Shown here in pieces: positions 1-64,000 of a DNA stretch of 64,000 bases (positions are counted from its first letter, which is position 1; every line of letters starts with the position of its first letter). The translations under genes were made by a program, and so were the position numbers. Source of the stretch: Phycisphaerae bacterium (GTDB lineage: Bacteria > Planctomycetota > Phycisphaerae > Sedimentisphaerales > SM23-30); assembly GCA_016342495.1 (NCBI GenBank), contig JAEIOG010000001.1, positions 1 to 64,000 on the forward strand. The letters run 5' to 3'. The notes below the pieces were generated by a model. The model had not been told where the DNA came from, made no database searches, and saw only the letters and a program-made list of their open reading frames with translations.

Positions 1-70
1 AATAGATACAACCATCAAAAGCTGGAAAACTCGTCAGCGCAGCGATGCGGCAAGAGAGTAAGAGGTTGGT

Positions 71-101
71 GTCGCTGAGGCGACTTTGTTTTATTTTTTG
101 G
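71..101 (+). terminator. Probable rho-independent terminator, plus strand
   Basis: A 5-bp stem GTCGC/GCGAC with a four-base loop is followed by a T-rich run (TTTGTTTTATTTTTT). It would end a plus-strand transcript entering from outside the left edge. The stem is short, so confidence is low. Confidence 0.35.
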
Positions 102-171
102 TTTTTTGGTACGATGGTTTGATATGCTGCGGGCGATTGGTGGGTGTTAGTTGGTGGGCTGGGTTGTGGAG

Positions 172-236
172 TTCGCTGCGCTCATGAGAATTTTAAACAG
201 CATGGGCAAAACAAGTTTTACCCATCCTACCTGGCT
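172..236 (+). repeat. REP-like palindromic repeat, copy 1
   Basis: The 65-bp unit is identical to 2169-2233 except for two bases. Its core GGGCAAAAC-AA-GTTTTACCC forms a hairpin, and the single mismatch becomes a G-T wobble on one strand. A third, inverted copy lies at 1506-1548. Two copies flank a RAYT transposase, which is the usual arrangement of REP elements. Confidence 0.75.
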
Positions 237-516
237 ACGACTTTGTCATTGGAACGATTCGGATTGTCATCAGAGCTATGACATTGTCAGCAGAGCAAAT
301 CCAATTGTCAGCAGAGCAATGACTTTAGCGCAGAAGCAATGATTTAAGCGGAATTGCAGCGCTGCGGTTTTTATCGGACCGCTCCGGTCAAAATCCCCCG
401 GCAAAGACCGGATAAGTAAAACCTTTATAGCGATATCAATACTGAAAGGGGCGTTTTAACGATTGGCCGGTTCCGATAATGCAATTTTTATACAAGCATG
501 ATACCGAAGCGGTAAA

Positions 517-669
517 ATGGCGGCAAAATCAACCGAGAGCAAAAAGCAGTCCATGACTGTTTTGGATAATTTCATAGAAAAATGGACCTTGCCAGCTGAC
601 CAGAAGAAAAAGTTTTTAACCATGAAGTTAATCATCCACCAGAGGAACCGAAAGAATTCAAACCACTAA
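517..669 (+). CDS. Possible small protein or frameshifted gene remnant
   Basis: A 50-codon frame starting MAAKSTESKKQSMTVLDNF reads like a real hydrophilic protein (FIEKWTLPADQKKKF) up to a run of five T at 613-617. One extra T there would continue the protein-like reading into another frame (HPPEEPKEFKPLKTQK) ending at 701. The upstream Shine-Dalgarno match is weak. I do not recognise a family. It may be a decayed gene or chance coding. Confidence 0.2.
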   Translation: MAAKSTESKKQSMTVLDNFIEKWTLPADQKKKFLTMKLIIHQRNRKNSNH

Positions 670-849
670 AGACACAAAAAACACTAAAAAAAGATCCATA
701 ATTAAAAAATTATAATTCCATTTAACCGCAAAAGATGCAAAAGACGTAAGACAGTCGCTACCTGTCGCCGGTTGAATTATCTTATGTCCCAGCTGCCTCG
801 TGCTTGCGGTTGTGGCGGGATTGAGGAAATTAATGTGCCCAACCTTGAC

Positions 850-1224
850 TTACCTTTCCAAAGGCAAATATAATGAAATTTCAAATGTTATGTTGTATTC
901 AGCCAATAATTTAATAAAATCATTATCCATAGGCATGCACTTAACCGTTGTGTCTTTACAATCTTTAGAATGAACTGCAATATCAAAATGATAACCACAA
1001 TCGTACCGTCTTAATGCCTCTGTATTATTTTGAATAAAATCCATCATTGCATCGCAATGTTCATACCAATTGCTATCATACGAGACAATATCTCCACGAT
1101 CATCATTCAGAATAGATGCCACTAACATACCATTAATAAATTTAAATGACTGAGAAGCAAAATCTTTCAACACAGCATCTTTATCCACACTATCTTCAAT
1201 CGATATTTTAAATACAGTATACAT
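850..1224 (-). CDS. Hypothetical protein, DUF4279-like
   Basis: A 124-residue cytoplasmic protein. I start at the ATG ending at 1224 (MYTVFKISIED) because GGGGA sits 8 bases upstream; the longer open frame reaching 1380 has no such site and an atypical N-terminus. The C-terminal half (FIQNNTEALRRY, then FDIAVHS, then LLAEYNITFEISLYLP) follows the helix-strand-strand pattern I associate with DUF4279-type immunity or hypothetical proteins, but this is a weak fold impression. There is no signal peptide or membrane segment. It stands alone next to REP/RAYT DNA, so it may be horizontally acquired. Function unknown. Confidence 0.55.
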   Translation of the reverse strand: MYTVFKISIEDSVDKDAVLKDFASQSFKFINGMLVASILNDDRGDIVSYDSNWYEHCDAMMDFIQNNTEALRRYDCGYHFDIAVHSKDCKDTTVKCMPMDNDFIKLLAEYNITFEISLYLPLER

Positions 1225-1562
1225 ACTAAAATTTCCCCATATTTTGCAAATGTTCAATATAACAATCTTATATCTCATCATCATCCATATTTGGATTACG
1301 TCTCTTTCCATTTGCCGGGTGCCCGCAACCATAAATCTCAATAGATGTAAGCCGGTGGCATGGTCTGCGCAGCAGGGCAATGGTGAATCCGTCTCAACTT
1401 TTAAGTAACTACCTCGGCCACGAATCTTTATCTATTTTCAGCGGCACCTCAGCCAGATGCATCCACGCTGTTGCACTTGAATAATACCATTGCTGTGGCA
1501 GTCACGTAGGATGGGTAAAACTTGTTTTGCCCATGCGGTTTAAAATAGGCTCATCCTTATAT
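1225..1562. other. Intergenic spacer with inverted REP copy
   Basis: About 340 bases between the RAYT gene and the hypothetical gene. Apart from the REP copy at 1506-1548 I see no gene. The part from 1225 to 1380 stays open on minus but lacks a start signal. Confidence 0.5.
1506..1548 (-). repeat. REP-like palindromic repeat, copy 2 (inverted)
   Basis: The reverse complement reads TATTTTAAACCGCATGGGC then AAAACAAGTTTTACCCATCC, matching the cores at 172-236 and 2169-2233. It lies just 3' of the RAYT gene and faces the copy on the other side, so the gene is bracketed by two inverted REP units. Confidence 0.75.
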
Positions 1563-2114
1563 TTATTCATATTCCTGCGGCAGGGTTAACGCTTTGGTTA
1601 CATCACCAGCCAGCAAGCGTTCAATATACCCGGGATCGCCATATTTGGCAATAGTTGAATATGGCCAATCATCGGGGGATTTAACATAACCGTGCCGCAC
1701 GGGATTGAAATGGATATAATCGACATGATTCTGCAAATCTTCCTCGTCGCAGATACGATGCTCCCAGAAACGCCTTTGCCAGAACCCGGCTTCATGCTTT
1801 TTTAATCGCGAATCGCTTTGGGATGGCTCAATGCCACCGCTTTTTTTGTATTGCATGCTGAAATCACGTTTGATCTGGTTCCAGCGTAAAGAATAATTAT
1901 CATCATCAGCTGGCATACGCCATATACAATGCAAATGTTCCGGCAGCAGCACCAGGGCTATCACTTCAAATGGTCGGCGTTGTCGCTGGAGCTGCCATGC
2001 CTGCCGCAAGCATCGTCGGGCGACAGCATCGGTCAAAAACCTTTGTCGCTGATGAGTTACTACCGTAAAGAAGAATAACCCGCCTGGGCCGTATCGCCTG
2101 CGATAATTGGTCAT
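1563..2114 (-). CDS. REP-associated tyrosine transposase (RAYT, IS200-like Y1 fold)
   Basis: A 183-residue single-strand DNA transposase of the HUH/Y1 superfamily that processes REP hairpins. The ATG ending at 2114 (MTNYRRRYG) has GGAGG 8 bases upstream; an in-frame ATG five codons earlier lacks one. The metal-binding HUH-type motif is visible as PEHLHCIW near residue 64, and the catalytic tyrosine region as HVDYIHFNPVRHGYV near 134-148, followed by the usual DWPYST element. Its length is normal for RAYTs and no frameshift is seen. Flanking inverted REP-like palindromes are its likely substrates. RAYTs are usually domesticated single-copy genes rather than active insertion sequences. Confidence 0.9.
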   Translation of the reverse strand: MTNYRRRYGPGGLFFFTVVTHQRQRFLTDAVARRCLRQAWQLQRQRRPFEVIALVLLPEHLHCIWRMPADDDNYSLRWNQIKRDFSMQYKKSGGIEPSQSDSRLKKHEAGFWQRRFWEHRICDEEDLQNHVDYIHFNPVRHGYVKSPDDWPYSTIAKYGDPGYIERLLAGDVTKALTLPQEYE

Positions 2115-2168
2115 GATAGCTGCCTCCAAAAATTGAAATTATTTTGCAGATTTCAAATTAACAAAGTA

Positions 2169-2233
2169 TTCGCTTTGCTCATGAGAATTTTAAACAGCAT
2201 GGGCAAAACAAGTTTTACCCATCCTACCTGGCT
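2169..2233 (+). repeat. REP-like palindromic repeat, copy 3
   Basis: Matches 172-236 at 63 of 65 positions and lies 55 bases upstream of the RAYT start. With the inverted copy at 1506-1548 it brackets the transposase gene. Confidence 0.75.
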
Positions 2234-2260
2234 GGTTATTGCGTGACATAGAAGTGCAGC

Positions 2261-2959
2261 TTAATCCAGGCATCTAGAAAAGAATATTCCTGGATGCAAA
2301 AGTTTTACAGACTCATTAGTAGATATAATTCTTCCATTTGGAACTTCATTATAGCTTTTATCCTGCATAAAAACAGCTAATGCCCAACAATCTATTCCAC
2401 CACCCCATGCAAACAACGCATACTTCTGATTTTCATCTTCAGGAGAAACAATCCATATATGTCTTGGTTTTAATTTCTTTATCGAATCAGGACAGTCACT
2501 AATATTAAGCTCATAATTTCCACTCTGGTTTTTTTCATATTGGAGTAAATTTAACTCAACAACCCATTGTCTTATTTCATCATAGTTTATATCCTTTTCC
2601 ACTCTGGCAACGAAGCCCTCAGTATGATAATCAATTTCCGACTTTGACCCTAATGGAAGAATATACAATGCAATCAAACATATAATGCCCAAAACAGCCC
2701 ACAAAGAAGATTGTACATATTTTTTCTTCCAAGCACTTCTAACGACAAATACCGCCCCCCATAGCACTATTTCAATTAGCATTAGCAAATAAAAAGGGAT
2801 TATATATAAGAAAAAATGTCGCCAACTACTTGTGCAATCCCAACCATCTTGATAAAATCTGGCTGGAATAAGTATACAGTCGGCAAATATTAACAGTAAC
2901 ATCACTAATAAAATTAAGGTTTTTATGAACAAATTTGTTTTTTTCATTTTATCTTTCAT
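2261..2959 (-). CDS. Hypothetical membrane protein
   Basis: A 232-residue protein with three clear hydrophobic segments: residues 9-31 (LFIKTLILLVMLLLIFADC), about 50-73, and about 83-102. A soluble C-terminal half follows, with IWIVSPEDENQKYALFAWGGG near residues 168-188. An alternative ATG four codons in (MKKTNLF) is equally possible because neither has a strong Shine-Dalgarno site. I recognise no family. It sits between REP/RAYT DNA and the gsp operon, with 59 bases to gspK, and probably has its own promoter. Confidence 0.6.
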   Translation of the reverse strand: MKDKMKKTNLFIKTLILLVMLLLIFADCILIPARFYQDGWDCTSSWRHFFLYIIPFYLLMLIEIVLWGAVFVVRSAWKKKYVQSSLWAVLGIICLIALYILPLGSKSEIDYHTEGFVARVEKDINYDEIRQWVVELNLLQYEKNQSGNYELNISDCPDSIKKLKPRHIWIVSPEDENQKYALFAWGGGIDCWALAVFMQDKSYNEVPNGRIISTNESVKLLHPGIFFSRCLD

Positions 2960-3018
2960 TCTTTATAGTCATCTTTCTTGCATCAAACATTAATGAATCA
3001 AAAGCCTTTTGATACACC

Positions 3019-4341
3019 CTACCAATTCAGGTAGAGGGTTTGGTTTTTTTGGCGGTCGATAATTGCTTCTATGTATGAGAGGGTAGCTTTGTCTTTGGCT
3101 GAGCCCTGGGCGTGGACTTTGAAGATGTTGGATCGGGTGGTTATGAGATTGGCCAAGGGTGCCAGTTTTTCGGGGGTGACATTATCTATTTCGAGTAAAT
3201 CGGCGATGCTGGTAAAGCTGAATTCGGGGTTCTGGCGGGCGGTTATGATGGCATCGGCGATTGCAGGGGTAATTTCAGGCAAGGTTAGCAGGACAGCCAA
3301 AGGGGCAGTGTTGATATTGATAAGGCCGGGGATAGTTTCAGAATCGGTTATGGTGATCTTGTCGGCTATCTCGATAAATTGCTCTCTGGTTATACGCTGA
3401 GGTTTTGCTCCAGGAATCGGATCGGGAGCCGGGTCGGAAGATGATGGAGCGGCGGCTGGCGGGATTTCGGGAGTAACTTCCTTTTTGATGAGTAAGTCGA
3501 TGATTGATTCATAGGGGCGATTCTGCATAATCCAGTCGGCGACCATTGCATCAATTTGCAGAGCATCAATAAGTATATCGGCATCGGCGGTATTGATATT
3601 GATTCGCTGATTGCCCTTGCTATCCTGATTCAGGTCATAAGAATGGACGGTTAAATAAGCCAACAAGCCACGCTGCAAGATGGAATCTTTATTGTCATCG
3701 GGTTTGGTCTGGTCGCCATCATTTTCATTGGAGTCCAGCAGGCCATTGAGGTTGGTATCTTCGCCAAAGAGCAATTCATTGTCAAGCTGAGGAACCCATT
3801 GGAGCTGGCGGATAGTAGAGATGGGCTGAAGATTTTCCGGTTTTTTTTCATTATCATCAGTAGATACAGGAATTAAGGAATCCCGCCAGGTGATAATAGC
3901 CTGGGCTTCTATTTCTGACATATCCGGAAGCAAAGATAACTGCTGGGCGGTAACGACATTAATATTAATCTTGGCGGATTCATCGGTTAAGCCAAAGATA
4001 ATGGTGTCAGAACTGTTAGGCAGATCGGACCATAAGGTGAATGAACCATCGCCAATTTTAACATTTTTGAAATCCTGATCTTTATCGTGCCAATTGTCAT
4101 TATAGCTGTCGGTGGGGTTAGTGTCCTGAGCTAAGATTGAAAAAGCATATGCGATGGCGGATTTGGCGTGCCAATGAGCTGAGATGGAATCAGTGTGACT
4201 TTTGCGAATGACATTATCGATGCGAGTGAGTTGGCTAAGACCCACAGCTAAAATGGCAAGCAGAACAATGATCCACAACACCATGACGATGACGATGGCT
4301 CTTTGGCGTATGCGATTAGGTTTTGTTGTTATTGTGGTCAT
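3019..4341 (-). CDS. gspK: Type II secretion minor pseudopilin GspK
   Basis: A 440-residue inner-membrane protein expected at the tip of the type II secretion pseudopilus with GspI and GspJ. The N-terminus is a short basic stretch then one hydrophobic helix (IVIVMVLWIIVLLAILAVGL), typical of GspK, which is larger than other pseudopilins. The body holds the T2SK helix-hairpin-helix repeats: ININVVTAQQLSLLP, ININTADADILIDAL and LININTAPLAVLLTLP. An acidic stretch around residue 200 (DTNLNGLLDSNENDGDQ) resembles calcium-binding DxDxDG loops. A proline/alanine insertion lies near residues 295-312. Last gene of the gsp operon, 16 bases after gspJ. Confidence 0.88.
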   Translation of the reverse strand: MTTITTKPNRIRQRAIVIVMVLWIIVLLAILAVGLSQLTRIDNVIRKSHTDSISAHWHAKSAIAYAFSILAQDTNPTDSYNDNWHDKDQDFKNVKIGDGSFTLWSDLPNSSDTIIFGLTDESAKININVVTAQQLSLLPDMSEIEAQAIITWRDSLIPVSTDDNEKKPENLQPISTIRQLQWVPQLDNELLFGEDTNLNGLLDSNENDGDQTKPDDNKDSILQRGLLAYLTVHSYDLNQDSKGNQRININTADADILIDALQIDAMVADWIMQNRPYESIIDLLIKKEVTPEIPPAAAPSSSDPAPDPIPGAKPQRITREQFIEIADKITITDSETIPGLININTAPLAVLLTLPEITPAIADAIITARQNPEFSFTSIADLLEIDNVTPEKLAPLANLITTRSNIFKVHAQGSAKDKATLSYIEAIIDRQKNQTLYLNW

Positions 4342-4357
4342 AGGTTATATGTTTTAT

Positions 4358-5008
4358 TTAGATGCTGGTTGGTTCTTTGGGTTCAGGGGTTTTGGGTAAG
4401 GGTTCGATTATGAAAGTTCTTTCGATTATATAGTCGGGATAATGAGATTTATGGTCAGCAATGACGATTTTAATTTTAATTTTTTCGGGCCAGGTGTCGG
4501 TTTGATCCCATTTTGTTAGCCATTGGCTACTATCATAACATTGGATATTGAAGCTTTTAACATTATCTACCAGATGAATGACTTTGCCATATTCATTGGT
4601 ATCGGTAAGATTTTCGAGTTGGGCGATGCGATAGCCCAGCCATCGGTTTGGCAGGTCTGGATATTGGGTCAGGCCGAATTCTACCTGGATGATGTCGCTT
4701 TTTAGCTGGGGATGCCGGGTTGAAATGGTATAAAAGCTGATGCGGCTGGCATTGTTTTCGGATGAACTGGTAATTTCAAGATGGCGTAGTTTGGGGTCTG
4801 GATGGCGAAATATGCAATTCAGGTCGCGATCGATAATATCAAAAGTGGTTCTGATTGAACTGTGCAATTGTGAATAGTATTGCTGGTTGGAACGGCTGCG
4901 TTCGGTGATTCGCAGAGAAGATAAAGCAGTAACAACAACGATAGCAGCTATTATTATCGCCGGCATGATTTCCATCAGAGTGAAAGCTTGTAGACGTTTA
5001 TTATTCAT
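4358..5008 (-). CDS. gspJ: Pseudopilin, GspJ-like
   Basis: A 216-residue minor pseudopilin. I use the ATG ending at 5008 because it places the prepilin signal (MNNKRLQAFTLMEIM) at the N-terminus; the longer open frame adds 31 unrelated residues. The start overlaps the gspI stop in ATGAATAA, so translation is probably coupled. The hydrophobic helix follows (IIIAAIVVVTALSSL), then a GspJ-like globular part with RLTQYPDLPNRWLGY-type content. The residue before the cleaved bond is Ala rather than the usual Gly, and position 5 is Glu as expected. Assignment to GspJ rests on size and operon order. Confidence 0.75.
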   Translation of the reverse strand: MNNKRLQAFTLMEIMPAIIIAAIVVVTALSSLRITERSRSNQQYYSQLHSSIRTTFDIIDRDLNCIFRHPDPKLRHLEITSSSENNASRISFYTISTRHPQLKSDIIQVEFGLTQYPDLPNRWLGYRIAQLENLTDTNEYGKVIHLVDNVKSFNIQCYDSSQWLTKWDQTDTWPEKIKIKIVIADHKSHYPDYIIERTFIIEPLPKTPEPKEPTSI

Positions 5009-5432
5009 TAGCAGCTGGCAAAGCCTCCTGGTCAGTATCGGCGGGTATGTCTTCAGGTGGGTCTGAAATATAAATAGTCTGCTGAGCCTGATAGATGGCA
5101 ACGCCCTGCTGAAATGTAACTGAACCAGTGACTTCGTAAAGGTGTTGCTGTTGGGCTGCTTTGATTTTGAGTTTGTAGCTGAAGCCGGGGTGGTCCGGGC
5201 ATTGTACAGTTATCGTATTTGCAGCAATGAGTTCATCGAGGTTGTCTTCCAGCGAAAGCTCATTGAGGCGGATATTGAGGAGATTCCAGGCTTGTTCATA
5301 ATCAACGCCAACGGAGTCATTATCGCTACAGATTTTAATTAGCTGGCTTATGACAACAATACCGGCTGAAAGAATCAGCGTAGCCAGCAATGCTTCAACG
5401 AGCGTGAAACCTTTGTTGCGGTAATAAGTCAT
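5001..5432 (-). CDS. gspI: Pseudopilin, GspI-like
   Basis: A 143-residue minor pseudopilin with the canonical class III signal MTYYRNKGFTLVEALLAT, cut after Gly by prepilin peptidase, then a hydrophobic helix to about residue 28. The size and an N-terminus with FTLVEAL match GspI. The C-terminus is rich in Gln, Ala and Pro. It lies 15 bases after the gspH-like gene and overlaps gspJ by 8. No gspC-F or secretin gene is in the window, so the rest of the machine must be encoded elsewhere. Confidence 0.75.
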   Translation of the reverse strand: MTYYRNKGFTLVEALLATLILSAGIVVISQLIKICSDNDSVGVDYEQAWNLLNIRLNELSLEDNLDELIAANTITVQCPDHPGFSYKLKIKAAQQQHLYEVTGSVTFQQGVAIYQAQQTIYISDPPEDIPADTDQEALPAANE

Positions 5433-5447
5433 AAGTTCGATTCCATT

Positions 5448-6032
5448 TTATTTGACAAAAAAGTTGTCGGCGGTGATAGATATTTCATCCAGGTCAACGG
5501 TGTGGTTGGGAGATTTTTCGATGGCATGATTTGCTAAACGCGGTTTTAAGCCATCCGGGGCAACTAATATGGTATTGATATTATCACCTGAACAAATTTG
5601 CATCAGTGTCTGCTGATTGGAGCCATCGCGATTGAAATTGATTTTGATAATTCCCCTGGAATAAGGCTGCTCATCAATGCTGGCTTTGAGGAAAGAAACA
5701 CTTTCGGGGAGTTTTCGAGGCCTTTGATACAAGTTTTCGATAGTTGGCCTTAATTTTTCATCGAGAAGTTGAGCGGGGGCTTCAGCGGCCTGTAGCCAGT
5801 AAGTGTTATTGTCAAAGTCGATATGAACAGTGCATGAACTTTGAGATTCTACGGCTAAGAATCGACTGAAGCGCATAAGTCGGATAAGGTCAGTACCTGA
5901 ACTATTGAGATTAACCTGTTCGACATTGCGATATATACTAACAACGCTGATCATCGCAGTCAGTGCAATGATGACTGTGACGATAATGATTTCAACAGTG
6001 GTAAAAGCGTAATTAGTTTTTGGATATTTCAT
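5448..6032 (-). CDS. gspH: Pseudopilin, GspH-like
   Basis: A 194-residue minor pseudopilin. The signal is YAFTTVEIIIVTVIIAL, with Ala before the cleavage site and Glu at position 5, then a GspH-like segment (LIRLMRFSRFLAVESQS) common in the GspH/FimT family. A later part reads IIKINFNRDGS, comparable to the FimT-type beta-sheet core. It follows gspG after 79 bases and precedes gspI by 15. Assignment to GspH is by order and general similarity. Confidence 0.7.
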   Translation of the reverse strand: MKYPKTNYAFTTVEIIIVTVIIALTAMISVVSIYRNVEQVNLNSSGTDLIRLMRFSRFLAVESQSSCTVHIDFDNNTYWLQAAEAPAQLLDEKLRPTIENLYQRPRKLPESVSFLKASIDEQPYSRGIIKINFNRDGSNQQTLMQICSGDNINTILVAPDGLKPRLANHAIEKSPNHTVDLDEISITADNFFVK

Positions 6033-6111
6033 AAATCTTGTTCAAAGACAGAAGGCACTTATGGTATAGTCGCTACGTAAGGAAATGACTGCCAAGACTA
6101 CTTCGCCTGCA

Positions 6112-6519
6112 TTAGTCATTGACAAAGTCGTCGCCACCACCCTTTTTGCCATCGGGGCCATAGCTGATAAGGTCGAAGCTATGGGTATTAGTCTGGCCGG
6201 GGATGACATATTCAAAAGGGTTATTCCATGGGTCAAGCAGATCATCTTTTTTAATATCATCATTTTTCCACTTATCAGCGACATCAGCGGGAGGGTCGAT
6301 GAGGGCTTTGAGGCCCTGAGCCTGGGTTGGATAGTTGCCGGTGAGCCCTTTGTAAAGGGTAAGAGCCTGGGCGAGGGTAGCCATCTTGGGCTTGACCAGT
6401 TTTTCCTGAGCGACGTCAAGCTGGCCAATGAATTTTGGCACCATTAAGACCGCTAATAAAGCGATAAGCATGACAACAATAAGCATTTCGACGATAGTAA
6501 AGGCTTTGCGATTATTCAT
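6112..6519 (-). CDS. gspG: Type II secretion major pseudopilin GspG
   Basis: A 135-residue major pseudopilin that polymerises into the pseudopilus. The ATG ending at 6519 has AGGAG 7 bases upstream and gives the signal MNNRKAFTIVEMLIVVMLIA. The long N-terminal helix is followed by the family hallmarks: LTLYKGLTGNYPTQAQGLKAL, then DPWNNPFEYVIPG, and a C-terminal calcium-site loop, SYGPDGKKGGGDDF. Ala precedes the cleavage point, unlike the Gly of most proteobacterial GspG. First gene of the operon, with a promoter at 6574-6601. Confidence 0.9.
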   Translation of the reverse strand: MNNRKAFTIVEMLIVVMLIALLAVLMVPKFIGQLDVAQEKLVKPKMATLAQALTLYKGLTGNYPTQAQGLKALIDPPADVADKWKNDDIKKDDLLDPWNNPFEYVIPGQTNTHSFDLISYGPDGKKGGGDDFVND

Positions 6520-6573
6520 GGGCAACTCCTGTATGACATAAAATAATATTATTAATATTTTGATTCTGGTTTT

Positions 6574-6601
6574 ATTATAGCATAAAAAACAACAGTTGCA
6601 A
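6574..6601 (-). promoter_or_regulatory. Probable sigma-70-type promoter of the gsp operon
   Basis: On the minus strand TTGCAA and a perfect TATAAT are separated by 16 bases. Transcription would start about 48 bases before the gspG ATG. Confidence 0.6.
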
Positions 6602-6620
6602 CTGGAGGAATAAGGCAATG

Positions 6621-6674
6621 CAAAATATAAGAATAGAACGGGGGTTTTAGTGGTTATTACGGATTCGTACAGAT
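6621..6674 (+). repeat. Dispersed TACGGATT-type repeat, copy A
   Basis: The piece AAAATATAAGAATAG and the later TTATTACGGATT are shared with 37591-37644, and TTATTACGGATT also with 8856-8895. Part of a dispersed intergenic repeat family. Confidence 0.5.
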
Positions 6675-6850
6675 TTCAGTAAGTTTGATTAGTTCAGGTT
6701 GGATAGTTAGTTTAGCACGGCGTTGCCGCTTCGTGGGTGTTTATGGCTAGAATGTTACCAATTTTTTATGAATAATAGGGTTAAGGACCGATAATTTGTA
6801 GATGTGAATTAATATAAATAGAAGAAAATATCTGTAAAATCGCCGAGAAA

Positions 6851-8791
6851 ATGATAATAAAGCCCCAAATACTATGCCCGGAAACGGTCTGGATAGCAAA
6901 TATGAAAGTTCTGTGGGAAAACAATGCAAAATTGGCCCAGCAGATAGAATTAGCAGAACCAGAACATATCGACTTGATACCGACCAGGTCAGGAGATTAT
7001 ACCTGCCAACGACAAGGCCCGCTAGGTGAATTAGTGTTTATCCATAGCAAATATGACCCGATCAAAGAAGCTGGTCGCTGGGTTGAAGGGGCAATGCAGA
7101 TCGCTGAGGGTCAAAGAGACGAAGAAGACCGGATGCCGATGTGTTTCGTGGTGGATGGTTTTGGACTGGGATATCATGTCAAAGCCCTGCTGGAGAATTT
7201 AAGCTCAGATGCTTTTGTGATCGTAGTTGAACCAGATATAGCGATGATAGCTACAGCATTAAAGGTGATTGATTTTTCAGAATACCTGGAAAACAATATA
7301 GTTTTCATACTCAAAGACCAGCGGCAAGAAATTCTCAATAAACTCGAACGCTATAATGCAACGATGATGATGGGAGTAGTATTTACCCGTTCGTTACAAA
7401 AGGCAGATTCCCAGTTTTTCTCGTCAGTGCACAAGGCTATCGGTGATTATGCATCTTATACCCGCAGTCATTTAATGTCTCTGGTGGGCAATTGCGTAAT
7501 AACCTGCCGCAATCTGTTAAATAATCTGCCGGTATACATGGGTACAAAGCCTATCAATATTCTGCTGGACAGATTTATGAAGAAGCCAGCGATTGTGGTG
7601 TCGGCAGGTCCTTCGCTATCGAAAAACATTGATTATATCAAGGAGATAAGAGATAAAGTTGTGGTTATTGCGGTGCAGACAACCCTTAAGCCATTACTAG
7701 CAAAAGGGATCAAGCCTGATTTTGTCACATCGCTGGATTATCATGAAATATCAAAGCGATTTTTCCAAGGGATGGATTCAGCAGATCTTAGCGATATTCA
7801 TCTGGTAGCAGAACCCAAAGCGACATGGCATGTAATAGATGCATATCGAGGCAAAGGGCCAATATCACTATTAGGCAATGATTTTTTGAAAGTGGTTCTG
7901 GAAGGGGCTGATGATGAGCATGGGCATCTGCCAGCAGGGGCTACGGTTGCACACCTGGCGTTTTACCTGGCGGAATATATGGGATGTGATCCGATTATTT
8001 TAACGGGGCAGGACCTGGGATATTCTAATAATGTTTATTACAGTCCGGGCAATGCCCTGCATGAGGTATGGAAGCCGGAACTAAATCGTTTTTGCACTAT
8101 AGAGATGAAAGAATGGTCGAGAATTGCCCGTTCTCGCCGAATGCTGCGAAAAGTGAAAGATATTTATGACAATCCAATCTATACCGATGAGCAGATGTAT
8201 ACATATCTGCAGCAGTTTGAAAAAGATTTCGCTCAGTGCAAGGCCCAGGTGATCGACGCAACCGAAGGTGGTGTCAAAAAAGAATGTACGGTAATAATGA
8301 CATTAAAGGAAGTTGCTGAGCAATATTGCACCGAGAATATTGATCCTAAGCTTTTGGAATACCGCAAAGATATTATTGAATTTGATAAATCTCATCATGT
8401 TAAAGCTTGTGACCTTTTAGATAAACGTATCAAAGATGTAAATGAGTTATTAGATATTTCTAATGAAACAGTGAAGATCGTCAAAGAAATGCTGGAGATA
8501 ATCGAAGACCAGCCAGCATTAAATAAAAAAATGGGGAGACTGGATGAACTGCGAACAATGGTCAAACATAGAAACAGCACATATGGTTTGGTGCGACAGG
8601 TTTCGCAGATGGCCGAGCTGTTTCGTTTTAGAGAAGATCGCACTATTAATGCCAACACAAAAGCCGGTATAGAACGCCAAAGGCGTCAACTTCGACGTGA
8701 TGCATCTTATGTATCGGAAATAGCGATTGGCTGCAAAACTATGCTGGAATTGCTGGAATCTGCAAAACAAAGAATCCAGGATGAGATTTAA
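6851..8791 (+). CDS. Maf-type motility-associated glycosyltransferase (DUF115 / MptE-like)
   Basis: A 646-residue cytoplasmic protein of the motility accessory factor family, thought to transfer nonulosonic acids from CMP-sugars onto flagellin or other proteins. The core DUF115 signature KPAIVVSAGPSLSKN lies near residues 244-258, followed by a nucleotide-binding-like region (KPDFVTSLDYHE, then ILTGQDLGYSNNVYY near residue 385). The N-terminal part (TCQRQGPLGELVFIHSKYDP) matches the Maf N-terminal domain, and the C-terminus is helical. Length is typical. The start has GAG six bases upstream; an ATG 17 codons later is an alternative. It heads a plus-strand cluster with neuA and neuB, which supports the function. 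Confidence 0.85.
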   Translation: MIIKPQILCPETVWIANMKVLWENNAKLAQQIELAEPEHIDLIPTRSGDYTCQRQGPLGELVFIHSKYDPIKEAGRWVEGAMQIAEGQRDEEDRMPMCFVVDGFGLGYHVKALLENLSSDAFVIVVEPDIAMIATALKVIDFSEYLENNIVFILKDQRQEILNKLERYNATMMMGVVFTRSLQKADSQFFSSVHKAIGDYASYTRSHLMSLVGNCVITCRNLLNNLPVYMGTKPINILLDRFMKKPAIVVSAGPSLSKNIDYIKEIRDKVVVIAVQTTLKPLLAKGIKPDFVTSLDYHEISKRFFQGMDSADLSDIHLVAEPKATWHVIDAYRGKGPISLLGNDFLKVVLEGADDEHGHLPAGATVAHLAFYLAEYMGCDPIILTGQDLGYSNNVYYSPGNALHEVWKPELNRFCTIEMKEWSRIARSRRMLRKVKDIYDNPIYTDEQMYTYLQQFEKDFAQCKAQVIDATEGGVKKECTVIMTLKEVAEQYCTENIDPKLLEYRKDIIEFDKSHHVKACDLLDKRIKDVNELLDISNETVKIVKEMLEIIEDQPALNKKMGRLDELRTMVKHRNSTYGLVRQVSQMAELFRFREDRTINANTKAGIERQRRQLRRDASYVSEIAIGCKTMLELLESAKQRIQDEI

Positions 8792-8855
8792 TTACAATTA
8801 AAAATGAAAAGTTGGTAATACTTTAGCCATAAGAAGTAGGAAATAATATATTAGT

Positions 8856-8895
8856 CACGGATTTTAGCGGATTATTACGGATTGGCACGGATTTG
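8856..8895 (+). repeat. Dispersed CACGGATT repeat, copy B
   Basis: Reads CACGGATTTTAGCGGATT then ATTACGGATTGGCACGGATT, a tandem of near-identical GGATT words. Related to 6621-6674 and 37591-37644. It lies between the maf gene and the SPASM gene. Confidence 0.55.
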
Positions 8896-8939
8896 TCCAG
8901 TGTACTTCCTTAGTTTTTGACAAAAAGTGAAACATTTTA

Positions 8940-10544
8940 ATGATTGAAAATAAACAAAAAACTATAGCTTATATCTGGGCAGACTTAAATAAAAGCTGCC
9001 TTGGAACCGGATCTAGAATCGGTGATAAAATCGGTGATATTGCGGTATTGCCCCGGACCTGCCAGAGACTCAGTAAAGCCAAACAGCTTGATGACATCAT
9101 TGTGTTTTGCCCGGCAGACCAACAAGATAATATTGGGACTCTGCTGAATGGCCATGATGTAGAAATTGTAGGCCTTAATGAACCAATCAGTAATCCAGGT
9201 TTAATAAAACAGCGTAAATGGTCGGTTAATTCCTGGCGTGGCGGCATAGACGAAGCGACGGTTTTTGATGAGATACCTACCAGCGATGAAATAATTCTCT
9301 ATCTGCGTGAACTTGAAGTTTATGGAGCAATTGGGGTTCATGCCGAGGCGATTTTTATTGACCCGGTTTTGATTGATAAGCTGATATTACATTATTATGA
9401 CAATGCCAGTGCGATGCGATTTGCTTTCAGCCAAAGCCCACCGGGACTTTGCGGCTGTATGTACCGGTTGGATATTCTGCATGAAATGAATATGACCAAG
9501 TTGCACGCCGGAGAAGTTATGGCTTATAATCCGGGAAATCCGCGGGCGGACCTGATAGTTGAAGAATGCAATTATAAGCTGGGGCCGGAGATATATACTT
9601 GTGATTTTCGTTTTATAGCTGACACTAAACGAGGATTTAATGTGCTTGAAAAGTTCATAACTGAAAATCCTGATAGTTGTGAAATGGCAAGTGCCGAGAT
9701 AATAGAAAAGATAAGGCCATATTATAAAGCTTTAGGTGATATGCCGAAAGAGATTAATGTTGAGATCAATACCACTATCAGCAAAAGAATTAGTGGTTAT
9801 CCGCATAATGAAAATCAAAGTCGTCAGGAGATGACTCTTGAAACTTTTACTAAAATATTAGAAGGCATCGGCGATTATGATGATGTTTGTTTGACGATTG
9901 GCGGCATGGGCGAACCATTGGCACATGAGCAATTGCCAGAGATGTTGAGGTTAGCTAAAAAAGCTGGCGTGTTTGGTATTAATATCCAGACCGATGGGAT
10001 TTTGCTGGATGATAGATGGCGGGAGATTTTTGCCGAGAATGATGTTGATGTAATTAGCGTTTATCTTGATGGCCATAGCGATGAAGAATATGAAAAAGTC
10101 AAGGTTCAAATTAAATCAATGTTTGAATATTATAAAACATTGGCTGCCCGGCCTTTGCTTGTTCCGCATATGACGAAATGCCATAAAACGATGGGCAAAA
10201 TGGAAGAATTTTTTGATTATTGGATAGCCAACGCTGACTATGCAATGATTGATGGCTATAGCAATTTTGCAGGGCAGATAGAAGATCAGGCAGTGATGAA
10301 TATGGCACCGCCGAGCCGCAGTTGCTGTGTAAAGCTAAGCCAAAGTATGACGATTTTAGCCAACGGTGATACTACGATTTGCCCATTGGATTTTAAAGGT
10401 GAGCAGGTATTTGGTAATGTTGGGAAGATGTCGATCAGTGAACTTTGGAGACATGGGGTATTGGATGAGTTACGCCGGCAGCATAGCGGGAATTGTATAG
10501 ATAATGAGCTGTGCGATGGATGTAATGACTGGCATAGATTTTAA
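8940..10544 (+). CDS. Nucleotidyltransferase-like / SPASM fusion lacking radical-SAM cysteines
   Basis: A 534-residue protein of unusual architecture. Residues 1 to about 230 resemble SpsF/CMP-KDO-synthetase-type nucleotidyltransferases (SRIGDKIGDIAVLPRTCQRL, then DDIIVFCPADQQDN), but the Arg/Lys-rich catalytic loop is altered. Residues about 272-450 follow a radical-SAM barrel (VEINTTISKRISGY, GGMGEPLAHEQLPEML, VISVYLDG), yet the CxxxCxxC that should follow strand 1 is absent. A C-terminal SPASM domain keeps cysteines at 462, 463, 481, 519, 525 and 528 and the FGNVGKMSISELW element. A spirochaete family called spiro-SPASM, as I recall it, has a similar missing motif. Context suggests a role in protein glycosylation; catalysis by S-adenosylmethionine cleavage looks impossible. 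Confidence 0.75.
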   Translation: MIENKQKTIAYIWADLNKSCLGTGSRIGDKIGDIAVLPRTCQRLSKAKQLDDIIVFCPADQQDNIGTLLNGHDVEIVGLNEPISNPGLIKQRKWSVNSWRGGIDEATVFDEIPTSDEIILYLRELEVYGAIGVHAEAIFIDPVLIDKLILHYYDNASAMRFAFSQSPPGLCGCMYRLDILHEMNMTKLHAGEVMAYNPGNPRADLIVEECNYKLGPEIYTCDFRFIADTKRGFNVLEKFITENPDSCEMASAEIIEKIRPYYKALGDMPKEINVEINTTISKRISGYPHNENQSRQEMTLETFTKILEGIGDYDDVCLTIGGMGEPLAHEQLPEMLRLAKKAGVFGINIQTDGILLDDRWREIFAENDVDVISVYLDGHSDEEYEKVKVQIKSMFEYYKTLAARPLLVPHMTKCHKTMGKMEEFFDYWIANADYAMIDGYSNFAGQIEDQAVMNMAPPSRSCCVKLSQSMTILANGDTTICPLDFKGEQVFGNVGKMSISELWRHGVLDELRRQHSGNCIDNELCDGCNDWHRF

Positions 10545-10578
10545 TTGAGTTAACAGTGAAAAACTAAAAGTTTTATCA

Positions 10579-10602
10579 GCATGGGCATAGCCCATCCTAC
10601 CT
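10579..10602 (+). repeat. REP-like palindrome, shorter variant
   Basis: GCATGGGCATAGCCCATCCTACCT shares the outer words of the REP units at 172-236 and 2169-2233 (GCATGGGC, CCCATCCTACCT), but the hairpin arm is shorter (GGGCATAGCCC). It lies between the SPASM gene and neuA. Confidence 0.5.
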
Positions 10603-10642
10603 ATATAACTTACAGTATGGGTAAAGCCTGTCCCAGGCAATT

Positions 10643-11371
10643 ATGAATATGGAAAATAAAAAAATATTGGGTTTGATACCTGCCCGGGCGGGCAGCGTTG
10701 GGGTGCCGGGTAAGAATGTGCGGTTGCTAATGGGTAAGCCTGTGATCAGCTATTCAATAGATACGGCAAGAGAATCGAAATTTATTGATAAGATTTCGGT
10801 TTCCAGCGATGATGCCAAGGTCATGGAACTATGTAAAGCCCTTGATGATGTGGTGTTTGTAAACCGGCCTGAAGAGTTGGCCAGCAATAGTTCACGGGTT
10901 GATGATGCGATGCGGCATTGCCTGAGGTGTTTGAAAGAAGAGCATGGGTATGAACCTGATATTGTGGTTTTGCTTTATGCCAACATTCCGGTACGTAGCG
11001 ATACGATAATTGATCGGGCGATTGAGAAACTGATTGAAACTGATGCCGACAGTGTTCAGAGTTTTACTGATCCGGGTAAATTTCATCCGTATTGGCTTTA
11101 TCAGCTGGAAAATGATGGTGCGGCCAACAAATATATACCAAATAAGATTTATCGCCGACAGGAATTGCCGAGTTTATATGCCGTAGATGGCGCGGTGGCG
11201 GTAATAAAAACCAGTGTATTATTAGATGCCAAAGGTAATGATAATCCGCATGCATTTTTTGGCACTAAACGCAGAGCGGTGATTCAGCAGCCTCACGAAA
11301 CAGTGGACATTGATTCACAATTGGATTTTTACCTGGCAGAAGCAGTTTTGCGTGCAAAGGAAAACAAATGA
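10643..11371 (+). CDS. neuA: Acylneuraminate (nonulosonate) cytidylyltransferase
   Basis: A 242-residue enzyme that couples CTP to a nonulosonic acid, giving the CMP-sugar donor. The N-terminal nucleotide loop LIPARAGSVGVPGKNVRLL near residues 11-29 is diagnostic, followed by the substrate region SVSSDDAKVM and later FFGTKRRAVIQQPHETVDID, with the metal-binding Asp near the C-terminus. A second ATG three codons in could also start translation. It overlaps the next gene by four bases (ATGA), showing coupling. The sequence does not tell whether the sugar is neuraminic, legionaminic or pseudaminic acid, so the symbol names the family only. Confidence 0.88.
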   Translation: MNMENKKILGLIPARAGSVGVPGKNVRLLMGKPVISYSIDTARESKFIDKISVSSDDAKVMELCKALDDVVFVNRPEELASNSSRVDDAMRHCLRCLKEEHGYEPDIVVLLYANIPVRSDTIIDRAIEKLIETDADSVQSFTDPGKFHPYWLYQLENDGAANKYIPNKIYRRQELPSLYAVDGAVAVIKTSVLLDAKGNDNPHAFFGTKRRAVIQQPHETVDIDSQLDFYLAEAVLRAKENK

Positions 11372-12822
11372 GTAAATGTGATGTAGTTTTGATATTTCCC
11401 CCGATTCGAACCTGGGATAATCCACGGAATTTCCCGACAGGGACAGGTTTGGTCGCCGCGATTCTTCGTGATGCCGGCTATAGCGTCAAAGTTATTGATG
11501 CCAATGGTTTGAGATTAACTCAGGAGCAAACTGTTGAGCTTTTAAAAGAATATGATCCGGCAATTATTGGTGTTGGCGGACTGATTACGACTTATAAATG
11601 GATTAAGGAATTAATGCCACTGGTTCGCGAAGGGTTACCGGGCAAGCCGGTTGTACTTGGCGGTTCGGTAGGTACCAGTATTATTGAGACCGCTTTACGG
11701 AATCTGGACATTGATATAATTTGTGTTTGCGAAGGTGATGTAACGATGCCAATACTGGTTGATGCTTTGCTGAATGGTAAAGAAATCGCAGATATTGAGG
11801 GGATTGCTTATCTGAAAGATGATCAGGTCGTAAAAACACCTGAGCGGACGATGGTAGCGGACCTGGATGCCCTGCCTATGGTCGCATGGGATTTGTTTCC
11901 GATGGATGTATACCTGCAAAACCCGGTGGTGGGCGTGGGCAGAGATATTGATATTATCAGTTCGAGGGGATGTCCGTTTAACTGCCGATATTGCTATCGA
12001 ATATTTGGCAGGAAGTTTCGGGCAAGGTCGGCGGCTAATGTTGTAGCTGAAATTGAGGCTTTGCGAGAAAGATATGACGTTGATTTTATCAGTTTTCAGG
12101 ATGACTGTTTTGTGATTGATAAGAAGCGGGTATATGAAATTTGCGATTTAATGGACGCCAAAGGATTGTCAAAACATATTCGCTGGAGCTGTACGGGGCG
12201 GGTTACGGTTTGCGACTATGATTTATTGAAACGGATGAAAGATTCCGGCTGTGTTTCGGTGAGCTATGGCATCGAATCGGGTTCACAAGATATATTAAAC
12301 AATATGGGCAAGGATGCGACGCTGGATCAGGATCGGGCAGCTATTGCCAACACTCGTAAGGCTGGCTTGCGGTGCCCGGTTTCATTTATGATTGGTTACC
12401 CGGGTGAAACTGAGGAAACTGTAATGCAGACGGTAGAATTCTGTAAAGAAGAGAATATTCCCTTGTCGGCTTTGATGTTTACCTGTCCATATCCGGGGAC
12501 GGCTTTGTATGAACAGGTCAAAGATACCGAAAACTTTAAGAAGCAATATCCAACCGAAGAAGAATTCGTATTGACTATTGGTGATGCGATTGATTTTACA
12601 GTTAATTTAACTGATATAGACAAAGATGAATTGATTTCGATTCGTGACCGGGCATTGAAATTAGTGGCGGAGAGCTATGTCGGGCCAACAGCAGCTGAGA
12701 TTGAAGCACAGGACAAAGAACTTTATGGCCCGGAATTATATGCCAAAGCTCAAAAGCAAATGGAAAACCCGGCGATGCAGGAGCATCGTAAGAGACATGG
12801 ATTTAATGAGGGGAAAAAATGA
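11368..12822 (+). CDS. Cobalamin-binding-domain radical SAM protein
   Basis: A 484-residue class B-type radical SAM enzyme. Residues 1 to about 150 form a B12-binding-like Rossmann domain (VLIFPPIRTWDN, GLVAAILRDAGYSVKVID, PAIIGVGGL, VLGGSVGT). The [4Fe-4S] motif is GCPFNCRYCYR, cysteines 202, 206 and 209, followed by an Elp3-type barrel (FISFQDDCFVIDKKRVYE, VSYGIESGSQDIL, SFMIGYPGETEE). It overlaps neuA and neuB by four bases on each side, so it is made together with them. Such enzymes often methylate unactivated carbons or rearrange rings; the substrate is not evident, but a nonulosonate precursor or the glycan is a sensible guess. Confidence 0.88.
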   Translation: MSKCDVVLIFPPIRTWDNPRNFPTGTGLVAAILRDAGYSVKVIDANGLRLTQEQTVELLKEYDPAIIGVGGLITTYKWIKELMPLVREGLPGKPVVLGGSVGTSIIETALRNLDIDIICVCEGDVTMPILVDALLNGKEIADIEGIAYLKDDQVVKTPERTMVADLDALPMVAWDLFPMDVYLQNPVVGVGRDIDIISSRGCPFNCRYCYRIFGRKFRARSAANVVAEIEALRERYDVDFISFQDDCFVIDKKRVYEICDLMDAKGLSKHIRWSCTGRVTVCDYDLLKRMKDSGCVSVSYGIESGSQDILNNMGKDATLDQDRAAIANTRKAGLRCPVSFMIGYPGETEETVMQTVEFCKEENIPLSALMFTCPYPGTALYEQVKDTENFKKQYPTEEEFVLTIGDAIDFTVNLTDIDKDELISIRDRALKLVAESYVGPTAAEIEAQDKELYGPELYAKAQKQMENPAMQEHRKRHGFNEGKK

Positions 12823-13847
12823 TTATTCGACCTTTATGGCAAAAGAATACACCTTATATAATCGCCGAAGCAGGAGTTAATCATAATGGCTGTATCTATA
12901 CCGCAATTGAGATGATAGATGCAGCTAAGGAAGCCGGGGCGCATTGCGTGAAATTCCAGGCTTTTACCACTGATGAACTGGTTTTGATAGATGCCCCGAC
13001 TGCCAGCTATCAAAAGAAGAATACCGGGGCGAAAAGTCAGCATGAAATGTTGAAAAAGCTGGAGCTATCAAAAGATGATTTGATTGAACTTAAGAGGCGC
13101 TGCAATGAAAAAGAAATTGATTTCATGGTGACGCCCTTTTCGGCCAACTGGGTCGAGTTTTTGACTTCGATTGGCGTCATCGCATTTAAGATTGGTTCGG
13201 GCAATACGACCGATCCATTTTTGATTGAAGCAATCGGGAAAAGTCATCTGCCGGTGATAATTTCCACGGGGATGTGTGATCTGGGCGAAGTTCGAGACAG
13301 CATTCATGCCCTGCGAGCAGCCGGAGCAACCGATATGGCGATTTTGCATTGTGTGAGTTTGTATCCGACGCCTTTGGATAAATTGAATTTGAAAGCTATC
13401 TCGACTCTGGCAAATCTGAATTTAGCCGTGGGGTTTTCTGACCATAGCATTGAAACCGTTACTGGAATGCTGGCTATCGCAGCGGGCGCTACTATACTGG
13501 AAAAACATTTCACGCTGGATCAAAAATCATTTGGGCCTGATCATAAGATGTCACTTGAACCGGAGCAGCTGAGTCAATATGTTACCGGTGCGTTAGCGGC
13601 ATATGAGGCAATGGGTGATGGTATAAAAAGACCATGTCGGGCCGAACAGCAAACCAAAAAAGCCGCCCGGCTGTCTTTGGTAGCGGTTTGTGATATCGAA
13701 CCGGGGACAAAAATCACCAAAAGCATGCTAACAGCTAAACGGCCCGGTTCGGGGATACCAGCTGAGCAGATAAATGATGTACTGGGTAAAATCACAATCG
13801 AACCTATCAAAGCCAATCAGCTGATAAATATGAAAGTTTTGCAATAA
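12819..13847 (+). CDS. neuB: N-acetylneuraminate synthase family protein
   Basis: A 342-residue synthase condensing phosphoenolpyruvate with an N-acetylhexosamine-type sugar to a nine-carbon nonulosonic acid. The TIM barrel starts with PYIIAEAGVNHNG, contains VKFQAF, FKIGSGNTTDPFLIE, ISTGMCDLGEV, LHCVSLYPTP and VGFSDHS, and ends with EKHFTLDQKSFGPDHKMSL. The C-terminal SAF (antifreeze-like) domain begins near residue 283 (SLVAVCDIEPGTKI) and ends PIKANQLINMKVL. The length is normal. The start codon overlaps the radical SAM stop in ATGA. No UDP-GlcNAc epimerase gene lies nearby, so the precursor sugar is made elsewhere. Confidence 0.9.
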   Translation: MIIRPLWQKNTPYIIAEAGVNHNGCIYTAIEMIDAAKEAGAHCVKFQAFTTDELVLIDAPTASYQKKNTGAKSQHEMLKKLELSKDDLIELKRRCNEKEIDFMVTPFSANWVEFLTSIGVIAFKIGSGNTTDPFLIEAIGKSHLPVIISTGMCDLGEVRDSIHALRAAGATDMAILHCVSLYPTPLDKLNLKAISTLANLNLAVGFSDHSIETVTGMLAIAAGATILEKHFTLDQKSFGPDHKMSLEPEQLSQYVTGALAAYEAMGDGIKRPCRAEQQTKKAARLSLVAVCDIEPGTKITKSMLTAKRPGSGIPAEQINDVLGKITIEPIKANQLINMKVLQ

Positions 13848-13861
13848 TCTCAGCGAACAAA

Positions 13862-13891
13862 AAAACCTCCGGTTTTAACTCCGGAGGTTTT
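13862..13891. terminator. Bidirectional rho-independent terminator
   Basis: A perfect 11-bp stem AAAACCTCCGG/CCGGAGGTTTT with an 8-base loop lies between two convergent genes (neuB ends at 13847, the DUF1080 gene at 13919). The A/T arms let it work in both directions. Confidence 0.85.
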
Positions 13892-13918
13892 GAAGAAAAT
13901 GCAGTTTCCTGCTATTTG

Positions 13919-16501
13919 CTATAGGCTTTTGATATAGATTTCACGGAATTGGGGGCCAGCGCCATGGCCTAAGAACCCGATATAACCGGACTTATTGAAC
14001 AGGCCAGGGTGATTATTGCCATCCATGGTTTTACCCTCTGGGGCAGCATCATGGAGATAAGCATCGGTGATGATGGTACCATTGACAATAATGATGATAT
14101 GGTCGCCATCAGCTATGATTTCTTCGCTATTCCACTGTCCAACAGGATTGAGGAAACCACGTTTAGCGGGGACAACACCATAAATTGAACCATGATACTG
14201 ATAAGGCTGAAGGTTTTTATACTGATCAGCGGTATTATCAAGAACCTGGATTTCCATGCCATCATAAGCAGCATTGACATTCAGCTTTGTTCTAATGCCC
14301 ACACCATTATTATCGCCAGAATTGAGTTTGAAATGGAATTTAAAGTGGAAATTATCATACTGGGCATCAGGATAGATATTTCCACCGCCGGTTGCTACGA
14401 TTACCCCATTTGTCGGATCATAATTTTGAGTTGCCCCAACCCAGTTGTCCAGATTTTTGCCATTATATAAACGAGTAAAGCCAACCGGGGCCATCACATC
14501 GAATGAGACAGTTTTAACTTTATTGGATTTTAGTGCATCAAGGTAAGTAGTGGCCTGTTTCTTGATTTCTGCATTAGCAAATTCAATTAGGCTTTCCAGA
14601 ATAGCAGGAACAATCTGGCTGGTTAAGCCAACAAGCTGTTTAGGATTAGGCTGGATGGTTTTCATAGCCGCAGCACAAGCATCGGCGGACAAGTCCTTAT
14701 CTTTAAGCAAAGTAGCGATAATGGATAAGGAAGCATCAGTGGGGAAATTTGCCAGTTGGCCGAGAATGATACGTTTTTCGCTGGGACGTTTCAGTTGGCC
14801 AAGCGCTTTAGTGTAAATGTCGATTTGTTCTGCCGGTGCCATCGCTGAATTTGGAGCCAGGCGAACTATAGAACGGAGAGCTTTGATCTGAGACTTTTCA
14901 TCCGTAGAAGTCAACAGGATATTACAAAGAGTTGGCAAAGCAAAACTATCGGACCAGTCAAATATTGCTGTATATGCGGCTTCTGTGATTTTTGCATCAG
15001 TATTTTTGGTTTGCTCTAAAGTCAAAGTAAAAGCCTGGGAACCACCAATGGCATTAAGAATATCGATTGCGATCAATTTAGATGGAGCCGATAGAGCTGG
15101 AAGCTTCTTAGCGATTAAATCGGCTGTAAGCTTTTTATCAATATCAACATCAAGGCCTTTACTTATCGATTTAGCCAGAGCCGCCGAATTTTTGCCATTG
15201 TTCTCATCAAGAATATAATCCATTATTGCGTTTAGATCATCTTTAGCGATAAGAAAACCAAGTTTAGCCAAAACATTGGGCTGAGCTTTAGCATCCATTT
15301 TCAGGCAGGCGGCAAAAACAGTTTTAAAACATTTAATACGACGAACCGAAGCCAACTCGATGAGCTGGGATTGACTCTGAGGGTCAAGATTAGAACTAAA
15401 AGCAACAGGAAGGACATGAGCAATATCATCATTAGGTTGATATTTCATCAAATCCAATGCGGTTTCACGAATGGAGTTGTCTGCTGAAAGAATTGCCTGG
15501 GTCAGGGTATTATTTTTTTCAATTGCGTCATATGCGGCGATTGCTTTTAAGGTATAAGTATCTGGTTTGGCATTATATTTCTTAAGCCACCATTTCAGTG
15601 TATTGTCACTTTTGATTTTAGCCGCCAGAGCAACAGCATGATTAGCAACAATATAATGATCTTCAAAAGCCTTATAAAGATCATCAAGAGCACCGGTACC
15701 ATTGGCTTGAACCAGAATAGTTAAAGCAGTGGTGCGGGCATGAAAATCTTCATTTTTTTGTAATTTTCGGGCAATAGTAACCGCAGCTGGGATATGTCCT
15801 TGATTTGCAAGATTCAGGCCATAAGTTATCAGCATATCGGTGTCATTTTTTTCCATAATCGGCAAAACCGCCGGTGAGGCAGTTTGAGCTAATAAATAAA
15901 GAGCGGCGCGCTGTAATTGCTTATTAGAACTATCGACATATTTGGTAACCGCCTGGATAGCCATGGTGCTTTGCATGTTAGCAAGAGCGTTAATAGTGGT
16001 TATACGTTGGTTATCATTAATTTTAGCAAGACAGCCAATCAAAGCATTATCCGCTTTATCGGTGCCAATAGTAGCGATGGTACGAACCGCTCTAAAGTTC
16101 AGATAGTCATCAGCTAGATATTTTGCGATAGTGTCGATGGCTGAGCTATCAGCGGACCAGCGAAGCTGATCGATAATAAAGCCTTGAACTTCTTTATCTT
16201 TCTGACTGGTAAGAGCAGCTAATAAGGCATTATTAAAGTTTTGCTTATCGGCTGGTTTAGTCGCGAAACAAGCAAGATTATTAATAGCATAACGAACATT
16301 AACATCTTTGCCCGGTTCAGAATTTAAGCGTTTGCATAACTGGCTGGCGACATCAGGAGTTGCCAGGAGTTCAGAAGCGAATTGGGCTTGCTGCTGAGCG
16401 TTCTGAGCGGGGAATTTATTTAGAACTTCATCAAGGGTAGCGGCCTGTAAACCGACGGTCAACATTAACAATACGATTATCGAAAGTTTTATTTTATTCA
16501 T
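13919..16501 (-). CDS. Secreted HEAT-like repeat protein with C-terminal DUF1080 (3-keto-disaccharide hydrolase) domain
   Basis: An 860-residue exported protein. A signal peptide (KLSIIVLLMLTVGLQAA) is followed by a long array of HEAT/armadillo-like helical pairs from about residue 25 to 650 (for instance AVRTIATIGTDKADNALI and LQRAALYLLAQTASPAVLPI). The C-terminal 200 residues are a DUF1080 jelly roll: FTRLYNGKNLDNWVG, NFHFKFHFKLNSGDNNGVGI, YDGMEIQVLDN, and GYIGFLGHGAGPQFREIYIK. Members of the DUF1080 family hydrolyse 3-keto-glucosides. The upstream Tat oxidoreductase could make such keto sugars. The repeat array probably mediates binding. The terminator at 13862-13891 ends it. Confidence 0.85.
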   Translation of the reverse strand: MNKIKLSIIVLLMLTVGLQAATLDEVLNKFPAQNAQQQAQFASELLATPDVASQLCKRLNSEPGKDVNVRYAINNLACFATKPADKQNFNNALLAALTSQKDKEVQGFIIDQLRWSADSSAIDTIAKYLADDYLNFRAVRTIATIGTDKADNALIGCLAKINDNQRITTINALANMQSTMAIQAVTKYVDSSNKQLQRAALYLLAQTASPAVLPIMEKNDTDMLITYGLNLANQGHIPAAVTIARKLQKNEDFHARTTALTILVQANGTGALDDLYKAFEDHYIVANHAVALAAKIKSDNTLKWWLKKYNAKPDTYTLKAIAAYDAIEKNNTLTQAILSADNSIRETALDLMKYQPNDDIAHVLPVAFSSNLDPQSQSQLIELASVRRIKCFKTVFAACLKMDAKAQPNVLAKLGFLIAKDDLNAIMDYILDENNGKNSAALAKSISKGLDVDIDKKLTADLIAKKLPALSAPSKLIAIDILNAIGGSQAFTLTLEQTKNTDAKITEAAYTAIFDWSDSFALPTLCNILLTSTDEKSQIKALRSIVRLAPNSAMAPAEQIDIYTKALGQLKRPSEKRIILGQLANFPTDASLSIIATLLKDKDLSADACAAAMKTIQPNPKQLVGLTSQIVPAILESLIEFANAEIKKQATTYLDALKSNKVKTVSFDVMAPVGFTRLYNGKNLDNWVGATQNYDPTNGVIVATGGGNIYPDAQYDNFHFKFHFKLNSGDNNGVGIRTKLNVNAAYDGMEIQVLDNTADQYKNLQPYQYHGSIYGVVPAKRGFLNPVGQWNSEEIIADGDHIIIIVNGTIITDAYLHDAAPEGKTMDGNNHPGLFNKSGYIGFLGHGAGPQFREIYIKSL

Positions 16502-16516
16502 TTTATTTCTCTATTT

Positions 16517-16552
16517 ATACCCAAAGGGTATGGGTTATTCTGGCAGAGCCAG
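16517..16552. repeat. Two-hairpin palindromic repeat, copy 1
   Basis: Two adjacent hairpins: ATACCC-AAA-GGGTAT and CTGGC-AGA-GCCAG. A homologous pair lies at 43215-43249, again just upstream of a minus-strand start codon. Part copies are at 37694-37705 and 62190-62205. Confidence 0.6.
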
Positions 16553-16664
16553 TCCTAAGAACCTGTAATATAATAACTTATGTATTGGCAAAACGTAAAA
16601 TTTCAACGGATATCGTTATACTTAATTTGCCAAAGGCATAAATACCACAATTTGAACTTATAAC

Positions 16665-17933
16665 TTACATTCGCCATGGACCACGCATTGGCTGTTTTAC
16701 GAAACGGTTAGCCTGATCGTCATTGATAAATATTTGTTTATCAGGATCATACTGCAGTGACCGGTTCACTCGTAATGCGGTCTTGGCAAGATTAATCAAG
16801 GTACAAGACCTATGGCCATTAGATTCATTCAGGGCGAATTTTTTACGGGTTTTGACCGCATGTTCAAAATCGGTAACCTGTTCGATTGGTTCAGGTAAAG
16901 CATTAACAAAACCTCTGAGATTCGGGATGGTGCTACGATAGTCACGCCAAACCTTGCCATTAGGCCCTTCGATAAAAGGCTCCCCGGCAAGGCTTTCGTT
17001 ACCATCGAGGATTATTTCGCAGCCATCAGCATAACGCAGGGTTACCCGTCGCCAAGGGCCTACAGCATCATAATGCTGCTGAGGACTATCAACTTCAACC
17101 GAAACCGGGCTGGTATCGTCTTTACCTAAGATATATTGAATTGGGTCAAGATAATGCTGGCCCATATCTCCAAGGCCGCCGCCATCATAATCCCAATAAC
17201 CACGGAAAGTTCCATGGGTGCGATGGGAATTATAAGGTTTAAATGGTGCCGGTCCGAGCCATAAATCATAATCAAGCTGCTTAGGGATATCCATGACAGG
17301 CAAAGTAGTTTTTCCTGACCAGTAGAATTTCCAACCAAAACCAGTAGAAGCATTAACGACAACTTTCAAAGGCCAACCCAGAGCTTTGCTCTCGAGGAGT
17401 TTCTTGAGGTCTTTAACATAATAACCGGAGCCATAGAACTTACTGGCAAACCTGAACCAGGTATTGATCCGGAAAATCGAGCCATACTTATTGACAGCTT
17501 CGACAACCTTTTTTCCTTCGTAGATTGTACGGGTCATTGGTTTTTCACACCAGATATCCTTGCCAGCTTCGGCTGCGGCAACGGACATCAGACCATGCCA
17601 ATGTGGCGGAGTTGCGATATGGACGATATCAATATCAGGCCTTAACAGCAATTCACGGAAATCAGTATAGGTTTTAATATCTTTGCTATTGCCCAACTTG
17701 GCATGGGTGTTGGCAAGATGGCCTTTGTCGGCATCGCAGATAGCCAGTAATTTAGAGCTGCCATAGCCAAGATGGCCCTGTCCCATGCCACCAACACCGA
17801 TAACGGCCTTGGTAAGTTGTTCAGATGGAGCGGTGAACCCGCGACCGCCAAGTACGTAGCGAGGCACGATAGAAAAAACCCCTGCTGCTAAAATTGATTT
17901 TTTCAGGAATGATCTTCTGGTTTGTTTTGCCAT
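16665..17933 (-). CDS. Tat-exported Gfo/Idh/MocA family oxidoreductase
   Basis: A 422-residue periplasmic NAD(P)-dependent sugar oxidoreductase. The twin-arginine signal RRSFLKKSILAAGVFSIVP occupies residues 6-24. The Rossmann domain follows (KAVIGVGGMGQGHLGYGSSKL, LLAICDADKGHLANTHAKLG) with the family EKPM motif (DIWCEKPMTRTIYEGKKVVEA). The GFO/IDH-like C-terminal domain includes YDYDGGGLGDMGQHYLDPI, where histidine is the probable catalytic residue. Such exported family members are abundant in planctomycetes and likely oxidise sugars at C3. It lies 59 bases downstream of the isomerase-like gene in the same direction. Confidence 0.88.
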   Translation of the reverse strand: MAKQTRRSFLKKSILAAGVFSIVPRYVLGGRGFTAPSEQLTKAVIGVGGMGQGHLGYGSSKLLAICDADKGHLANTHAKLGNSKDIKTYTDFRELLLRPDIDIVHIATPPHWHGLMSVAAAEAGKDIWCEKPMTRTIYEGKKVVEAVNKYGSIFRINTWFRFASKFYGSGYYVKDLKKLLESKALGWPLKVVVNASTGFGWKFYWSGKTTLPVMDIPKQLDYDLWLGPAPFKPYNSHRTHGTFRGYWDYDGGGLGDMGQHYLDPIQYILGKDDTSPVSVEVDSPQQHYDAVGPWRRVTLRYADGCEIILDGNESLAGEPFIEGPNGKVWRDYRSTIPNLRGFVNALPEPIEQVTDFEHAVKTRKKFALNESNGHRSCTLINLAKTALRVNRSLQYDPDKQIFINDDQANRFVKQPMRGPWRM

Positions 17934-17992
17934 AATAATCTCTTATAAATAGTAAATTAAAATTTTTGGTTTCGATAAAATTAAGGGGTAAA

Positions 17993-18802
17993 TTAGCTAA
18001 TGAGAGCTTCGATAGCCAATTTAATATCAGCAACCCGCTGATCTCCGGCTTCACGTTCGATAGCCACAGCGCCATGGTAATTGTTTTTATCCAGGGCATC
18101 CAAGAAGCCATCGGCATCGACCTGGCCAGTTGACCATGGTACTTCACTGCCCCATGTACCGGGCGTTTCAGAAGCAATGGCATCTTTAATATGGACATGC
18201 TTGATCCAGGGGGCCAGGATGTAGACAGCATCGATTGGGTCGCCCTTGCCATAGAGTATCATGTTGGCGGGGTCAAAATTCACCCCGACAGCTGGATGGC
18301 CCAGTTCTTCGAGAAAATCTTTAAGTTCTGAGGCAGACTCCTGGCCACTTTCCAATAATAGCATAATTCCTGCTTTTTCGGCGGCGTTTGCTAATAATTT
18401 GACACGTTCATAAAATTTAGCCGCATAAGCCGGGTCGCTATGGTCAATAAAGCCAATATGGGTTGTCAAATATTTCACACCCAGACCGGCAGTTATTTTG
18501 ATAGCATCCAAAACCCGTTGGCAATTCTTTTCCCAGCAGTCATCCGGGGCGATGCCGCCGGAAACCTTTATGGTATCAAGAGTTGTGTAATCTTCCTGAG
18601 GGAAACCGACCATAGTGGCAGTAATACCCCAAGGTTGGGCTTTGACGAAGGTTTTGAATTCTTCGGCGTTGCCTTCAAGAGCCGGACAGAGGTCCAGATG
18701 AACATTTTGCAGGCCTAAATCAGCGATAATGGGCGTTAATTCTTTAATATCACATTGCAATGACCATGTGCAAACCGATATTGGATGGTGTTTGTGCATC
18801 AT
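17993..18802 (-). CDS. Sugar phosphate isomerase/epimerase family (xylose isomerase-like TIM barrel)
   Basis: A 269-residue protein of the AP endonuclease 2/xylose isomerase-like fold. I start at the ATG ending at 18802 (MMHKHHPISVCTWSLQ) because GAGAGGA lies 7 bases upstream; the open frame extends 24 codons further without such a site. Barrel strands with metal ligands are visible: YLTTHIGFIDHSD, LLLESGQESASELKDFLEEL, VGVNFDPANMILYG, and HVHIKDAI. No signal peptide is present, so it acts in the cytoplasm, perhaps on the oxidised sugars that neighbouring exported enzymes release. Co-directional with the oxidoreductase and probably in one transcript. Confidence 0.85.
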   Translation of the reverse strand: MMHKHHPISVCTWSLQCDIKELTPIIADLGLQNVHLDLCPALEGNAEEFKTFVKAQPWGITATMVGFPQEDYTTLDTIKVSGGIAPDDCWEKNCQRVLDAIKITAGLGVKYLTTHIGFIDHSDPAYAAKFYERVKLLANAAEKAGIMLLLESGQESASELKDFLEELGHPAVGVNFDPANMILYGKGDPIDAVYILAPWIKHVHIKDAIASETPGTWGSEVPWSTGQVDADGFLDALDKNNYHGAVAIEREAGDQRVADIKLAIEALIS

Positions 18803-18923
18803 TTTAATAGTCCTCTCACAAGGTATTTGTATGGTTTTGATGTCAGCTGAACCTCGAAAGAGACAGACAGCCAATTATATATGTCAGGGATAAAGTGATT
18901 CGGCGGTATTTTTTTAATAAATT

Positions 18924-18947
18924 TATATTAAGGGGCCTCTAAAAAGT
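18924..18947 (+). repeat. Short TTAAGGGG-CCTCTAAAAA repeat piece
   Basis: TATATTAAGGGGCCTCTAAA resembles the start of the repeat at 37712-37738 (TATATTAAGGGAACCTCTTA) and, more loosely, 23663-23680. Probably a member of the same intergenic family. Confidence 0.35.
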
Positions 18948-18967
18948 CAATTATTAAAGATACCCTT

Positions 18968-19002
18968 AAAATAAAAAAAGCTCCCTGGAGATGCAAGGAG
19001 CT
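18968..19002 (-). terminator. Rho-independent terminator of the DUF5703 gene
   Basis: On the minus strand a 6-bp stem AGCTCC/GGAGCT with a 12-base loop is followed by TTTTTTTATTTTA. It lies 35 bases after the stop of the gene at 19038-21461. Confidence 0.75.
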
Positions 19003-19037
19003 ATGGGTCAGTACGTTCCAGAAACATAAATACTAGA

Positions 19038-21461
19038 TTATTTGAATTCGATTAGTTTAATGTCAGACTTTCTTGATTCGGGTGTAACTGTGAGGGATTG
19101 GATTTTACCATCTTTGAGCTGGCCTTCGATTGTGGTTTGGTATGGGGCGTGGAGTTTGAAATTGACATCCCAGTCTTTGGGCCAGGCGGGGAAGAGGTAA
19201 ATTTCTTTGCCGATGGTCTGGATGAGCATTTCCTGGAGGCCAATCATGCCACTGCCGCCCCAGTTATGGTCGGGCACCCAATCATGGCCGGGACCCCAGA
19301 ATGTTGGGTAGCGACGCGGGCTGTCATCGAGTTTTTTGATATTATAGCTGGCGGCCTGTTCGGTCATGCCCATTCGAGCGTAAAAAATGCCATCCTGATG
19401 CCAACTGATTACCATGTTTTTGGGGAAATTGCCGTGTTTCCAGGTATTGCGAAAAGTCTGCATGTAGTCACTGTCTTTGCCTTGCAGGTCAAAACGGTTG
19501 AAGGGAAACAATGGATAGAACTGAGGGCACTCAACGTTTTGATAGCGTTTCCATGATTCAGCAGGTTTTATTGTTTTGTCGCCATTGACGTTATCAAAAG
19601 CAAAATCCGGGATGGAATTTAAGAATTGACGATAATATTTTTTATCGCGAAGTTTGAGTATGTTATCATCAAGAGTCAGGATAGATTCGAGGCCGGCTTT
19701 GAGTCCGGCAAGGACATCGGAAGGATTTTTAGCGCCACGATAGGACTCACATGAAGTCGAAGGGAAAATGACTAATTTGCCGTTGTTATTTAATTCCTTG
19801 CCGGTACGCATTTTTTCACGCAGGCGATAATGTTCATCGAAGAAAATAAGGGCATTTTCAATAAAAGGCATGTATTTGGATATATCGGCTCCGGTAAAAC
19901 GGTGATATTCCATAATCATATAGGCATTTTCAAGCTGAGATTCCCAATGATAGCCAATGCAGTTGTTGGCCATCACGCCGGGCTCGACGAAGCTATTGTA
20001 ACCCTGGGCGCCATCGGCACGCGGGTCGCCAAAAGGAACTTCTGTGCCACGATTGCGGGAGCCACCTTCCCAGCCCCAGCCAGCACCTATAGCAACACCG
20101 GGGACACTGATATATTCAGAATATACCGCACCATCATGGCCAAAGTGGGCCTTGACCCGGGCTCGAGAACCACCTAAAGCTTTGCGGTAGAGTTCAAAAT
20201 TAGGGAGGATGGCATCGAAGTCACCAGCTTTTAGCATAGGCCAATGCAGAAGTCTTTGGTTTTGAGCAGTAAAGACCCCGCCACCCCAGTCGCGCCAATC
20301 AGGGCCGAAGTTTTTGCCTTTGGCACCGATTACATGGCCATCGACGGTAAAGTTACCGCCATTAAATTTAGTGGGATATTCTCCAAAGGCATTGCAGCCC
20401 AGTTGATAGCGGAAGAGATTGTAGTTTCTAGCTATCCGCCAGGGCTTGCTGGATGGATCGGGTTTATCAGGATTAATAGAAATCCAGGAACGCTGCCAGA
20501 AGGATTTCCACCAGGATTGGGTGGCCTGGCGTTTGTTTTCGATATTATTAGCGGAATCGGCGATTAATTCATTGAGTTTTGTACGCCATTGGTCGATTGT
20601 TTCAGTTTGAGCGATATGAGTGACGATGCGAAGCTGGTGTTTTTGGGCAGGATGGGTTGAAATAAGATGCCATGCTTTATAAGGCGTGACTTGATATTTG
20701 TCGGTGGTCTGGTTGGCTGTTTTGAAATTTGTGCCGAGCATCGCGCCGCCGAAGGTTCGGCCTTTTAGATCATCGACAATTTCATCTTTATATTTTTCCA
20801 GCCCCTGCTGCTTAATCAAGACTTCTGGGATAATTTTATTATCGGGGTTACGATGATAGAAAATAATTGAGTTATTTTGAGAAGAAATGGTGTCTTTGCT
20901 GAGGGTGATCTTGCCGGGGTATGCTTCCATTGAAAAGATAGGACGACGACTAAGATTGTTGGGGATGTCTCTATCTTCCAGCCGCCAGTTTTCATAAGCG
21001 GCATCAACGGAAATATTTTGTGAGGAATCGACATCAACATAGATAGTAGAATCTTTGATGTTTACCCAAACTTTGACGGTTGCGTTTAGAGGTTTGCCGT
21101 TAGCCTGAGATTGAGCCTGAATTTCGACAAAGCCCTGTTTAAGTTTGAGCTCCTGTTTGAATGTTTTACCGGCAAAGGGGTTAGGGGTCATTTCAAGGCG
21201 GATTCTGCCAAGTTTGAGATATTGATTGTTTTCGGCCAGACTGCCGCTGCGCTGGATGTAAAACAGTAATTCGCCCTTTTCGGCCCAGACATTCAAACCA
21301 ATATCGCCGCCGCCACATGGCATGGAAGCAGCTGAATTGTCGCTTTGAGAATCCCAAATGATGTTATACTGGTTGAGCCAATCTAAATTTTGGGCATTGG
21401 CGACGATTGAGAAAATGCAAATTACTAACAAGATTAGTTTTATTTTTAGTGAAATTTTCAA
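19038..21461 (-). CDS. Secreted DUF5703 / glycoside-hydrolase-like protein
   Basis: An 807-residue exported protein with a signal peptide (IKLILLVICIFSIVANAQ). The N-terminal DUF5703 region shows YNIIWDSQSDNSAASMPCGG, then DIGLNVWAEKGELLFYIQ and YLKLGRIRLEMTPNPF, like the N-domain of GH95-type enzymes. The rest resembles an (alpha/alpha)6 toroid, for instance NCIGYHWESQLENAYMIMEY, VIFPSTSCESYRGAKNP and WHQDGIFYARMGMTEQA. A C-terminal beta domain ends the protein (TIEGQLKDGKIQSLTV). I expect a glycosidase acting on complex polysaccharide in the periplasm or outside the cell; the substrate is unknown. It follows the PL8 lyase gene by 42 bases, so both are likely co-transcribed. Confidence 0.82.
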   Translation of the reverse strand: MKISLKIKLILLVICIFSIVANAQNLDWLNQYNIIWDSQSDNSAASMPCGGGDIGLNVWAEKGELLFYIQRSGSLAENNQYLKLGRIRLEMTPNPFAGKTFKQELKLKQGFVEIQAQSQANGKPLNATVKVWVNIKDSTIYVDVDSSQNISVDAAYENWRLEDRDIPNNLSRRPIFSMEAYPGKITLSKDTISSQNNSIIFYHRNPDNKIIPEVLIKQQGLEKYKDEIVDDLKGRTFGGAMLGTNFKTANQTTDKYQVTPYKAWHLISTHPAQKHQLRIVTHIAQTETIDQWRTKLNELIADSANNIENKRQATQSWWKSFWQRSWISINPDKPDPSSKPWRIARNYNLFRYQLGCNAFGEYPTKFNGGNFTVDGHVIGAKGKNFGPDWRDWGGGVFTAQNQRLLHWPMLKAGDFDAILPNFELYRKALGGSRARVKAHFGHDGAVYSEYISVPGVAIGAGWGWEGGSRNRGTEVPFGDPRADGAQGYNSFVEPGVMANNCIGYHWESQLENAYMIMEYHRFTGADISKYMPFIENALIFFDEHYRLREKMRTGKELNNNGKLVIFPSTSCESYRGAKNPSDVLAGLKAGLESILTLDDNILKLRDKKYYRQFLNSIPDFAFDNVNGDKTIKPAESWKRYQNVECPQFYPLFPFNRFDLQGKDSDYMQTFRNTWKHGNFPKNMVISWHQDGIFYARMGMTEQAASYNIKKLDDSPRRYPTFWGPGHDWVPDHNWGGSGMIGLQEMLIQTIGKEIYLFPAWPKDWDVNFKLHAPYQTTIEGQLKDGKIQSLTVTPESRKSDIKLIEFK

Positions 21462-21503
21462 TTTGTTACCCTTAACTACTTAGTGTATTTACATTCTGTT
21501 TTT

Positions 21504-23636
21504 TTACTGATTTTCTATTGTCACACTGGTTCCGGCATAGTCGCCCTGAGGCAGGTCGATGGCGATATCTTTTTCGCCTGATATAGACATATGGAGCCGA
21601 CTTAATTTGCGGGTCGGGTCGGAAACTGTAATCTGGTCAATTTTATTATTTTTCATTTTTAACATGACAATGCCGGGTGAGTCAAGAGTAATATCTATGG
21701 CTTTGGCAATGGTTATTGTTCCAGAAGTATAGAATACCGCCTGGACGATACCGAGAGATGTGTGTTTGACGCATTGGATTTGTGAATTATTAGATAATGT
21801 TTCTATTGGGCGTTCTGTATTTAGTTGTTTTGGGATTGTGACCGGGACGACAATGTACTGATAAGTAACATCTTTGGTATCCATTTTGCCGGGGTAAAGC
21901 CACAGGTTTTCGCCCTGGGGACGTTTGCCGTGATTGATCCAGAGTTTGAATACATCTTTTTCAACCAGTTCTTTTGAAGAAGAAGACTGTTTGTTTATAT
22001 CATACCAACGGCCAGATTCAGTTTTGTTTGAGAGGTTAATATTAGCTGGTTCAGGAAATATATAACCGATGCCGTTGTGGAATACCCATTTTGTCTGGTC
22101 TATATGATGGTCCCCAGGTTCGATTTTAGTTTGTTCATTTGCTCTTGACACTATTACATCACTGCGTAAAAGTGACTGATTAATTGTCGTAGCGATGGGA
22201 TTATTAAAATCATTAGAAGCAATACCAGCACCAAGGCAGACATATTCATCATCGAAAAAGAACCATGACTTTTTGACACGAATAAAGTCATGGGGGCTGA
22301 TAAAATCAAAGCCAACAACACCATAGAGGCCATCGGTAGCAGCCCCGACAAAATCAGTAAGGCCATCCTGCAGCACTTCATTGGAAGAAGGCATTTTGGG
22401 CTTTTGCAGGACGGTGGTACCGGGGATTTTCTGCCAGTCGTAGACAGGCCAGATATTCAGGTATTCATCGCCTTTTACTGCCAGGTGATTGGCGCCATCA
22501 CTTTTATAATGATTAAAAATGCCCTCGCTGTTATGGGCAAGTTCCATATTGCGATTGCGGGTAGAGAACATTCTTACCGAAGTATAAAAATCGGGACGTT
22601 GGAAAACGAAATGCTCTGATTGCCAGAAGAATTTAGCGAATGAAAGTGTCGGTTTGTCAATTTTACCTTTGCAAAGGTCGATAATTTCTTTTATCTCATT
22701 CTTGCGATAATCGCTGGCTTCATAGAGATTTTCCAGTGGAATCAGCAGAGAGTGAGCCGATGCAGTTTCTTTTCTGGTGATGTCACGGTTGGCTACACCT
22801 TTATCATCATATTTGCCATAAACTTTCTGTTTGCAAAGTCCATCTAAATGATAATCGACTAGAAGCTTTATTTTTTCTTCAGAAAAAGCGTATTTGGTGC
22901 CAGCGACACAGGCGGCCCACAGGGCGCAATTCTGGCCATAGCCTGAGCCATAAGAAACGGTGTTATTAACCCGATGGACGCGATGATGGAAGCTAAAGTC
23001 ACACTGCATGCCCCGAAAGCCAGTCATGAGTTTTATCTGGTCCTGGATTATATCAATCAGTTGGGAAAAATTTTCTTCATCACCAATAAGGATGTAATTT
23101 TGAGCTTCGATCGAACAAATTTTGACCCTGTCGGCACTTTGGCGCGCCCAGCGGTCGTCTTTGCTGGCACGTTTAATCATAGGTTGTAATTTTTTCAAAA
23201 TATCAGGATCAATGTCTTTTTCCATGATTAGAGAAATTTTCACGAAAGTTCTGGGGGTAAAAACGATGTTGTACCACCAGTTAGCACTGATAAAATTATA
23301 CTCGCACCAAAATTTTAAGGCTTTATTAATAGTGATTTTAAGTTTTTGATCTTTATAGAATTTAGATTTATTATTGCAGTATGCCAGAGCCATAGATTCG
23401 AGGTTTTCGACATGAATGCTGTGCTGGTATCCGGTAAGAGATAAGTCTTTATAATTAATCTCGGGCCAAGAGCCATCATCTTTTATTGTGGACATTGCCT
23501 GTTCTACAAGAGAATCATTAATGTCGGACCTAAGCAGTTCTTTGATTAAATTGGTTTTGATTACTTGTAAATCATTTTGAGCAAAAACCAGAGTGGACAT
23601 TGCAAAACAAAAAATCATGCTTAATATTATTTTCAT
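21504..23636 (-). CDS. Polysaccharide lyase family 8-like protein (hyaluronate/chondroitin/xanthan lyase type)
   Basis: A 710-residue exported lyase that should cleave uronic-acid-containing polysaccharides by beta-elimination. The signal peptide is IILSMIFCFAMSTLVFAQ. An alpha toroid carries PL8 landmarks: NWWYNIVFTPRTFVK near residue 118, the catalytic His/Tyr segment DFSFHHRV then YGSGYGQN near residues 212-236, and the Arg/Asn-containing RNRNMELAHNSEGIFNHY near 365. The super-beta-sandwich has GDEYLNIWPVYDWQKIPGTT, a strong family marker. The family includes chondroitin AC, hyaluronate and xanthan lyases, and the sequence alone does not separate these. First gene of a pair with the DUF5703 protein. 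Confidence 0.87.
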   Translation of the reverse strand: MKIILSMIFCFAMSTLVFAQNDLQVIKTNLIKELLRSDINDSLVEQAMSTIKDDGSWPEINYKDLSLTGYQHSIHVENLESMALAYCNNKSKFYKDQKLKITINKALKFWCEYNFISANWWYNIVFTPRTFVKISLIMEKDIDPDILKKLQPMIKRASKDDRWARQSADRVKICSIEAQNYILIGDEENFSQLIDIIQDQIKLMTGFRGMQCDFSFHHRVHRVNNTVSYGSGYGQNCALWAACVAGTKYAFSEEKIKLLVDYHLDGLCKQKVYGKYDDKGVANRDITRKETASAHSLLIPLENLYEASDYRKNEIKEIIDLCKGKIDKPTLSFAKFFWQSEHFVFQRPDFYTSVRMFSTRNRNMELAHNSEGIFNHYKSDGANHLAVKGDEYLNIWPVYDWQKIPGTTVLQKPKMPSSNEVLQDGLTDFVGAATDGLYGVVGFDFISPHDFIRVKKSWFFFDDEYVCLGAGIASNDFNNPIATTINQSLLRSDVIVSRANEQTKIEPGDHHIDQTKWVFHNGIGYIFPEPANINLSNKTESGRWYDINKQSSSSKELVEKDVFKLWINHGKRPQGENLWLYPGKMDTKDVTYQYIVVPVTIPKQLNTERPIETLSNNSQIQCVKHTSLGIVQAVFYTSGTITIAKAIDITLDSPGIVMLKMKNNKIDQITVSDPTRKLSRLHMSISGEKDIAIDLPQGDYAGTSVTIENQ

Positions 23637-23662
23637 TATTAATTCCTTTTAATGAATAGCTT

Positions 23663-23770
23663 TAGGGAACATCGAAAATTCAATTTCGTCTAAGAGCGAG
23701 CACTACGCGTGCGGGAGGCATATTTTTCCTGCTGAACTGCGGAACGAAAAACCGCGAATATTTACAATTA
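23663..23770 (+). repeat. TTAGGGAAC...CCGCGAATAT repeat, copy 1
   Basis: The right half (CTGCTGAACTGCGGAACGAA, then AAACCGCGAATAT) matches 37769-37799 with few changes, and the left half (TTAGGGAAC, ATTTC) aligns with 37718-37745. The spacing is nearly conserved, so these are diverged copies of one element of about 100 bases. Confidence 0.55.
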
Positions 23771-24097
23771 GATTTCGAAGTCAAGTGCGCAATAAAATGC
23801 CATTATTACTATAGGGAATCATAGCTATTTTACGTTCAATTTAAAGAAACGTTTTTCTATACAAGCACAGGTGAGACGGTCAAGTGACAGGGGTTTTAAA
23901 GACAAGCCCACAGGTTATTTAACAAATAAATGCTATGACATTTGCCATATTAACAGTGTGTGTTTACGCAGAAAGCTCAAGCAGGCTCGATAGCTAAAAT
24001 GTTTAAAATATAGCTAATGAGGCATGGGGCCAGGTCAGGCGATGACGGATCGAGTCCAGAAGAAACGTAATTATTACATCGTGGTGTTTTGAAGTAG

Positions 24098-24119
24098 GCT
24101 CCAACCAATAGTTGGAGCC
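24098..24119 (-). terminator. Hairpin after the zinc-ribbon gene, possible terminator
   Basis: A perfect 9-bp stem GGCTCCAAC/GTTGGAGCC with a 4-base loop lies 18 bases after the stop codon. No strong T run follows on the minus strand, so termination is only suggested. Confidence 0.45.
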
Positions 24120-24136
24120 AATTTGAGTTATTTTGA

Positions 24137-24568
24137 TCAATACCACACAGTCATTATAAGATGCGGCTCGCTTCTTTTGCCCATTAGCCCGATAGTCATA
24201 TTAGTGAACTTAACTTCGATACCAGGGTGTTTGTCAATCCATTCGTCAATGTGGTCATCCATATACTCAATAGCGGTATCACTGAGAACGGAATGGAAGG
24301 TTTTGACACGGGTAGCGCCGGTGCCATCGGAGTTAAGTGGACGGTTAAATTTACGATCTTTGACTTTGTTACTGGAACTACCACCAAATGCGGTAATCGA
24401 AGGGGCAGAAGTAGAATCGTTATCCTGACCTTCAAGTTCAATAGCAAAATCAGTAGAAGCAGGGACTTTGCCGGGGTATTTGCAGCGGGGACATTGCAAT
24501 AATTCTCCGGTCATAGATTCTGGCGCTTCCATAGCTTCATCACATTGGGTACATCGAAACTGAATCAT
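24137..24568 (-). CDS. Zinc-ribbon protein of unknown function
   Basis: A 143-residue cytoplasmic protein. The start has AGGAG 6 bases upstream. The N-terminus is a zinc ribbon with two CxxC knuckles, FRCTQCDE and LQCPRCKY, followed by a low-complexity Ser/Asp/Gly linker (residues 45-80). The C-terminal 50 residues form a compact charged segment (IEYMDDHIDEWIDKHPGIEVKF, then TVWY at the end). Proteins with such an N-terminal ribbon are frequent in planctomycetes. I do not recognise the C-terminal domain. It is divergent from the HzsA-like gene and separated from it by a MITE-like element. Confidence 0.7.
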   Translation of the reverse strand: MIQFRCTQCDEAMEAPESMTGELLQCPRCKYPGKVPASTDFAIELEGQDNDSTSAPSITAFGGSSSNKVKDRKFNRPLNSDGTGATRVKTFHSVLSDTAIEYMDDHIDEWIDKHPGIEVKFTNMTIGLMGKRSEPHLIMTVWY

Positions 24569-24949
24569 ACATAACTCCTAAATACAAAAAGATCTATAAG
24601 AACTGCAAAAGACACTGAATTAAGGGACTTATCGAATACTGTACAGGCAACTGGTAGTTTCAGCAAATTAAAGATACGAAAAAAAAGAATACATTTTTTA
24701 CAAAATATACGGAATAGAGGACATTACCTAATAGGATAATTTATTCAAAAAACTCTCGAGCGATAAACATTACAGACTAAATATCAAACAAAAGCAAGGC
24801 TTTAATAAGGTCAAATATACCAATCAGATAGTGTTTTGTCAATATTACATAATAATGGATTTTGTTCTAAATAGGAAACTTGAATTTATATAACAATTTT
24901 TTTAGGTTTTTTATCGTAATGAGTATCGAATATCATTATCATATAATCT

Positions 24950-25063
24950 ACTCAAACTGGCCAAGAATCAGTTTGAAAGTTAAAAACTAACAGTTAAAAG
25001 TGCAAAGATTGCTTAAATCTTTATTATAAATGTATTTACAGATAATGTCCGGTCAGTTTGAGT
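24950..25063 (+). repeat. MITE-like element, copy 1
   Basis: The 114-bp element starts ACTCAAACTGGCC and ends GGTCAGTTTGAGT, inverted repeats of 13 bases with one mismatch. Inside is a direct-repeat-like stretch AATCAGTTTGAAAGTTAAAA then ACTAACAGTTAAAAGTG that recurs at 33394-33430 in the second copy. It encodes nothing. Confidence 0.65.
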
Positions 25064-25085
25064 AAATAAATTAAATAAAACTTTT

Positions 25086-25114
25086 CTGACATAAACTTCA
25101 GGCGTTCATAAAAG
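25086..25114 (+). promoter_or_regulatory. Possible promoter of the HzsA-like gene
   Basis: CTGACA and TAAAAG are separated by 17 bases, giving a start about 18 bases before the ATG at 25139, with GGAG at 25127-25130. The -10 match is weak. Confidence 0.3.
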
Positions 25115-25138
25115 ACACATCACAATGGAGATAATTAT

Positions 25139-28100
25139 ATGAAAACCCTCACGTGCAAACTATTGTTATTTTTTTCGGTTTTAACGATTGCATTACCCTG
25201 CTATGGTGCTGTAACAGGTGTAAAACAAGGAAAATGGTACAAAAGCCCAACATTTAAAGAACAAAACCTTTCTGTCATCCATATTGATCCGGGAAAAATC
25301 GATCTGAACGCAAAAACTGAAGACGGAAAAGCATTCTGGACTAAAAGGTCCGAATGGCGTGACAAACAAATATATAGTCTGGTAGGTGGTGATTTTGGAG
25401 ACGGCTGTGCTGTATATTTATACCGCACACTTGATGTTGCAAAAATGGTCAATGTGAATTTTGGTATCGGCAGTGACGATGGTTTTGCTTTCTGGCTGGA
25501 TGGCAAACAATTAGAAATGAGAGACGTACCTCGCAGCTGCAGTCCAAATTCCGACACTCTTAAAGCAAAATTAACTCCAGGCAAACATGAAATCATATTC
25601 AAGATTCAAAATGGTGCTGGGGGGGCAGGTTTCTGGTATGATATCAGTGTTGACTATGGCAAGTTTGGAGACGCGATTGAAAGACTAGATAATATTAATG
25701 TCGAAGCATTGCAACTGGCGATTGAAGACATGAATAAAAAATGGCCAGACAAATACAAAGATGGCCAGAAATATCTGGCGACGATAAAAGCCTGTGAGAG
25801 CAAAATCCCTGAATTAAAAGAAAGAATGATAGACCAAGACGCAAAAGCACTTAAAGAAGCTGAAGGTATTATCGAAACCTGCCGAAAGGCAATGCTGAGC
25901 AATCCTTTGCTGGATGATCAGAAATTGATTCTTATTAAACACAATGTTAAAAATGCCAGAGGCGCTGTAGGGGCAGCTATTGGTTTGCCACAAAACTGGC
26001 TAAGTAACAGTGCAATAGATGGTAAAGGCCGAGATATTGAAATCGTTACGATAGACGACATCCAAGGAAAGGCTAAAGTTGAGACTCTGTATAAACCCAC
26101 AGGCGGGAAGCTATTGACCGATATTGATATTAACTGGGATGGCGATAAAATCATGTTCTCGATGATGCGGGACAGTGACAATCTCTGGCAGCTTTGGGAA
26201 ATGGGGCTAAATGATAAAGAGCCAAAATCAATCAAGACTATCGACTATGCCGACGTGGATAATTATGATTCATGTTATCTGCCCGATGGTGATATTGTAT
26301 TTACATCGACAGCACCATTTACCGGCGTGCCTTGTATCAGCGGCGGAGCACCTTGTGCTAATCTATATCGTTTATTCCGTAAAACCGGTGAAGTTCGCCG
26401 TTTGACATTTGAGCAGGACCATGACTGGACTCCAACAGTTTTGAATAATGGACGTATCCTGTATCAGCGTTGGGAATATACTGATACCTCACATTATTTT
26501 ACCCGTTTGACGTTCCACAGTAATCCAGATGGCACAGAACAGATGGAATATTTTGGCAGTAATTCTTATTTTCCTAATTCATTTTTCTATGCCCGTCCAA
26601 TACCAGCCAGTGCCGGCAGTGAACATAGCGGCAAAGTTGTAGGAATAGCAACAGGCCATCATGGGATAGCACGTTCGGGACGTATATTGATAATGGATCC
26701 AGCCAAAGGCAGACGTGAGAACAGTCCGGTTGTTCAGGAGATACCTGGCAGAGGCAAAGTTGTAGAAGCGACTATTGCTGACGAGTTGGTTAATGGCGTT
26801 TGGCCACAGTTTTTGCATCCATATCCATTAAATGAAAACTATTACCTGGCAACGGCCAAGATGTCATCGAATTCTCTATGGGGGATTTACCTGGTTGATA
26901 CTTTCGACAATATGACCTTAATCAAGGAAATGGATGATGCAGCATTACTGGAACCTATGGTATTAAAAGCAACCCCAAGGCCACCAGTTATACCTGATAA
27001 GACTATTCAGGATAAAGATAAGGCGACTGTTTATATCGCGGATATTTATGAGGGACCAGGGCTAAAAGGTATTCCTAAAGGAACAGTCAAAAATATTCGC
27101 ATCTACGCATATCATTATGCATATTACAATAATGGCAGTCACAATTCCCTTGGTACCGAAACTGGCTGGGATGTAAAGCGTGTATATGGCACAGTTCCGG
27201 TTTATGCAGATGGCTCAGCTAAATTTGAGATTCCTGCTAATGTACCAATATCACTGATGCCTCTGGATGAAAATGGTCAGGCATTGCAGGTAATGCAGTC
27301 ATGGATTGTAGGTAAGCGTGGAGAATTCGTATCTTGTATTGGTTGTCATGAACCACAAAATACCGCCCCGCCACGCGGCAGGCAGATGGCATCACGTAAA
27401 GGGATAGCCGCGATTGAGCCCTGGGATGAACGCCCGGTTCGGCCAATCAGTTATCGTTTAGATGTTCAACCTGTAATGGATAAATATTGTGTAGGCTGCC
27501 ACAATGGAAGTAAAAAAGACAGGCCTGTTTTTGTTGGTCCGGGTAAAGAAGTAAGCTATCCTCAGGATGAATCATATCTGAGTCTGCATCCATATGTTCG
27601 CAGGCCTGGACCTGAAACTGACTACCACATGAAAAAGCCAATGGAGTATCATTCATCAACAAGTGAATTGATTCAGATGCTGGAAAAAGGTCATCACAAT
27701 GTCAAGTTAGACAAACAGGCGATGGTGACTTTATGTGCCTGGGCTGAGCTGAACGCTCCTTATCATGGTCGCTGGAGTCCACCGTTATATAAAGGAATTG
27801 ATCAGGTCAAAGCTCGTGTTGAACTGAATAAGCTATATGCCAAGAATGATGATGATCCTGAAAATGAATATGCAGTGGCGATTGCCAAGCTGGGTTCATC
27901 GCCTAAGCCTGAATTCATCAAACCTGTGAAAAAAGCAGTAAAGCTCCCTGCGATAGAAGTCGAAGGCTGGCCATTTGATGAAGCAAAAGCTAAAGCCAAA
28001 CAGAATAAAGAGCCACAGGTAATTGACCTTGGCAATGGCTTAAGCTTGAAGATGGTTTATGTTCCTGCTGGTGAGTTTGTGATGGGGACAGTAAAGGGCC

Positions 28101-28804
28101 CTGCTGATGAGACATTGAAAGCTGCCAAGATCGGTAAAGGGTTCTGGATGGCAACATGTGAAATTAGCAATGCTCAGTATAATCTGTTTGATCCTAGTCA
28201 TGACAGCCGCTTTATTGATCAGCAATGGAAAGATCATACTACACCGGGTTACGCAGCGAACCTGCCAGGTCAGCCTGTGATTCGTGTTACATATAATCAG
28301 GCTGTTGAATATTGTAACTGGCTAAGTCAGAAAACCGGCAAGAAGTTCGCCATCCCAACTGAAGCACAATGGGAATGGGCATGCAGAGCTGGCTCAGCTG
28401 ATGCAATGAGCTTTGGCGATGTCAATAGCGACTTCGGTAAATACGCTAATCTGGCCGACGTGCAGTTGAAAAAGATGGCCGTCATTGGAGTTAATCCTCA
28501 ACCAGTGCGTAACCCTAACCGTTTGATGGATTTCATACCTAAGATTGAATCTGTCAATGACAATAATATGCTGGTCAGCGGCATAGGTCAATATACACCT
28601 AATGCATGGGGATTATTTGATATGCATGGCAATGTTTCAGAATGGACCAGTTCTGACTTTGATAGCAATAGCGGCAGAAAAGTTGTACGCGGCGGTTCAT
28701 GGCGTGACCGGCCAAAACGTGCGACCAGTTCGTTCCGTCTGGGCTATCAGCCATACCAGCCAATATTTAATACAGGTATCCGGGTAATAATGCTGGATGA
28801 CTAA
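25139..28804 (+). CDS. Large secreted HzsA-like multiheme/SUMF1 fusion protein
   Basis: A 1221-residue exported protein. Order: signal peptide (LLLFFSVLTIALPCYGA); a PA14-like N-domain (IGSDDGFAFWLDGKQL near residue 118); a helical linker around 190-250; a beta-propeller-like region related to the hydrazine synthase alpha subunit (VFTSTAPFTGVPCISGG, TFEQDHDWTPTVLNNGRILYQRWEY); two haem c sites, C733IGCH and C784VGCH; and a C-terminal SUMF1/FGE-like domain from about residue 960 (MVYVPAGEFVMGT, FAIPTEAQWEWACRAG, GNVSEWTSS, VVRGGSWRD). The two cysteines used by true formylglycine-generating enzyme in the RGGS region are absent. The architecture is widespread in planctomycetes; the substrate is unknown. 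Confidence 0.85.
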   Translation: MKTLTCKLLLFFSVLTIALPCYGAVTGVKQGKWYKSPTFKEQNLSVIHIDPGKIDLNAKTEDGKAFWTKRSEWRDKQIYSLVGGDFGDGCAVYLYRTLDVAKMVNVNFGIGSDDGFAFWLDGKQLEMRDVPRSCSPNSDTLKAKLTPGKHEIIFKIQNGAGGAGFWYDISVDYGKFGDAIERLDNINVEALQLAIEDMNKKWPDKYKDGQKYLATIKACESKIPELKERMIDQDAKALKEAEGIIETCRKAMLSNPLLDDQKLILIKHNVKNARGAVGAAIGLPQNWLSNSAIDGKGRDIEIVTIDDIQGKAKVETLYKPTGGKLLTDIDINWDGDKIMFSMMRDSDNLWQLWEMGLNDKEPKSIKTIDYADVDNYDSCYLPDGDIVFTSTAPFTGVPCISGGAPCANLYRLFRKTGEVRRLTFEQDHDWTPTVLNNGRILYQRWEYTDTSHYFTRLTFHSNPDGTEQMEYFGSNSYFPNSFFYARPIPASAGSEHSGKVVGIATGHHGIARSGRILIMDPAKGRRENSPVVQEIPGRGKVVEATIADELVNGVWPQFLHPYPLNENYYLATAKMSSNSLWGIYLVDTFDNMTLIKEMDDAALLEPMVLKATPRPPVIPDKTIQDKDKATVYIADIYEGPGLKGIPKGTVKNIRIYAYHYAYYNNGSHNSLGTETGWDVKRVYGTVPVYADGSAKFEIPANVPISLMPLDENGQALQVMQSWIVGKRGEFVSCIGCHEPQNTAPPRGRQMASRKGIAAIEPWDERPVRPISYRLDVQPVMDKYCVGCHNGSKKDRPVFVGPGKEVSYPQDESYLSLHPYVRRPGPETDYHMKKPMEYHSSTSELIQMLEKGHHNVKLDKQAMVTLCAWAELNAPYHGRWSPPLYKGIDQVKARVELNKLYAKNDDDPENEYAVAIAKLGSSPKPEFIKPVKKAVKLPAIEVEGWPFDEAKAKAKQNKEPQVIDLGNGLSLKMVYVPAGEFVMGTVKGPADETLKAAKIGKGFWMATCEISNAQYNLFDPSHDSRFIDQQWKDHTTPGYAANLPGQPVIRVTYNQAVEYCNWLSQKTGKKFAIPTEAQWEWACRAGSADAMSFGDVNSDFGKYANLADVQLKKMAVIGVNPQPVRNPNRLMDFIPKIESVNDNNMLVSGIGQYTPNAWGLFDMHGNVSEWTSSDFDSNSGRKVVRGGSWRDRPKRATSSFRLGYQPYQPIFNTGIRVIMLDD

Positions 28805-28829
28805 GTGATAAGTAACAATATAGAATTTC

Positions 28830-28858
28830 AAGGGTAGTCGATTTGTCTGCCCTTTTTT
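28830..28858 (+). terminator. Rho-independent terminator
   Basis: AAGGGTAG pairs with CTGCCCTT (one G-T) and is followed by TTTTAT. It lies 26 bases after the HzsA-like gene. Confidence 0.75.
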
Positions 28859-28991
28859 ATGCGCATAAGACAAAGTATGCCTGGTCTCTACGGGTTGGAT
28901 TGATGACACAAAGATTTTGGATTATTTTTTATTGGTTTGAGGGTTGATTTCGGTTACTATCAGCGGATATTAATGAAAGGTTTATGACGAT

Positions 28992-29606
28992 ATGAATTTT
29001 ATTGCTATTGATTTCGAGACAGCCAACGAGAGGCGTAACAGTGCCTGCTCGATCGGTATTGCCATTGTAAAAGATGGTGAGATTGTTGAGACTATTTCGG
29101 AATTTATCAGGCCACCGGAGCTTTATTTTAACCCGTTTAATGTCGGGATTCATGGGATAACAGCAAGCGATGTTGCTGACGCGATGACGTTTGATCAGCT
29201 TTGGGAAAAAATTGGCGGGATGTTTGCCAATAATAAAGTGATAGCTCACAATGCCAGTTTTGATATGAGCGTGATAAGATATGGTCTGGATGAATATGGG
29301 ATATGCTATCCAAGCTTTGACTATTATTGCACGCTGGTACTGGCTCGGCAGATTTGGCCAGAGATTTGCAGTCATCGTTTAAATGATATAGCGGATATGC
29401 TGGGCTTTGAATTCGAGCATCATGATGCACTGGAAGACGCGGTGGCCTGTGCGAAAGTGTTATTACAACAGGCAAAGCTGGCAGAAGCTGACAGCATTGA
29501 AGAATTAGCGGCCTGTTATAAGGTAAAGAAAGGTCGGATGTATGCCGGGGGCTATCAGCCAACGCGAGGGCCATCTGCCAGGGAAAAAGCTAACAAGAAA
29601 AAGTAA
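28992..29606 (+). CDS. DEDDh-type 3'-5' exonuclease (DnaQ-like)
   Basis: A 204-residue exonuclease of the DnaQ/RNase T superfamily, acting on single-stranded or mismatched DNA or RNA ends. Exo I is IAIDFETANERR (Asp7, Glu9), Exo II is IAHNASFDMSVI near residue 86, and Exo III with the catalytic His is HHDALEDAVACAKVL near 142-156. The C-terminal segment (GRMYAGGYQPTRGPS) resembles the tail of bacterial epsilon-like proteins used in repair. The 3' end overlaps the convergent histidine kinase gene by 17 bases. The start is the only ATG near the conserved strand. Confidence 0.88.
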   Translation: MNFIAIDFETANERRNSACSIGIAIVKDGEIVETISEFIRPPELYFNPFNVGIHGITASDVADAMTFDQLWEKIGGMFANNKVIAHNASFDMSVIRYGLDEYGICYPSFDYYCTLVLARQIWPEICSHRLNDIADMLGFEFEHHDALEDAVACAKVLLQQAKLAEADSIEELAACYKVKKGRMYAGGYQPTRGPSAREKANKKK

Positions 29607-30999
29607 CAGTAACATCGGTGCCGGTATCCGGGATGGATGTAATTTCAATATGGGCATTATGTCGTTCGGCAATTTTTTGGGCGATAGCCAGGCCCAGCCC
29701 TGAGCCACCGGTATTGCGGGATCGGGCTTTGTCGACACGATAGAAACGTTCGCATAGATGATCAAGATATTCTGCGGAGATATAGCCAGAATCGTGAAAG
29801 ATGACAGCGGTCTGTTTATCGGTTTTTTTTGTGGAAATGGTTACCGGGTGGCCTTCGGGGCCATAAAGCAAGGCATTATCGATAATATTGTAGAACATAC
29901 GATAAAGTTCATCTTCATAGCCCCTGAGAGAAATATCTGGCATGTCATTGATTTTAACCTGGTCAGTATTATGGCAGTTATTGATTTGCTGGGCGACCTG
30001 GCTTAAGATTGCGTTAAGTTTGATTTCGGTTGTTGCCGTTTTAATTTCGATATTATCCAGATGAGCTAAAGCCATCAACTGTTCGATGAGTTTTTCCATA
30101 CGGCTGATGTCTTCGAGCGATTCGGCGATGGCGGCCTGGTATTCCTGATTAGTTCTTTCACGAATCTGGGCGGTTTGCAAGGTGCTTTTGGCGACAGCTA
30201 AAGGAGTTCTCAATTCATGGGAAGCATCTGCGGAAAATTGTTTTTGCTGGATGATCGCCCTATCGAGCCGACTTAGCATATTTTTAACAGAATCGACGAA
30301 TACGTGCAATTCTGTGGGGATTTGCATCTCTTTGAGTAAGTCAGCAGACATATTATTAAGTGAGACTTTTTTTAATGCCTGAGAAGTTGTGTCAATCGGA
30401 GTCAGTAATCGGGGGACAATAACACCGGTAACAACAAAAGTAATCCCAATCATAATTGTACCTAAGATCAACATAAAGTTAATAATTTCTCCAGTTTCAT
30501 GTTCAACATCTCTATTGTTAATGCCAACGACAATATTAACATCTGGCAGTGTGGTTGAGGCATAGCAGGTAAAGCGATATACGTAGTCGTCCTGTTTCAA
30601 AGTAGTTTCGTAGTGTTGTTTCTTAGTTTTTTTAGCAGGAAGCTTAAACTGGTCAAGCCAATAGTTAAAAGTCTGATTGTCGGTCTGAGATATGGCTATG
30701 TTATCTTTCTGGTTATCCTGCCAAACAATGAACAAGATGGGTTTTTTAGAGCTAACCTGTTCGTACCGATTAACAGTTGAATCTTTTACCATGCGATTAA
30801 TAGCGTCATTTAACTGATTTTTCGGCAAATCCAGCAGGTTTTGGATATCCTGAGCAATGCCAGATATAATCTGGTCCTGACTGTCGAGTAAGACCTCTTT
30901 GCATTCTTTCAGCGAACCAAACAAGAAAATAGCGATAGCTAAAAGCTGTATAATAGTTACAGAGACTGTAATGCGTAAATGAAGTGAATTAAATTTCAT
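29590..30999 (-). CDS. Sensor histidine kinase
   Basis: A 469-residue membrane kinase. I start at the ATG ending at 30999 (MKFNSLHLRITV), 11 bases inside the regulator gene, with GGAG 10 bases upstream. Two transmembrane helices (residues about 9-27 and 165-190) bracket a periplasmic sensor with no recognised domain. A HAMP region follows, then HisKA with FSADASHELRTPLAVAK (phospho-His near residue 262) and an HATPase domain with NIIDNALLYGP (N box), DSGYISAEYL (G1) and GGSGLGLAI (G2). In the same operon as its regulator. Confidence 0.9.
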   Translation of the reverse strand: MKFNSLHLRITVSVTIIQLLAIAIFLFGSLKECKEVLLDSQDQIISGIAQDIQNLLDLPKNQLNDAINRMVKDSTVNRYEQVSSKKPILFIVWQDNQKDNIAISQTDNQTFNYWLDQFKLPAKKTKKQHYETTLKQDDYVYRFTCYASTTLPDVNIVVGINNRDVEHETGEIINFMLILGTIMIGITFVVTGVIVPRLLTPIDTTSQALKKVSLNNMSADLLKEMQIPTELHVFVDSVKNMLSRLDRAIIQQKQFSADASHELRTPLAVAKSTLQTAQIRERTNQEYQAAIAESLEDISRMEKLIEQLMALAHLDNIEIKTATTEIKLNAILSQVAQQINNCHNTDQVKINDMPDISLRGYEDELYRMFYNIIDNALLYGPEGHPVTISTKKTDKQTAVIFHDSGYISAEYLDHLCERFYRVDKARSRNTGGSGLGLAIAQKIAERHNAHIEITSIPDTGTDVTVTFSC

Positions 31000-31675
31000 C
31001 TTGATAAAGCTCCAGCATATAGCCACGGTTGCGCATGGTTTTAATGATTTTCAGATCGGTTACGGCATTAAATTTTTTCCTGATGGTCGAAACATAGACT
31101 TCAACGACATTAGAAAAAATTTCAGCGCCAAAATCATATAAATGTTCTTCGATTTCGGATTTAGAGATAATCTGGTTGGGTTTATGGGCTAAATATTCCA
31201 GTAAGCGATATTCCATCGCGGATAAATCTATAAGATGATTCTGAAATTTGACCTGCTGTTTATTGGTGTCGATGCAGATATCACCCATATTGATTAGCGG
31301 GTAAGGTTGGGCGTATGAACGGCGAATCAGAGCGCGGCATCGGGCGAGCAATTCCAGCATATCAAAGGGTTTAGTAAGATAGTCATCGCAGCCGAGGTCC
31401 AAACCATTAACAATGTCATCTCGGGAATCGCGAGCGGTCAGGAGCAGAATAGCAGTAGTTTTTTTCAGGTTTCGTACAGATTTTAAGATTTCCAGCCCAT
31501 CACAGCCCGGCAGCATAATATCCAGAATGAGCAAATCATAAGGATTGGATGTAGCTAAGAATTTACCTTCGGTGCCATCATTGGAAACATCGACAGCATA
31601 ACCAGCTTCTTCGGTTAAGACTTTGGCAATGTTTCTGGCTAATTTAATTTCATCTTCTACAATGAGGACTCGCAT
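30989..31675 (-). CDS. OmpR/PhoB-family response regulator
   Basis: A 228-residue DNA-binding regulator. The start is the ATG that overlaps the previous stop in TAATG; upstream codons of the open frame belong to the neighbour. The receiver has the acidic pair VEDE, the phospho-Asp in LLILDIMLPG (about residue 51), and the Lys of YLTKPFDMLE. The winged-helix C-domain reads MEYRLLEYLAHKPNQIISKS and VEVYVSTIRKKFN, then TMRNRGYML. Partner of the kinase that follows. The operon also carries two membrane-lipid genes, so it may respond to envelope state; this is inference from context. Confidence 0.92.
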   Translation of the reverse strand: MRVLIVEDEIKLARNIAKVLTEEAGYAVDVSNDGTEGKFLATSNPYDLLILDIMLPGCDGLEILKSVRNLKKTTAILLLTARDSRDDIVNGLDLGCDDYLTKPFDMLELLARCRALIRRSYAQPYPLINMGDICIDTNKQQVKFQNHLIDLSAMEYRLLEYLAHKPNQIISKSEIEEHLYDFGAEIFSNVVEVYVSTIRKKFNAVTDLKIIKTMRNRGYMLELYQDEI

Positions 31676-32421
31676 TATGGTCTTTCTGATGCAATAATTA
31701 GTGTTTCGTCGCACGGCTGATTATAACGACATTGTTTAACAGATGGTGCCTTATAACAAATCACCCAAAGAACAATAATGACTATTGTTATTTCAATAGA
31801 CATAATCAAAAGATCAACAATATAAAATGGCCATCCAAAGTTTGAAATATCCTCAAAACCTTCCGATAACAATAAAACAATAAACATTGTAAAAATCAAA
31901 GGAAGTTCTTTGCGTAACCAGAGCAATCGCAACGGCAAAGCCAATTCCGGTTGACAGCGAACAACATCAGACAAACGCGGGAAAAAACACGGGATAGAAT
32001 TTTCATAATCAAGATATTCCTGACTAAATTTAATTATAAGATGATTACGTTCCAGGTGAATTTGTGGCCAATACCACAAAACATAAAAAATAATATATAT
32101 TGGAACCATCCAGATGGTTGTCAAAGCGGTAACCAATCCCAAACCAATAAGGAAGCTCCCCAAATACATCGGATTGCGAACCAGTGCATAGGGGCCGGAT
32201 TTGACCAGGGTGTTATGGCTCTTAAGCCACTGGGTTTTATAACCACGGGCAGATATGCGGACAACAATACCTGAAATTAAGGCCGCAAAGCCAAGGCAAT
32301 CCAATAAACAGCTGAACCAATACTCATGACCTATTTCTTTGTCAATACGATTCCAAACCACAAATCCAGCAGCTAAAATAGCGATAAAGCCATTCAGTTT
32401 GATACTTCTTCTTTTTCTCAT
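31675..32421 (-). CDS. Isoprenylcysteine carboxyl methyltransferase-like membrane protein
   Basis: A 248-residue integral membrane protein of the ICMT/PEMT superfamily. The diagnostic SAM-side motif GPYALVRNPMYLGSFLIGLG lies near residues 76-95, followed by LERNHLIIKFSQEYLDYENS near 123-142. About five hydrophobic helices are seen, with the last pair after residue 175 as an extension not found in the smallest family members. It overlaps the lipid kinase by four bases and the regulator by one, so all are co-translated. Bacterial members act on small thiols, lipids or unknown targets; no CaaX protein is known here. Confidence 0.82.
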   Translation of the reverse strand: MRKRRSIKLNGFIAILAAGFVVWNRIDKEIGHEYWFSCLLDCLGFAALISGIVVRISARGYKTQWLKSHNTLVKSGPYALVRNPMYLGSFLIGLGLVTALTTIWMVPIYIIFYVLWYWPQIHLERNHLIIKFSQEYLDYENSIPCFFPRLSDVVRCQPELALPLRLLWLRKELPLIFTMFIVLLLSEGFEDISNFGWPFYIVDLLIMSIEITIVIIVLWVICYKAPSVKQCRYNQPCDETLIIASERP

Positions 32422-33356
32422 TTTATCATCCTTCCGTCGGTATTATTAGCAGGCACTAATAAAGTCAAAGCACCTGGTTGCATTATGATATCCAAAGGGA
32501 GTTGTGGGCCCGGGTCGCCATCGATCTGACTATTGAGGGTGGCTGTGGATTCAATTTTAATTTTTGAGCATTGGTATCTGCTGGACATTTTGCTTTTACG
32601 GACAATACCTAAAACAGTAAGGGCAAACAGATATAATAATTGAAATACATTGCTACAACGAAAAATAACCAGATCGATTTTACCATCATCACATAAAGCA
32701 TTTTCAAATAATTTGAAGCCGCCACCATAGCGGGAGATATTTCCCAAGAATAAGATGGCGGGCTGGTCACAAATAAGATTATCATCGGCAGTTATCTTGA
32801 TGGCCGGGAACTTATAAGTAAAAAAAGTTTTAAGGGTAGGCCAGACATAATCCATTTTTTTAATGTGGCCTTTACGACTATTATCGAGAATATTAACGAC
32901 CTGGGAATCAATGCCCACGCCCCCTACCGAGAGAAAAATAGTTTTGTTAATTTGCACCATATCAATTTTTCTAATGCGGAAATTTTCAATAGCATCAAAG
33001 GCAACCTGGGGATCATCGGGGGAGCCGACTTCTCTGGCAAGAAGATTTTCAGTGCCTACCGGGAAAATAAAAATTGGAATATTTTTGTTATCGAGACACT
33101 GATATATACTTCTGACGGTGCCATCGCCACCGGCAGCAATAATCAGTTTGCAGCCATTGTGGAGATGGGTATCGATTTGAGCTTTAGTTTGCTCAATTGA
33201 GATCAGCTGTTCATGGCGGGTATTGTAACCGGCATTCTTGAGCAGTTGAGCCAGTTTGGCAACTTTATCACGATGTTCTTCGGGCCCAGAATTGGGGTTT
33301 TCGAGGATACATATATAACAATTTATTTTTTTCCATTCTGGTATTTCAGATTTCAT
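32418..33356 (-). CDS. Diacylglycerol kinase-like lipid kinase (YegS/DgkB family)
   Basis: A 312-residue cytoplasmic or membrane-associated lipid kinase. The N-terminal catalytic domain has NPNSGPEEHRDKVAKL, the glycine-rich GGDGT motif in IIAAGGDGTVRSI near residue 79, and FPVGTENLLAREVG. The C-domain includes FLSVGGVGIDSQVV and LFLGNISRYGGGFKLFENAL with DDGKIDLVIF, as in YegS. The length is normal. It heads the operon kinase-methyltransferase-regulator-sensor, with a MITE-like copy directly upstream. Confidence 0.88.
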   Translation of the reverse strand: MKSEIPEWKKINCYICILENPNSGPEEHRDKVAKLAQLLKNAGYNTRHEQLISIEQTKAQIDTHLHNGCKLIIAAGGDGTVRSIYQCLDNKNIPIFIFPVGTENLLAREVGSPDDPQVAFDAIENFRIRKIDMVQINKTIFLSVGGVGIDSQVVNILDNSRKGHIKKMDYVWPTLKTFFTYKFPAIKITADDNLICDQPAILFLGNISRYGGGFKLFENALCDDGKIDLVIFRCSNVFQLLYLFALTVLGIVRKSKMSSRYQCSKIKIESTATLNSQIDGDPGPQLPLDIIMQPGALTLLVPANNTDGRMIK

Positions 33357-33376
33357 TTATTAATAATATCTCATTT

Positions 33377-33526
33377 ACTCAAACTGACCAATTGTCAGTT
33401 TGAAAGTTAAAAGCTAACAGTTAAAAGTGAACAGTTGCAGTATTTACCTACGGTAAATGTTATTTTAAAAGCACTCAATTTTTTTTCTGGTATTATTTAT
33501 AAAAATAATACCCAATCAGTTTGAGT
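33377..33526 (+). repeat. MITE-like element, copy 2
   Basis: The 150-bp element starts ACTCAAACTGACC and ends CAGTTTGAGT, with the same internal stretch (GTTTGAAAGTTAAAA, CTAACAGTTAAAAGTG) as 24950-25063. Its right end touches the stop codon of the YejM-like gene, whose TAA occupies 33526-33528. Confidence 0.65.
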
Positions 33527-35424
33527 TATTTAGTGAATTTATTGGTTTTCAACATCATATCTAACACCTGAGCTTTTCGATTATCGAAAAACTCCTGAGT
33601 TGGAACTGGTTTATCATCTATGGTAGTAATATCCATACCAGCGACATTATAGCTTTTCAAGGAGAAAGTGGCTTTGTATTGATTGTCCATATAGCAAAGA
33701 CGACTCCAGCCAGCCATAACATAATAAGGCTGACTTTGGGTATCTTTAAGGATATTGCCACCGAGAGAATAATCTTCAATAGGGTTTTGGACACCCATCA
33801 GATCCAGGATAGCGCCGGGAATATCAAGATGGCAGGTGATACGCTGGACGCTACGGGCTTGTTGACCAGGTACATGCATAATCATAGGTGTGCGGGTCTG
33901 ATAGTCAGAATAAGTGGAATTATGGCCCCAACGGCCATTTTCCATAAATTCTTCACCATGATCGCCTACCATTATCACAATGGTTGAATCCAGTAGATTT
34001 TCATTTTTAAGATAATCGATGACACGACCCAATTGACTATCCAGATGATGGCAGGAATTAATATAACGATTTTTTATCAATTCGATGTCATTTTCCAGAT
34101 CGACTGTGGCATAATTAAAATCTTCCAGATAAGGCTGGCGGATCACAGATTCGGGAGGGAAATAATATCGAGCATGAGGAGATTCGTAAAACATAAAAGT
34201 CATAAAAGGCTTATTTTTATCTCGATTTTCGATAAAATTAAGCATTTCACCAGTAAATTCCTGATCCCGCTGCCAGCCTGCTGTGCCACTACCGAAGGCC
34301 TGGACCAAAAAATCTTCTGGTATGGAAGCAAAAATGGTCTGGTCAAATTCTGGATAACTAAAGCGGGCACTGGTAAACATTTTCATTTGATAGCCATCTT
34401 CAATGAGTCGCTGCATAATCAAAGGCTGAATTCGGTTTTTCAGGAAAGGGAACCAATAATTGCCATAGAGTCCATAAAACATGGAGAACATAGCCATCCG
34501 AGTACCGTTGCCGCCACTATAGTGGTGTTTGAAGTTGATAGATTCCTGGGCGAAATTCCAGGTATTTGGTGAGATTTCCGGGTCGAGCATATCCCATCGC
34601 CAAGATTCAGCGACGAGCCAGACGATATTGTATTTTTTATGATTGGGATCAACGTTAAGTTCTTTAAGAGGATATTGCACACTAGCGATATCTTTAATTT
34701 TAATTTCTTGACTCCGATCAGCAACAACACCAAATTTTTTGGCAATTGATTTGAAAGTAACAGGGAAATAAACCGGGAAAACCTGAGAAGCATTATAAAT
34801 TGAGGGATTAGGGTTGATTTCGCTGAGGCCATAACCGACAGTCTGAAAAGCAAAACATACCACATTGATAATTATAAGTGATTTAATAAAAGGTTTTTTG
34901 CTAAGGAAAAATAAAGGTAATTTTAATTTACCGGGATAATGAACCAAAAGGAGCAATAAACCATGAATTATCGGGAAACAAAGACAAATAAGGACAAAAA
35001 CAAAAGTAGTGCCAGCGGAGCTGCCCATAGATTCCAGACCACCGGGGGTAGTAATGAGATTCCAGATGAAACTGTTGAAATGGAAGCCATAATTGCCATA
35101 GATAAAGCTGTCAGCATAAAGCAAAATATTAGCAATAGAGAAAAAAGTCAGAGAGCTAATGTATTTGATTTTATTTTGGCTAAGGTGGCATTTTTGTAAA
35201 GTTGCAGAAATTGGAGGGATTTTTGCTAAAGCCATAACTATCAATGCAGGCACCAAGGCAATGAATAGATATAATGCGCCATAGGGAAGCCAAACAGCGA
35301 TGCTGAATATACTGGAATACAAACCGCCAAATCTGGCATATCTGAGCAAACCAAGCAAGTTAATTAGCAGAACAATATAGCCCAATATGACAAATAAATG
35401 GAATTTGTGATCTTTTGGTTTCAT
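33526..35424 (-). CDS. YejM-like (DUF3413) membrane protein with sulfatase-fold domain
   Basis: A 632-residue inner-membrane protein. Five hydrophobic helices occupy residues about 8-210 (FHLFVILGYIVLLINLLG through LIIINVVCFAFQTVG). The periplasmic sulfatase/LtaS-like part starts NIVWLVAESWRWDML near residue 270, with the nucleophile-region analogue HHYSGGNGTRMAMFSMFYG and the metal-site segments VGDHGEEFMENGRWGHNS near 480. This matches YejM/PbgA, which in enterobacteria senses lipopolysaccharide and controls LpxC, rather than soluble sulfatases. A Thr is present at the position used in LtaS. Role here inferred: outer-membrane lipid homeostasis or phosphoglycerol transfer. Confidence 0.85.
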   Translation of the reverse strand: MKPKDHKFHLFVILGYIVLLINLLGLLRYARFGGLYSSIFSIAVWLPYGALYLFIALVPALIVMALAKIPPISATLQKCHLSQNKIKYISSLTFFSIANILLYADSFIYGNYGFHFNSFIWNLITTPGGLESMGSSAGTTFVFVLICLCFPIIHGLLLLLVHYPGKLKLPLFFLSKKPFIKSLIIINVVCFAFQTVGYGLSEINPNPSIYNASQVFPVYFPVTFKSIAKKFGVVADRSQEIKIKDIASVQYPLKELNVDPNHKKYNIVWLVAESWRWDMLDPEISPNTWNFAQESINFKHHYSGGNGTRMAMFSMFYGLYGNYWFPFLKNRIQPLIMQRLIEDGYQMKMFTSARFSYPEFDQTIFASIPEDFLVQAFGSGTAGWQRDQEFTGEMLNFIENRDKNKPFMTFMFYESPHARYYFPPESVIRQPYLEDFNYATVDLENDIELIKNRYINSCHHLDSQLGRVIDYLKNENLLDSTIVIMVGDHGEEFMENGRWGHNSTYSDYQTRTPMIMHVPGQQARSVQRITCHLDIPGAILDLMGVQNPIEDYSLGGNILKDTQSQPYYVMAGWSRLCYMDNQYKATFSLKSYNVAGMDITTIDDKPVPTQEFFDNRKAQVLDMMLKTNKFTK

Positions 35425-35759
35425 ATTATAATTATATCCTTATTAGGATTATCATTACCCTTATCGCAACAAAGTAAAATCATATTAGCAGTGTTTGAGC
35501 TTCATTTTAAAACTGAGAAGCTCATAATATGGGATTTTTCTGTATATTAATTTTTATTGCATATTTGCCATATGCGCTATAATGCGTGGGCTATTATGCA
35601 TGGTATGTTTTTTGAATTCAGCTGGCCAAAATCAATATTTATTTACGATTATCAGGGTAAATATGTGCTATTTGGAGATTTTACTCTGGATTTATCGCAA
35701 AATCCAGAGTAAAAGTTTTTTAATAAATGGCGTTTTAGTGTAGATTTAGGGGGGGATGG
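35425..35759. other. AT-rich spacer with strong hairpin
   Basis: About 335 bases between two minus-strand genes, holding the hairpin at 35679-35714 and the presumptive promoter of the YejM-like gene. No gene seen. Confidence 0.5.
35679..35714. terminator. Long perfect hairpin, probable terminator of the PepSY gene
   Basis: A perfect 15-bp stem TTTTACTCTGGATTT/AAATCCAGAGTAAAA with a 6-base loop. It lies downstream of the PepSY-like gene in its direction, though the best T run (GTTTTTT) follows on the plus strand. Confidence 0.6.
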
Positions 35760-35834
35760 TTAGTCGTTGTCGTGTTCATCTTCGTCGTTATCGTCAGCAT
35801 CATTATCCTGGTCATTATTGTCGTCCTGGGAGAT
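35760..35834 (-). other. In-frame acidic extension after the PepSY stop codon
   Basis: Directly after the TAA at 35835-35837, the same frame continues for 24 codons before a second TAA at 35760-35762. The translation is almost only Asp, Asn and Glu (ISQDDNNDQDND, then ADDNDEDEHDND). This looks like the former C-terminal tail of the protein. Confidence 0.6.
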
Positions 35835-36365
35835 TTATTTTTCCAGTATATTGCCATCAGCATCGAATTTTATGACCATATCTTTGCCATCGATTTCAAG
35901 TTCTACTTCATAGGCAATTGCAGGTGTCTGAAGTTTTTCCAATTTAATGACATAATATTCAGTTTCTTGCTTAGCTTCTTCGATTTCGTCAACAGTTCCA
36001 AGAGCAGCGATTGCATCTTTGACAGCCTGAGGGAGTTTATCGGTGTCGATTTCGGTTTCTTTTTCGATTAAATTGCCATCAGGAGTAATAGTAAGTTCCA
36101 TTTCAGCTGTATCGCTTTCGACTTCTACTTCAAAAACTTTAATACCTTCAGTTTCGCATTCGGAATCTTCAATCACGCCATCAGGGCAAATTTCATTGAC
36201 GGCATCCAGAACAGCTTGTGGCAATTGAACGTTATTGTCTTGATGGCCACCTTCTTTACCTTCGTTGTCATTTTTCCTTTGCTGTTTACCCGCATAAGCG
36301 GTAAGTCCAACAGCAGCACACAAAACAAAGAGGATAACCAGCATTTTTGATTTGTTCGATTTCAT
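35835..36365 (-). CDS. Secreted PepSY-like domain protein
   Basis: A 176-residue exported protein. I use the ATG ending at 36365 (MKSNKSKMLV) since GGAG is 7 bases upstream. The signal peptide is MLVILFVLCAAVGLTAYA. Two PepSY-like repeats follow: residues about 45-100 (LPQAVLDAVNEICP, FEVEVESDTAEMELTITPDG) and 107-176 (LPQAVKDAIAAL, YVIKLEK, YEVELEIDGKDMVIKFDADG). Such proteins are small periplasmic inhibitors or binders of unknown target, often very acidic like this one. An in-frame acidic tail follows the stop codon. Confidence 0.8.
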   Translation of the reverse strand: MKSNKSKMLVILFVLCAAVGLTAYAGKQQRKNDNEGKEGGHQDNNVQLPQAVLDAVNEICPDGVIEDSECETEGIKVFEVEVESDTAEMELTITPDGNLIEKETEIDTDKLPQAVKDAIAALGTVDEIEEAKQETEYYVIKLEKLQTPAIAYEVELEIDGKDMVIKFDADGNILEK

Positions 36366-36675
36366 AATAGTCTCCATAAAAAACAATTAATATTACGCAA
36401 TTTACTCCATTTCAATTTCTGAACAAGGAAAACAGCGATGTTACTTCTGGATTATACCTAGCAAACCTTAAGGGAAACTGAAAATATTAATATTTCTCAA
36501 AAACATTTTGAATTTTGTGATATTTTTTGCAGAAATAATATTTATGCCTTCAAAACCATGTCGCTAGCGTTCCATTGCCCGGTAGGCTACAACATGGCAA
36601 TAGAAGGTTTTAATTGACCCTTAAATAAAATTGGACTATATTATAAACCTACTTAGTGATAGAAAGGTCCTGATT
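36366..36675. other. Intergenic spacer between PepSY gene and menA
   Basis: About 310 bases between divergent genes. AT-rich; contains a GC-richer palindromic stretch near 36575-36600 (ATTGCCCGGTAGGC). No gene or RNA recognised. Confidence 0.4.
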
Positions 36676-37554
36676 TTGCAACTGAGAAAATGGATAATAG
36701 CGGCAAGGCCGAAGACTCTTTGGGCAGCGGTGGTACCTGTGACGATAGGACTTGTACTGACAAAGAGTAATGGTAATTTGCATATATTATCAGCAATAGT
36801 AACATTGTTAAGTGCCATTTTTATCCAGATTGGCACAAATTACACCAATGACTTTTGCGACTTTATCAAAGGTTCCGACCGGGGAGACCGCAAGGGGCCA
36901 ACGCGAATAACAGCTTCGGGGGGAGCATCACCAAAGCAGGTGGCTATTGCGGCGATTGGAACTTTTGGGCTGGCCTGTATTTGTGGATTGTATCTTATTT
37001 ATCGAGGGGGTTGGCCAATACTAGCGATAGGACTAGCTTCGATTATAGCTGGGATTTTGTATACAGCCGGGCCAAAGCCTTTGGGGTATATTGGACTAGG
37101 TGATATATTTGTATTGATATTTTTTGGGCCAGTTGCGGTAGCGGGGACATATTGGGTGCAATGCCTAGAATTTTCTTATGAATCAATTATTATAGGATTG
37201 GGGGCAGGGTTAATTTCGGTTGCTATTTTGGTAGTTAATAATCTGCGGGATGTTGAACAGGATCGTATAAGCCATAAAGGGACGCTGGTGGTAAAACTGG
37301 GGACGATCTTTGGCAAGATTGAATATGTAGCTTGTATATCAGGGGGATTTATGGTGCCGGCGATTTATGCATTGGTGACGGGAACACATAAGGAAGCATT
37401 ATTTATGCCATTGGCAGCGGTTGTGGCTTTGCCGGTAATTAGAGTGGTTCTAAAAGATGGAGCCAACGGTGAAAAAATGAATAAAGCTTTGGCTGATACG
37501 GGGAAGTTATTGGTTTGGTTTGGGGGTGTATTTGCAGTTTTGTGGCTGTGGTAG
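36676..37554 (+). CDS. menA: 1,4-dihydroxy-2-naphthoate polyprenyltransferase (MenA, UbiA family)
   Basis: An integral membrane prenyltransferase that attaches the isoprenoid chain in menaquinone synthesis. I start at the TTG at 36676, which has AGAAAGG 8 bases upstream and gives the family-typical start of LRKWIIAARPKTL; an upstream TTG at 36631 would add 15 residues. The first Asp-rich motif is NYTNDFCDFIKGSDRGDRKGP, the second NNLRDVEQDRISHKGTL. About eight hydrophobic helices are visible, and the length is normal. The rest of the men pathway is outside the window, so the organism is likely to respire with menaquinone. Confidence 0.88.
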   Translation: MQLRKWIIAARPKTLWAAVVPVTIGLVLTKSNGNLHILSAIVTLLSAIFIQIGTNYTNDFCDFIKGSDRGDRKGPTRITASGGASPKQVAIAAIGTFGLACICGLYLIYRGGWPILAIGLASIIAGILYTAGPKPLGYIGLGDIFVLIFFGPVAVAGTYWVQCLEFSYESIIIGLGAGLISVAILVVNNLRDVEQDRISHKGTLVVKLGTIFGKIEYVACISGGFMVPAIYALVTGTHKEALFMPLAAVVALPVIRVVLKDGANGEKMNKALADTGKLLVWFGGVFAVLWLW

Positions 37555-37590
37555 GGCCACATGTGAATAAGATTATTTAGTGGCTGGGTG

Positions 37591-37644
37591 AAAATATAAG
37601 AATAGGACACGGATTTTGACAAATCGGGCGGATAAATACGGATT
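37591..37644 (+). repeat. Dispersed TACGGATT-type repeat, copy C
   Basis: AAAATATAAGAATAGGACAC then GGATTTTGAC...GCGGATAAATACGGATTT. It shares AAAATATAAGAATAG with 6622-6636 and the GGATT words with 8856-8895. Confidence 0.5.
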
Positions 37645-37693
37645 TGATTGGTCAAGAGTTAACAATTATTTAAATGGTTTGTGGGTTTTTTAG

Positions 37694-37805
37694 CTGGCAG
37701 AGCCACCTTGCATATATTAAGGGAACCTCTTAAAATCCGATTTCTACTGCGAACGAATCTTTTGCCCGCTGGACTGCCGAACAAAAAACCGCGAATATCT
37801 ACAAC
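37694..37805 (+). repeat. Composite of two repeat families
   Basis: Starts with the hairpin CTGGC-AGA-GCCA, then TATATTAAGGGAACCTCTTA and GACTGCCGAACAAAAAACCG, CGAATATCTACAA. The second part matches 23663-23770 over about 100 bases; the first part matches the second hairpin at 16540-16552. Confidence 0.55.
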
Positions 37806-37891
37806 CTTAACTTATAGGCAGATAAAACGGAATAACTCAATTGTTATGAGTATAGAATTGATTATCACAGATCAAGCCAGTTTTTTTATGG

Positions 37892-39316
37892 CTAGCCGAA
37901 GAGGGTTAGTGAGGTGGTCTTTTCGATTTTTATGTTTTTGAGGGTGCCAATCATTTCTTTGGTGCCATCGAAGACTACAATATGATCTCCCTGGGTGCGA
38001 CCAGTGAGTTGGATATGGTTACTGTCGGCGGTTTCGTTTTGTTTCGTTTTTTTACTGGGGCCTTCAACTAAGACTTCGACGGTTTTGCCAATGAAATTCT
38101 GATTATATTCGGCGGCAATTTCATTTTGCAGGTCGAGGATTTCTTTGAGGCGACGTTTTTTGATTTCCATTGGCACATTATCTTCAAATTTATCATAAGC
38201 TTTGGTGCCGGGACGTGGGGAATAAAAGAAAGCAAAAATATTTTTATAGCGTACCCTTTTGATAAGATCAAGAGTTTGCTGTTGGTCCTGTTCGGTTTCG
38301 CCACAATAACCTGCAATAAAATCCCCAGCAATAGCGATATCGGGGACTATCTCACGGGCTTTTTCGATTATTTCATCATATCTACCAATGGTATAATGGC
38401 GGTTCATCGCTTTAAGCATTTTGCCTGAGCCAGTCTGGGCTGGCATGTGCAAATAAGAGCAAACCTTGGGCATTGCAGCCATCATTTCGAAGATGCGATA
38501 GTCAAAATCACGTGGATAGCTGGTAACAAAACGGATACGCTGCACCGAGTCAATTTCATTTACTCTTTCGATCACATCGGCAAGATTAAGGGTTTTACCC
38601 TTTTCAATATATTTGTAGGAATTAACAGCCTGCCCCAAAAGGATTATTTCCTTGATTCCATCATCAGCTAAACGCTTACATTCATCAACGATATTTTCGA
38701 TAGGACGATAGTATTCGCGGCCTCGAACATAAGGTACGATGCAGTAATGGCAGAAATTATTGCAACCTTTCATGACGCGCACATAAGCCATAAATGGATG
38801 ATCAAAATCGCGATGAGTTCGAGTAGAATCGAGCTGTTCCATTAGTTCCTGCTGTTCAGGATTATTTAATGAAACGATTCTCTGAGGGTTAGCTTTCTTT
38901 TTTCGGCGACCTTCGGACTGGGGGGCAAGTTTCTGGTGCTCATCTTCAAGGCTGGCAACAGCGTTTTGGATCAGATCAGATAATTCATGCAACTGGCCCG
39001 GGCCACAAACGACGGCAACCTGGGGATTTTCATCGAGGAGCTGTTGGCCCATGCGTTGAGCCATACAGCCGATGATTGCAATAATAACATCACGGTGCTG
39101 TTGATAGCGTTTTTTGAACTGGTTAACCTTGGTAAGGACCTTATCTTCGGCATGCTGCCTGACTGAACAGGTGTTAAAAATAATCACACCAGCGTCATCA
39201 GGGTTTTCGATGCGGTCAAAGCCATCATCACTAAGCTGAGCGATTACCAAGTCAGAATCCAGCTTATTCATCTGGCAACCCATAGTTTCGATATAAAATT
39301 TGTTTTTGATTTTCAT
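37892..39316 (-). CDS. miaB: tRNA-2-methylthio-N6-dimethylallyladenosine synthase MiaB
   Basis: A 474-residue radical SAM methylthiotransferase that adds a methylthio group to i6A37 of tRNAs. I start at the ATG ending at 39316 (MKIKNKFYIET); the open frame begins five codons earlier at a TTG. The N-terminal UPF0004 domain has its three cysteines in TMGCQMN, FNTCSVRQ and IIGCMAQR. The radical SAM motif is GCNNFCHYCIVPYVRG near residue 186. A TRAM domain ends the protein (GKTVEVLVEG, LTGRTQGDHIVVFDG). A charged insertion of Lys, Arg and Gln near residues 130-165 is a local oddity. Stands alone before nrdR. Confidence 0.93.
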   Translation of the reverse strand: MKIKNKFYIETMGCQMNKLDSDLVIAQLSDDGFDRIENPDDAGVIIFNTCSVRQHAEDKVLTKVNQFKKRYQQHRDVIIAIIGCMAQRMGQQLLDENPQVAVVCGPGQLHELSDLIQNAVASLEDEHQKLAPQSEGRRKKKANPQRIVSLNNPEQQELMEQLDSTRTHRDFDHPFMAYVRVMKGCNNFCHYCIVPYVRGREYYRPIENIVDECKRLADDGIKEIILLGQAVNSYKYIEKGKTLNLADVIERVNEIDSVQRIRFVTSYPRDFDYRIFEMMAAMPKVCSYLHMPAQTGSGKMLKAMNRHYTIGRYDEIIEKAREIVPDIAIAGDFIAGYCGETEQDQQQTLDLIKRVRYKNIFAFFYSPRPGTKAYDKFEDNVPMEIKKRRLKEILDLQNEIAAEYNQNFIGKTVEVLVEGPSKKTKQNETADSNHIQLTGRTQGDHIVVFDGTKEMIGTLKNIKIEKTTSLTLFG

Positions 39317-39381
39317 AGTTATATTAAGCAAGAAAGTTGTAATATAGTAAAGCGAGTAGGGATATAAATGTTAAGACCTGA

Positions 39382-39873
39382 TTATTCTTCAAAAAGTTCA
39401 GGCAGATTTTCGCTCAAATCTGGTTTTAATGCCTGATGAGCCTCTTCGATGAACTGGTCAACCTGTTGGAATTCAAGATAAATGCTGGCAAATCTAATAT
39501 AAGCAACTTTATCTAGTTTTTTAAGTCTCGAAAGAGTTAATCGCCCTATCAAGCGACTATCGACTTCCTGGCCAGCCTGGCTGAGTACATCTTCTTCAAC
39601 ACATTCGGCTAATTCATTAATCTGCTGAATTGAGACAGGTCTTTTATAACAGGCTTTGCGAACACCTTCGATAATACTTGTACGTTCAAAGGGTACGCGT
39701 GAACCATCTTTTTTCACGACAGAAAGCTTTATGACTTCTTCAAGTCTTTCATAAGTAGTAAAACGTTTATCGCATTTGAGACATTGGCGACGTCGTCTAA
39801 TAACGCGGCCTTGTTCACCAGCACGCGAATCGACTACTTTATCATCATCAGCTTTGCAATACGGGCATCGCAC
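39382..39873 (-). CDS. nrdR: Transcriptional repressor NrdR
   Basis: A 163-residue repressor of ribonucleotide reductase genes that senses ATP/dATP. The zinc ribbon is at the N-terminus (MRCPYCKADDDKVVDSRAG, then CLKCDKRFTTYERLE), followed by the ATP-cone (VVKKDGSRVPFERTSIIEGV) with YIRFASIYLEFQQVDQFIEE near residue 125. Length normal. It lies upstream of miaB on the same strand with 65 bases between. No ribonucleotide reductase genes are in the window, so its targets lie elsewhere. Confidence 0.95.
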   Translation of the reverse strand: MRCPYCKADDDKVVDSRAGEQGRVIRRRRQCLKCDKRFTTYERLEEVIKLSVVKKDGSRVPFERTSIIEGVRKACYKRPVSIQQINELAECVEEDVLSQAGQEVDSRLIGRLTLSRLKKLDKVAYIRFASIYLEFQQVDQFIEEAHQALKPDLSENLPELFEE

Positions 39874-40313
39874 AATAAAAATCCTTGGTTAATAAAAGTC
39901 CAGTCCAACAATCTGTAGAGACATACATTTAATATCATACAACATATGGAGTGTCAAGCTGAATCCCAAGTTATAGGACAATATAGACAGGGAAATGCAG
40001 GGAAAAACATGAATAAATGAGTTTTTTTAATACATTACAACTGTTTTTTTTGCAAAAAAAGATATAGACGTTATAATAATTACAATTGATACAAACCATA
40101 CATTCTGAAAAAGTTTTACCTGTAGAAATCGCGACGATTGCTGTTTTCCGAGGCTGTTTTTTCATAACTCAATGGTACTGGCAAAAAATATAGGAAAATT
40201 GTAATGGGCAATGACCGCCTATCCGATTATTAACATATAGTTACCCTGATATTGCCGGGCTTAATGTTAGCTGCGGTTGAATAGCCAAGGGTATTTTAAA
40301 ATGCGAGGCATAA
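39874..40313. other. Intergenic, divergent nrdR and STAS operon
   Basis: About 440 bases without a gene that I accept. AT-rich, with A/T homopolymer runs near 40022-40065 and inverted repeats near 40045-40070 that could hold promoters. A minus-strand open frame at 39971-40165 is rejected. Confidence 0.4.
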
Positions 40314-40667
40314 ATGATACATGGACCTAATATTGAAATAGTGAGACAAAATGACGTTAATGTCGTCAATCTGCTCAATGAAGAAATTCTGGATGAAGCA
40401 ATAATAGCCGAAATCACAGATTCACTCTTTGCATTTGTCGTGGAAAACCCAGCAGCCAATATTCTGCTTAATTTTTCCAAGGTCAAACACCTAAGCTCAA
40501 GTGCTCTGGGGATGTTGATTCGTCTTAACAAACACATTAGTGAAACCAAAGGCAACCTGAAACTTTGCAGTATTGCCCCATCATTATTAGAGATTTTTGT
40601 TATAACCAGACTCAATAATGTTTTTGAAATCTACGAACAACAAACAGAAGCTTTAACCAGCTTCTAA
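40314..40667 (+). CDS. STAS-domain anti-sigma factor antagonist
   Basis: A 117-residue protein of the SpoIIAA/RsbV type, which frees a regulator by binding an anti-sigma kinase when dephosphorylated. The STAS core is NILLNFSKVKHLSSSALGML; the Ser before SALG lies at the usual phosphosite, though the Asp before it in SpoIIAA is replaced by Ser. A GAGG motif is 6 bases before the start. It opens a three-gene switch with an RsbW-like kinase and a second STAS protein, so it most likely controls a partner by phosphorylation. Confidence 0.85.
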   Translation: MIHGPNIEIVRQNDVNVVNLLNEEILDEAIIAEITDSLFAFVVENPAANILLNFSKVKHLSSSALGMLIRLNKHISETKGNLKLCSIAPSLLEIFVITRLNNVFEIYEQQTEALTSF

Positions 40668-40694
40668 AATCACCATTTTCCTGAAAAGAAGATT

Positions 40695-41117
40695 ATGGCT
40701 ACTAATTTTTTTGCAGAAATTCAAATACCCAGCGACTACCAGCAAGCCAAAAAGGTCGAAGATGACATTCTTCATGCAGCTATGCATTTTGATTATCCTG
40801 ATCAGGACATATTTGCTATCCGGCTATGCCTGGAAGAAGCATTAACCAATGCGATCCGGCATGGCAATGGGATGGATGACAACAAAAAAGTTGATATACG
40901 GTATTATGTAGACAGCAAAAGAGTAGAAATAGACATAATTGACCAGGGTAATGGTTTCAAGCTTGAGGATGTGCCCGATCCGCGGGAAATGGATAATATC
41001 GATCAGCCCAACGGTCGCGGTATTTTGTTAATGAAATCCTATTTGAATGTCATTGAATATAATAAAAAAGGCAATGGTATCCATATGGTTAAATATAAAG
41101 ATAAAGCAGTTGAATAA
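40695..41117 (+). CDS. RsbW/SpoIIAB-like anti-sigma kinase (GHKL ATPase)
   Basis: A 140-residue serine kinase and anti-sigma factor of the HATPase_c_2 type. The N box is LCLEEALTNAIRHGNG near residue 56, the G1 box IIDQGNGFKLEDVPDP, and the G2 region NGRGILLMKSYLNVIEY. There is no extra sensor domain. It ends with the TAATG that starts the second STAS gene, so the two are translationally coupled. The target sigma factor or other partner is not in this window. Confidence 0.88.
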   Translation: MATNFFAEIQIPSDYQQAKKVEDDILHAAMHFDYPDQDIFAIRLCLEEALTNAIRHGNGMDDNKKVDIRYYVDSKRVEIDIIDQGNGFKLEDVPDPREMDNIDQPNGRGILLMKSYLNVIEYNKKGNGIHMVKYKDKAVE

Positions 41118-41482
41118 TGAGCAATCTAACCATAAAAATTGAAGCTCAAGGCAATATAACAATTATGAAACTTATCGGTTCGGCAGATATGACCGAAACG
41201 CAAGAATTTGATGCAAGCATCGACAAAGTTCTGGCTTTAGGATGTGAGCATATAATAGTTGATATGAAATCCTTGTTTTTCGCTTGCAGTATGGCTCTTG
41301 GTTCGCTGGTTAAGCTACGTAAAAAATGCTATCAGGATAAAGTAAAACTTGGTTTGCTTGATATACAACCAAGTTTACATAAAGTTCTGAGGACTACCCA
41401 GCTGGATAATCTTTTCAGTATATATGATACTATCGAAGATGCTGTCAAAGGCCAAGAACAAGAGGAAACATCAAATGAATAA
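41117..41482 (+). CDS. Second STAS-domain protein
   Basis: A 121-residue STAS protein. The core (HIIVDMKSLFFACSMALGSL) keeps a Ser at the expected phosphosite, but the usual Asp before it is Cys. It starts one base into the previous stop and overlaps the amidase gene in ATGAATAA. Having two STAS proteins around one kinase suggests a dual-input switch, with one partner perhaps not phosphorylated normally. Confidence 0.85.
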   Translation: MSNLTIKIEAQGNITIMKLIGSADMTETQEFDASIDKVLALGCEHIIVDMKSLFFACSMALGSLVKLRKKCYQDKVKLGLLDIQPSLHKVLRTTQLDNLFSIYDTIEDAVKGQEQEETSNE

Positions 41483-42143
41483 CATTTCACGCCGCCAAAT
41501 GTTAAAAATAGTGACATTAGGTTTGGGGAGCTTAGCCGTTACAGGTTGTGAGCCAACCTCGTCGACAACTATAATGATGTCAGATGTAAGTCCCAGACGA
41601 TACCGACCTTCAAGTGGAAGCGGAACATCGGGATACAGAAATCCATATCTGGCGCCAGCCCATCTGGATGACATTAATCGCTGGGAAGGCATTATAATAC
41701 ATCATTCAGCAACTACAGCTGGAGACGCAACTACATTCGATGCCATGCACCGCAATGCCAATGGCTGGGACAGTCTGGGTTATCATTTTGTCATCAACAA
41801 TGGCAATAGTGACCATGGGCTGGCTGATGGAGAAATTGAAATCGGCATAAGATGGAAACAGCAAAAGCATGGTGCCCATTGCCGCGTCGATATTAATGAC
41901 GACAATTACTGGAATGAACACACAATAGGCATTTGCCTGGTAGGTAATTTTGAAAACCAAAACCCAACCCCAGCACAATATCAGTCATTAGCAAAGCTAG
42001 TAGCGGTATTACGCAGACATTATAATATTGATCCAAGTAGAATTATTGGTCACAAAGACGCTCCAGGAGCAAAAACACTGTGTCCAGGGAGAAATTTTTC
42101 CTGGTATTCATTTAACCAGGCAATGCGTAATCAATATCTTTAA
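41475..42143 (+). CDS. Lipoprotein N-acetylmuramoyl-L-alanine amidase (Amidase_2/PGRP fold)
   Basis: A 222-residue cell-wall amidase that cuts the muramoyl-L-alanine bond of peptidoglycan. The ATG at 41475 has AGAGG 9 bases upstream; the longer frame to 41424 lies inside the STAS gene. The N-terminus SRRQMLKIVTLGLGSLAVTGC combines a twin-Arg signal with a lipobox (Cys near residue 26). Zinc ligands and core: IIIHHSATTAGDA, YHFVINNGNSD, and GHKDAPGAKTLCPGRNFSW. Its coupling to the STAS operon suggests that the switch may act on wall turnover, though co-transcription alone is the evidence. Confidence 0.88.
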   Translation: MNNISRRQMLKIVTLGLGSLAVTGCEPTSSTTIMMSDVSPRRYRPSSGSGTSGYRNPYLAPAHLDDINRWEGIIIHHSATTAGDATTFDAMHRNANGWDSLGYHFVINNGNSDHGLADGEIEIGIRWKQQKHGAHCRVDINDDNYWNEHTIGICLVGNFENQNPTPAQYQSLAKLVAVLRRHYNIDPSRIIGHKDAPGAKTLCPGRNFSWYSFNQAMRNQYL

Positions 42144-42144
42144 G

Positions 42145-42561
42145 CTACCTTGCTAATGCATCAGCAATAGTTTTACGAATATTTTCCATTTGACCTGGGG
42201 CATATTGGCCTTGAGATGCCAATTTAACGCATTTTTGATTACCTTTACATGGAATGATATGGAAATGTAAATGTGGCACTTCCTGCCCCGCTTGTGAGCC
42301 ATTATTACATACTACATTATAGCCATGGATATCTAATGCATTAACCAAAGCTAAAGCTACATTGGTTAAAGTTTCACCTACAGCAGCCATAGTTTCAGGG
42401 TCACATTGATCAAGTGTTTCGTAATGTTTTTTGGGGATAACCAGGGTATGGCCATCACTGCAAGGGCCAATATCCAAAAAAGCAAGAGTGGCATCATCTT
42501 CATAAATTTTGGCACAAGGTATATTGCCGGCTATTATTTTACAAAATATACAATCTGTCAT
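42145..42561 (-). CDS. HIT family protein
   Basis: A 138-residue nucleotide-binding hydrolase of the HIT superfamily, Hint-type, that removes groups from purine nucleoside phosphoramidates or related substrates. MTDCIFCKIIAGNIPCAKIY carries a Cys pair of the zinc site seen in many bacterial members; the triad motif is HLHFHIIP near residue 96. The ATG ending at 42561 fits AAAGG six bases upstream better than the preceding ATG. Convergent with the amidase, only one base apart; the terminator of the ribosomal cluster follows upstream of it. Confidence 0.9.
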   Translation of the reverse strand: MTDCIFCKIIAGNIPCAKIYEDDATLAFLDIGPCSDGHTLVIPKKHYETLDQCDPETMAAVGETLTNVALALVNALDIHGYNVVCNNGSQAGQEVPHLHFHIIPCKGNQKCVKLASQGQYAPGQMENIRKTIADALAR

Positions 42562-42590
42562 CATGGACCTTTCAGATAATTAAAACGAAA

Positions 42591-42626
42591 AAAGGCAGCT
42601 TCACCAATTACAGGTAAAGCTGCCTT
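42591..42626 (-). terminator. Terminator of the ribosomal protein cluster
   Basis: A 10-bp perfect stem AAGGCAGCTT/AAGCTGCCTT extended by CACC/GGTA, followed on minus by a run of T. It lies 29 bases after the rplQ stop codon. Confidence 0.85.
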
Positions 42627-42654
42627 CAATAACTTGATAATAAAGCCTGAATAA

Positions 42655-43185
42655 TTATTCGGCTTTTTCTTCTTCAATTGGAGTTTCAGCAGGGGTTTCT
42701 TCTGTCACTGGGGTTGTTTGTTCAACTACAGGTTCAGGAGCTTTTACTACTGGTGCAGGTGCTGGAGCAGCTTTAACGGCAAGAGGTTCATCAACAAGCA
42801 TCATCCAACAAAGTTGACCATTATCGCCGAGGCGACGTTTAGCCAAACGAACGATACGAGTATAGCCACCATTACGGTCGGCAAACTTAGGGCCGATTTC
42901 ATTAAAAAGCTTATGAATAACAGTAGTTTGTTTTTCAACCTGGCCATTAACTTCAACACAAATATTACGATCCTGAAGCAAAGCAATAGCTCTGCGACGA
43001 GCATGTAAGGTGCCTTTACGTGCCAAAGTAATAAGCTTTTCTGCGAAAGGACGAATAAATTTAGCCTTTTCAACAGTAGTTTCAATACGACCATGTTCAA
43101 ACAGCGATGCCACCATATTTCTTCTCAAAGCGATACGATGAGAGCTGGTACGGCTTAAGTGTTTTTTAGCCATCTGATGACGCAT
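42655..43185 (-). CDS. rplQ: 50S ribosomal protein L17 with C-terminal extension
   Basis: A 176-residue 50S protein. The conserved N-terminus is MRHQMAKKHLSRTSSHRIALRRNMV. The usual L17 core ends near residue 120; beyond residue about 133 a low-complexity Ala/Pro/Glu tail follows (APAPAPVVKAPEPV, ending IEEEKAE). Such tails are seen in several planctomycetes and make the protein about 50 residues longer than E. coli L17. It is the last gene of the cluster, 146 bases after rpoA, a spacer holding a palindromic repeat. Confidence 0.95.
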   Translation of the reverse strand: MRHQMAKKHLSRTSSHRIALRRNMVASLFEHGRIETTVEKAKFIRPFAEKLITLARKGTLHARRRAIALLQDRNICVEVNGQVEKQTTVIHKLFNEIGPKFADRNGGYTRIVRLAKRRLGDNGQLCWMMLVDEPLAVKAAPAPAPVVKAPEPVVEQTTPVTEETPAETPIEEEKAE

Positions 43186-43214
43186 ATCTAAATTCCTATT
43201 CTATCTAATGGTTA

Positions 43215-43249
43215 TATACCCCAGAGGGTATAGTTTTCTGGCAAAGCCA
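43215..43249. repeat. Two-hairpin palindromic repeat, copy 2
   Basis: TATACCC-CAGA-GGGTATA followed by TGGC-AAA-GCCA, homologous to 16517-16552. It lies in the rpoA-rplQ spacer, 30 bases before the rplQ start. Confidence 0.6.
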
Positions 43250-43331
43250 ATTAATATTATAAATAATAAACTCTAAAATTGTTCGAGCTTTGATAAAAGT
43301 CAAAACACAAAAATAGTTTTAAAGGATATTA

Positions 43332-44315
43332 TTACTTGTCTGATTTCAGCGAAATGCCAAGATCTTCAAGTTTACGTCTAACTTCTCTCAAAGAAGTTTT
43401 ACCAAAGCTGCGTAAGCTAAGCAGTTGATTTTCATCATATTCCAAGAGTTGGCCAAGAGTATCAATTTTAGCCATTTCCAGGCAATTAGCAGCTCGGACA
43501 GAAAGCTGCAATTCAGATGTAGGCATTTCCATTAAGCGTTTTTGCTCTTCATCAGCAGCAGAAATTTCTTCAGGAATTTCTTCAGCGGTTTCTTCGGCAA
43601 AGCTATCGCCCATTTCGAAATATTGGATAAACGGAGTCAGATGTTTGCTGAGTATTTTTGAAGCTTCAACCAAAGCCATCTCAGGGCTAACAGTTCCATC
43701 GGTCCATATTTCCATAACCAGACGATCATAATTAATGACCTGGCCTACACGAGTATCTTCAATTTTATAACGAACACGTCTAACCGGAGAGAAAATAGCG
43801 TCAACAGGAATAATACCGACTTCCTGATTGGGGCCAATTTTTTCGGTGGCAGTGACATAGCCACGGCCTCTTTCAACGGTCAATTCCATGTCAAATTCAA
43901 TATCATCAGTCAAAGTAGCAATAACATGTTCAGGTTCAATAATTGTAATTCCGAGTTCAGCTTCGATATCAGAAGCTTTAATAACACCGGCAGTATTTCT
44001 AGTCAAACGCATTTTACGCGGTTCATCACCATCAAATTTAACAACCAATGATTTGATGTTAAGAACAATATCAGTAACATCTTCTAATACGCCCTTGATG
44101 GACATAAATTCATGGTTAGCGCCTTTAAGTTTAATCGAAGTAACAGCAGCGCCTTCGAGTGAAGATAGTAAAATACGTCTGAGGCTATTTCCAACTGTTG
44201 TACCAAAACCTCTTTCAAAAGGTTCGATATCCAAACGGCCAAAAGTCTCATTTGAAATTTCTCTATCCAACTGTAATTTAGTGGGAAGTTCTAATCCTCG
44301 CCATCTTATACGCAT
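43332..44315 (-). CDS. rpoA: RNA polymerase alpha subunit
   Basis: A 327-residue alpha subunit that nucleates RNA polymerase assembly. The N-terminal domain starts FGRLDIEPFERGFGTTVGNSLRRILLSSLEGAAV, and the C-terminal DNA-binding domain has LQLSVRAANCLEMAKIDTLGQLL and LRSFGKTSLREVRRKLEDLGISL. Between them is a Glu-rich linker (EETAEEIPEEISAADEEQKR). The start has GGAGG 7 bases upstream. Confidence 0.97.
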   Translation of the reverse strand: MRIRWRGLELPTKLQLDREISNETFGRLDIEPFERGFGTTVGNSLRRILLSSLEGAAVTSIKLKGANHEFMSIKGVLEDVTDIVLNIKSLVVKFDGDEPRKMRLTRNTAGVIKASDIEAELGITIIEPEHVIATLTDDIEFDMELTVERGRGYVTATEKIGPNQEVGIIPVDAIFSPVRRVRYKIEDTRVGQVINYDRLVMEIWTDGTVSPEMALVEASKILSKHLTPFIQYFEMGDSFAEETAEEIPEEISAADEEQKRLMEMPTSELQLSVRAANCLEMAKIDTLGQLLEYDENQLLSLRSFGKTSLREVRRKLEDLGISLKSDK

Positions 44316-44430
44316 TATCGGGCCTCCAAATTCGTTATGTATTCAGTATCAGCTAATAGTTCTCACGATTTAAATCGCTTGAGGCCAAAAATCAGCCTTC
44401 TTTTGAAAACATAAAATTATTTATAAAATA

Positions 44431-44458
44431 GCCGATTGATAAACATTATACAATCGGC
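44431..44458 (-). other. Hairpin in the rpsD-rpoA spacer
   Basis: A perfect 8-bp stem GCCGATTG/CAATCGGC with a 12-base AT-rich loop (containing TATAAT on the minus strand) lies 34 bases after rpsD, followed by an AT-rich stretch. It could be a processing or weak attenuation site. Confidence 0.4.
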
Positions 44459-44491
44459 ACAAATTAATTTCAAACCGAAGCAATCAAAAGA

Positions 44492-45121
44492 TTACTTAGA
44501 ACAGAACTCGACAATGAGGTGTTCTTCAACTGGGATTTGAACATCTTCGCGGCTTGGGAAAGCAACGACAGTACCTTCAGGAGTGGCAGAATTAACTTCG
44601 ATCCAGTTCTGAGTGGGGCTACCAGCGATAGCTTCAATCTTAGCTTTGATCATTTTCTGAGTGTTTTCGCCTTTGCCGATAGTAACTTTGTCACCGATTT
44701 TGACAAGGAAACTAGCAACATCAACCCTGGTGCCATTAACGTAAATATGGCCATGATTAATTAACTGTCTGGCATCGCGTCTAGAATCAGTAAAATTCAT
44801 TTTATAGACGACATTATCCAGGCGACGTTCCAAAATACAAAGCAAAGCTTCGCCAGTATTAACAGCTTTAGTTGCCTGATCAAAGTAAATGCGGAACTGT
44901 TTTTCCAACACGCCATAATAGCGTTTCACTTTTTGCTTTTCACGCAGACGGACACCATAATCGGTATTACGGCCACGTCTCCAGTTATGCATACCAGGTA
45001 CTTTGTTCCTAGACTGTTTCTCTATTGGGCACTTTGCAGTTTCACAACGAAGGCCTTTGAGAAACAGTTTCATGCCTTCTCTGCGGCATTGACGACAAAC
45101 TGGTCCTAAACATCTACCCAT
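44492..45121 (-). CDS. rpsD: 30S ribosomal protein S4, zinc-containing type
   Basis: A 209-residue primary 16S-binding protein of the small subunit. MGRCLGPVCRQCRREGMKL and RCETAKCPIEK contain the four cysteines of the zinc-binding (C+) form. The S4 RNA-binding domain follows: LERRLDNVVYKMNFTDSRRD, ARQLINHGHIYVNG. I drop a preceding ATG codon. Between rpsK and rpoA as in the alpha operon. Confidence 0.97.
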   Translation of the reverse strand: MGRCLGPVCRQCRREGMKLFLKGLRCETAKCPIEKQSRNKVPGMHNWRRGRNTDYGVRLREKQKVKRYYGVLEKQFRIYFDQATKAVNTGEALLCILERRLDNVVYKMNFTDSRRDARQLINHGHIYVNGTRVDVASFLVKIGDKVTIGKGENTQKMIKAKIEAIAGSPTQNWIEVNSATPEGTVVAFPSREDVQIPVEEHLIVEFCSK

Positions 45122-45209
45122 CACTACTCCAACGAATATTTATATTTCGGGTTTTATTCTATTAAGGTTGAGCCAGGCACACAAAACGGGCCATCGGCAC
45201 CAACCACTT

Positions 45210-45593
45210 TTATACTCTTCTACGCTTAGCCGGACGACAACCATTATGAGGCAATGGAGTGACATCTTCAATCGCAGAAATTCGCAAACCAGCAGCTTGT
45301 AAAGCTGAGATTGCAGATTCGCGACCGCTGCCGGCACCTTTAACTCTAACTTCAACTTCACTTACACCACTTTTTTTGGCAGTATTAGCACATTTTTCTG
45401 CAGCTCTTTGAGCAGCAAAAGGCGTACTTTTACGAGAGCCTTTAAAGCCAATCGTGCCAGCTGAGTCCCAGCAAAGTGTTTCACCATTAACATCAGTAAT
45501 AGTGATTTGCGTGTTATTGAAAGTTGCTTTAATATGAGCAATACCTTTGCCCACATTACGGCGAACTCTTTTTTTCGTACCTCTTTTAGCCAT
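45210..45593 (-). CDS. rpsK: 30S ribosomal protein S11
   Basis: A 127-residue platform protein of the small subunit. Diagnostic stretches: [41 protein letters not shown]-like core, [21 protein letters not shown], and the C-terminal [18 protein letters not shown]. Length standard. Confidence 0.97.
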
Positions 45594-45695
45594 TTCTTTT
45601 CCTGCTATATAAGGATTATTAACGTTGTTTTTTTACCAAACAACAATCTCATTGACAGCATTATACCAGCTGCAAATGTAAAAGCACTGAAATGC

Positions 45696-46079
45696 TTAAC
45701 GCATTTCCTTAACACCCTTTTTACCAGCAACAGTCTTTTTGGGACCTTTACGGGTACGAGCGTTACACTTAGTAGATTGTCCACGAACAGGAAGCCCACG
45801 TCTATGACGAATACCTCTGTAGCAGGCAATATCTTTTAGGCGAGATATATTCTGAGACACAGTTCTTCTAAGTTGGCCTTCAATCACATAACTACGGGCA
45901 AGAATGCCAGCAATTTTTGTGATTTCCTCTTCGGAAAGATCTTTTGCTTTTAAGGTCTCATCGATCTGAGCTTCTTTAAGAATCTCATGAGCGAAATATC
46001 GACCAATACCCTGAATATAAGTCAGGGCGATCCAAACCGGTTTGTTATTTGGTACATCGACACCAGCAATACGCGGCAT
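45696..46079 (-). CDS. rpsM: 30S ribosomal protein S13
   Basis: A 127-residue head protein that touches the P-site tRNA and L5. [20 protein letters not shown] at the N-terminus, then IQGIGR, and the basic tail [35 protein letters not shown]. The start is the second of two in-frame ATGs, matching the family's MPRIAG. Confidence 0.97.
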
Positions 46080-46093
46080 ATTCATGTTCCTCG

Positions 46094-46213
46094 CTATTTA
46101 CCTTGACGCTGTTTGTGACGTGGGTTAGATGAACAAATTATTCTAACTACGCCTTTGCGTTTGACAATCTTACAGTTTTCACAAATTCTTTTTACAGAAG
46201 TTCTTACTTTCAT
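46094..46213 (-). CDS. rpmJ: 50S ribosomal protein L36
   Basis: A 39-residue protein, too short for most open-frame screens: [20 protein letters not shown] then [19 protein letters not shown]. The zinc ligands are CxxC (Cys11, Cys14), Cys27 and His33, the classical form. It lies between infA and rpsM as expected, 14 bases before rpsM. Confidence 0.95.
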
Positions 46214-46319
46214 AATTTCATACCTACCTTAAGCTGAGTAGTTTTACCTAACCCATATAGCTCAATTTGATTTTTGTTTTTTAACAGTATCAATACTGTT
46301 ATGGCAACAATCAGCTACC

Positions 46320-46535
46320 CTATTTTCTCAGAACAATACGTCCTCGAGTCAAATCATAAGGGCTTAATTCTACAGTAACAGTATCACCAGGAAGTATTCT
46401 GATAAAATGCATACGCATTTTTCCAGAAACATGAGCCATTATCGAATGGCCATTTTCCAGGTCTACTTTGAATACCGCATTAGGCAAGGCTTCCTTGACT
46501 ATTGCATCTACTCTAATTGCATCATTTTTGGCCAT
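46320..46535 (-). CDS. infA: Translation initiation factor IF-1
   Basis: A 71-residue OB-fold protein that occupies the A site during initiation. [20 protein letters not shown] begins the mature form; 17 upstream codons of the open frame are discarded. The body has [30 protein letters not shown] and ends [11 protein letters not shown]. Between map and rpmJ. Confidence 0.97.
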
Positions 46536-46613
46536 TATACTCTTTCTATTATCCGTATTAAAACACAGATCGGATAGTATACACACTTTTTCAAAATAGT
46601 CAACAGTTGTTTT

Positions 46614-47387
46614 CTATTGTAAAGTTAAAATTTCACTGCCTTTTTCTGTGACAGCGATGGTATGTTCCCAGTGAGCGGAGGGCTTACCATCCAGGGTCAC
46701 AACAGTCCAACCATCTTTAAGGGTTCTGACCTTCTCTGAGCCTAGATTAACCATAGGTTCAATGGCCAAAACCATGCCTTTGCGTAACATAAAATCATTT
46801 CGCAAGACATGTCGATCCACATAATTGGGGATTTTAGGATCTTCATGCATTTTTCGGCCAATACCGTGGCCAACATACTCACGCACAACAGCAAAGCCAG
46901 CTTTTTCAGCATGTGCTTGCATAGCTTTGGCAATTTCGCTCCAGTAAACCCCTGGTTTTATTGCACTTACAGCGATAAGCAAAGTTTGCTCGGTCACTTC
47001 AACCAGTCTCTTGGTTTCGTCAGAAACATTACCAACCAGAAAAGTTCTGGCGGCATCACCACAATAACCTTTAAGTTTGGTTCCACAATCTACACTGATA
47101 ATGTCACCATCTTTGAGTTGTCGTTTACTCGGAATTCCGTGAACAACCTGCTCATTGATGCTTACACAAATGCTAGAAGGAAAATCCGGGTAAGGTGGAT
47201 TGGGCACACCACGAAATAAAGCAATGGCGCCATTGTCTTGGATAATTTTATCACTGAGATCAGATAAAAATTGCGTCGTTATCCCGGGTTTTAATATTTT
47301 TTTTATTTCATCGTGCACTTGGCCAACAATTCGGCCAGCATCACGCATCAATTCAATTTCATTATCACTTCGTATCGAAATAGCCAT
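46614..47387 (-). CDS. map: Type I methionine aminopeptidase
   Basis: A 257-residue dinuclear-metal peptidase removing N-terminal Met from new proteins. Metal ligands appear in order: DIISVDCGTKLKGYCGDAART (two Asp), EYVGHGIGRKMHEDPKIPNY (His), GMVLAIEPMVNLGS (Glu), and SAHWEHTIAVTEKG (Glu). No N-terminal SH3 or zinc extension. Four bases after adk, which it follows in the operon. Confidence 0.97.
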   Translation of the reverse strand: MAISIRSDNEIELMRDAGRIVGQVHDEIKKILKPGITTQFLSDLSDKIIQDNGAIALFRGVPNPPYPDFPSSICVSINEQVVHGIPSKRQLKDGDIISVDCGTKLKGYCGDAARTFLVGNVSDETKRLVEVTEQTLLIAVSAIKPGVYWSEIAKAMQAHAEKAGFAVVREYVGHGIGRKMHEDPKIPNYVDRHVLRNDFMLRKGMVLAIEPMVNLGSEKVRTLKDGWTVVTLDGKPSAHWEHTIAVTEKGSEILTLQ

Positions 47388-47391
47388 GAGG

Positions 47392-48039
47392 TTAAACCTT
47401 ATCGAGGACCTCTACTATTTGTTTTGTAACATTTTCAATCGCAGCATTTCCATCAAGATCCGCAATATTACCTTTTTTGGTATAATAAGCAACCAAAGGC
47501 GATGTTTGTTCATGGTAAGTTGCGATTCGACTACGAACAGTTTCGGAAGTATCATCACTACGCTGATTTAGTTGGCCACAACCTTTATCGCATTGATTTT
47601 CGACCTTAGGTGGGCTGAATACCAGGTGATAAGAAGCTCCACATTTCAGGCAGCTCCGACGGCCAGTGACGCGTTCTTCCAATTTATTATCATCAACTTG
47701 CAAATTTAATGCAACATCGATTTTTTTGCCTGCCTTGTCCATGGCATTATCTAATGCTTCGGCCTGGCCAATAGTTCTTGGGAAGCCATCAAGGACAAAA
47801 CCTTTAGCATCGTCAGCGGCCTGAATTTCTTTCATCATCATTGCAACGATCAGGTTATCAGGAACAAGTTTACCGCTATCCATATAGCTCTGAGCTTCTT
47901 TGCCCAAGTCGGTGCCTTCTTTACGTTCACGACGAAGGATGTCACCACTGGACATATGCTTAAGAGCATACCGGTCACAAATAAAGTTACATTGAGTGCC
48001 TTTGCCTGCACCGGGAGGGCCTAAAAATACTACAATCAT
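47392..48039 (-). CDS. adk: Adenylate kinase with zinc-type lid
   Basis: A 215-residue enzyme interconverting ATP, ADP and AMP. The P-loop is FLGPPGAGKGTQCNFI; DGFPRTIGQAEAL and VTGRRSCLKCGASYHLVF follow. The lid has two cysteine pairs (CLKC and CDKGC), a structural zinc site as in Gram-positive enzymes. It overlaps secY by four bases. Confidence 0.97.
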   Translation of the reverse strand: MIVVFLGPPGAGKGTQCNFICDRYALKHMSSGDILRRERKEGTDLGKEAQSYMDSGKLVPDNLIVAMMMKEIQAADDAKGFVLDGFPRTIGQAEALDNAMDKAGKKIDVALNLQVDDNKLEERVTGRRSCLKCGASYHLVFSPPKVENQCDKGCGQLNQRSDDTSETVRSRIATYHEQTSPLVAYYTKKGNIADLDGNAAIENVTKQIVEVLDKV

Positions 48040-49373
48040 GATCGAGAACCTTTTATCTTTCCGCTATCCATAAAGCCGGAATAATTACGCATTATCAATT
48101 GAGTTTCGATCTTCTGTACCAGATCAAGAGAAACTGAGACAACGATGAGCAAACCAGTACCACCCAAGAAAGTAGCGACACCAAAAGGTATTCCCATCAG
48201 GGCCATCACAAGAGCTGGGATAACAGCGATCAAAGCGAGAGATCCAGCTCCGACATAAGTTATGCGTGTCATTACATTTTCGAGATATTCAGCGGTACGT
48301 TTTCCAGGACGAAGTCCAGGAATAAAGCTACCATAATCTCTTAAGTTATTAGCAACCTCTTTTGGCTGGAACTGTACAGTAGTCCAGAAGAAAGCAAAGA
48401 AGTAAATCAAAGCAATATATAAGAAGTTATAAACAAAACTGGTTGGCAAGAAAGCATCTCCAAGCCAAGAACATGAAGGCCATCGTTCAGCCATCATTTT
48501 GAATATAATAGTTGGGAACTGCATTAAAGTGACAGCAAAGATAATCGGGATAACGCCACCATGGTTCAGACGTAAAGGCAAATATTGCTTTTGTCCGCCA
48601 TAGACTCGACGTCCACGAGTAGTTTTTGCCTGCTGGACTGGAATACGACGTTGAGCCTGCGTAATAAAAATCGCACCAGCGATAACACCAATAAATGCAA
48701 TAATAAGGACAACAATAGTTAAAGGGTTAATATCTATGCGTTTTAATGAAATAACCGCATTAGGCATTCTGGAGACAATACCAGCCATAATAATAAGACT
48801 AATACCGTTACCGATGCCATATTCATCGATTTGTTCACCCAGCCACATTAAAAAGACAGTACCGGCTGTCATAGCGCAAACACCCATCATAAAGAATAGA
48901 ATTCTATTCTGCTCCAAGATTTCGCTATAGACAAAGCCAGATTTGACCATCCATCCGAGGATAAAAGCCCCCTGGACGATACAGAGCCCCACCGTGAGCC
49001 AGCGAGTATACTCCTGTATTTTCTTGCGGCCCATTGTACCTTCTTTAGAAAGTTTTTCAAGAGAAGGAATAACTGTGGTCAGCAATTGCAAAATAATCGA
49101 GGCAGAGATATAAGGCATTATACCAAGGCCAAACAATGAACTTTGCCGAAGATTACCACCGGTAAAAATCTGGATGTAATCCGCAGCACGTTCGGCGGCA
49201 GTTTTATCTTCATCCTCAGTTACCTGATCAGTAATAGCTTTCATCTGATTCTTATCTACACCAGGTAGAGGAATATAGAATCCAACCCTGTAAATGCAAA
49301 GCATCAACAGGGTAAAGATTATTTTTTTTCTCAATTCTGGTATTTTAAATATACTTACAAATGCCGAGATCAT
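48036..49373 (-). CDS. secY: Protein translocase subunit SecY
   Basis: A 445-residue ten-helix channel protein of the Sec translocon. Landmarks: RVGFYIPLPGVDKNQ, the plug-near GLGIMPYISASIILQLLTTV, and loops QAQRRIPVQQAKTTRGRRVY and FGGQKQ-like GGQKQYLPLRLNHGGVIPIIFA. I use the ATG ending at 49373 rather than the TTG two codons before. Follows rplO as usual. Confidence 0.96.
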   Translation of the reverse strand: MISAFVSIFKIPELRKKIIFTLLMLCIYRVGFYIPLPGVDKNQMKAITDQVTEDEDKTAAERAADYIQIFTGGNLRQSSLFGLGIMPYISASIILQLLTTVIPSLEKLSKEGTMGRKKIQEYTRWLTVGLCIVQGAFILGWMVKSGFVYSEILEQNRILFFMMGVCAMTAGTVFLMWLGEQIDEYGIGNGISLIIMAGIVSRMPNAVISLKRIDINPLTIVVLIIAFIGVIAGAIFITQAQRRIPVQQAKTTRGRRVYGGQKQYLPLRLNHGGVIPIIFAVTLMQFPTIIFKMMAERWPSCSWLGDAFLPTSFVYNFLYIALIYFFAFFWTTVQFQPKEVANNLRDYGSFIPGLRPGKRTAEYLENVMTRITYVGAGSLALIAVIPALVMALMGIPFGVATFLGGTGLLIVVSVSLDLVQKIETQLIMRNYSGFMDSGKIKGSRS

Positions 49374-49415
49374 TAGCAAACTCGCTCCCTGTAGGTTATT
49401 ATATACGCATCAAAG

Positions 49416-49859
49416 TTACAGTTGCTCGATAGTACCACCAGCACTGGTGATTTTTTGTAGAGCAGATTTGCTAAATTTATTAGCAACAACTGTAAGTTTA
49501 CGATTAAGTTCACCGTCGCCTAAAACTTTTAGTGGTAAATCAGTGCCGCGGACAAGTCCAATGTTAGACAAAACTTCTGCATCAACGCGAGTACCTTCAT
49601 CGAAACAATCCAATTGGGATACGTTAACGATAGCATAGCGAGTTGCAAAATTAACATTGTTAAAACCGCGTTTAGGTAAACGACGGAATAATGGCATCTG
49701 GCCACCTTCTGAGGTAATAGGAGGCATGCCACCGGCGCGAGATTTTTGGCCTTTATGACCTTTACCGGAAGTTTTGCCAAGTCCACTACCCTGACCTCTA
49801 CCAATACGACGGCGAGCCTTATGCTTACCAACCAGAGATGTTATCTCATGATTCATCAT
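49416..49859 (-). CDS. rplO: 50S ribosomal protein L15
   Basis: A 147-residue 23S-binding protein. The basic N-terminus is GKHKARRRIGRGQGSGLGKT then SGKGHKGQKSRAG; the globular C-domain includes PLFRRLPKRGFNNVNF and LTVVANKFSKSALQKITSAG. It follows rpsE directly: no rpmD (L30) gene lies in the 21-base gap. Confidence 0.96.
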   Translation of the reverse strand: MMNHEITSLVGKHKARRRIGRGQGSGLGKTSGKGHKGQKSRAGGMPPITSEGGQMPLFRRLPKRGFNNVNFATRYAIVNVSQLDCFDEGTRVDAEVLSNIGLVRGTDLPLKVLGDGELNRKLTVVANKFSKSALQKITSAGGTIEQL

Positions 49860-49880
49860 GGCTGTTCAGTTCCTTATCAT

Positions 49881-50393
49881 TTATGATAATTTTACTCCGC
49901 GAAGCTTTTCGATCTGCTCGCGGCTTTTTAACAATTTCAAGGCATTCATAGTTGCCTTTACAACGTTCTTCGGACTTGTACTGCCATAGATTTTGGTCAA
50001 TACATCTTGGATTCCAGCTAATTCAAGCACAGATCGTGCAGAGACACCAGCGATAACACCGGTACCAACACTAGCAGGAATCAAAGTAATTTTAGTGGCA
50101 CCAAAACGGCCCGATACCTGATGAGGAATCGTAGTACCTTTAAGGTTTACACTAACAAGACTTCTGCGAGCTTCTTTATTAGCTTTTTCCACCGCTTGAG
50201 GAACTTCATTGGCTTTACCGTAGCCATAGCCTACCTGTCCTTTGCGGTCGCCAACGACAACCAGACCTGCGAAGCTAAAGTTACGGCCACCCTTTACCAC
50301 TTTAGAACAGCGATAAATTTTGACCAACTGGTCCTCAACCGGACTCTCTTCACGTTCATTTCGTGCTGCAAACTGAGCCACGTTTTTCTCCAA
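49881..50393 (-). CDS. rpsE: 30S ribosomal protein S5
   Basis: A 170-residue protein near the mRNA entry and decoding site. The N-domain has VKIYRCSKVVKGGRNFSFAGL and VVVGDRKGQVGYGYGKANEV, the C-domain VLELAGIQDVLTKIYGSTSPKNVVKATMNAL. Typical length. Confidence 0.96.
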   Translation of the reverse strand: MEKNVAQFAARNEREESPVEDQLVKIYRCSKVVKGGRNFSFAGLVVVGDRKGQVGYGYGKANEVPQAVEKANKEARRSLVSVNLKGTTIPHQVSGRFGATKITLIPASVGTGVIAGVSARSVLELAGIQDVLTKIYGSTSPKNVVKATMNALKLLKSREQIEKLRGVKLS

Positions 50394-50421
50394 TTCTTAT
50401 ACTGTTAAAAACAGTGTAACA

Positions 50422-50778
50422 TTAAAATACCAAACCAGCTTCCCGGGCGGCTTCAGCTAAAGCTTTAACACGTCCATGATATCTGAAACCGCTACGATCA
50501 AACGAGACCTGACGGATACCTAGTTCAGTCGCCTTTTTGGCTAAAACTTGACCAACTTTGGTTGCCGCATCAGAGTTACCACCACTAGAGATTTTTTCAC
50601 CTAAAGTGCTGGCAGCAACTAAAGTGCAACCTGCTTCGTCATCGATCAACTGAGCCGATATATGTCTCAGAGAACGAAAGACTGTCAAACGAGGACGCTG
50701 AGCATCACCAGATACTTTTTTGCGTACACGTTTTTTACGACGAGTTTTCTGTACGTTTTTAAATTTATTCTTTTCCAT
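50422..50778 (-). CDS. rplR: 50S ribosomal protein L18
   Basis: A 118-residue 5S rRNA-binding protein. Basic N-terminus ([20 protein letters not shown]) then [17 protein letters not shown], and the C-terminal [24 protein letters not shown]. Order and size are normal. Confidence 0.96.
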
Positions 50779-50886
50779 TATTGCATCTCAATAAAAAGTT
50801 GACAGCATACATAGTGAACTGCGTTGATTTTTCTGCACTTGAAAAGATAAACCACCAAGAGCAGAACAACAAACTGGCCGGTTCTA

Positions 50887-51459
50887 TTAACCGCTACCGA
50901 AAGCTTTTCCGGATTTACGTCTGATTACTTCGCCGCCATAACGGATCCCCTTACCCAGATAAGGTTCTGGAGGGCGAACTTTTCGGCATTTAGCAGCCAA
51001 CTGTCCGACAGCTTGTTTATCAGCACCGGTAATTTTGAATTTGGCTGGAGTATCATTACCACGAGCATTAGGTGTTTCAATCTCAACGGAGACACCCTGT
51101 GGGATTTTCAATACTGCCGGTTTAGCAAAACCTACAGTGAGATAAATATCCTGGCCCTGCTGTTTGATACCATAGCCGGTTCCATACATTTCTAAAGCTT
51201 TACTAAAGCCTTTCGACACACCATCGATCATATTAGCAATCAAAGCACGAGTAGTGCCATGCAAAGCACGATTAAGCTTATGATCATCAGGTCGGGTTAC
51301 TGTAAACATTGAAGTTTCTGTATCATAATCAACATTAATGTTGTTATGGACATCAAATTCCAAAGTTCCGATAGAACCGCTGATAGTCACTTTCTGACCA
51401 TCTAGCTGTACTTTTACGCCCGAAGGCACTTTAACTGGTTTTTTTCCTATACGACTCAT
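50887..51459 (-). CDS. rplF: 50S ribosomal protein L6
   Basis: A 190-residue protein near the sarcin-ricin loop. MSRIGKKPVKVPSGVKVQLD at the start, duplicated L6 fold, and the C-terminal signature PPEPYLGKGIRYGGEVIRRKSGKA. Slightly longer than E. coli L6. Confidence 0.96.
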   Translation of the reverse strand: MSRIGKKPVKVPSGVKVQLDGQKVTISGSIGTLEFDVHNNINVDYDTETSMFTVTRPDDHKLNRALHGTTRALIANMIDGVSKGFSKALEMYGTGYGIKQQGQDIYLTVGFAKPAVLKIPQGVSVEIETPNARGNDTPAKFKITGADKQAVGQLAAKCRKVRPPEPYLGKGIRYGGEVIRRKSGKAFGSG

Positions 51460-51509
51460 AACACTATTTCAAAAACAGGTGAATCTTCATGGCAAACGGT
51501 TCTGCTAAT

Positions 51510-51911
51510 TTAGCATACCGTACATAACAGCTCACCGCCAACATTAAGCTGGCGACATTGCTGGTCGGAAATCACACCTTTGTTTGTACTAAGGATAGCA
51601 ATTCCCAAACCACCTAATACCTTAGGCAGTTCTGAAACATCACAGTAAACTCTACAAGAGGGTTTGCTACAACGTTTAATTTCATTAATCACTTTTTCGC
51701 CCAATGGGCCATACTTCAGTTCGATTCGTAGCAAGCCTTGCTTGTCGGTGGTTTCGATTCTATCGTATCCCTGGATATAGCCTTGTTCTTTAAGAACTTT
51801 AGCCAGACCTTCGCATACTCTAGAAGCCTTAACCAGGACTTCAGCATTTTCGATGCTTACTGCGTTACGAATCCGCGTGAGCATATCAGCTATAGGATCA
51901 CAGTGACTCAT
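51510..51911 (-). CDS. rpsH: 30S ribosomal protein S8
   Basis: A 133-residue central 16S-binding protein, known in other bacteria as the spc-operon repressor. DPIADMLTRIRNA near the N-terminus, and the C-terminal VLGGLGIAILSTNKGVISDQQC are diagnostic. Confidence 0.96.
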   Translation of the reverse strand: MSHCDPIADMLTRIRNAVSIENAEVLVKASRVCEGLAKVLKEQGYIQGYDRIETTDKQGLLRIELKYGPLGEKVINEIKRCSKPSCRVYCDVSELPKVLGGLGIAILSTNKGVISDQQCRQLNVGGELLCTVC

Positions 51912-51948
51912 AATTCGTTCTACTCCATACGGTCATAAACCGCTTTAA

Positions 51949-52134
51949 TTACCAACTGGCTTTCTTTACGCCAGGGATTTTTCCTTCATTGGCCAGATTA
52001 CGAAAACATATACGGCAGATCTTAAACTTGCGATATACCGCACGAGGTCTTCCACACAATTCGCATCGTGTATATCCTCTTACTTTGAATTTTGGTGTTC
52101 CGGCAGCTTTGAATTTTATCGCTTTTGTTGCCAT
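51949..52134 (-). CDS. rpsN: 30S ribosomal protein S14, zinc type (type Z)
   Basis: A 61-residue protein of the small-subunit head. [20 protein letters not shown] starts the family-typical form; the eight upstream codons are dropped. The zinc finger is [22 protein letters not shown], so the short, zinc-containing form is used. Confidence 0.96.
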
Positions 52135-52202
52135 GCGTTCCTCTTCGCCATTGCCCAATAAATGGGTTACAATTATTATTAGCCGGCTCGTGCCGGATAC
52201 AT

Positions 52203-52760
52203 TTAGTCTTCTATTTTATCAGTTGCTCTAAAAGGCATACCAAACTGTTTAAGCATAAAACGTGCTTCATCATCAGTTTTCGCAGAAGTTACGATATTAA
52301 TATTCATACCCTGAACTTTAGTGATCTTATCTGGATCAATTTCAGGAAATACCATCTGTTCGTTTAATCCCATAGAGAAATTACCTCTACTATCAAAGCC
52401 CTTTGGTGTAAGACCACGAAAGTCACGTACACGAGGAATAGCCAAGGCAATAAGTCTATCTAAAAATTCAAACATCTGGGAGCGACGCAAAGTGACTTTG
52501 CAGCCAATATCCATACCTTCGCGAAGTTTGAAGTTTGAAACACTCTTACGAGCTTTACAAATTACAGGCTTTTGACCGGCAATAGTAGTCATATCTCTGA
52601 CGGCACCTTCGACAAGTTTCTTGTCTTTAGAACCTTCACCGACGCCCATAGAGATAACAATCTTCTGGATTTTAGGAAGTTCCATGCAGTTTTTGTAATT
52701 AAACTCTTTCTGCATTTCATTTTTAATCTTTGATTTATATAATGCTTCAAGCCGCGTCAT
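52203..52760 (-). CDS. rplE: 50S ribosomal protein L5
   Basis: A 185-residue 5S rRNA and P-site contact protein. [40 protein letters not shown] and [19 protein letters not shown] are diagnostic. Length normal. Confidence 0.97.
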
Positions 52761-52813
52761 TTCCGCATGCCTCTATTTCTGTGTTTGATGCCTATTGGCA
52801 CTATTAAAAATCC

Positions 52814-53044
52814 TTATTCGGATACAGGTTTCAAATTACTCATATTAACTGGACGTTCGATTTGCAATCTACCACCCTGAGGGTTTTTTTTGGAAGGACG
52901 AACATGTTTCCAGCACATATTAACACCTTTAACCAAAGCTTTACCAGTATCAGGTAAAACTTTAAGAACCTTGGCGGTTGTGCCTTTATCATCACCAGCA
53001 ATAACTTTTACGGTATTACCTTTTTTAATTTTAGCAGCCATCAC
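52814..53044 (-). CDS. rplX: 50S ribosomal protein L24
   Basis: A 76-residue assembly-initiator protein with a KOW motif ([20 protein letters not shown]). It is short: E. coli L24 has about 104 residues, and this one ends soon after [20 protein letters not shown]. It overlaps rplN by four bases. Confidence 0.93.
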
Positions 53045-53427
53045 ACCACCTCCGATGCTAATGAGACGATCTTCATAAATTGTTTTTCACGAAGCTCTCT
53101 AGCTACCGCACCAAAGATACGGGTACCTATAGGGTTGTTATTATCATCAATCAAAACAGCCGCATTACTGTCAAAACGGACATAACTGCCATCAGGACGT
53201 CTAATTGGGTATTTAGTGCGAATAATAACCGCACGATGAACCTTTTTGTCGTCAAGACTAAGAGTAGGCAAAGATTTTTTAATTGCAACTCTTATTATGT
53301 CGCCAACAGATGCTGTGCGACGAGTTTTCTTGCCGCGAGCTGTGCTGCCGCCAAGAACTCTAATACAAAGAGCTGTCTTTGCACCTGAGTTATCTGCGAT
53401 TTCTACTATCGTTTCCTGCTGAATCAT
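53041..53427 (-). CDS. rplN: 50S ribosomal protein L14
   Basis: A 128-residue intersubunit-bridge protein. [36 protein letters not shown], and the C-terminal [20 protein letters not shown] are diagnostic. Confidence 0.97.
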
Positions 53428-53450
53428 CGAACTATAATCCTATATTCAGA

Positions 53451-53711
53451 TTAAGCGTTTGTATCAAGGACTTGTACCAATCGCCATGTTTTGGTTTTAC
53501 TCATAGGGCGACATTTACAAATCTCAACGGTATTGCCAACTATTGCTGTATTATTTTCATCATGAACATGAGCATTAGTTCGGCGTTTGAGCATCTTGCC
53601 ATACTTAGGATGACTAGTCTGATACTCTAAAGTCACTTTAATGGTTTTGTTGCCAGAAACACCGGCGACAACACCTTTATATACTTTTGGTTTTTTTCGT
53701 TCTGTGGTCAT
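53451..53711 (-). CDS. rpsQ: 30S ribosomal protein S17
   Basis: An 86-residue OB-fold 16S-binding protein. KVYKGVVAGVSGNKTIKVTL, and HDENNTAIVGNTVEICKCRPMSKTK show the family; it ends WRLVQVLDTNA. Confidence 0.96.
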   Translation of the reverse strand: MTTERKKPKVYKGVVAGVSGNKTIKVTLEYQTSHPKYGKMLKRRTNAHVHDENNTAIVGNTVEICKCRPMSKTKTWRLVQVLDTNA

Positions 53712-53741
53712 TTGCTTTCCACTACCTTTATGAAAGTATAA

Positions 53742-53957
53742 TTATTTAGCGGCCTGGGCAGCTAATTCTTTCTCGCGAATTACGGTCAATATACGAGCGA
53801 TCTCAGATTTTACTTTAGTAAGCTGAGTTGGATCTTCCAGCTTTTCTGTAACAGACTGAGTTCTCATCTCAAACTGTCGTGCCCGCAACGATTCAACTTC
53901 ACTAAGAAGTTCATCGGTACTTAAACCACGATATTCTTCTGCTTTTTTATTTTTCAT
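53742..53957 (-). CDS. rpmC: 50S ribosomal protein L29
   Basis: A 71-residue helical protein at the exit tunnel. EYRGLSTDELLSEVESLRAR, QFEMRTQSVTEKLEDPTQLT and KSEIARILTVIREKEL match the family. Confidence 0.95.
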   Translation of the reverse strand: MKNKKAEEYRGLSTDELLSEVESLRARQFEMRTQSVTEKLEDPTQLTKVKSEIARILTVIREKELAAQAAK

Positions 53958-53975
53958 AACTTTAAGTCTTTACTA

Positions 53976-54395
53976 TTATATTGCATGACGTCTTTTAACA
54001 AATCGACATCTTATTGGCATCTTATGGCAAACACGTAACATAGCTACGCGAGCTACATCTTCAGGAACGCCACCAATTTCATATAAGATTGTACCTGGTT
54101 TAACTTTGGCAACCCACGAACTTGGTTCGCCTTTACCCTTACCCATACGAACTTCAAGGGGTTTTGAAGTTAAAGAGCGATGCGGGAATATTCTAATATA
54201 GACTTTACCTTCGCGACGCAAAAAGTGAGTCGCAGCAACACGCCCAGCTTCGATCTGTCGGTTAGTAATATTTGAATGTTCCAAAGCTTGCAGTCCAAAT
54301 TCGCCAAATGCAACATAGTTACCTTTTGATGCATTACCACGAAGTCGGCCCTTCTGGTACTTACGATATTTAACTCTTTTTGGCATCAAAGCCAT
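53976..54395 (-). CDS. rplP: 50S ribosomal protein L16
   Basis: A 139-residue protein near the A-site t[44 protein letters not shown], and [20 protein letters not shown] are diagnostic. Confidence 0.97.
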
Positions 54396-54455
54396 GATTA
54401 TATTCCTTTATCTACCGGTTTGTCAGTTTTAGACTTTTGGCAATCACCGATCAGC

Positions 54456-55157
54456 TTATTTGTCTCTCGATTTTGGGCCTCTGCCCCCTCTGCGTTGCTG
54501 AGGTACAGGAGTAATTTCTTCACCAAACTTACCAAGATATATCCAGACCTTAATTCCAATTGTACCATAAGTACAATGAGCAAGACCTAAACCATAATCT
54601 ACATTTGCCTGCAAAGTCTGCAGTGGAATACTACCTAAAATCTGAGTTTCGCTACGTGCAAGTTCTGCCCCGCCTAAACGGCCTGAGCACATGATTTTAA
54701 TACCTTTTGCACCAGCGGCCATAGCTGTTTCACAAGACTGTTTCATCGCTCTGCGGAAAGCAGCCCGACGTTTCAGTTGTTCGCCAATACCTTCAGCAAC
54801 CAATTGGGCATTAAGTTCTGGTGCTTTGATCTCAACAACATTAACTGTTACTTTACGATCAATTAAATTTTCGAGAGCTTCACGAATCTTATCGATTTCG
54901 GCACCCTTAGGACCAATAACTAAACCTGGACGAGCGGTATGAAGGGAAACGCGAACTTCATCACGAGTTCTTTCTACTTCAACGCGAGCCAAAGCAGCAT
55001 AAGGCTGTTGTCGATTCAAACGCTGATCCAGAAATTTTCGAATTTTCTGATCTTCAACCAGGAAAGTCCCATAAGCTGCTTTAGGAGCAAACCATCGACT
55101 TTGCCATCCTCTAGTGATGCCGGTACGAAAACCAATTGGTGATACTTTCTGACCCAT
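54456..55157 (-). CDS. rpsC: 30S ribosomal protein S3
   Basis: A 233-residue protein at the mRNA entry. MGQKVSPIGFRTGITRGWQS begins it; the KH domain is near GLVIGPKGAEIDKIREALEN, and the C-domain has IKIMCSGRLGGAELARSE and YGTIGIKVWIYLG. A short Arg/Gly tail follows. Confidence 0.97.
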   Translation of the reverse strand: MGQKVSPIGFRTGITRGWQSRWFAPKAAYGTFLVEDQKIRKFLDQRLNRQQPYAALARVEVERTRDEVRVSLHTARPGLVIGPKGAEIDKIREALENLIDRKVTVNVVEIKAPELNAQLVAEGIGEQLKRRAAFRRAMKQSCETAMAAGAKGIKIMCSGRLGGAELARSETQILGSIPLQTLQANVDYGLGLAHCTYGTIGIKVWIYLGKFGEEITPVPQQRRGGRGPKSRDK

Positions 55158-55194
55158 AAATATTTCCTCTGGTCAATGCCTCAAGGCATGACTA

Positions 55195-55788
55195 TTATTT
55201 CTCTACATCTACGCTTACAAATATATGACTAGCTAATCTCGTAAAAGAAACAGCACGTCCCCGATCTTTTGGTCTCCAGCGACGGGTGCCACGGCGGATA
55301 CCACCTTCATCAACGCGAATTTCTGAAATATAAAGCTGATCGGTATCAACTTCGTTTTCAGCGGCGCTTCCGATAGCACTTTTCAAGACCTGGCTAACAA
55401 AAACCGCAGCACGTTTATTGGCAAACTTAAGCACATCCAAGGCATCCTGAACATCTCTGTCGCGGACCAAGTCAGCTACAAGTCTTATCTTACGCGGTGC
55501 CATTGGACAGAACTTGTGACTGGCGTGCCAGCATTCCAAATCCTGAGAAGTCACATTCAAAGCAGTTGCTAATGCTTCTACACATTCACGGCTTGATCTT
55601 TTTTTGAACAAACCTTTGCTTTTCAATAAACCATTTTCCCAGTTTTTGATATCTGAACGCATCTTTTTCAGTTCAACCTGGGCTTTGTCTTTATCCATAC
55701 CCGAGGTAGGAGCTAATGCTGCAGCTAATTCTGCTACAGTCATGTTTGCTTCCTGACGACACTTTTTCAGTTTATTACTACTTAACAT
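55195..55788 (-). CDS. rplV: 50S ribosomal protein L22 with N-terminal helix-turn-helix-like extension
   Basis: A 197-residue protein, about 85 residues longer than normal L22. The ribosomal part starts near residue 87 (HASHKFCPMAPRKIRLVADLV) and continues with the usual tunnel-lining loop and RRGTRRWRPKDRGRAVSFTR, so it is complete. The added residues 1-85 look like an Xre/Cro-type helix-turn-helix domain: LKKCRQEANMTVAELAAAL, then a charged loop, IKNWENGL, and ALATALNVTSQDLECW. No alternative start would give a normal-length L22; the only nearby Met, in MAPRK, would cut into the fold. The extension is therefore translated with L22. Confidence 0.9.
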   Translation of the reverse strand: MLSSNKLKKCRQEANMTVAELAAALAPTSGMDKDKAQVELKKMRSDIKNWENGLLKSKGLFKKRSSRECVEALATALNVTSQDLECWHASHKFCPMAPRKIRLVADLVRDRDVQDALDVLKFANKRAAVFVSQVLKSAIGSAAENEVDTDQLYISEIRVDEGGIRRGTRRWRPKDRGRAVSFTRLASHIFVSVDVEK

Positions 55789-55853
55789 CTTTATATCCTG
55801 ATATTAGCTATTAGTTCTTCAAAGATATACGGCTAGGCCGCTTCTCAGGCTAA

Positions 55854-56126
55854 CTACCTTTTCTTTTTGTCGGCTGCATGACCTCTGAAACTGCGGGTCG
55901 GTGAAAATTCACCCAGTTTATGCCCCACCATATCTTCTGTCACATACACTTTGTGAAACATGCGGCCATTATGTACCATAAATGTATAACCTACAAATTC
56001 TGGTACGATTGTACAACGCCGAGCCCAAGTTTTAATTGGTTCTTTATTGCCTGATTCAACCTGCTTCATTACTTTTTTGTAGACCTTTTCGTCAACGAAA
56101 GGTCCTTTTTTTAGCGAGCGACTCAT
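55854..56126 (-). CDS. rpsS: 30S ribosomal protein S19
   Basis: A 90-residue head protein. [40 protein letters not shown] and [14 protein letters not shown] are diagnostic. Confidence 0.97.
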
Positions 56127-56145
56127 ATACTCGTATTCCTCATAA

Positions 56146-56997
56146 TTACAGTGTCAACTGTCCGTAATGTTTACTCTTGCGTCTGCGAATAATTCTCTTA
56201 TTCGAAGCTTTCTTTTTAGCACGGGTCTTACCACCCTTTGCCAACACACCAGTCGGCGAACAAGGATGTCGACCACCATTGCTGCGACTTTCACCACCAC
56301 CCATAGGATGGGCAACAGGGTTCTGAGCTTTACCACGAACGTGTGGCTTACGGCCCATATGTCGTTTTCGACCAGCTTTACCGATACGAACATGTTGATG
56401 ATCAACATTACCGATTTGGCCAATAGTTGCGCGACATGCGACATCAATCATCCGCATTTCGCCACTGGGTAAAATCAAATGAGCCCATTTACCATCTCTG
56501 GCAACCAGACGAGCAACTCCGCCTGCTGAACGGACTATTTTGCCGCCCTGACCTACATTCAATTCAATATTATGGATTTCCATACCTACTGGAATTGAGC
56601 CAATCGGCATACAATTACCTACTTTAGGTTCAACCTTATGGCCACTTTCAAGTGTTTCGCCAACTTTGATACCTACAGGAGCAAGAATGTAGCTTTTTTC
56701 ACCATCTTCATACTGCAATAAAGCAATATGACAAGTGCGGTTTGGATCATATTCAATACCTAAAACTGTAGCAACGACTCCATCTTTGAGACGCTTGAAA
56801 TCAATTTTACGATAAAGACGTCTGGCACCACCGCCACGAAAACGCACAGTAACTTTTCCGCTGTGATTACGCCCACCATGTTTTTTAATACGTGTGGTCA
56901 GGCTTTTTTCGGGCTTGGTCTTAGTAATTTCGGCATAATCATTAACCGATGAATTACGACGGCCAGCACTGGTTGGTTTATAAACGCGAATGCCCAT
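56146..56997 (-). CDS. rplB: 50S ribosomal protein L2
   Basis: A 283-residue protein near the peptidyl transferase centre. [34 protein letters not shown] and the C-terminal [20 protein letters not shown] with the conserved His are present. Length is near 275, as usual. Confidence 0.97.
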
Positions 56998-57039
56998 TGT
57001 CTTACTTTCCTAATAACGTTTCGCTAATATTTATTACAT

Positions 57040-57318
57040 TTAGAACAGGTCAATTACGTGGCCATCCAGAAGGACAACAACTGCTTTTTTCCAATTGCTT
57101 GCATGTCCCTGAACATAACCACGACGTTTTGGTTTGCCCTTGCGGTTCATCGTACGGACTTCTTTAACTTTAACTGAATAAATCTGCTCTACAGCATGTT
57201 TAATTTCAATTTTGTTTGCCTTACGATTAACTTCAAAAGCATAAGCATTCAGCGTCGTCGCTTGATGCGTGCCCTGTTCGGTAATCAACGGTTTTACTAT
57301 TACTTGATACTTATCCAC
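57040..57318 (-). CDS. rplW: 50S ribosomal protein L23
   Basis: A 92-residue exit-tunnel protein that docks the signal recognition particle and trigger factor. KPLITEQGTHQATTLNAYAF, and IKHAVEQIYSVKVKEVRTMN are typical. Confidence 0.95.
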   Translation of the reverse strand: MDKYQVIVKPLITEQGTHQATTLNAYAFEVNRKANKIEIKHAVEQIYSVKVKEVRTMNRKGKPKRRGYVQGHASNWKKAVVVLLDGHVIDLF

Positions 57319-57338
57319 GGTTCACCTCTTGGGGATAA

Positions 57339-57977
57339 TTAATTTTCAACAGTCTCAGCTGCGGGATTGACCAAAGTTTCCAAAGCCGCTTTGGTCATAA
57401 GCAGTGTACGTTTGTTCAACACATCGCCTGCATTGAGCTGATCGACTTCCAGACATTTAATCCTGGGGATGTTACGCATGGATTTATATACATTAACATC
57501 ATATTCTTCGATTGCGACCAGGCAGCTACGTTCAATTTTCAGATTATTCAAAACCATAGTAAATTCTTTGGTTTTAGGTGCCGCAAAATCAAATCTGTCA
57601 ATAACAATAACATCATTGCTGAGTAATTTTGCCAATACTGCTGAGTTACGAGCCAAACGTCGTTGTTTTTTAGGCATACGTTGTGAAAAATCACGGTTGA
57701 CTTTAGCAAATGCAACGCCACCACCTTTACGGACAACAGTTCGGCTAGCACCAACACGTGCCCGGCCAGTACCCTTTTGGCGATAAAGCTTACGGGTTGA
57801 GCCCTGTACCATGCCCCGACTTTTAGTCGCTGCGGTACCCTGACGTTGGTTGGCATGGTACATGACGATTGCCTGTTTCAGCAATGCTGGTCTTACTCTG
57901 CCGCCCAAGATTTCTTCGTTGACCGAAACGGTATCAACTTCTTTACCTTCGCGGTTATATACTTTTACGTCTATCAT
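57339..57977 (-). CDS. rplD: 50S ribosomal protein L4
   Basis: A 212-residue tunnel-wall protein that in some bacteria also represses the S10 operon. I use the ATG ending at 57977 (MIDVKVYNREGKEV), matching the family start; four extra codons precede it at another ATG without a better ribosome site. GTAATKSRGMVQGSTRKLYRQ and GTGRARVGASR mark the extended loop. Confidence 0.95.
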   Translation of the reverse strand: MIDVKVYNREGKEVDTVSVNEEILGGRVRPALLKQAIVMYHANQRQGTAATKSRGMVQGSTRKLYRQKGTGRARVGASRTVVRKGGGVAFAKVNRDFSQRMPKKQRRLARNSAVLAKLLSNDVIVIDRFDFAAPKTKEFTMVLNNLKIERSCLVAIEEYDVNVYKSMRNIPRIKCLEVDQLNAGDVLNKRTLLMTKAALETLVNPAAETVEN

Positions 57978-58020
57978 AACTGCCGCCATTCTAAGCGTTA
58001 TTATTAATTCTGATTAAAGC

Positions 58021-58665
58021 TTAGCTTTTGGTTTTAGCCTGCTTTAACATTACATATCCATTGTTGCAGCCAGCGATCGGGCCTTTAACTAACAACAGAT
58101 TATTTTCAACATCAACTTCAACAACTTTGTGATTCTTGCTGGTGCACTGCTCGTCACCCATGTGACCACCCATTCTTTTACCCTTTCGGATACCTCGGCT
58201 TTTACCAGCAGAACCGGAGTTCGAGGCAATACTGCCTGGATGGCGATGCTTACGTTCGCAACCATGTGAAGCATCCATACCTTTGAAGTTATGGCGTTTC
58301 ATTACTCCAGCAAAACCTTTTCCTTTACTGATACCGGTAACATCAACATATTTGATGTCTTCGAAAACACCGACATTCAATTCATCGCCAGCTGCGTATT
58401 CTGTGGCATTAACCCGGAATTCGCGAACAAAACGTTTCGGAACAGTATTTGCTTTTGCTGCATGCCCAATTGCTGGTTTTTTAAGACGTGAATGTTTAAC
58501 AACATCGTCAAGACCAAGCTGGACAGCACTATAGCCATCAACTTCTTCAGTACGAACCTGTGTTACAACACAAGGTCCAGCCTGAATTACTGTTACTGGA
58601 ATGATGACACCATTTTCGTCATAGACTCGTGTCATCCCTACTTTTTTACCCAAAAGCATCGTCAT
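58021..58665 (-). CDS. rplC: 50S ribosomal protein L3
   Basis: A 214-residue peptidyl-transferase-region protein. MLLGKKVGMTRVYDENGVII near the start, GFAGVMKRHNFKGMDASHG, and RIGKRMGGHMGDEQ-like KGKRMGGHMGDEQ are diagnostic. AGGAAG is 7 bases upstream. A terminator-like hairpin separates it from rpsJ. Confidence 0.96.
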   Translation of the reverse strand: MTMLLGKKVGMTRVYDENGVIIPVTVIQAGPCVVTQVRTEEVDGYSAVQLGLDDVVKHSRLKKPAIGHAAKANTVPKRFVREFRVNATEYAAGDELNVGVFEDIKYVDVTGISKGKGFAGVMKRHNFKGMDASHGCERKHRHPGSIASNSGSAGKSRGIRKGKRMGGHMGDEQCTSKNHKVVEVDVENNLLLVKGPIAGCNNGYVMLKQAKTKS

Positions 58666-58693
58666 ACGATTACTTCCTATCTGAGCTATCTGA

Positions 58694-58730
58694 TAAAAAA
58701 ACGTGCTTTCATATTTTTGTCAGCACGCTT
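58694..58730 (-). terminator. Attenuator-like hairpin between rpsJ and rplC
   Basis: On the minus strand GCGTGCT pairs with AGCACGT (one G-T pair), loop of 14 bases, followed directly by a run of seven T. It lies within the S10 operon, 29 bases before the rplC start, so it would act as an internal attenuator or partial terminator. Confidence 0.6.
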
Positions 58731-58743
58731 CAAAACTACATAA

Positions 58744-59052
58744 TTATACTTTAATCTTTACAAATACGCCAGCTGGTACAACCAGACGATTTAACGCTTC
58801 AATTGTACGCGGATTAGCGTCCCTAATATCAATCAGGCGTTTGTGAGTGCGCATTTCAAACTGTTCACGAGACTTTTTATTCACGTGTGGACTGCGAAGC
58901 ACAGTATAACGTTCGATACGCGTTGGCAGTGGGATCGGTCCACTGACTCTGGCGTTCGTGCGGGTAGCCTGCTCCACGATCTCTTTTGCTGATGCATCAA
59001 GAGAACCATGGTCGTAAGCTTCCATCCGAATTCTAATTCTTTCGGCCTCCAC
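58744..59052 (-). CDS. rpsJ: 30S ribosomal protein S10
   Basis: A 102-residue protein, also antitermination factor NusE. The start is GTG ending at 59052, with AGGAG 8 bases upstream. [20 protein letters not shown], then [38 protein letters not shown]-type motifs and [16 protein letters not shown] identify it. Confidence 0.96.
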
Positions 59053-59460
59053 TGAGACTACTCCTGTTCTAAATTAAGATTGAATCTTAAACTTGCCTTG
59101 TTTTGGCTCAACACTTTTTGCCACAAGGCTTTAACAAACATATATTGCCACCGGGACAATTATTCAGAATCGCTAGGATAGCGTCTTGAGCCCAATAGTC
59201 AACTGAAAAAACTGAAATTAATCAATTATTTTTCATTCCCAACTATTTAGTCAGTTTTCATAGCAATAAAGTCTATTATTCCTGACATATCGAGGACACA
59301 GAACATCGTTAGAACCATAATAAATGCAAAAACATTACAAAAATATAGGACTAAGGATTTAGAGGTGAGTGTAAGTATTCAACTATTCACTAACCGCAAT
59401 GCACATGAGCATCGCTCGCTTCAGTCGAGTCGCAAATTATACAGGTTACTGGTGTGCTTG
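59053..59460. other. Leader region of the S10 operon
   Basis: About 408 bases between fusA and rpsJ. It contains a promoter at 59175-59202 and a repeated word pair GCCTTG/CAAGGC near 59094-59130 that can form a stem in the leader. No gene seen. Confidence 0.5.
59175..59202 (-). promoter_or_regulatory. Probable promoter of the S10 operon
   Basis: On the minus strand TTGACT and TATCCT are 16 bases apart. Transcription would start about 115 bases before the rpsJ GTG, leaving a structured leader. Confidence 0.55.
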
Positions 59461-61530
59461 TCAATAGGAAGTTTCTAAAACTTTTTTAGAAATTTGCGAA
59501 GGCACTATTGCATAGCTGTCAGCTTCCATAGAGTAGCCTGCACGGCCCTGGGTAGCACTGCGTAATTCCGAGGCATAACCAAACATTTCAGCTAAAGGAA
59601 CCTTAGCGTGAATGTAGCGAACTGGGCCACGCTGATGGGTATCGGTGATTTCAGCCCGTTTACGCACTAAATCACCTTGAATAACACCATAATACTGTTC
59701 AGGTGTAACAACTTCCAATTTCATAATGGGCTCGAGCAAAACTGGGCCCGCCTCATCTAGGGCTTGATTAAAAGCCATACTGGCAGCCTGCTGATATGCC
59801 ATTTCGGATGAATCAACTTGATGACTTGAGCCATCAATAATGCAAATTTTAATTCCTTCCATAGGATAACCGGCCAACATACCACCGCCACAGGCACTTT
59901 TGGCCCCTTCAATTGCTGCAGGTATAAATTCTTTCGGAATCACACCGCCAGAGGTTTTATCTTCAATAATAATGTTTTCTTTTTCATTTGGTGGATATGG
60001 CTCAATTGTTAAAACCACGTGACCATAATGCCCACGCCCACCAGTCTGTTTCTCAAATTTAGCATCGCCACGTGCCAAAAGCGTAATGGTTTCCTTATAG
60101 GCAACTCGAGGTCGCCCTACCCGCACATCAATTTTCATATCACGAATAATTTTGTGCTGCAGTATTTCCAGATGCAATTCCCCCATGCCACTAATAATTG
60201 TTTGACCGGTATCTTCCTGGAATGTTGCTCTAAAGGAAGGATCTTCACGTTTAAGCGTCTCTAACGCCTCAGCCAGTTTAACTCTATCAGCATTAGTCCT
60301 GGGCTCAATAGCAGCACTGATGACAGGTTCCGGGAATTCTATCGTTCCTAATACAATTGGATTTTTCTGCAAACAGAGTGTATCACCAGTAAGTGTGTTT
60401 TTTAAGCCAACCACCGCTACAATATCACCGGCTTTAGCTTCGTCACGCATAATCCTTGAGTTAGCATGCATTTGGCATATCTTAGTAATATTTTCTTTTT
60501 TGTCACGATTGGTATTAAGTACCCGCATACCATTTTTTAATGTACCGGAATATATTCTCAGAAAAGTCAAATCGCCATGCTGATCAGATGCGATTTTAAA
60601 GGCTAATGCAGCAAATGGGCCATTTGGATCACACTTACACATTATAATTTTATCGGTATTTTTTGGATCAACACCTTCCACATCAGGTCTATCCAGTGGG
60701 CTAGGCAGTAAATCAACGATTGCATCTAATAATCTTTGTGAACCTATGCTTTTTAAAGCCGAACCACAAAAAGTCGGATGGATTTTTCCTTGAATTGTTG
60801 CTTTACGTAATGCGGCAATAATCTGTTTGGGATCAAGGTTTTCTTCTGCAAAGTATTTTTCCATCAAATCTTCATCATAGTCAGCAGCTGTTTCGACCAT
60901 ATACTGGCGAGCTTCTTCCACTTCATTTGCATATTCTTCGGGGATATCATGTTCAGCAAATTTAGTGCCAACTTTATCTTCTACAAAAATAACCATTTTG
61001 AGATAAAGCAGATCAATAAAACCTTTGAAATCATCCTGATTGCCAACCGGGATGGTCATTGGCACAGGCACTGCATGAAGTTTTTCACGCAAGCTATTAA
61101 TCGACATTTCAAAATCAGCACCAAGTTTATCCATTTTATTAATAAAACATAAACATGGGATATTATATTTCTGGGCCTGATGCCAAACTGTTTCAGATTG
61201 AGCCTGAACCCCTTCTGAAGCATCAAAGACGGCTACAGCCCCATCAAGTACCCGCAACGACCGTTCAACCTCAACGGTAAAATCAACATGCCCAGGGGTA
61301 TCAATGAGGTTAATGGTATGATCTTTCCAGGGACAAGTCGTAGCCGCTGAGGTAATTGTAATGCCGCGTTCCTGCTCTTCCTGAAGATAATCCATCACTG
61401 CGGTGCCATTATGAACTTCACCTATTTTATAAGTCTTGCCGGTAAAGTACAATACTCTCTCAGTTACAGTCGTTTTGCCTGCATCAATATGAGCCATTAT
61501 GCCAATGTTGCGTATTTTATTAAGTTCCAT
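59461..61530 (-). CDS. fusA: Translation elongation factor G
   Basis: A 689-residue translocase. G1 is [21 protein letters not shown], the switch II region is [22 protein letters not shown], and G4 is FINKMDKLG. Domains II-V follow; domain IV ends [12 protein letters not shown]-like [18 protein letters not shown]. Length fits EF-G. A terminator separates it from rpsG, and the promoter of rpsJ follows it. Confidence 0.97.
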
Positions 61531-61586
61531 CTATGTTCAACCTGTCTACTAAGCTGTAATACTTATAGCTAATGTTCCGATTAAAA

Positions 61587-61621
61587 AAAGCCACAACCAG
61601 GGACTACCCAGCTGTGGCTTT
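61587..61621 (-). terminator. Terminator between rpsG and fusA
   Basis: A 9-bp stem AAAGCCACA/TGTGGCTTT with an inner GGG/CCC pairing is followed on minus by TTTTAATC. It lies 19 bases after the rpsG stop, so fusA may depend on readthrough or its own promoter. Confidence 0.75.
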
Positions 61622-61639
61622 GAAATTCGCTTAAAATGA

Positions 61640-62113
61640 TTACCAGGCGAAATGTGCAAATGCTTTATTAGCTTCTGCCATACGATGTACGTTTTCGCGT
61701 GTAGTCATTGCGGTACCTTCTTTATTGAAGGCAGCTGTGAGTTCAGCTGCTAAACGTTCTGCCATCGGCCTGCCGGATTTATTACGGCAGGCAGCTAAAA
61801 TCCAACGAAACGCCAAAGCTTGCTGACGTTTAGGATTAACTGGCATTGGAACCTGATAAGTCGAACCACCAACACGTTTGCTACGTACTTCGATCAAAGG
61901 TTTAACATTATTAATGGCTGTTTCAAATGCTTCCAGCTGAGAAACATCTTTTACTCTTTTGCTTACGATATCCATTGCATCATAAACAACTTTTTCAGCT
62001 ACTGATTTTTTTCCATCATACATTAAGCAATTGATAAACTTAGATACCAGCTTACTGCCATGGCGAGCGTCTGGTCTTAATTGCTTAACTGATGCGGTAA
62101 AACGTTTTGACAT
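61640..62113 (-). CDS. rpsG: 30S ribosomal protein S7
   Basis: A 157-residue head-nucleating protein. [21 protein letters not shown], and [22 protein letters not shown] are diagnostic; GGAG lies 9 bases upstream of the ATG. Confidence 0.97.
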
Positions 62114-62174
62114 TCTTTCATACTCCGAGTTACTGTTTTCTACAGAATGTTTCGTGGGTCCTTAACTTTTGTTA

Positions 62175-62205
62175 GACGCAAGTCAAAGCCCACACCCTTT
62201 GGGTA
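62175..62205 (-). repeat. ATACCC hairpin, partial copy
   Basis: On minus ATACCCAAAGGGTGTGGGCT matches the first hairpin and following bases of 16517-16552 (ATACCCAAAGGGTATGGGTT). It lies in the rpsL-rpsG spacer. Confidence 0.45.
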
Positions 62206-62327
62206 TTCTATATACTCAACGCGTCTGTGCTATAATGGACAGACACCGCTCTAGATATAAACCCTATGTAATACCACACATTGGTACTACCAAACAAGCT
62301 TATTCACTTATTCAAGGTACACATTTA

Positions 62328-62699
62328 TTATTTAGGACGTTTAGCACCGTATTTACTACGAGCCTGTTTGCGATTAGCGACACCTAAGGTATCTAATGCA
62401 CCACGAACGATGTGGTAACGAACACCAGGTAAGTCACGTACGCGGCCGCCGCGAACTAGAACAATACTATGTTCCTGAAGGTTATGGTCGACACCAGGAA
62501 TGTAAGCGGTAACTTCCTTACCATTGCTGAGACGAACCCTAGCAACCTTACGCAAAGCAGAGTTAGGTTTTTTAGGAGTCTGAGTTTTAACCTGTAGACA
62601 TACGCCCCGGCGTTGTGGGCAATTATCCAAGTCAGGTGACTTACTTTTGTTCTTAGGCGACTTACGACCATTTCTCACTAATTGATTAATAGTTGGCAT
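62328..62699 (-). CDS. rpsL: 30S ribosomal protein S12
   Basis: A 123-residue decoding-site protein. The start is the ATG ending at 62699 ([13 protein letters not shown]) with GGAG 6 bases upstream; 18 more upstream codons are dropped. [20 protein letters not shown] carries the conserved Lys of the streptomycin site, unaltered. Confidence 0.97.
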
Positions 62700-62878
62700 T
62701 TTTGCTCCGTATTTTTTCAGAATTTTCTTACAATTCTTCTTGTTTATCAACATTCTACCGAATCATCACATAATATACTTATCTCTAAAAATGACATAAG
62801 TCCTAATGATTGCGGCATTTACCCTAATAATACCAAAAGTAAGATATAGGATAAGTCGGGTAATATACAGTTTTTTTC

Positions 62879-64000
62879 TTAATCCGTCAAGCCTAATGCT
62901 TCTTTTACTGCTTTTTCTGCCAAAGCTTCTTCACTTTGGTATTCTTCGATTTCAGCAATTTCAAGCTCAATAGGAACAGGAGGTTTAGCATTATGCTGGA
63001 TTTTTATACCCAGATAAGGTTTAAAGGCAGTACCAGCGGGAATCAGATGGCCAAGAATAACATTTTCTTTCAGGCCTAACAATTGATCGACCTTGCTGGA
63101 AATACTAGCTTCGGTGAGCACACGAGTGGTTTCCTGGAAACTAGCCGCCGAAACAAAACTTTCAGAAGAAAGTGATGCTTTGGTAATACCAAGCAACATA
63201 GTTGCACCAGTAGCCGGACGGCATTTTTTGCCAACAGCTTCATCACCACCAATAGCAACAATCGGCTCATTAACCTTTGCCAGTTCTTCCTTAGTGATAA
63301 TCTGACCTTCTTTAAGGTCGCTATCGCCAGGATCGCTGATCTTCAGGCTTGTTCCCACTGTATCATTAGCACGACGGAAAACAAATTTATCCAGAACATC
63401 ACCTGGCAATAAATCGGTATCACCTGGATTTTCGCATTTAACTTTGTGTAGCATCTGATTAATAACAATTTCAATATGTTTATCATTGATATTCTGTTTC
63501 TGAGCACGATAAACACTCTGGATTTCACGCAACAGATAATCTTGCAAAGCTTCTTCACCACGAATTCTAAGAATATCATGGGGTACCAGCGGTCCATCAG
63601 TTAAAGGTTCACCAGCAATCACATAATCGCCTGAATGCACCAAAAGGTGCTTATCATGCGGAACATGATGTTCGATTTCCAAACCGGTATCACTTCGAAT
63701 AATGATGGTCATCTTACCACGGCGTTTATCGCCGCGTAATTCGACCTGACCAGAGATTTCCGCCATCGCTGCCGGTTCTTTAGGCTTACGTGCTTCAAAA
63801 ACTTCAGTTACACGCGGCAAACCACCGGTAATATCCTGCGTACCAGAAATCGCTCGAGGTTGCATAGCTAACATACCACCAGGCTTGATTTCATCGCCTT
63901 CTTCAACCTGAATACGAGCCTTGGCAGGCAGGTAATGGAAGTCAAGAATATTGCCATCGGGATCTTCGATAACGATGCGCGGATGCTTTTCACCTTTATG
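62879..64000 (-). CDS. rpoC: RNA polymerase beta' subunit, C-terminal part
   Basis: Partial gene: the C-terminal 373 codons, open to the right edge (the frame continues as HKGEKHPRIVIEDPDGNILDF upstream of the first internal Met). QPRAISGTQDITGGLPRVTEVFEARKPKEPAAMAEI, GVNDKH-like QNINDKHIEIVINQMLHKV, and the downstream clamp segment SAASFQETTRVLTEASISSK with ENVILGHLIPAGTAF are diagnostic. It ends 180 bases before rpsL, in the classical order rpoC-rpsL-rpsG-fusA. Confidence 0.97.
   Translation of the reverse strand, partial: HKGEKHPRIVIEDPDGNILDFHYLPAKARIQVEEGDEIKPGGMLAMQPRAISGTQDITGGLPRVTEVFEARKPKEPAAMAEISGQVELRGDKRRGKMTIIIRSDTGLEIEHHVPHDKHLLVHSGDYVIAGEPLTDGPLVPHDILRIRGEEALQDYLLREIQSVYRAQKQNINDKHIEIVINQMLHKVKCENPGDTDLLPGDVLDKFVFRRANDTVGTSLKISDPGDSDLKEGQIITKEELAKVNEPIVAIGGDEAVGKKCRPATGATMLLGITKASLSSESFVSAASFQETTRVLTEASISSKVDQLLGLKENVILGHLIPAGTAFKPYLGIKIQHNAKPPVPIELEIAEIEEYQSEEALAEKAVKEALGLTD

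Follow-up and report, generated by a model that had tools for sequence, protein, structure and literature searches.

A SPASM-domain protein without radical SAM cysteines is associated with Maf-type flagellin glycosyltransferases in Planctomycetota

The window analysed here (the whole stretch of 64,000 nucleotides from the start of a Phycisphaerae bacterium contig, JAEIOG010000001.1) encodes a protein in which a nucleotidyltransferase-like domain is joined to a radical-SAM-type barrel and a SPASM domain, while the cysteines that would hold the SAM cluster are missing. The question raised by this locus is what a protein of two apparently degenerate enzymes is kept for. A preliminary description of the locus suggested a scaffold or binding role.

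Results

Domain organisation and fold

The gene of this protein, hereafter spSPASM, runs from 8940 to 10544 (+) with an ATG start and encodes 534 aa in a three-part layout; the opposite strand of the same interval was interrupted by stop codons. The three parts are an N-terminal degenerate cytidylyltransferase domain (residues 1-243, 8940-9668, +) supported by fold, sequence and conservation, a radical-SAM-type barrel (residues 264-455, 9729-10304, +) and a SPASM/twitch domain (residues 456-534, 10305-10541, +). Pfam search of the window protein showed a Radical_SAM match (PF04055) at residues 294-386 with 32.6 bits against a cut-off of 29.5 and a SPASM match (PF13186, 4.5e-9) at residues 463-529 with 36.9 bits against a cut-off of 21.5, and the SPASM/twitch part matched BtrN by profile (5.6e-11). 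The AlphaFold model built from 42 rows had a pLDDT of 91.4 and a pTM of 0.91. Comparison of the model with Foldseek and VIA-align showed that residues 264-532 superposed on BtrN (4m7t) with a Z of 22.8 and an rmsd of 2.5 over 230 aligned residues at 19% identity. Residues 5-272 had their best solved match in the Leptospira cytidylyltransferase 6oew with a Z of 21.8 and an rmsd of 2.8 over 223 aligned residues. SuiB was also among the fold matches. The radical SAM origin of the barrel, which had been read from VEINTTISKRISGY and GGMGEPL, both present in the protein, was borne out by the domain score and the fold.

The SpsF/KdsB/NeuA-type cytidylyltransferase fold of the N-domain was seen again in the match to 2y6p (Z 16.0), and sequence similarity to 6oew was weak (4.2e-5 by profile). 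Two residues of the domain, R224 and D228, stand opposite the R..DT of 6oew. In true cytidylyltransferases, the acids of the GDxP and R..DT regions bind metal. The CTP loop is not conserved in spSPASM and the window protein has AEAI in the place of GDxP, which survives in part outside the family of the window, many relatives having a GDWP-like sequence. Pfam found no cytidylyltransferase in the N-domain of the window protein, and PF02348 matched only 4 of 54 members. The earlier view of the N-terminus as nucleotidyltransferase-like with an altered active loop agrees with this fold and with the unconserved CTP loop. A new conserved signature, RKW..WRGG..T.FDE, was found in the N-domain, where the signature positions are R92, W99-R100-G101, D110-E111, F163, P168-G169-L170, Y196, P198, D204, R224 and D228. 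Positions at least 90% conserved and identical between unfused (42 rows) and fused (22 rows) sequences numbered 15 in the N-domain, 6 in the barrel and 1 in the SPASM domain.

Absence of the SAM-cluster site

Profile alignment with BtrN placed its three SAM-cluster cysteines at I280, I284 and Y287 of spSPASM (9777-9800, +), followed by a common Pro288. Neither CX3CX2C nor a cysteine at any of the three sites was found in 64 rows (41 unfused and 23 labelled 'F') or in 20 further rows, of which L159 and L172 duplicate L077 and L079. The replacement of CxxxCxxC by non-cysteine residues, first noticed in the window protein, therefore extends to all 84 aligned rows. CX3CX2C is present in related ordinary enzymes from the same order, such as L013, L025 and L026. 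The barrels of L156 and L166 hold no cysteine at all while the four C-terminal cysteines are retained, so that completion of a first cluster by other cysteines of the barrel, an objection raised together with the preliminary description and checked here by alignment, is ruled out for these two members. GGxG[E/D]P is a SAM-contact motif in radical SAM enzymes, and it is retained in the window protein as GGMGEP at residues 321-326 (9900-9917, +), with G321 and G324 invariant in 42 rows, while the region of the motif varies freely across lineages. Compared with catalytic radical SAM enzymes, spSPASM has the partial barrel with its PF04055 match and lacks the three-cysteine set for the SAM cluster. 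The alignments support a complete loss of the radical-SAM cysteines across the family, and the degeneracy of both catalytic sites of spSPASM is likewise supported.

C-terminal cysteines

The window protein has 16 cysteines in total and only four of them are conserved, each in 41 of 41 unfused rows. These are the putative cluster ligands Cys463 (10326-10328), Cys481 (10380-10382), Cys525 (10512-10514) and Cys528 (10521-10523), all on the + strand. With 13 invariant columns in 534, the probability that all four of these named positions would be invariant by chance is about 2e-7. Six SPASM cysteines had been described as intact, of which these four stood; Cys462 is a cysteine in 1 of 41 rows and Cys519 is not conserved. 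The spacing C463-x17-C481-x43-C525-x2-C528 is BtrN-like and is that of a four-cysteine twitch domain with one auxiliary cluster; with four conserved cysteines only, the full SPASM set for two auxiliary clusters was not found. According to PMC9012708, BtrN with its three SAM-cluster cysteines mutated still binds one auxiliary [4Fe-4S] cluster through four cysteines, which makes a single cluster in spSPASM plausible by analogy. The same paper gives a low potential for the BtrN auxiliary cluster.

Family membership and distribution

The best NCBIfam match of the window protein was TIGR04321 ("spiro-SPASM") at 3.5e-36 and 125 bits, which is half of the cut-off of 250 bits; the maximum in the order was 170.8 bits and 0 of 148 genomes scored above the cut-off. 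TIGR04321 matched 42 of 42 members scanned and was the commonest NCBIfam match among them. The match covered the barrel and the SPASM domain, and in some members part of the N-domain as well (profile positions 75-506 in L006). We take the family description to be that CX3CX2C is lacking and the C-terminal SPASM cysteines are kept, and the family is presumably found in spirochaetes. The feature pattern is that of spSPASM, with CX3CX2C absent and C-terminal SPASM cysteines retained, but the organisms differ, as all 45 loci from the scan of the named genomes belong to Planctomycetota. In a phylum-wide sample of 199 genomes, 31 showed a match at 1e-40, some of them over the barrel only, and full-length matches were also present outside the class. 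No spirochaete spiro-SPASM protein was seen in the genome-contig scan, which gave Planctomycetota only, or in a plasmid search, where Brachyspira radical SAM proteins were found that cover the barrel and SPASM part only. The spirochaete SPASM family mentioned in the preliminary description does exist as TIGR04321, and the HMM comparison proposed there returned it as the best match, below its cut-off. No literature on spiro-SPASM or TIGR04321, on SPASM proteins with flagellin glycosylation, on SPASM domains in connection with spirochaete flagella or on such pseudoenzymes was found in the library searched. The profile set was made without L082 and L084-L087 (fragments or fusions) and the tree without L078, L082, L083 and L087; the contigs of nine of the family loci are identical to those of L043-L051.

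Association with Maf

The gene directly upstream of spSPASM (6851-8791, +) encodes a Maf-type flagellin glycosyltransferase (MptE-like or PseD-like) of 646 aa, with matches to PF01973 (1.1e-44), PF20157 and, below cut-off, NF050051 (9.5e-35). Of the 45 named loci, 39 have 1.1 kb or more of sequence before spSPASM, and in all 39 Maf comes immediately before it on the same strand, as a separate gene in 36 and fused in 3; the remaining six (L051, L070, L078, L082, L083 and L087) start at a contig edge and were not counted. Among 16 further unique unfused loci, Maf was adjacent in 10 and non-adjacent in 6 (L162, L165, L166, L167, L168 and L171), and all six of the latter genomes have a Maf-type gene elsewhere. 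In genome G193, Maf and spSPASM are on separate large contigs. The neighbours of L167 include RuvB and SpoIID-like genes, and those of L171 include a peptidyl-arginine deiminase and a SAM synthetase. At L077, repeated as L159, the gene order is Maf, spSPASM, Maf, the two flanking Maf genes being divergent.

Across 298 genomes of the class, Maf was present in 153, the N-domain (used alone as the probe) in 154 and both in 151, figures that are inflated by shared inheritance. Maf alone was found in G280 (81% complete) and G299 (53% complete), and the N-domain alone in G256 (86% complete), in G010, where the gene is at a contig edge, and in G235, where a partial Maf shares its frame. Of the 298 genomes, 227 have flagellin; 152 of these are Maf genomes (of 153 in all) and the other 75 have no Maf; the N-domain tracks Maf and not flagellin. 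An odds ratio of Maf and spSPASM based on barrel matches was dropped as circular, because 20 weak matches had been excluded partly for the absence of Maf; the N-domain counts took its place, and the flagellin and Maf counts are not affected.

Natural fusions with Maf

In families f10, f24 and f25, Maf and spSPASM are encoded in one open frame of about 1120-1470 aa. Such single-frame fusions were present in 19 of 20 fetched loci and in the named loci L084-L086, resulting in 22 fusions, and in the twentieth fetched locus, L133 of a different family, Maf and spSPASM occupy two frames that overlap. In the N-domain tree the 22 fusions group together as a single clade with weak support (0.50), and they were therefore counted as one event. 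Two extra fusions are L175, from the same family as the clade, and L157, from another lineage. The AlphaFold model of fusion L135 (1189 aa), computed from an alignment of both fused and single rows, had a pLDDT of 93.3 and a pTM of 0.92, the latter an indirect sign of docking; a short linker at residues 640-644 was of low confidence. The first half of the model matched Maf 5mu5 with a Z of 23.9 and an rmsd of 7.0 over 531 aligned residues, and both the cytidylyltransferase fold and the barrel fold are kept in the second half. The model suggests a single well-ordered particle; with halves that moved independently, the whole-chain pTM should have been much lower.

Among the 60 unique unfused loci (fragments L082 and L087 counted), 56 have the four cysteines, compared with 1 of 24 fusions. 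They are absent from all 22 fusions of the clade, from L175 and from the unfused L171 and L174, with partial loss in L133 and L173, while fusion L157 retains all four. As several lineages have lost the cysteines, the family does not depend on the cluster, and as the N-domain signature stayed where they were lost, the N-domain rather than the cluster site is the constant core of spSPASM. At first, 22 of 22 clade fusions without the quartet against 41 of 41 unfused rows with it had suggested that a covalent link replaces the cluster. This idea was rejected after 20 further loci, which included the fused L157 with four cysteines and the unfused L171 and L174 without them. Because of these three loci, and because the 22 fusions are a single clade, fusion and cysteine loss are not tied to each other.

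Surrounding operon

Downstream of spSPASM are genes for a CMP-nonulosonate cytidylyltransferase of PseF/NeuA type (10643-11371, +; 242 aa; PF02348; TIGR03584 4.4e-31, below cut-off), an intact-looking B12-binding radical SAM enzyme (11368-12822, +; 484 aa; PF02310 and PF04055; TIGR03471 3.1e-61, below cut-off) and a nonulosonate synthase of the NeuB family (12819-13847, +; 342 aa; PF03102; TIGR03569 4.9e-111, just below cut-off). Together with Maf, these genes appear to form an operon for the synthesis and transfer of a nonulosonic acid. A PseF/NeuA-like gene follows spSPASM in 28 of 45 loci, and 14 of 45 have a NeuB-like gene within reach; many of the contigs are short. A terminator-like hairpin (13862-13891, -), from a consensus scan only, lies between the converging genes ending at 13847 and 13919. 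The promoter scan found 30 against 21 expected, and no tRNA was found.

The B12 radical SAM gene overlaps each of its neighbours by 4 bases, and its product may alkylate the sugar. Strong homologues were present at 7 of the 45 loci, each belonging to the same family as the window. The B12 radical SAM gene shares one frame with a NeuB-like gene, a possible fusion, at L046 (13343-15931) and L050 (5821-8367). The CMP-transferase and the NeuB-like synthase are in one frame downstream of spSPASM at L057 (11662-13695), L062 (10807-12552), L071 (12041-13783) and L174 (5066-6958). Elsewhere in the window are a pilin-like gene block (3019-6618, -), with a type II secretion protein K match for the product of 3019-4341, a family 8 polysaccharide lyase (21504-23636) beside a DUF5703 protein (19038-21461) in a block at 19038-23636 (-), and a 1221-aa protein (25139-28804) with a hydrazine-synthase alpha-like middle domain (PF18582) and a sulfatase-modifying-factor-like domain (PF03781).

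Discussion

Gene order, co-occurrence and natural fusions tie spSPASM to Maf, and we regard a functional association of the two as very likely and a physical complex as likely. On balance, spSPASM probably serves the Maf flagellin glycosyltransferase as a non-radical accessory subunit. It would bind Maf in a stable cytoplasmic complex and would perform no radical chemistry. The scaffold or binding role of the preliminary description, in which Maf as partner did not feature, was suggested on good grounds and is still an inference. The conserved pocket of the N-domain, formerly a CTP or CMP-sugar site, may bind the CMP-nonulosonate donor, the CMP product or a segment of flagellin. In relatives, the barrel binds peptides. 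Either the altered CMP-sugar pocket or the barrel could help Maf to load or position its donor or acceptor, although such a substrate-loading role is proposed only tentatively. In members with all four cysteines, a single [4Fe-4S] cluster may stabilise the shape of the C-terminal domain, as it does in the BtrN variant that lacks its SAM-cluster cysteines. In Aeromonas, Maf modifies flagellin in the cytoplasm and a chaperone takes the flagellin afterwards, as described in PMC4065374. PMC11339370 reports that Clostridium botulinum Maf modifies flagellin in E. coli when given flagellin and a source of CMP-sugar, which indicates that Maf as such needs no spSPASM-like subunit.

A different explanation would make the four-cysteine cluster the working part of the protein. 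spSPASM would then act in redox transfer or sensing and control flagellin glycosylation, or supply electrons to another enzyme, for example the B12 radical SAM protein encoded two genes further on. Such a function would fit the four cysteines of 41/41 unfused rows and 56/60 unique unfused loci, and the low potential given for the BtrN auxiliary cluster in PMC9012708, but it appears unlikely with the quartet lost from 23 of 24 fusions and from the unfused L171 and L174, and partly from L133 and L173, and with the B12 enzyme confined to the family of the window, where strong matches come to 7 of 45 loci. The N-domain could instead still be an enzyme, a cytidylyl- or glycosyltransferase of changed specificity for which the barrel is merely a platform. 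The unconserved CTP loop, the change of GDxP to AEAI in the window, the PF02348 match in only 4 of 54 members and a separate CMP-transferase gene directly downstream all make us doubt this, even though the cytidylyltransferase fold, the alignment of R224 and D228 with the R..DT of 6oew and the GDWP-like sequence of many relatives speak for it.

A role in chaperoning flagellin or regulating flagellar assembly, in which spSPASM would share the Maf operon without touching Maf, is quite improbable. Operons do group functionally linked genes whose products do not touch, and Maf of Aeromonas passes flagellin to a chaperone (PMC4065374); against this stand the natural fusions with Maf and the high whole-chain pTM, together with the 75 genomes of the class that have flagellin and no Maf, the N-domain following Maf rather than flagellin. 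Cleavage of SAM with a first cluster held by other residues or by a partner is extremely unlikely: GGxG[E/D]P is retained, but the three sites are never cysteine, the barrels of L156 and L166 are cysteine-free and the motif region drifts between lineages.

The accessory-subunit reading of spSPASM would give a partner and a testable function to a family that is catalogued by NCBI and unexplained, through natural fusions that go beyond gene order. The spiro-SPASM family itself (TIGR04321) was already catalogued, and what is described here is a variant widespread in Planctomycetota. PMC9481697 reports that the flagellins of Treponema denticola bear an unusual glycan which is essential for filament assembly. 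Given this glycan and the naming of the family after spirochaetes, the prediction of Maf as partner also bears on spirochaete motility. As a speculation to which we attach little probability, Planctomycetota, and by extension spirochaetes, may have a two-subunit flagellin nonulosonate transferase of Maf and a dead hybrid, in which the old CMP-sugar pocket presents the donor and the Fe-S cluster makes glycosylation and motility redox-sensitive in most lineages, a control given up where the cluster was lost. The family also offers a clear example from nature of a radical-SAM-type protein that has lost the catalytic cluster site and retained the auxiliary site, which is useful for asking what auxiliary clusters do alone.

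Comparison with known systems

Among the catalogued families, TIGR04321 is the best match of the window protein, but the score is below its cut-off and the organisms found here are Planctomycetota. TIGR04347 is likewise a named pseudo-SAM/SPASM family and matched 6 of 42 members weakly; compared by name and score alone, it differs in that the window protein scored 22.1 bits against a cut-off of 525. The twitch-domain radical SAM dehydrogenase BtrN (4m7t) shares the barrel and twitch fold and the positions of the auxiliary cysteines; spSPASM, however, is without the three SAM-cluster cysteines, and nothing in the BtrN chain corresponds to its N-terminal domain. With 6oew of Leptospira borgpetersenii and the CMP-KDO and CMP-Neu5Ac synthetases, spSPASM shares the fold of residues 5-272, but it has lost the CTP loop and retains the metal-binding acids only partly. 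Maf (Magnetospirillum 5mu5; PF01973) is a separate protein in the window, and according to PMC11339370 the Clostridium botulinum Maf is active without such a partner; yet Maf is both the neighbour and the fusion partner of spSPASM and matches the first half of the fusion model.

Follow-up and report, generated by a model that had tools for sequence, protein, structure and literature searches.

A predicted Cro/CI-like domain fused in frame to ribosomal protein uL22 in two clades of Phycisphaerae

The only L22 protein encoded in a 5.4 Mb Sedimentisphaerales genome, as judged by a whole-genome search, is a 197-residue fusion in which a domain with a predicted Cro/CI (Xre)-like helix-turn-helix (HTH) fold precedes the uL22 core. 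The fusion is conserved across the order and is under purifying selection, and a homologous domain occupies the same position in a second, non-sister clade of the class. Lineage-specific extensions of ribosomal proteins are a known kind of variation. This one stands out because the addition is folded and of repressor type, and because the protein that carries it is a universal component of the tunnel. All ribosomes contain uL22, which borders the nascent-chain tunnel; a regulator-type domain fixed on it throughout an order amounts to a change in the core translation machine and offers a natural, testable example of domain acquisition by a universal ribosomal protein. No earlier description of an HTH-L22 fusion was found in the open-access literature searched.

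The fused gene, its locus and its distribution

The fused gene, rplV, lies on the minus strand at positions 55195-55788 of the window (the whole 64,000-nucleotide stretch that was analyzed), as the preliminary description had placed it, with its ATG start at 55788 and its stop codon at 55195-55197. An AGGA resembling a Shine-Dalgarno sequence is positioned for the extended start codon (55796-55799, minus strand). The gene sits in an otherwise ordinary S10 operon, between rpsS (uS19; 55854-56126, minus strand) upstream and rpsC (uS3; 54456-55157, minus strand) downstream. Elsewhere in the window, rpsN (51949-52158, minus strand) encodes a short zinc-type uS14 (CELC...CRIC).

The C-terminal portion was assigned as bacterial uL22 by several measures. 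Residues 89-193 match Pfam PF00237 (E 4e-26), and the protein scores 91.6 bits against NCBIfam TIGR01044, above the cut-off of 73.65. The rpsS/rpsC-flanked position in the S10 operon and the sole genomic copy are likewise those of uL22; no second, plain rplV was found in this genome or in the relatives searched. Combining the Pfam and TIGR01044 matches with the alignment and the AF2 model, the uL22 core spans residues 88-197 (55198-55527, minus strand), beginning without a linker at the ancestral start. The added domain, delimited by Pfam HTH matches, profile search and AF2, comprises residues 1-87 (55528-55788, minus strand).

The frame had been described as lacking an alternative normal start, and this was borne out. 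Between eight codons before and four codons after the ancestral L22 start, the window's rplV contains no in-frame ATG or GTG, and such a codon occurs in this interval in just 48 of 147 extended loci. Among the extended loci, the extended start codon is conserved, a conserved internal start is absent, and an in-frame stop precedes the extended start by a median of five codons.

A search of other planctomycete rplV genes revealed the extension throughout the Sedimentisphaerales and in two further families, f10 and f25. Every assembled L22 examined in the Sedimentisphaerales has the domain: L22 was found in 56 of the 59 genomes searched, all 56 with the extension, and a genome scan provided approximately 75 further extended loci. 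Loss of the extension in G041 and G055, both well-assembled genomes, was ruled out, as both also lack uS3 and the S10 operon is therefore unassembled there. One contig with a Sedimentisphaerales S10 operon (L123, CAMDDF010000002.1) is titled Candidatus Kuenenia stuttgartiensis, which looks like an erroneous title for this MAG. Of 248 class genomes, 61 have the domain (44 from the order itself, 15 from f10, and 2 from f25), and L22 is plain in every other family sampled. Within f10 the extension is present in 58 of 58 L22s found, and in f25 in both genomes. A spacer in the place of the domain, which the preliminary description had raised as an alternative, was not seen in these homologues; the same position is filled by the domain. 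In a search of 294 genomes across the phylum, the matches listed outside the class start at or after residue 52, indicating plain L22. Extended loci can also be recognized by spacing. Between the S19 stop and the L22 core lie 220-460 nt in nearly all of them, versus 17-183 nt in plain loci (the core match is partial in a few f10 loci), while the gene order L2-S19-L22-S3-L16 is unchanged between the two.

Over 36 pairs, a few of which repeat the same genomes, the extension had a median dN/dS of 0.19, compared with 0.067 for the core. Thus, the extension evolves about threefold faster than the L22 core, and a value of about 0.19 indicates that it is translated and constrained by purifying selection. 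With the frame conserved over the whole order, these data confirm that the fusion is not due to chance: the approximately 85 residues noted at first are a true in-frame addition to L22. A mis-set start or pseudo-extension is ruled out by the order-wide conservation, the upstream in-frame stop, and dN/dS. The patchy distribution across the class could be taken to mean that an accidental fusion left behind a domain of no function, or that the annotation is at fault. We regard this as barely credible, given that all assembled L22s of two clades have the domain and that it combines purifying selection with a conserved start and a fold predicted at high confidence.

Predicted fold of the domain and its junction with uL22

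The window's copy of the domain is divergent relative to other members of the family. Residues 1-87 score 21.0 bits against HTH_19 and 18.7 bits against HTH_3, compared with Pfam gathering scores of 30.2 and 23, respectively. Across 27 family members, HTH_31 is matched by 15 (best E 2.6e-8) and HTH_3 by 14 (best E 8.6e-7), with single members also matching HTH_19. A Sedimentisphaerales-only profile, built from 18 other domains with the window's own left out, finds the window domain at E 1.7e-14.

The AF2 model of the full-length window protein has a pLDDT of 90.4 and a pTM of 0.82, consistent with two domains predicted as one unit. Helices in the added domain span residues 4-13, 18-25, 33-52, 54-57, 67-77 and 81-84. 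Blocks within it mostly have pLDDT values of 92-97, with 62-79 in the loop around residues 51-70. The canonical 76-residue domain (L062), modelled alone, reached a pLDDT of 90.6. Foldseek searches of the PDB with this domain gave matches with a probability of ~1.00, TMq of about 0.6-0.76, and E-values above 0.03. Those listed (DdrO, C.AhdI, P22 c2, C.Csp231I, 434 Cro, SinR, HppE and MPnS) are all either Cro/CI-like proteins or enzymes that contain a Cro-like domain, and with the AF2 models they point to a lambda-repressor-like helical fold. Three lines (AF2, Foldseek, and the Pfam matches of relatives), none overwhelming alone, thus agree in supporting a Cro/CI-like fold for the N-terminal domain, as had been proposed from the window alone.

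The predicted recognition-like helix, alpha3, corresponds to residues 33-52 (55633-55692, minus strand) and is lengthened at its N-terminus in the window's subclade. Four sampled members of family f1, to which the window belongs (the window, L003, L004 and L006), share, compared with most of the fused proteins, a 6-7-residue insertion before a conserved NW, extending alpha3 to 20 residues in the window model. In the window copy, the loop after the NW segment carries another insertion, and a P-x-P motif is lost.

The junction can be read directly from aligned sequences. Plain L22 of other class members begins with M-A-W/Y-x-x-x-H, for example MAWRAAHRFARIS (L059) and MAYTSTHRFARIA (L053). The last residue of the domain is W in the Sedimentisphaerales, with x-(S/A)-(S/T/C)-(Y/H)-(R/K)-(Y/F)-(A/C)-P after it, and F in f10/f25. 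W87 of the window protein corresponds to the W of the plain 'MAW...', such that the junction aromatic matches the former third residue of L22 and a linker is absent.

These features bear on whether the domain persists in the mature protein. Eukaryotes have processed ribosomal protein fusions, such as FUBI-eS30, and the domain might similarly be translated and then cleaved, acting as a folding or assembly chaperone in the manner of ubiquitin-eS30/eL40, or as a free HTH protein. We consider this improbable. No linker or protease-like site was seen, and the junction W/F is almost invariant inside each clade. Furthermore, AF2 runs the last HTH helix straight into the first L22 beta-strand (residues 87-94), with high confidence across residues 81-94.

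Evolutionary history of the domain

Profiles built from either clade alone recovered the extensions of the other. The f10-only profile finds every Sedimentisphaerales extension in assembled loci at E 4e-19 to 6e-6 and the divergent window copy at 1e-4, the next best match in the 248 genomes having an E-value of 8e-4. Conversely, the Sedimentisphaerales-only profile finds all f10 and f25 extensions at ~2e-11 or better, and nothing besides these below 1.6e-4. This reciprocal recovery indicates one homologous domain family. With the wide gap to all remaining matches, it rules out that the two clades recruited unrelated HTHs independently. No close free-standing copy of the domain was found in the 248 class genomes.

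The fused taxa themselves form two groups in a tree of L2, S19, the L22 core, S3 and L16. The Sedimentisphaerales adjoin the plain families f12 and f16, and f10 and f25 are nested among the plain families f20, f22 and f24. Monophyly of the fused taxa was rejected on L2, S19, S3 and L16 (delta logL 313; AU p 1.8e-9). For the L22 core, f10 groups with the plain f20/f22 cores, which disfavours whole-gene transfer of rplV between the clades, but the test against forced monophyly is not significant on its ~103 columns (AU p 0.086). In the tree of the domain, f10 and f25 attach with low support at the base of the Sedimentisphaerales, beside the window's family.

Three histories could account for these relationships: an ancestral fusion followed by about seven losses, transfer of the 5' part of the gene between stem lineages, or two separate fusions of the same domain. 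A homologous domain in two non-sister clades thus raises the question of whether it was lost or transferred, in a gene whose inheritance is regarded as vertical.

Possible roles and comparison with known systems

On balance, we think that the domain is probably a permanent folded module on the ribosome surface near the tunnel exit, serving as an rRNA clamp or docking site, and not a DNA-reading transcription factor. The Cro/CI-type HTH fold, joined directly to the N-terminal residues of uL22, would form one two-domain protein, and this would be built into every 50S subunit, as expected for the only L22 of the cell. Judging from the known geometry of uL22, the domain would lie on the solvent side of the 50S subunit near the tunnel exit, where it may act as a fixed module contacting rRNA backbone or docking a protein. 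Its putative partner is rRNA or one of the factors that act at the tunnel exit, for example peptide deformylase (PDF) or methionine aminopeptidase (MAP). A position on the ribosome surface is plausible. uL22 belongs to the tunnel-exit ring (PMC5071890), and in E. coli it is a docking site for both PDF and MAP (PMC9099147). That the fold can grip rRNA is shown by EDF1/Mbf1, whose Cro/C1 HTH is held by rRNA helices h16 and h33 (PMC7486125).

We looked for an rRNA counterpart in 23S sequences obtained by 5S-anchored retrieval. No indel tracks the fusion across 9 extended and 8 plain genomes, which rules out a 23S insertion or deletion as the binding partner and leaves no obvious rRNA partner. As the domain evolves faster than the core to the degree given above, any partner contact would be loose or limited to few residues. 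Rough alignment placed apparent insertions of ~290 nt near E. coli position 1861-1881 in the 23S of L247 (G015) and of ~310 nt near position 541-561 in that of L245 (G205, f25).

Extensions of ribosomal proteins can aid ribosome assembly. The domain, being moderately conserved and positively charged, might therefore chaperone nascent or unassembled L22 or bind early 23S intermediates, with a minor role in the mature ribosome. The chances of this appear slim to us, since the predicted fold is compact and globular, unlike the usual disordered extension, and no rRNA indel tracks the domain.

Many Cro/CI domains bind DNA, which counts against the reading as a ribosome-borne module. If the domain read DNA as a regulator, conserved polar residues would be expected in the first turn of its recognition helix. 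In the register that we assume for alpha3 relative to 434 repressor, positions 35-38 are A, variable, A/S/T, and A, and the polar base-contacting residues found at the start of alpha3 in Cro/CI regulators are missing. Polar or basic residues conserved in both clades are R27, [RK]40 and N41, and the net charge of the domain is about +4. What the evidence supports is an HTH fold and not a role in DNA binding.

The region upstream of the S10 operon was also examined. A conserved RNA element is present in the S10 leader of the Sedimentisphaerales (window 59368-59431, minus strand), just 3' of a TTGACA-N17-TATAAT promoter. It consists of an outer stem (CAGCC/GGCTG type) and a GCGAGC-hairpin-GCG, and is also found in L254-L264, L269, L270 and L288-L290. 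Its two helices covary, with 8 of 12 pairs changing on both sides and a covariation score reached in 0 of 500 shuffles. The model finds three Sedimentisphaerales genomes outside its training set (E 7e-9 to 2e-14), and gives no credible score in f10, f25 or plain genomes. No Rfam match was obtained at E<=1 in window 48000-64000, and we propose the leader as a candidate new RNA element. Though real, it is absent from f10 and f25 and so does not track the fusion, which eliminates it as the partner of the domain. It lies in a long fusA-rpsJ gap (window 59053-59460, minus strand) that recurs in the Sedimentisphaerales, at 320-530 nt where both genes were found, with an apparent second promoter (TTGAC-N17) closer to rpsJ.

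The preliminary description had suggested that the domain could serve autoregulation of the operon: free HTH-L22 would bind DNA or the S10 leader RNA and, with L22 in excess, repress the operon that encodes it. Ribosomal protein operons are frequently autoregulated, the Xre fold is predicted by AF2 and Foldseek, and a covarying leader directly follows the promoter in the Sedimentisphaerales. Nevertheless, this proposal did not hold up well, and we judge it unlikely. Ala or variable residues occupy the base-reading positions, part of the window's family has a lengthened alpha3, no operator-like palindrome is common to the regions upstream of rpsJ, and f10 and f25 have the domain without the leader element.

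A bolder form of the surface-module reading, which we offer tentatively as a doubtful possibility, is a repressor-fold receptor at the tunnel exit. Here the HTH would decide which factor (deformylase, methionine aminopeptidase, SRP, or a regulator) engages the nascent chain, or couple free L22 to gene expression, and the module would have been gained by, or transferred between, two Phycisphaerae clades on vertically inherited L22 cores. The fusion bears on how tunnel-exit factor docking may be re-wired and on whether repressor folds can become ribosome parts, as with EDF1/MBF1 in eukaryotes.

Compared with bacterial uL22 (TIGR01044/PF00237), the fusion shares the core (residues 88-197), the gene order, and the single copy, with a folded HTH of ~73-87 residues replacing the initiator Met-Ala of plain L22. 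With Cro/CI (Xre) HTHs (Pfam HTH_3, HTH_19, HTH_31) the domain shares the lambda-repressor-like helical fold, an LA motif in alpha2, an alpha3 ending in a W-x-x-G turn, and D-x-x-x-LA-x-AL in alpha4. It differs in its longer alpha2-alpha3 segment, Ala or variable base-contact positions and invariant NW, as well as in its fusion to a ribosomal protein and the lack of stand-alone relatives among those searched. HppE and MPnS, among the top Foldseek matches, similarly contain a Cro-like domain inside a non-regulatory protein, although these are metabolic enzymes. Chloroplast uL22c also has ~89 added residues (PMC5071890), but its extensions are mostly in extended conformation, whereas a compact HTH is predicted here. 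EDF1/MBF1 of eukaryotes and archaea, stated not to occur in bacteria, likewise uses a Cro/C1-type HTH on the ribosome, where it grips rRNA (PMC7486125). EDF1/MBF1 is a separate protein recruited to the small subunit, and an MBF1 or Zn-ribbon domain forms its N-terminal part; in the fusion, the HTH is itself N-terminal, with the large-subunit protein L22 directly after it.
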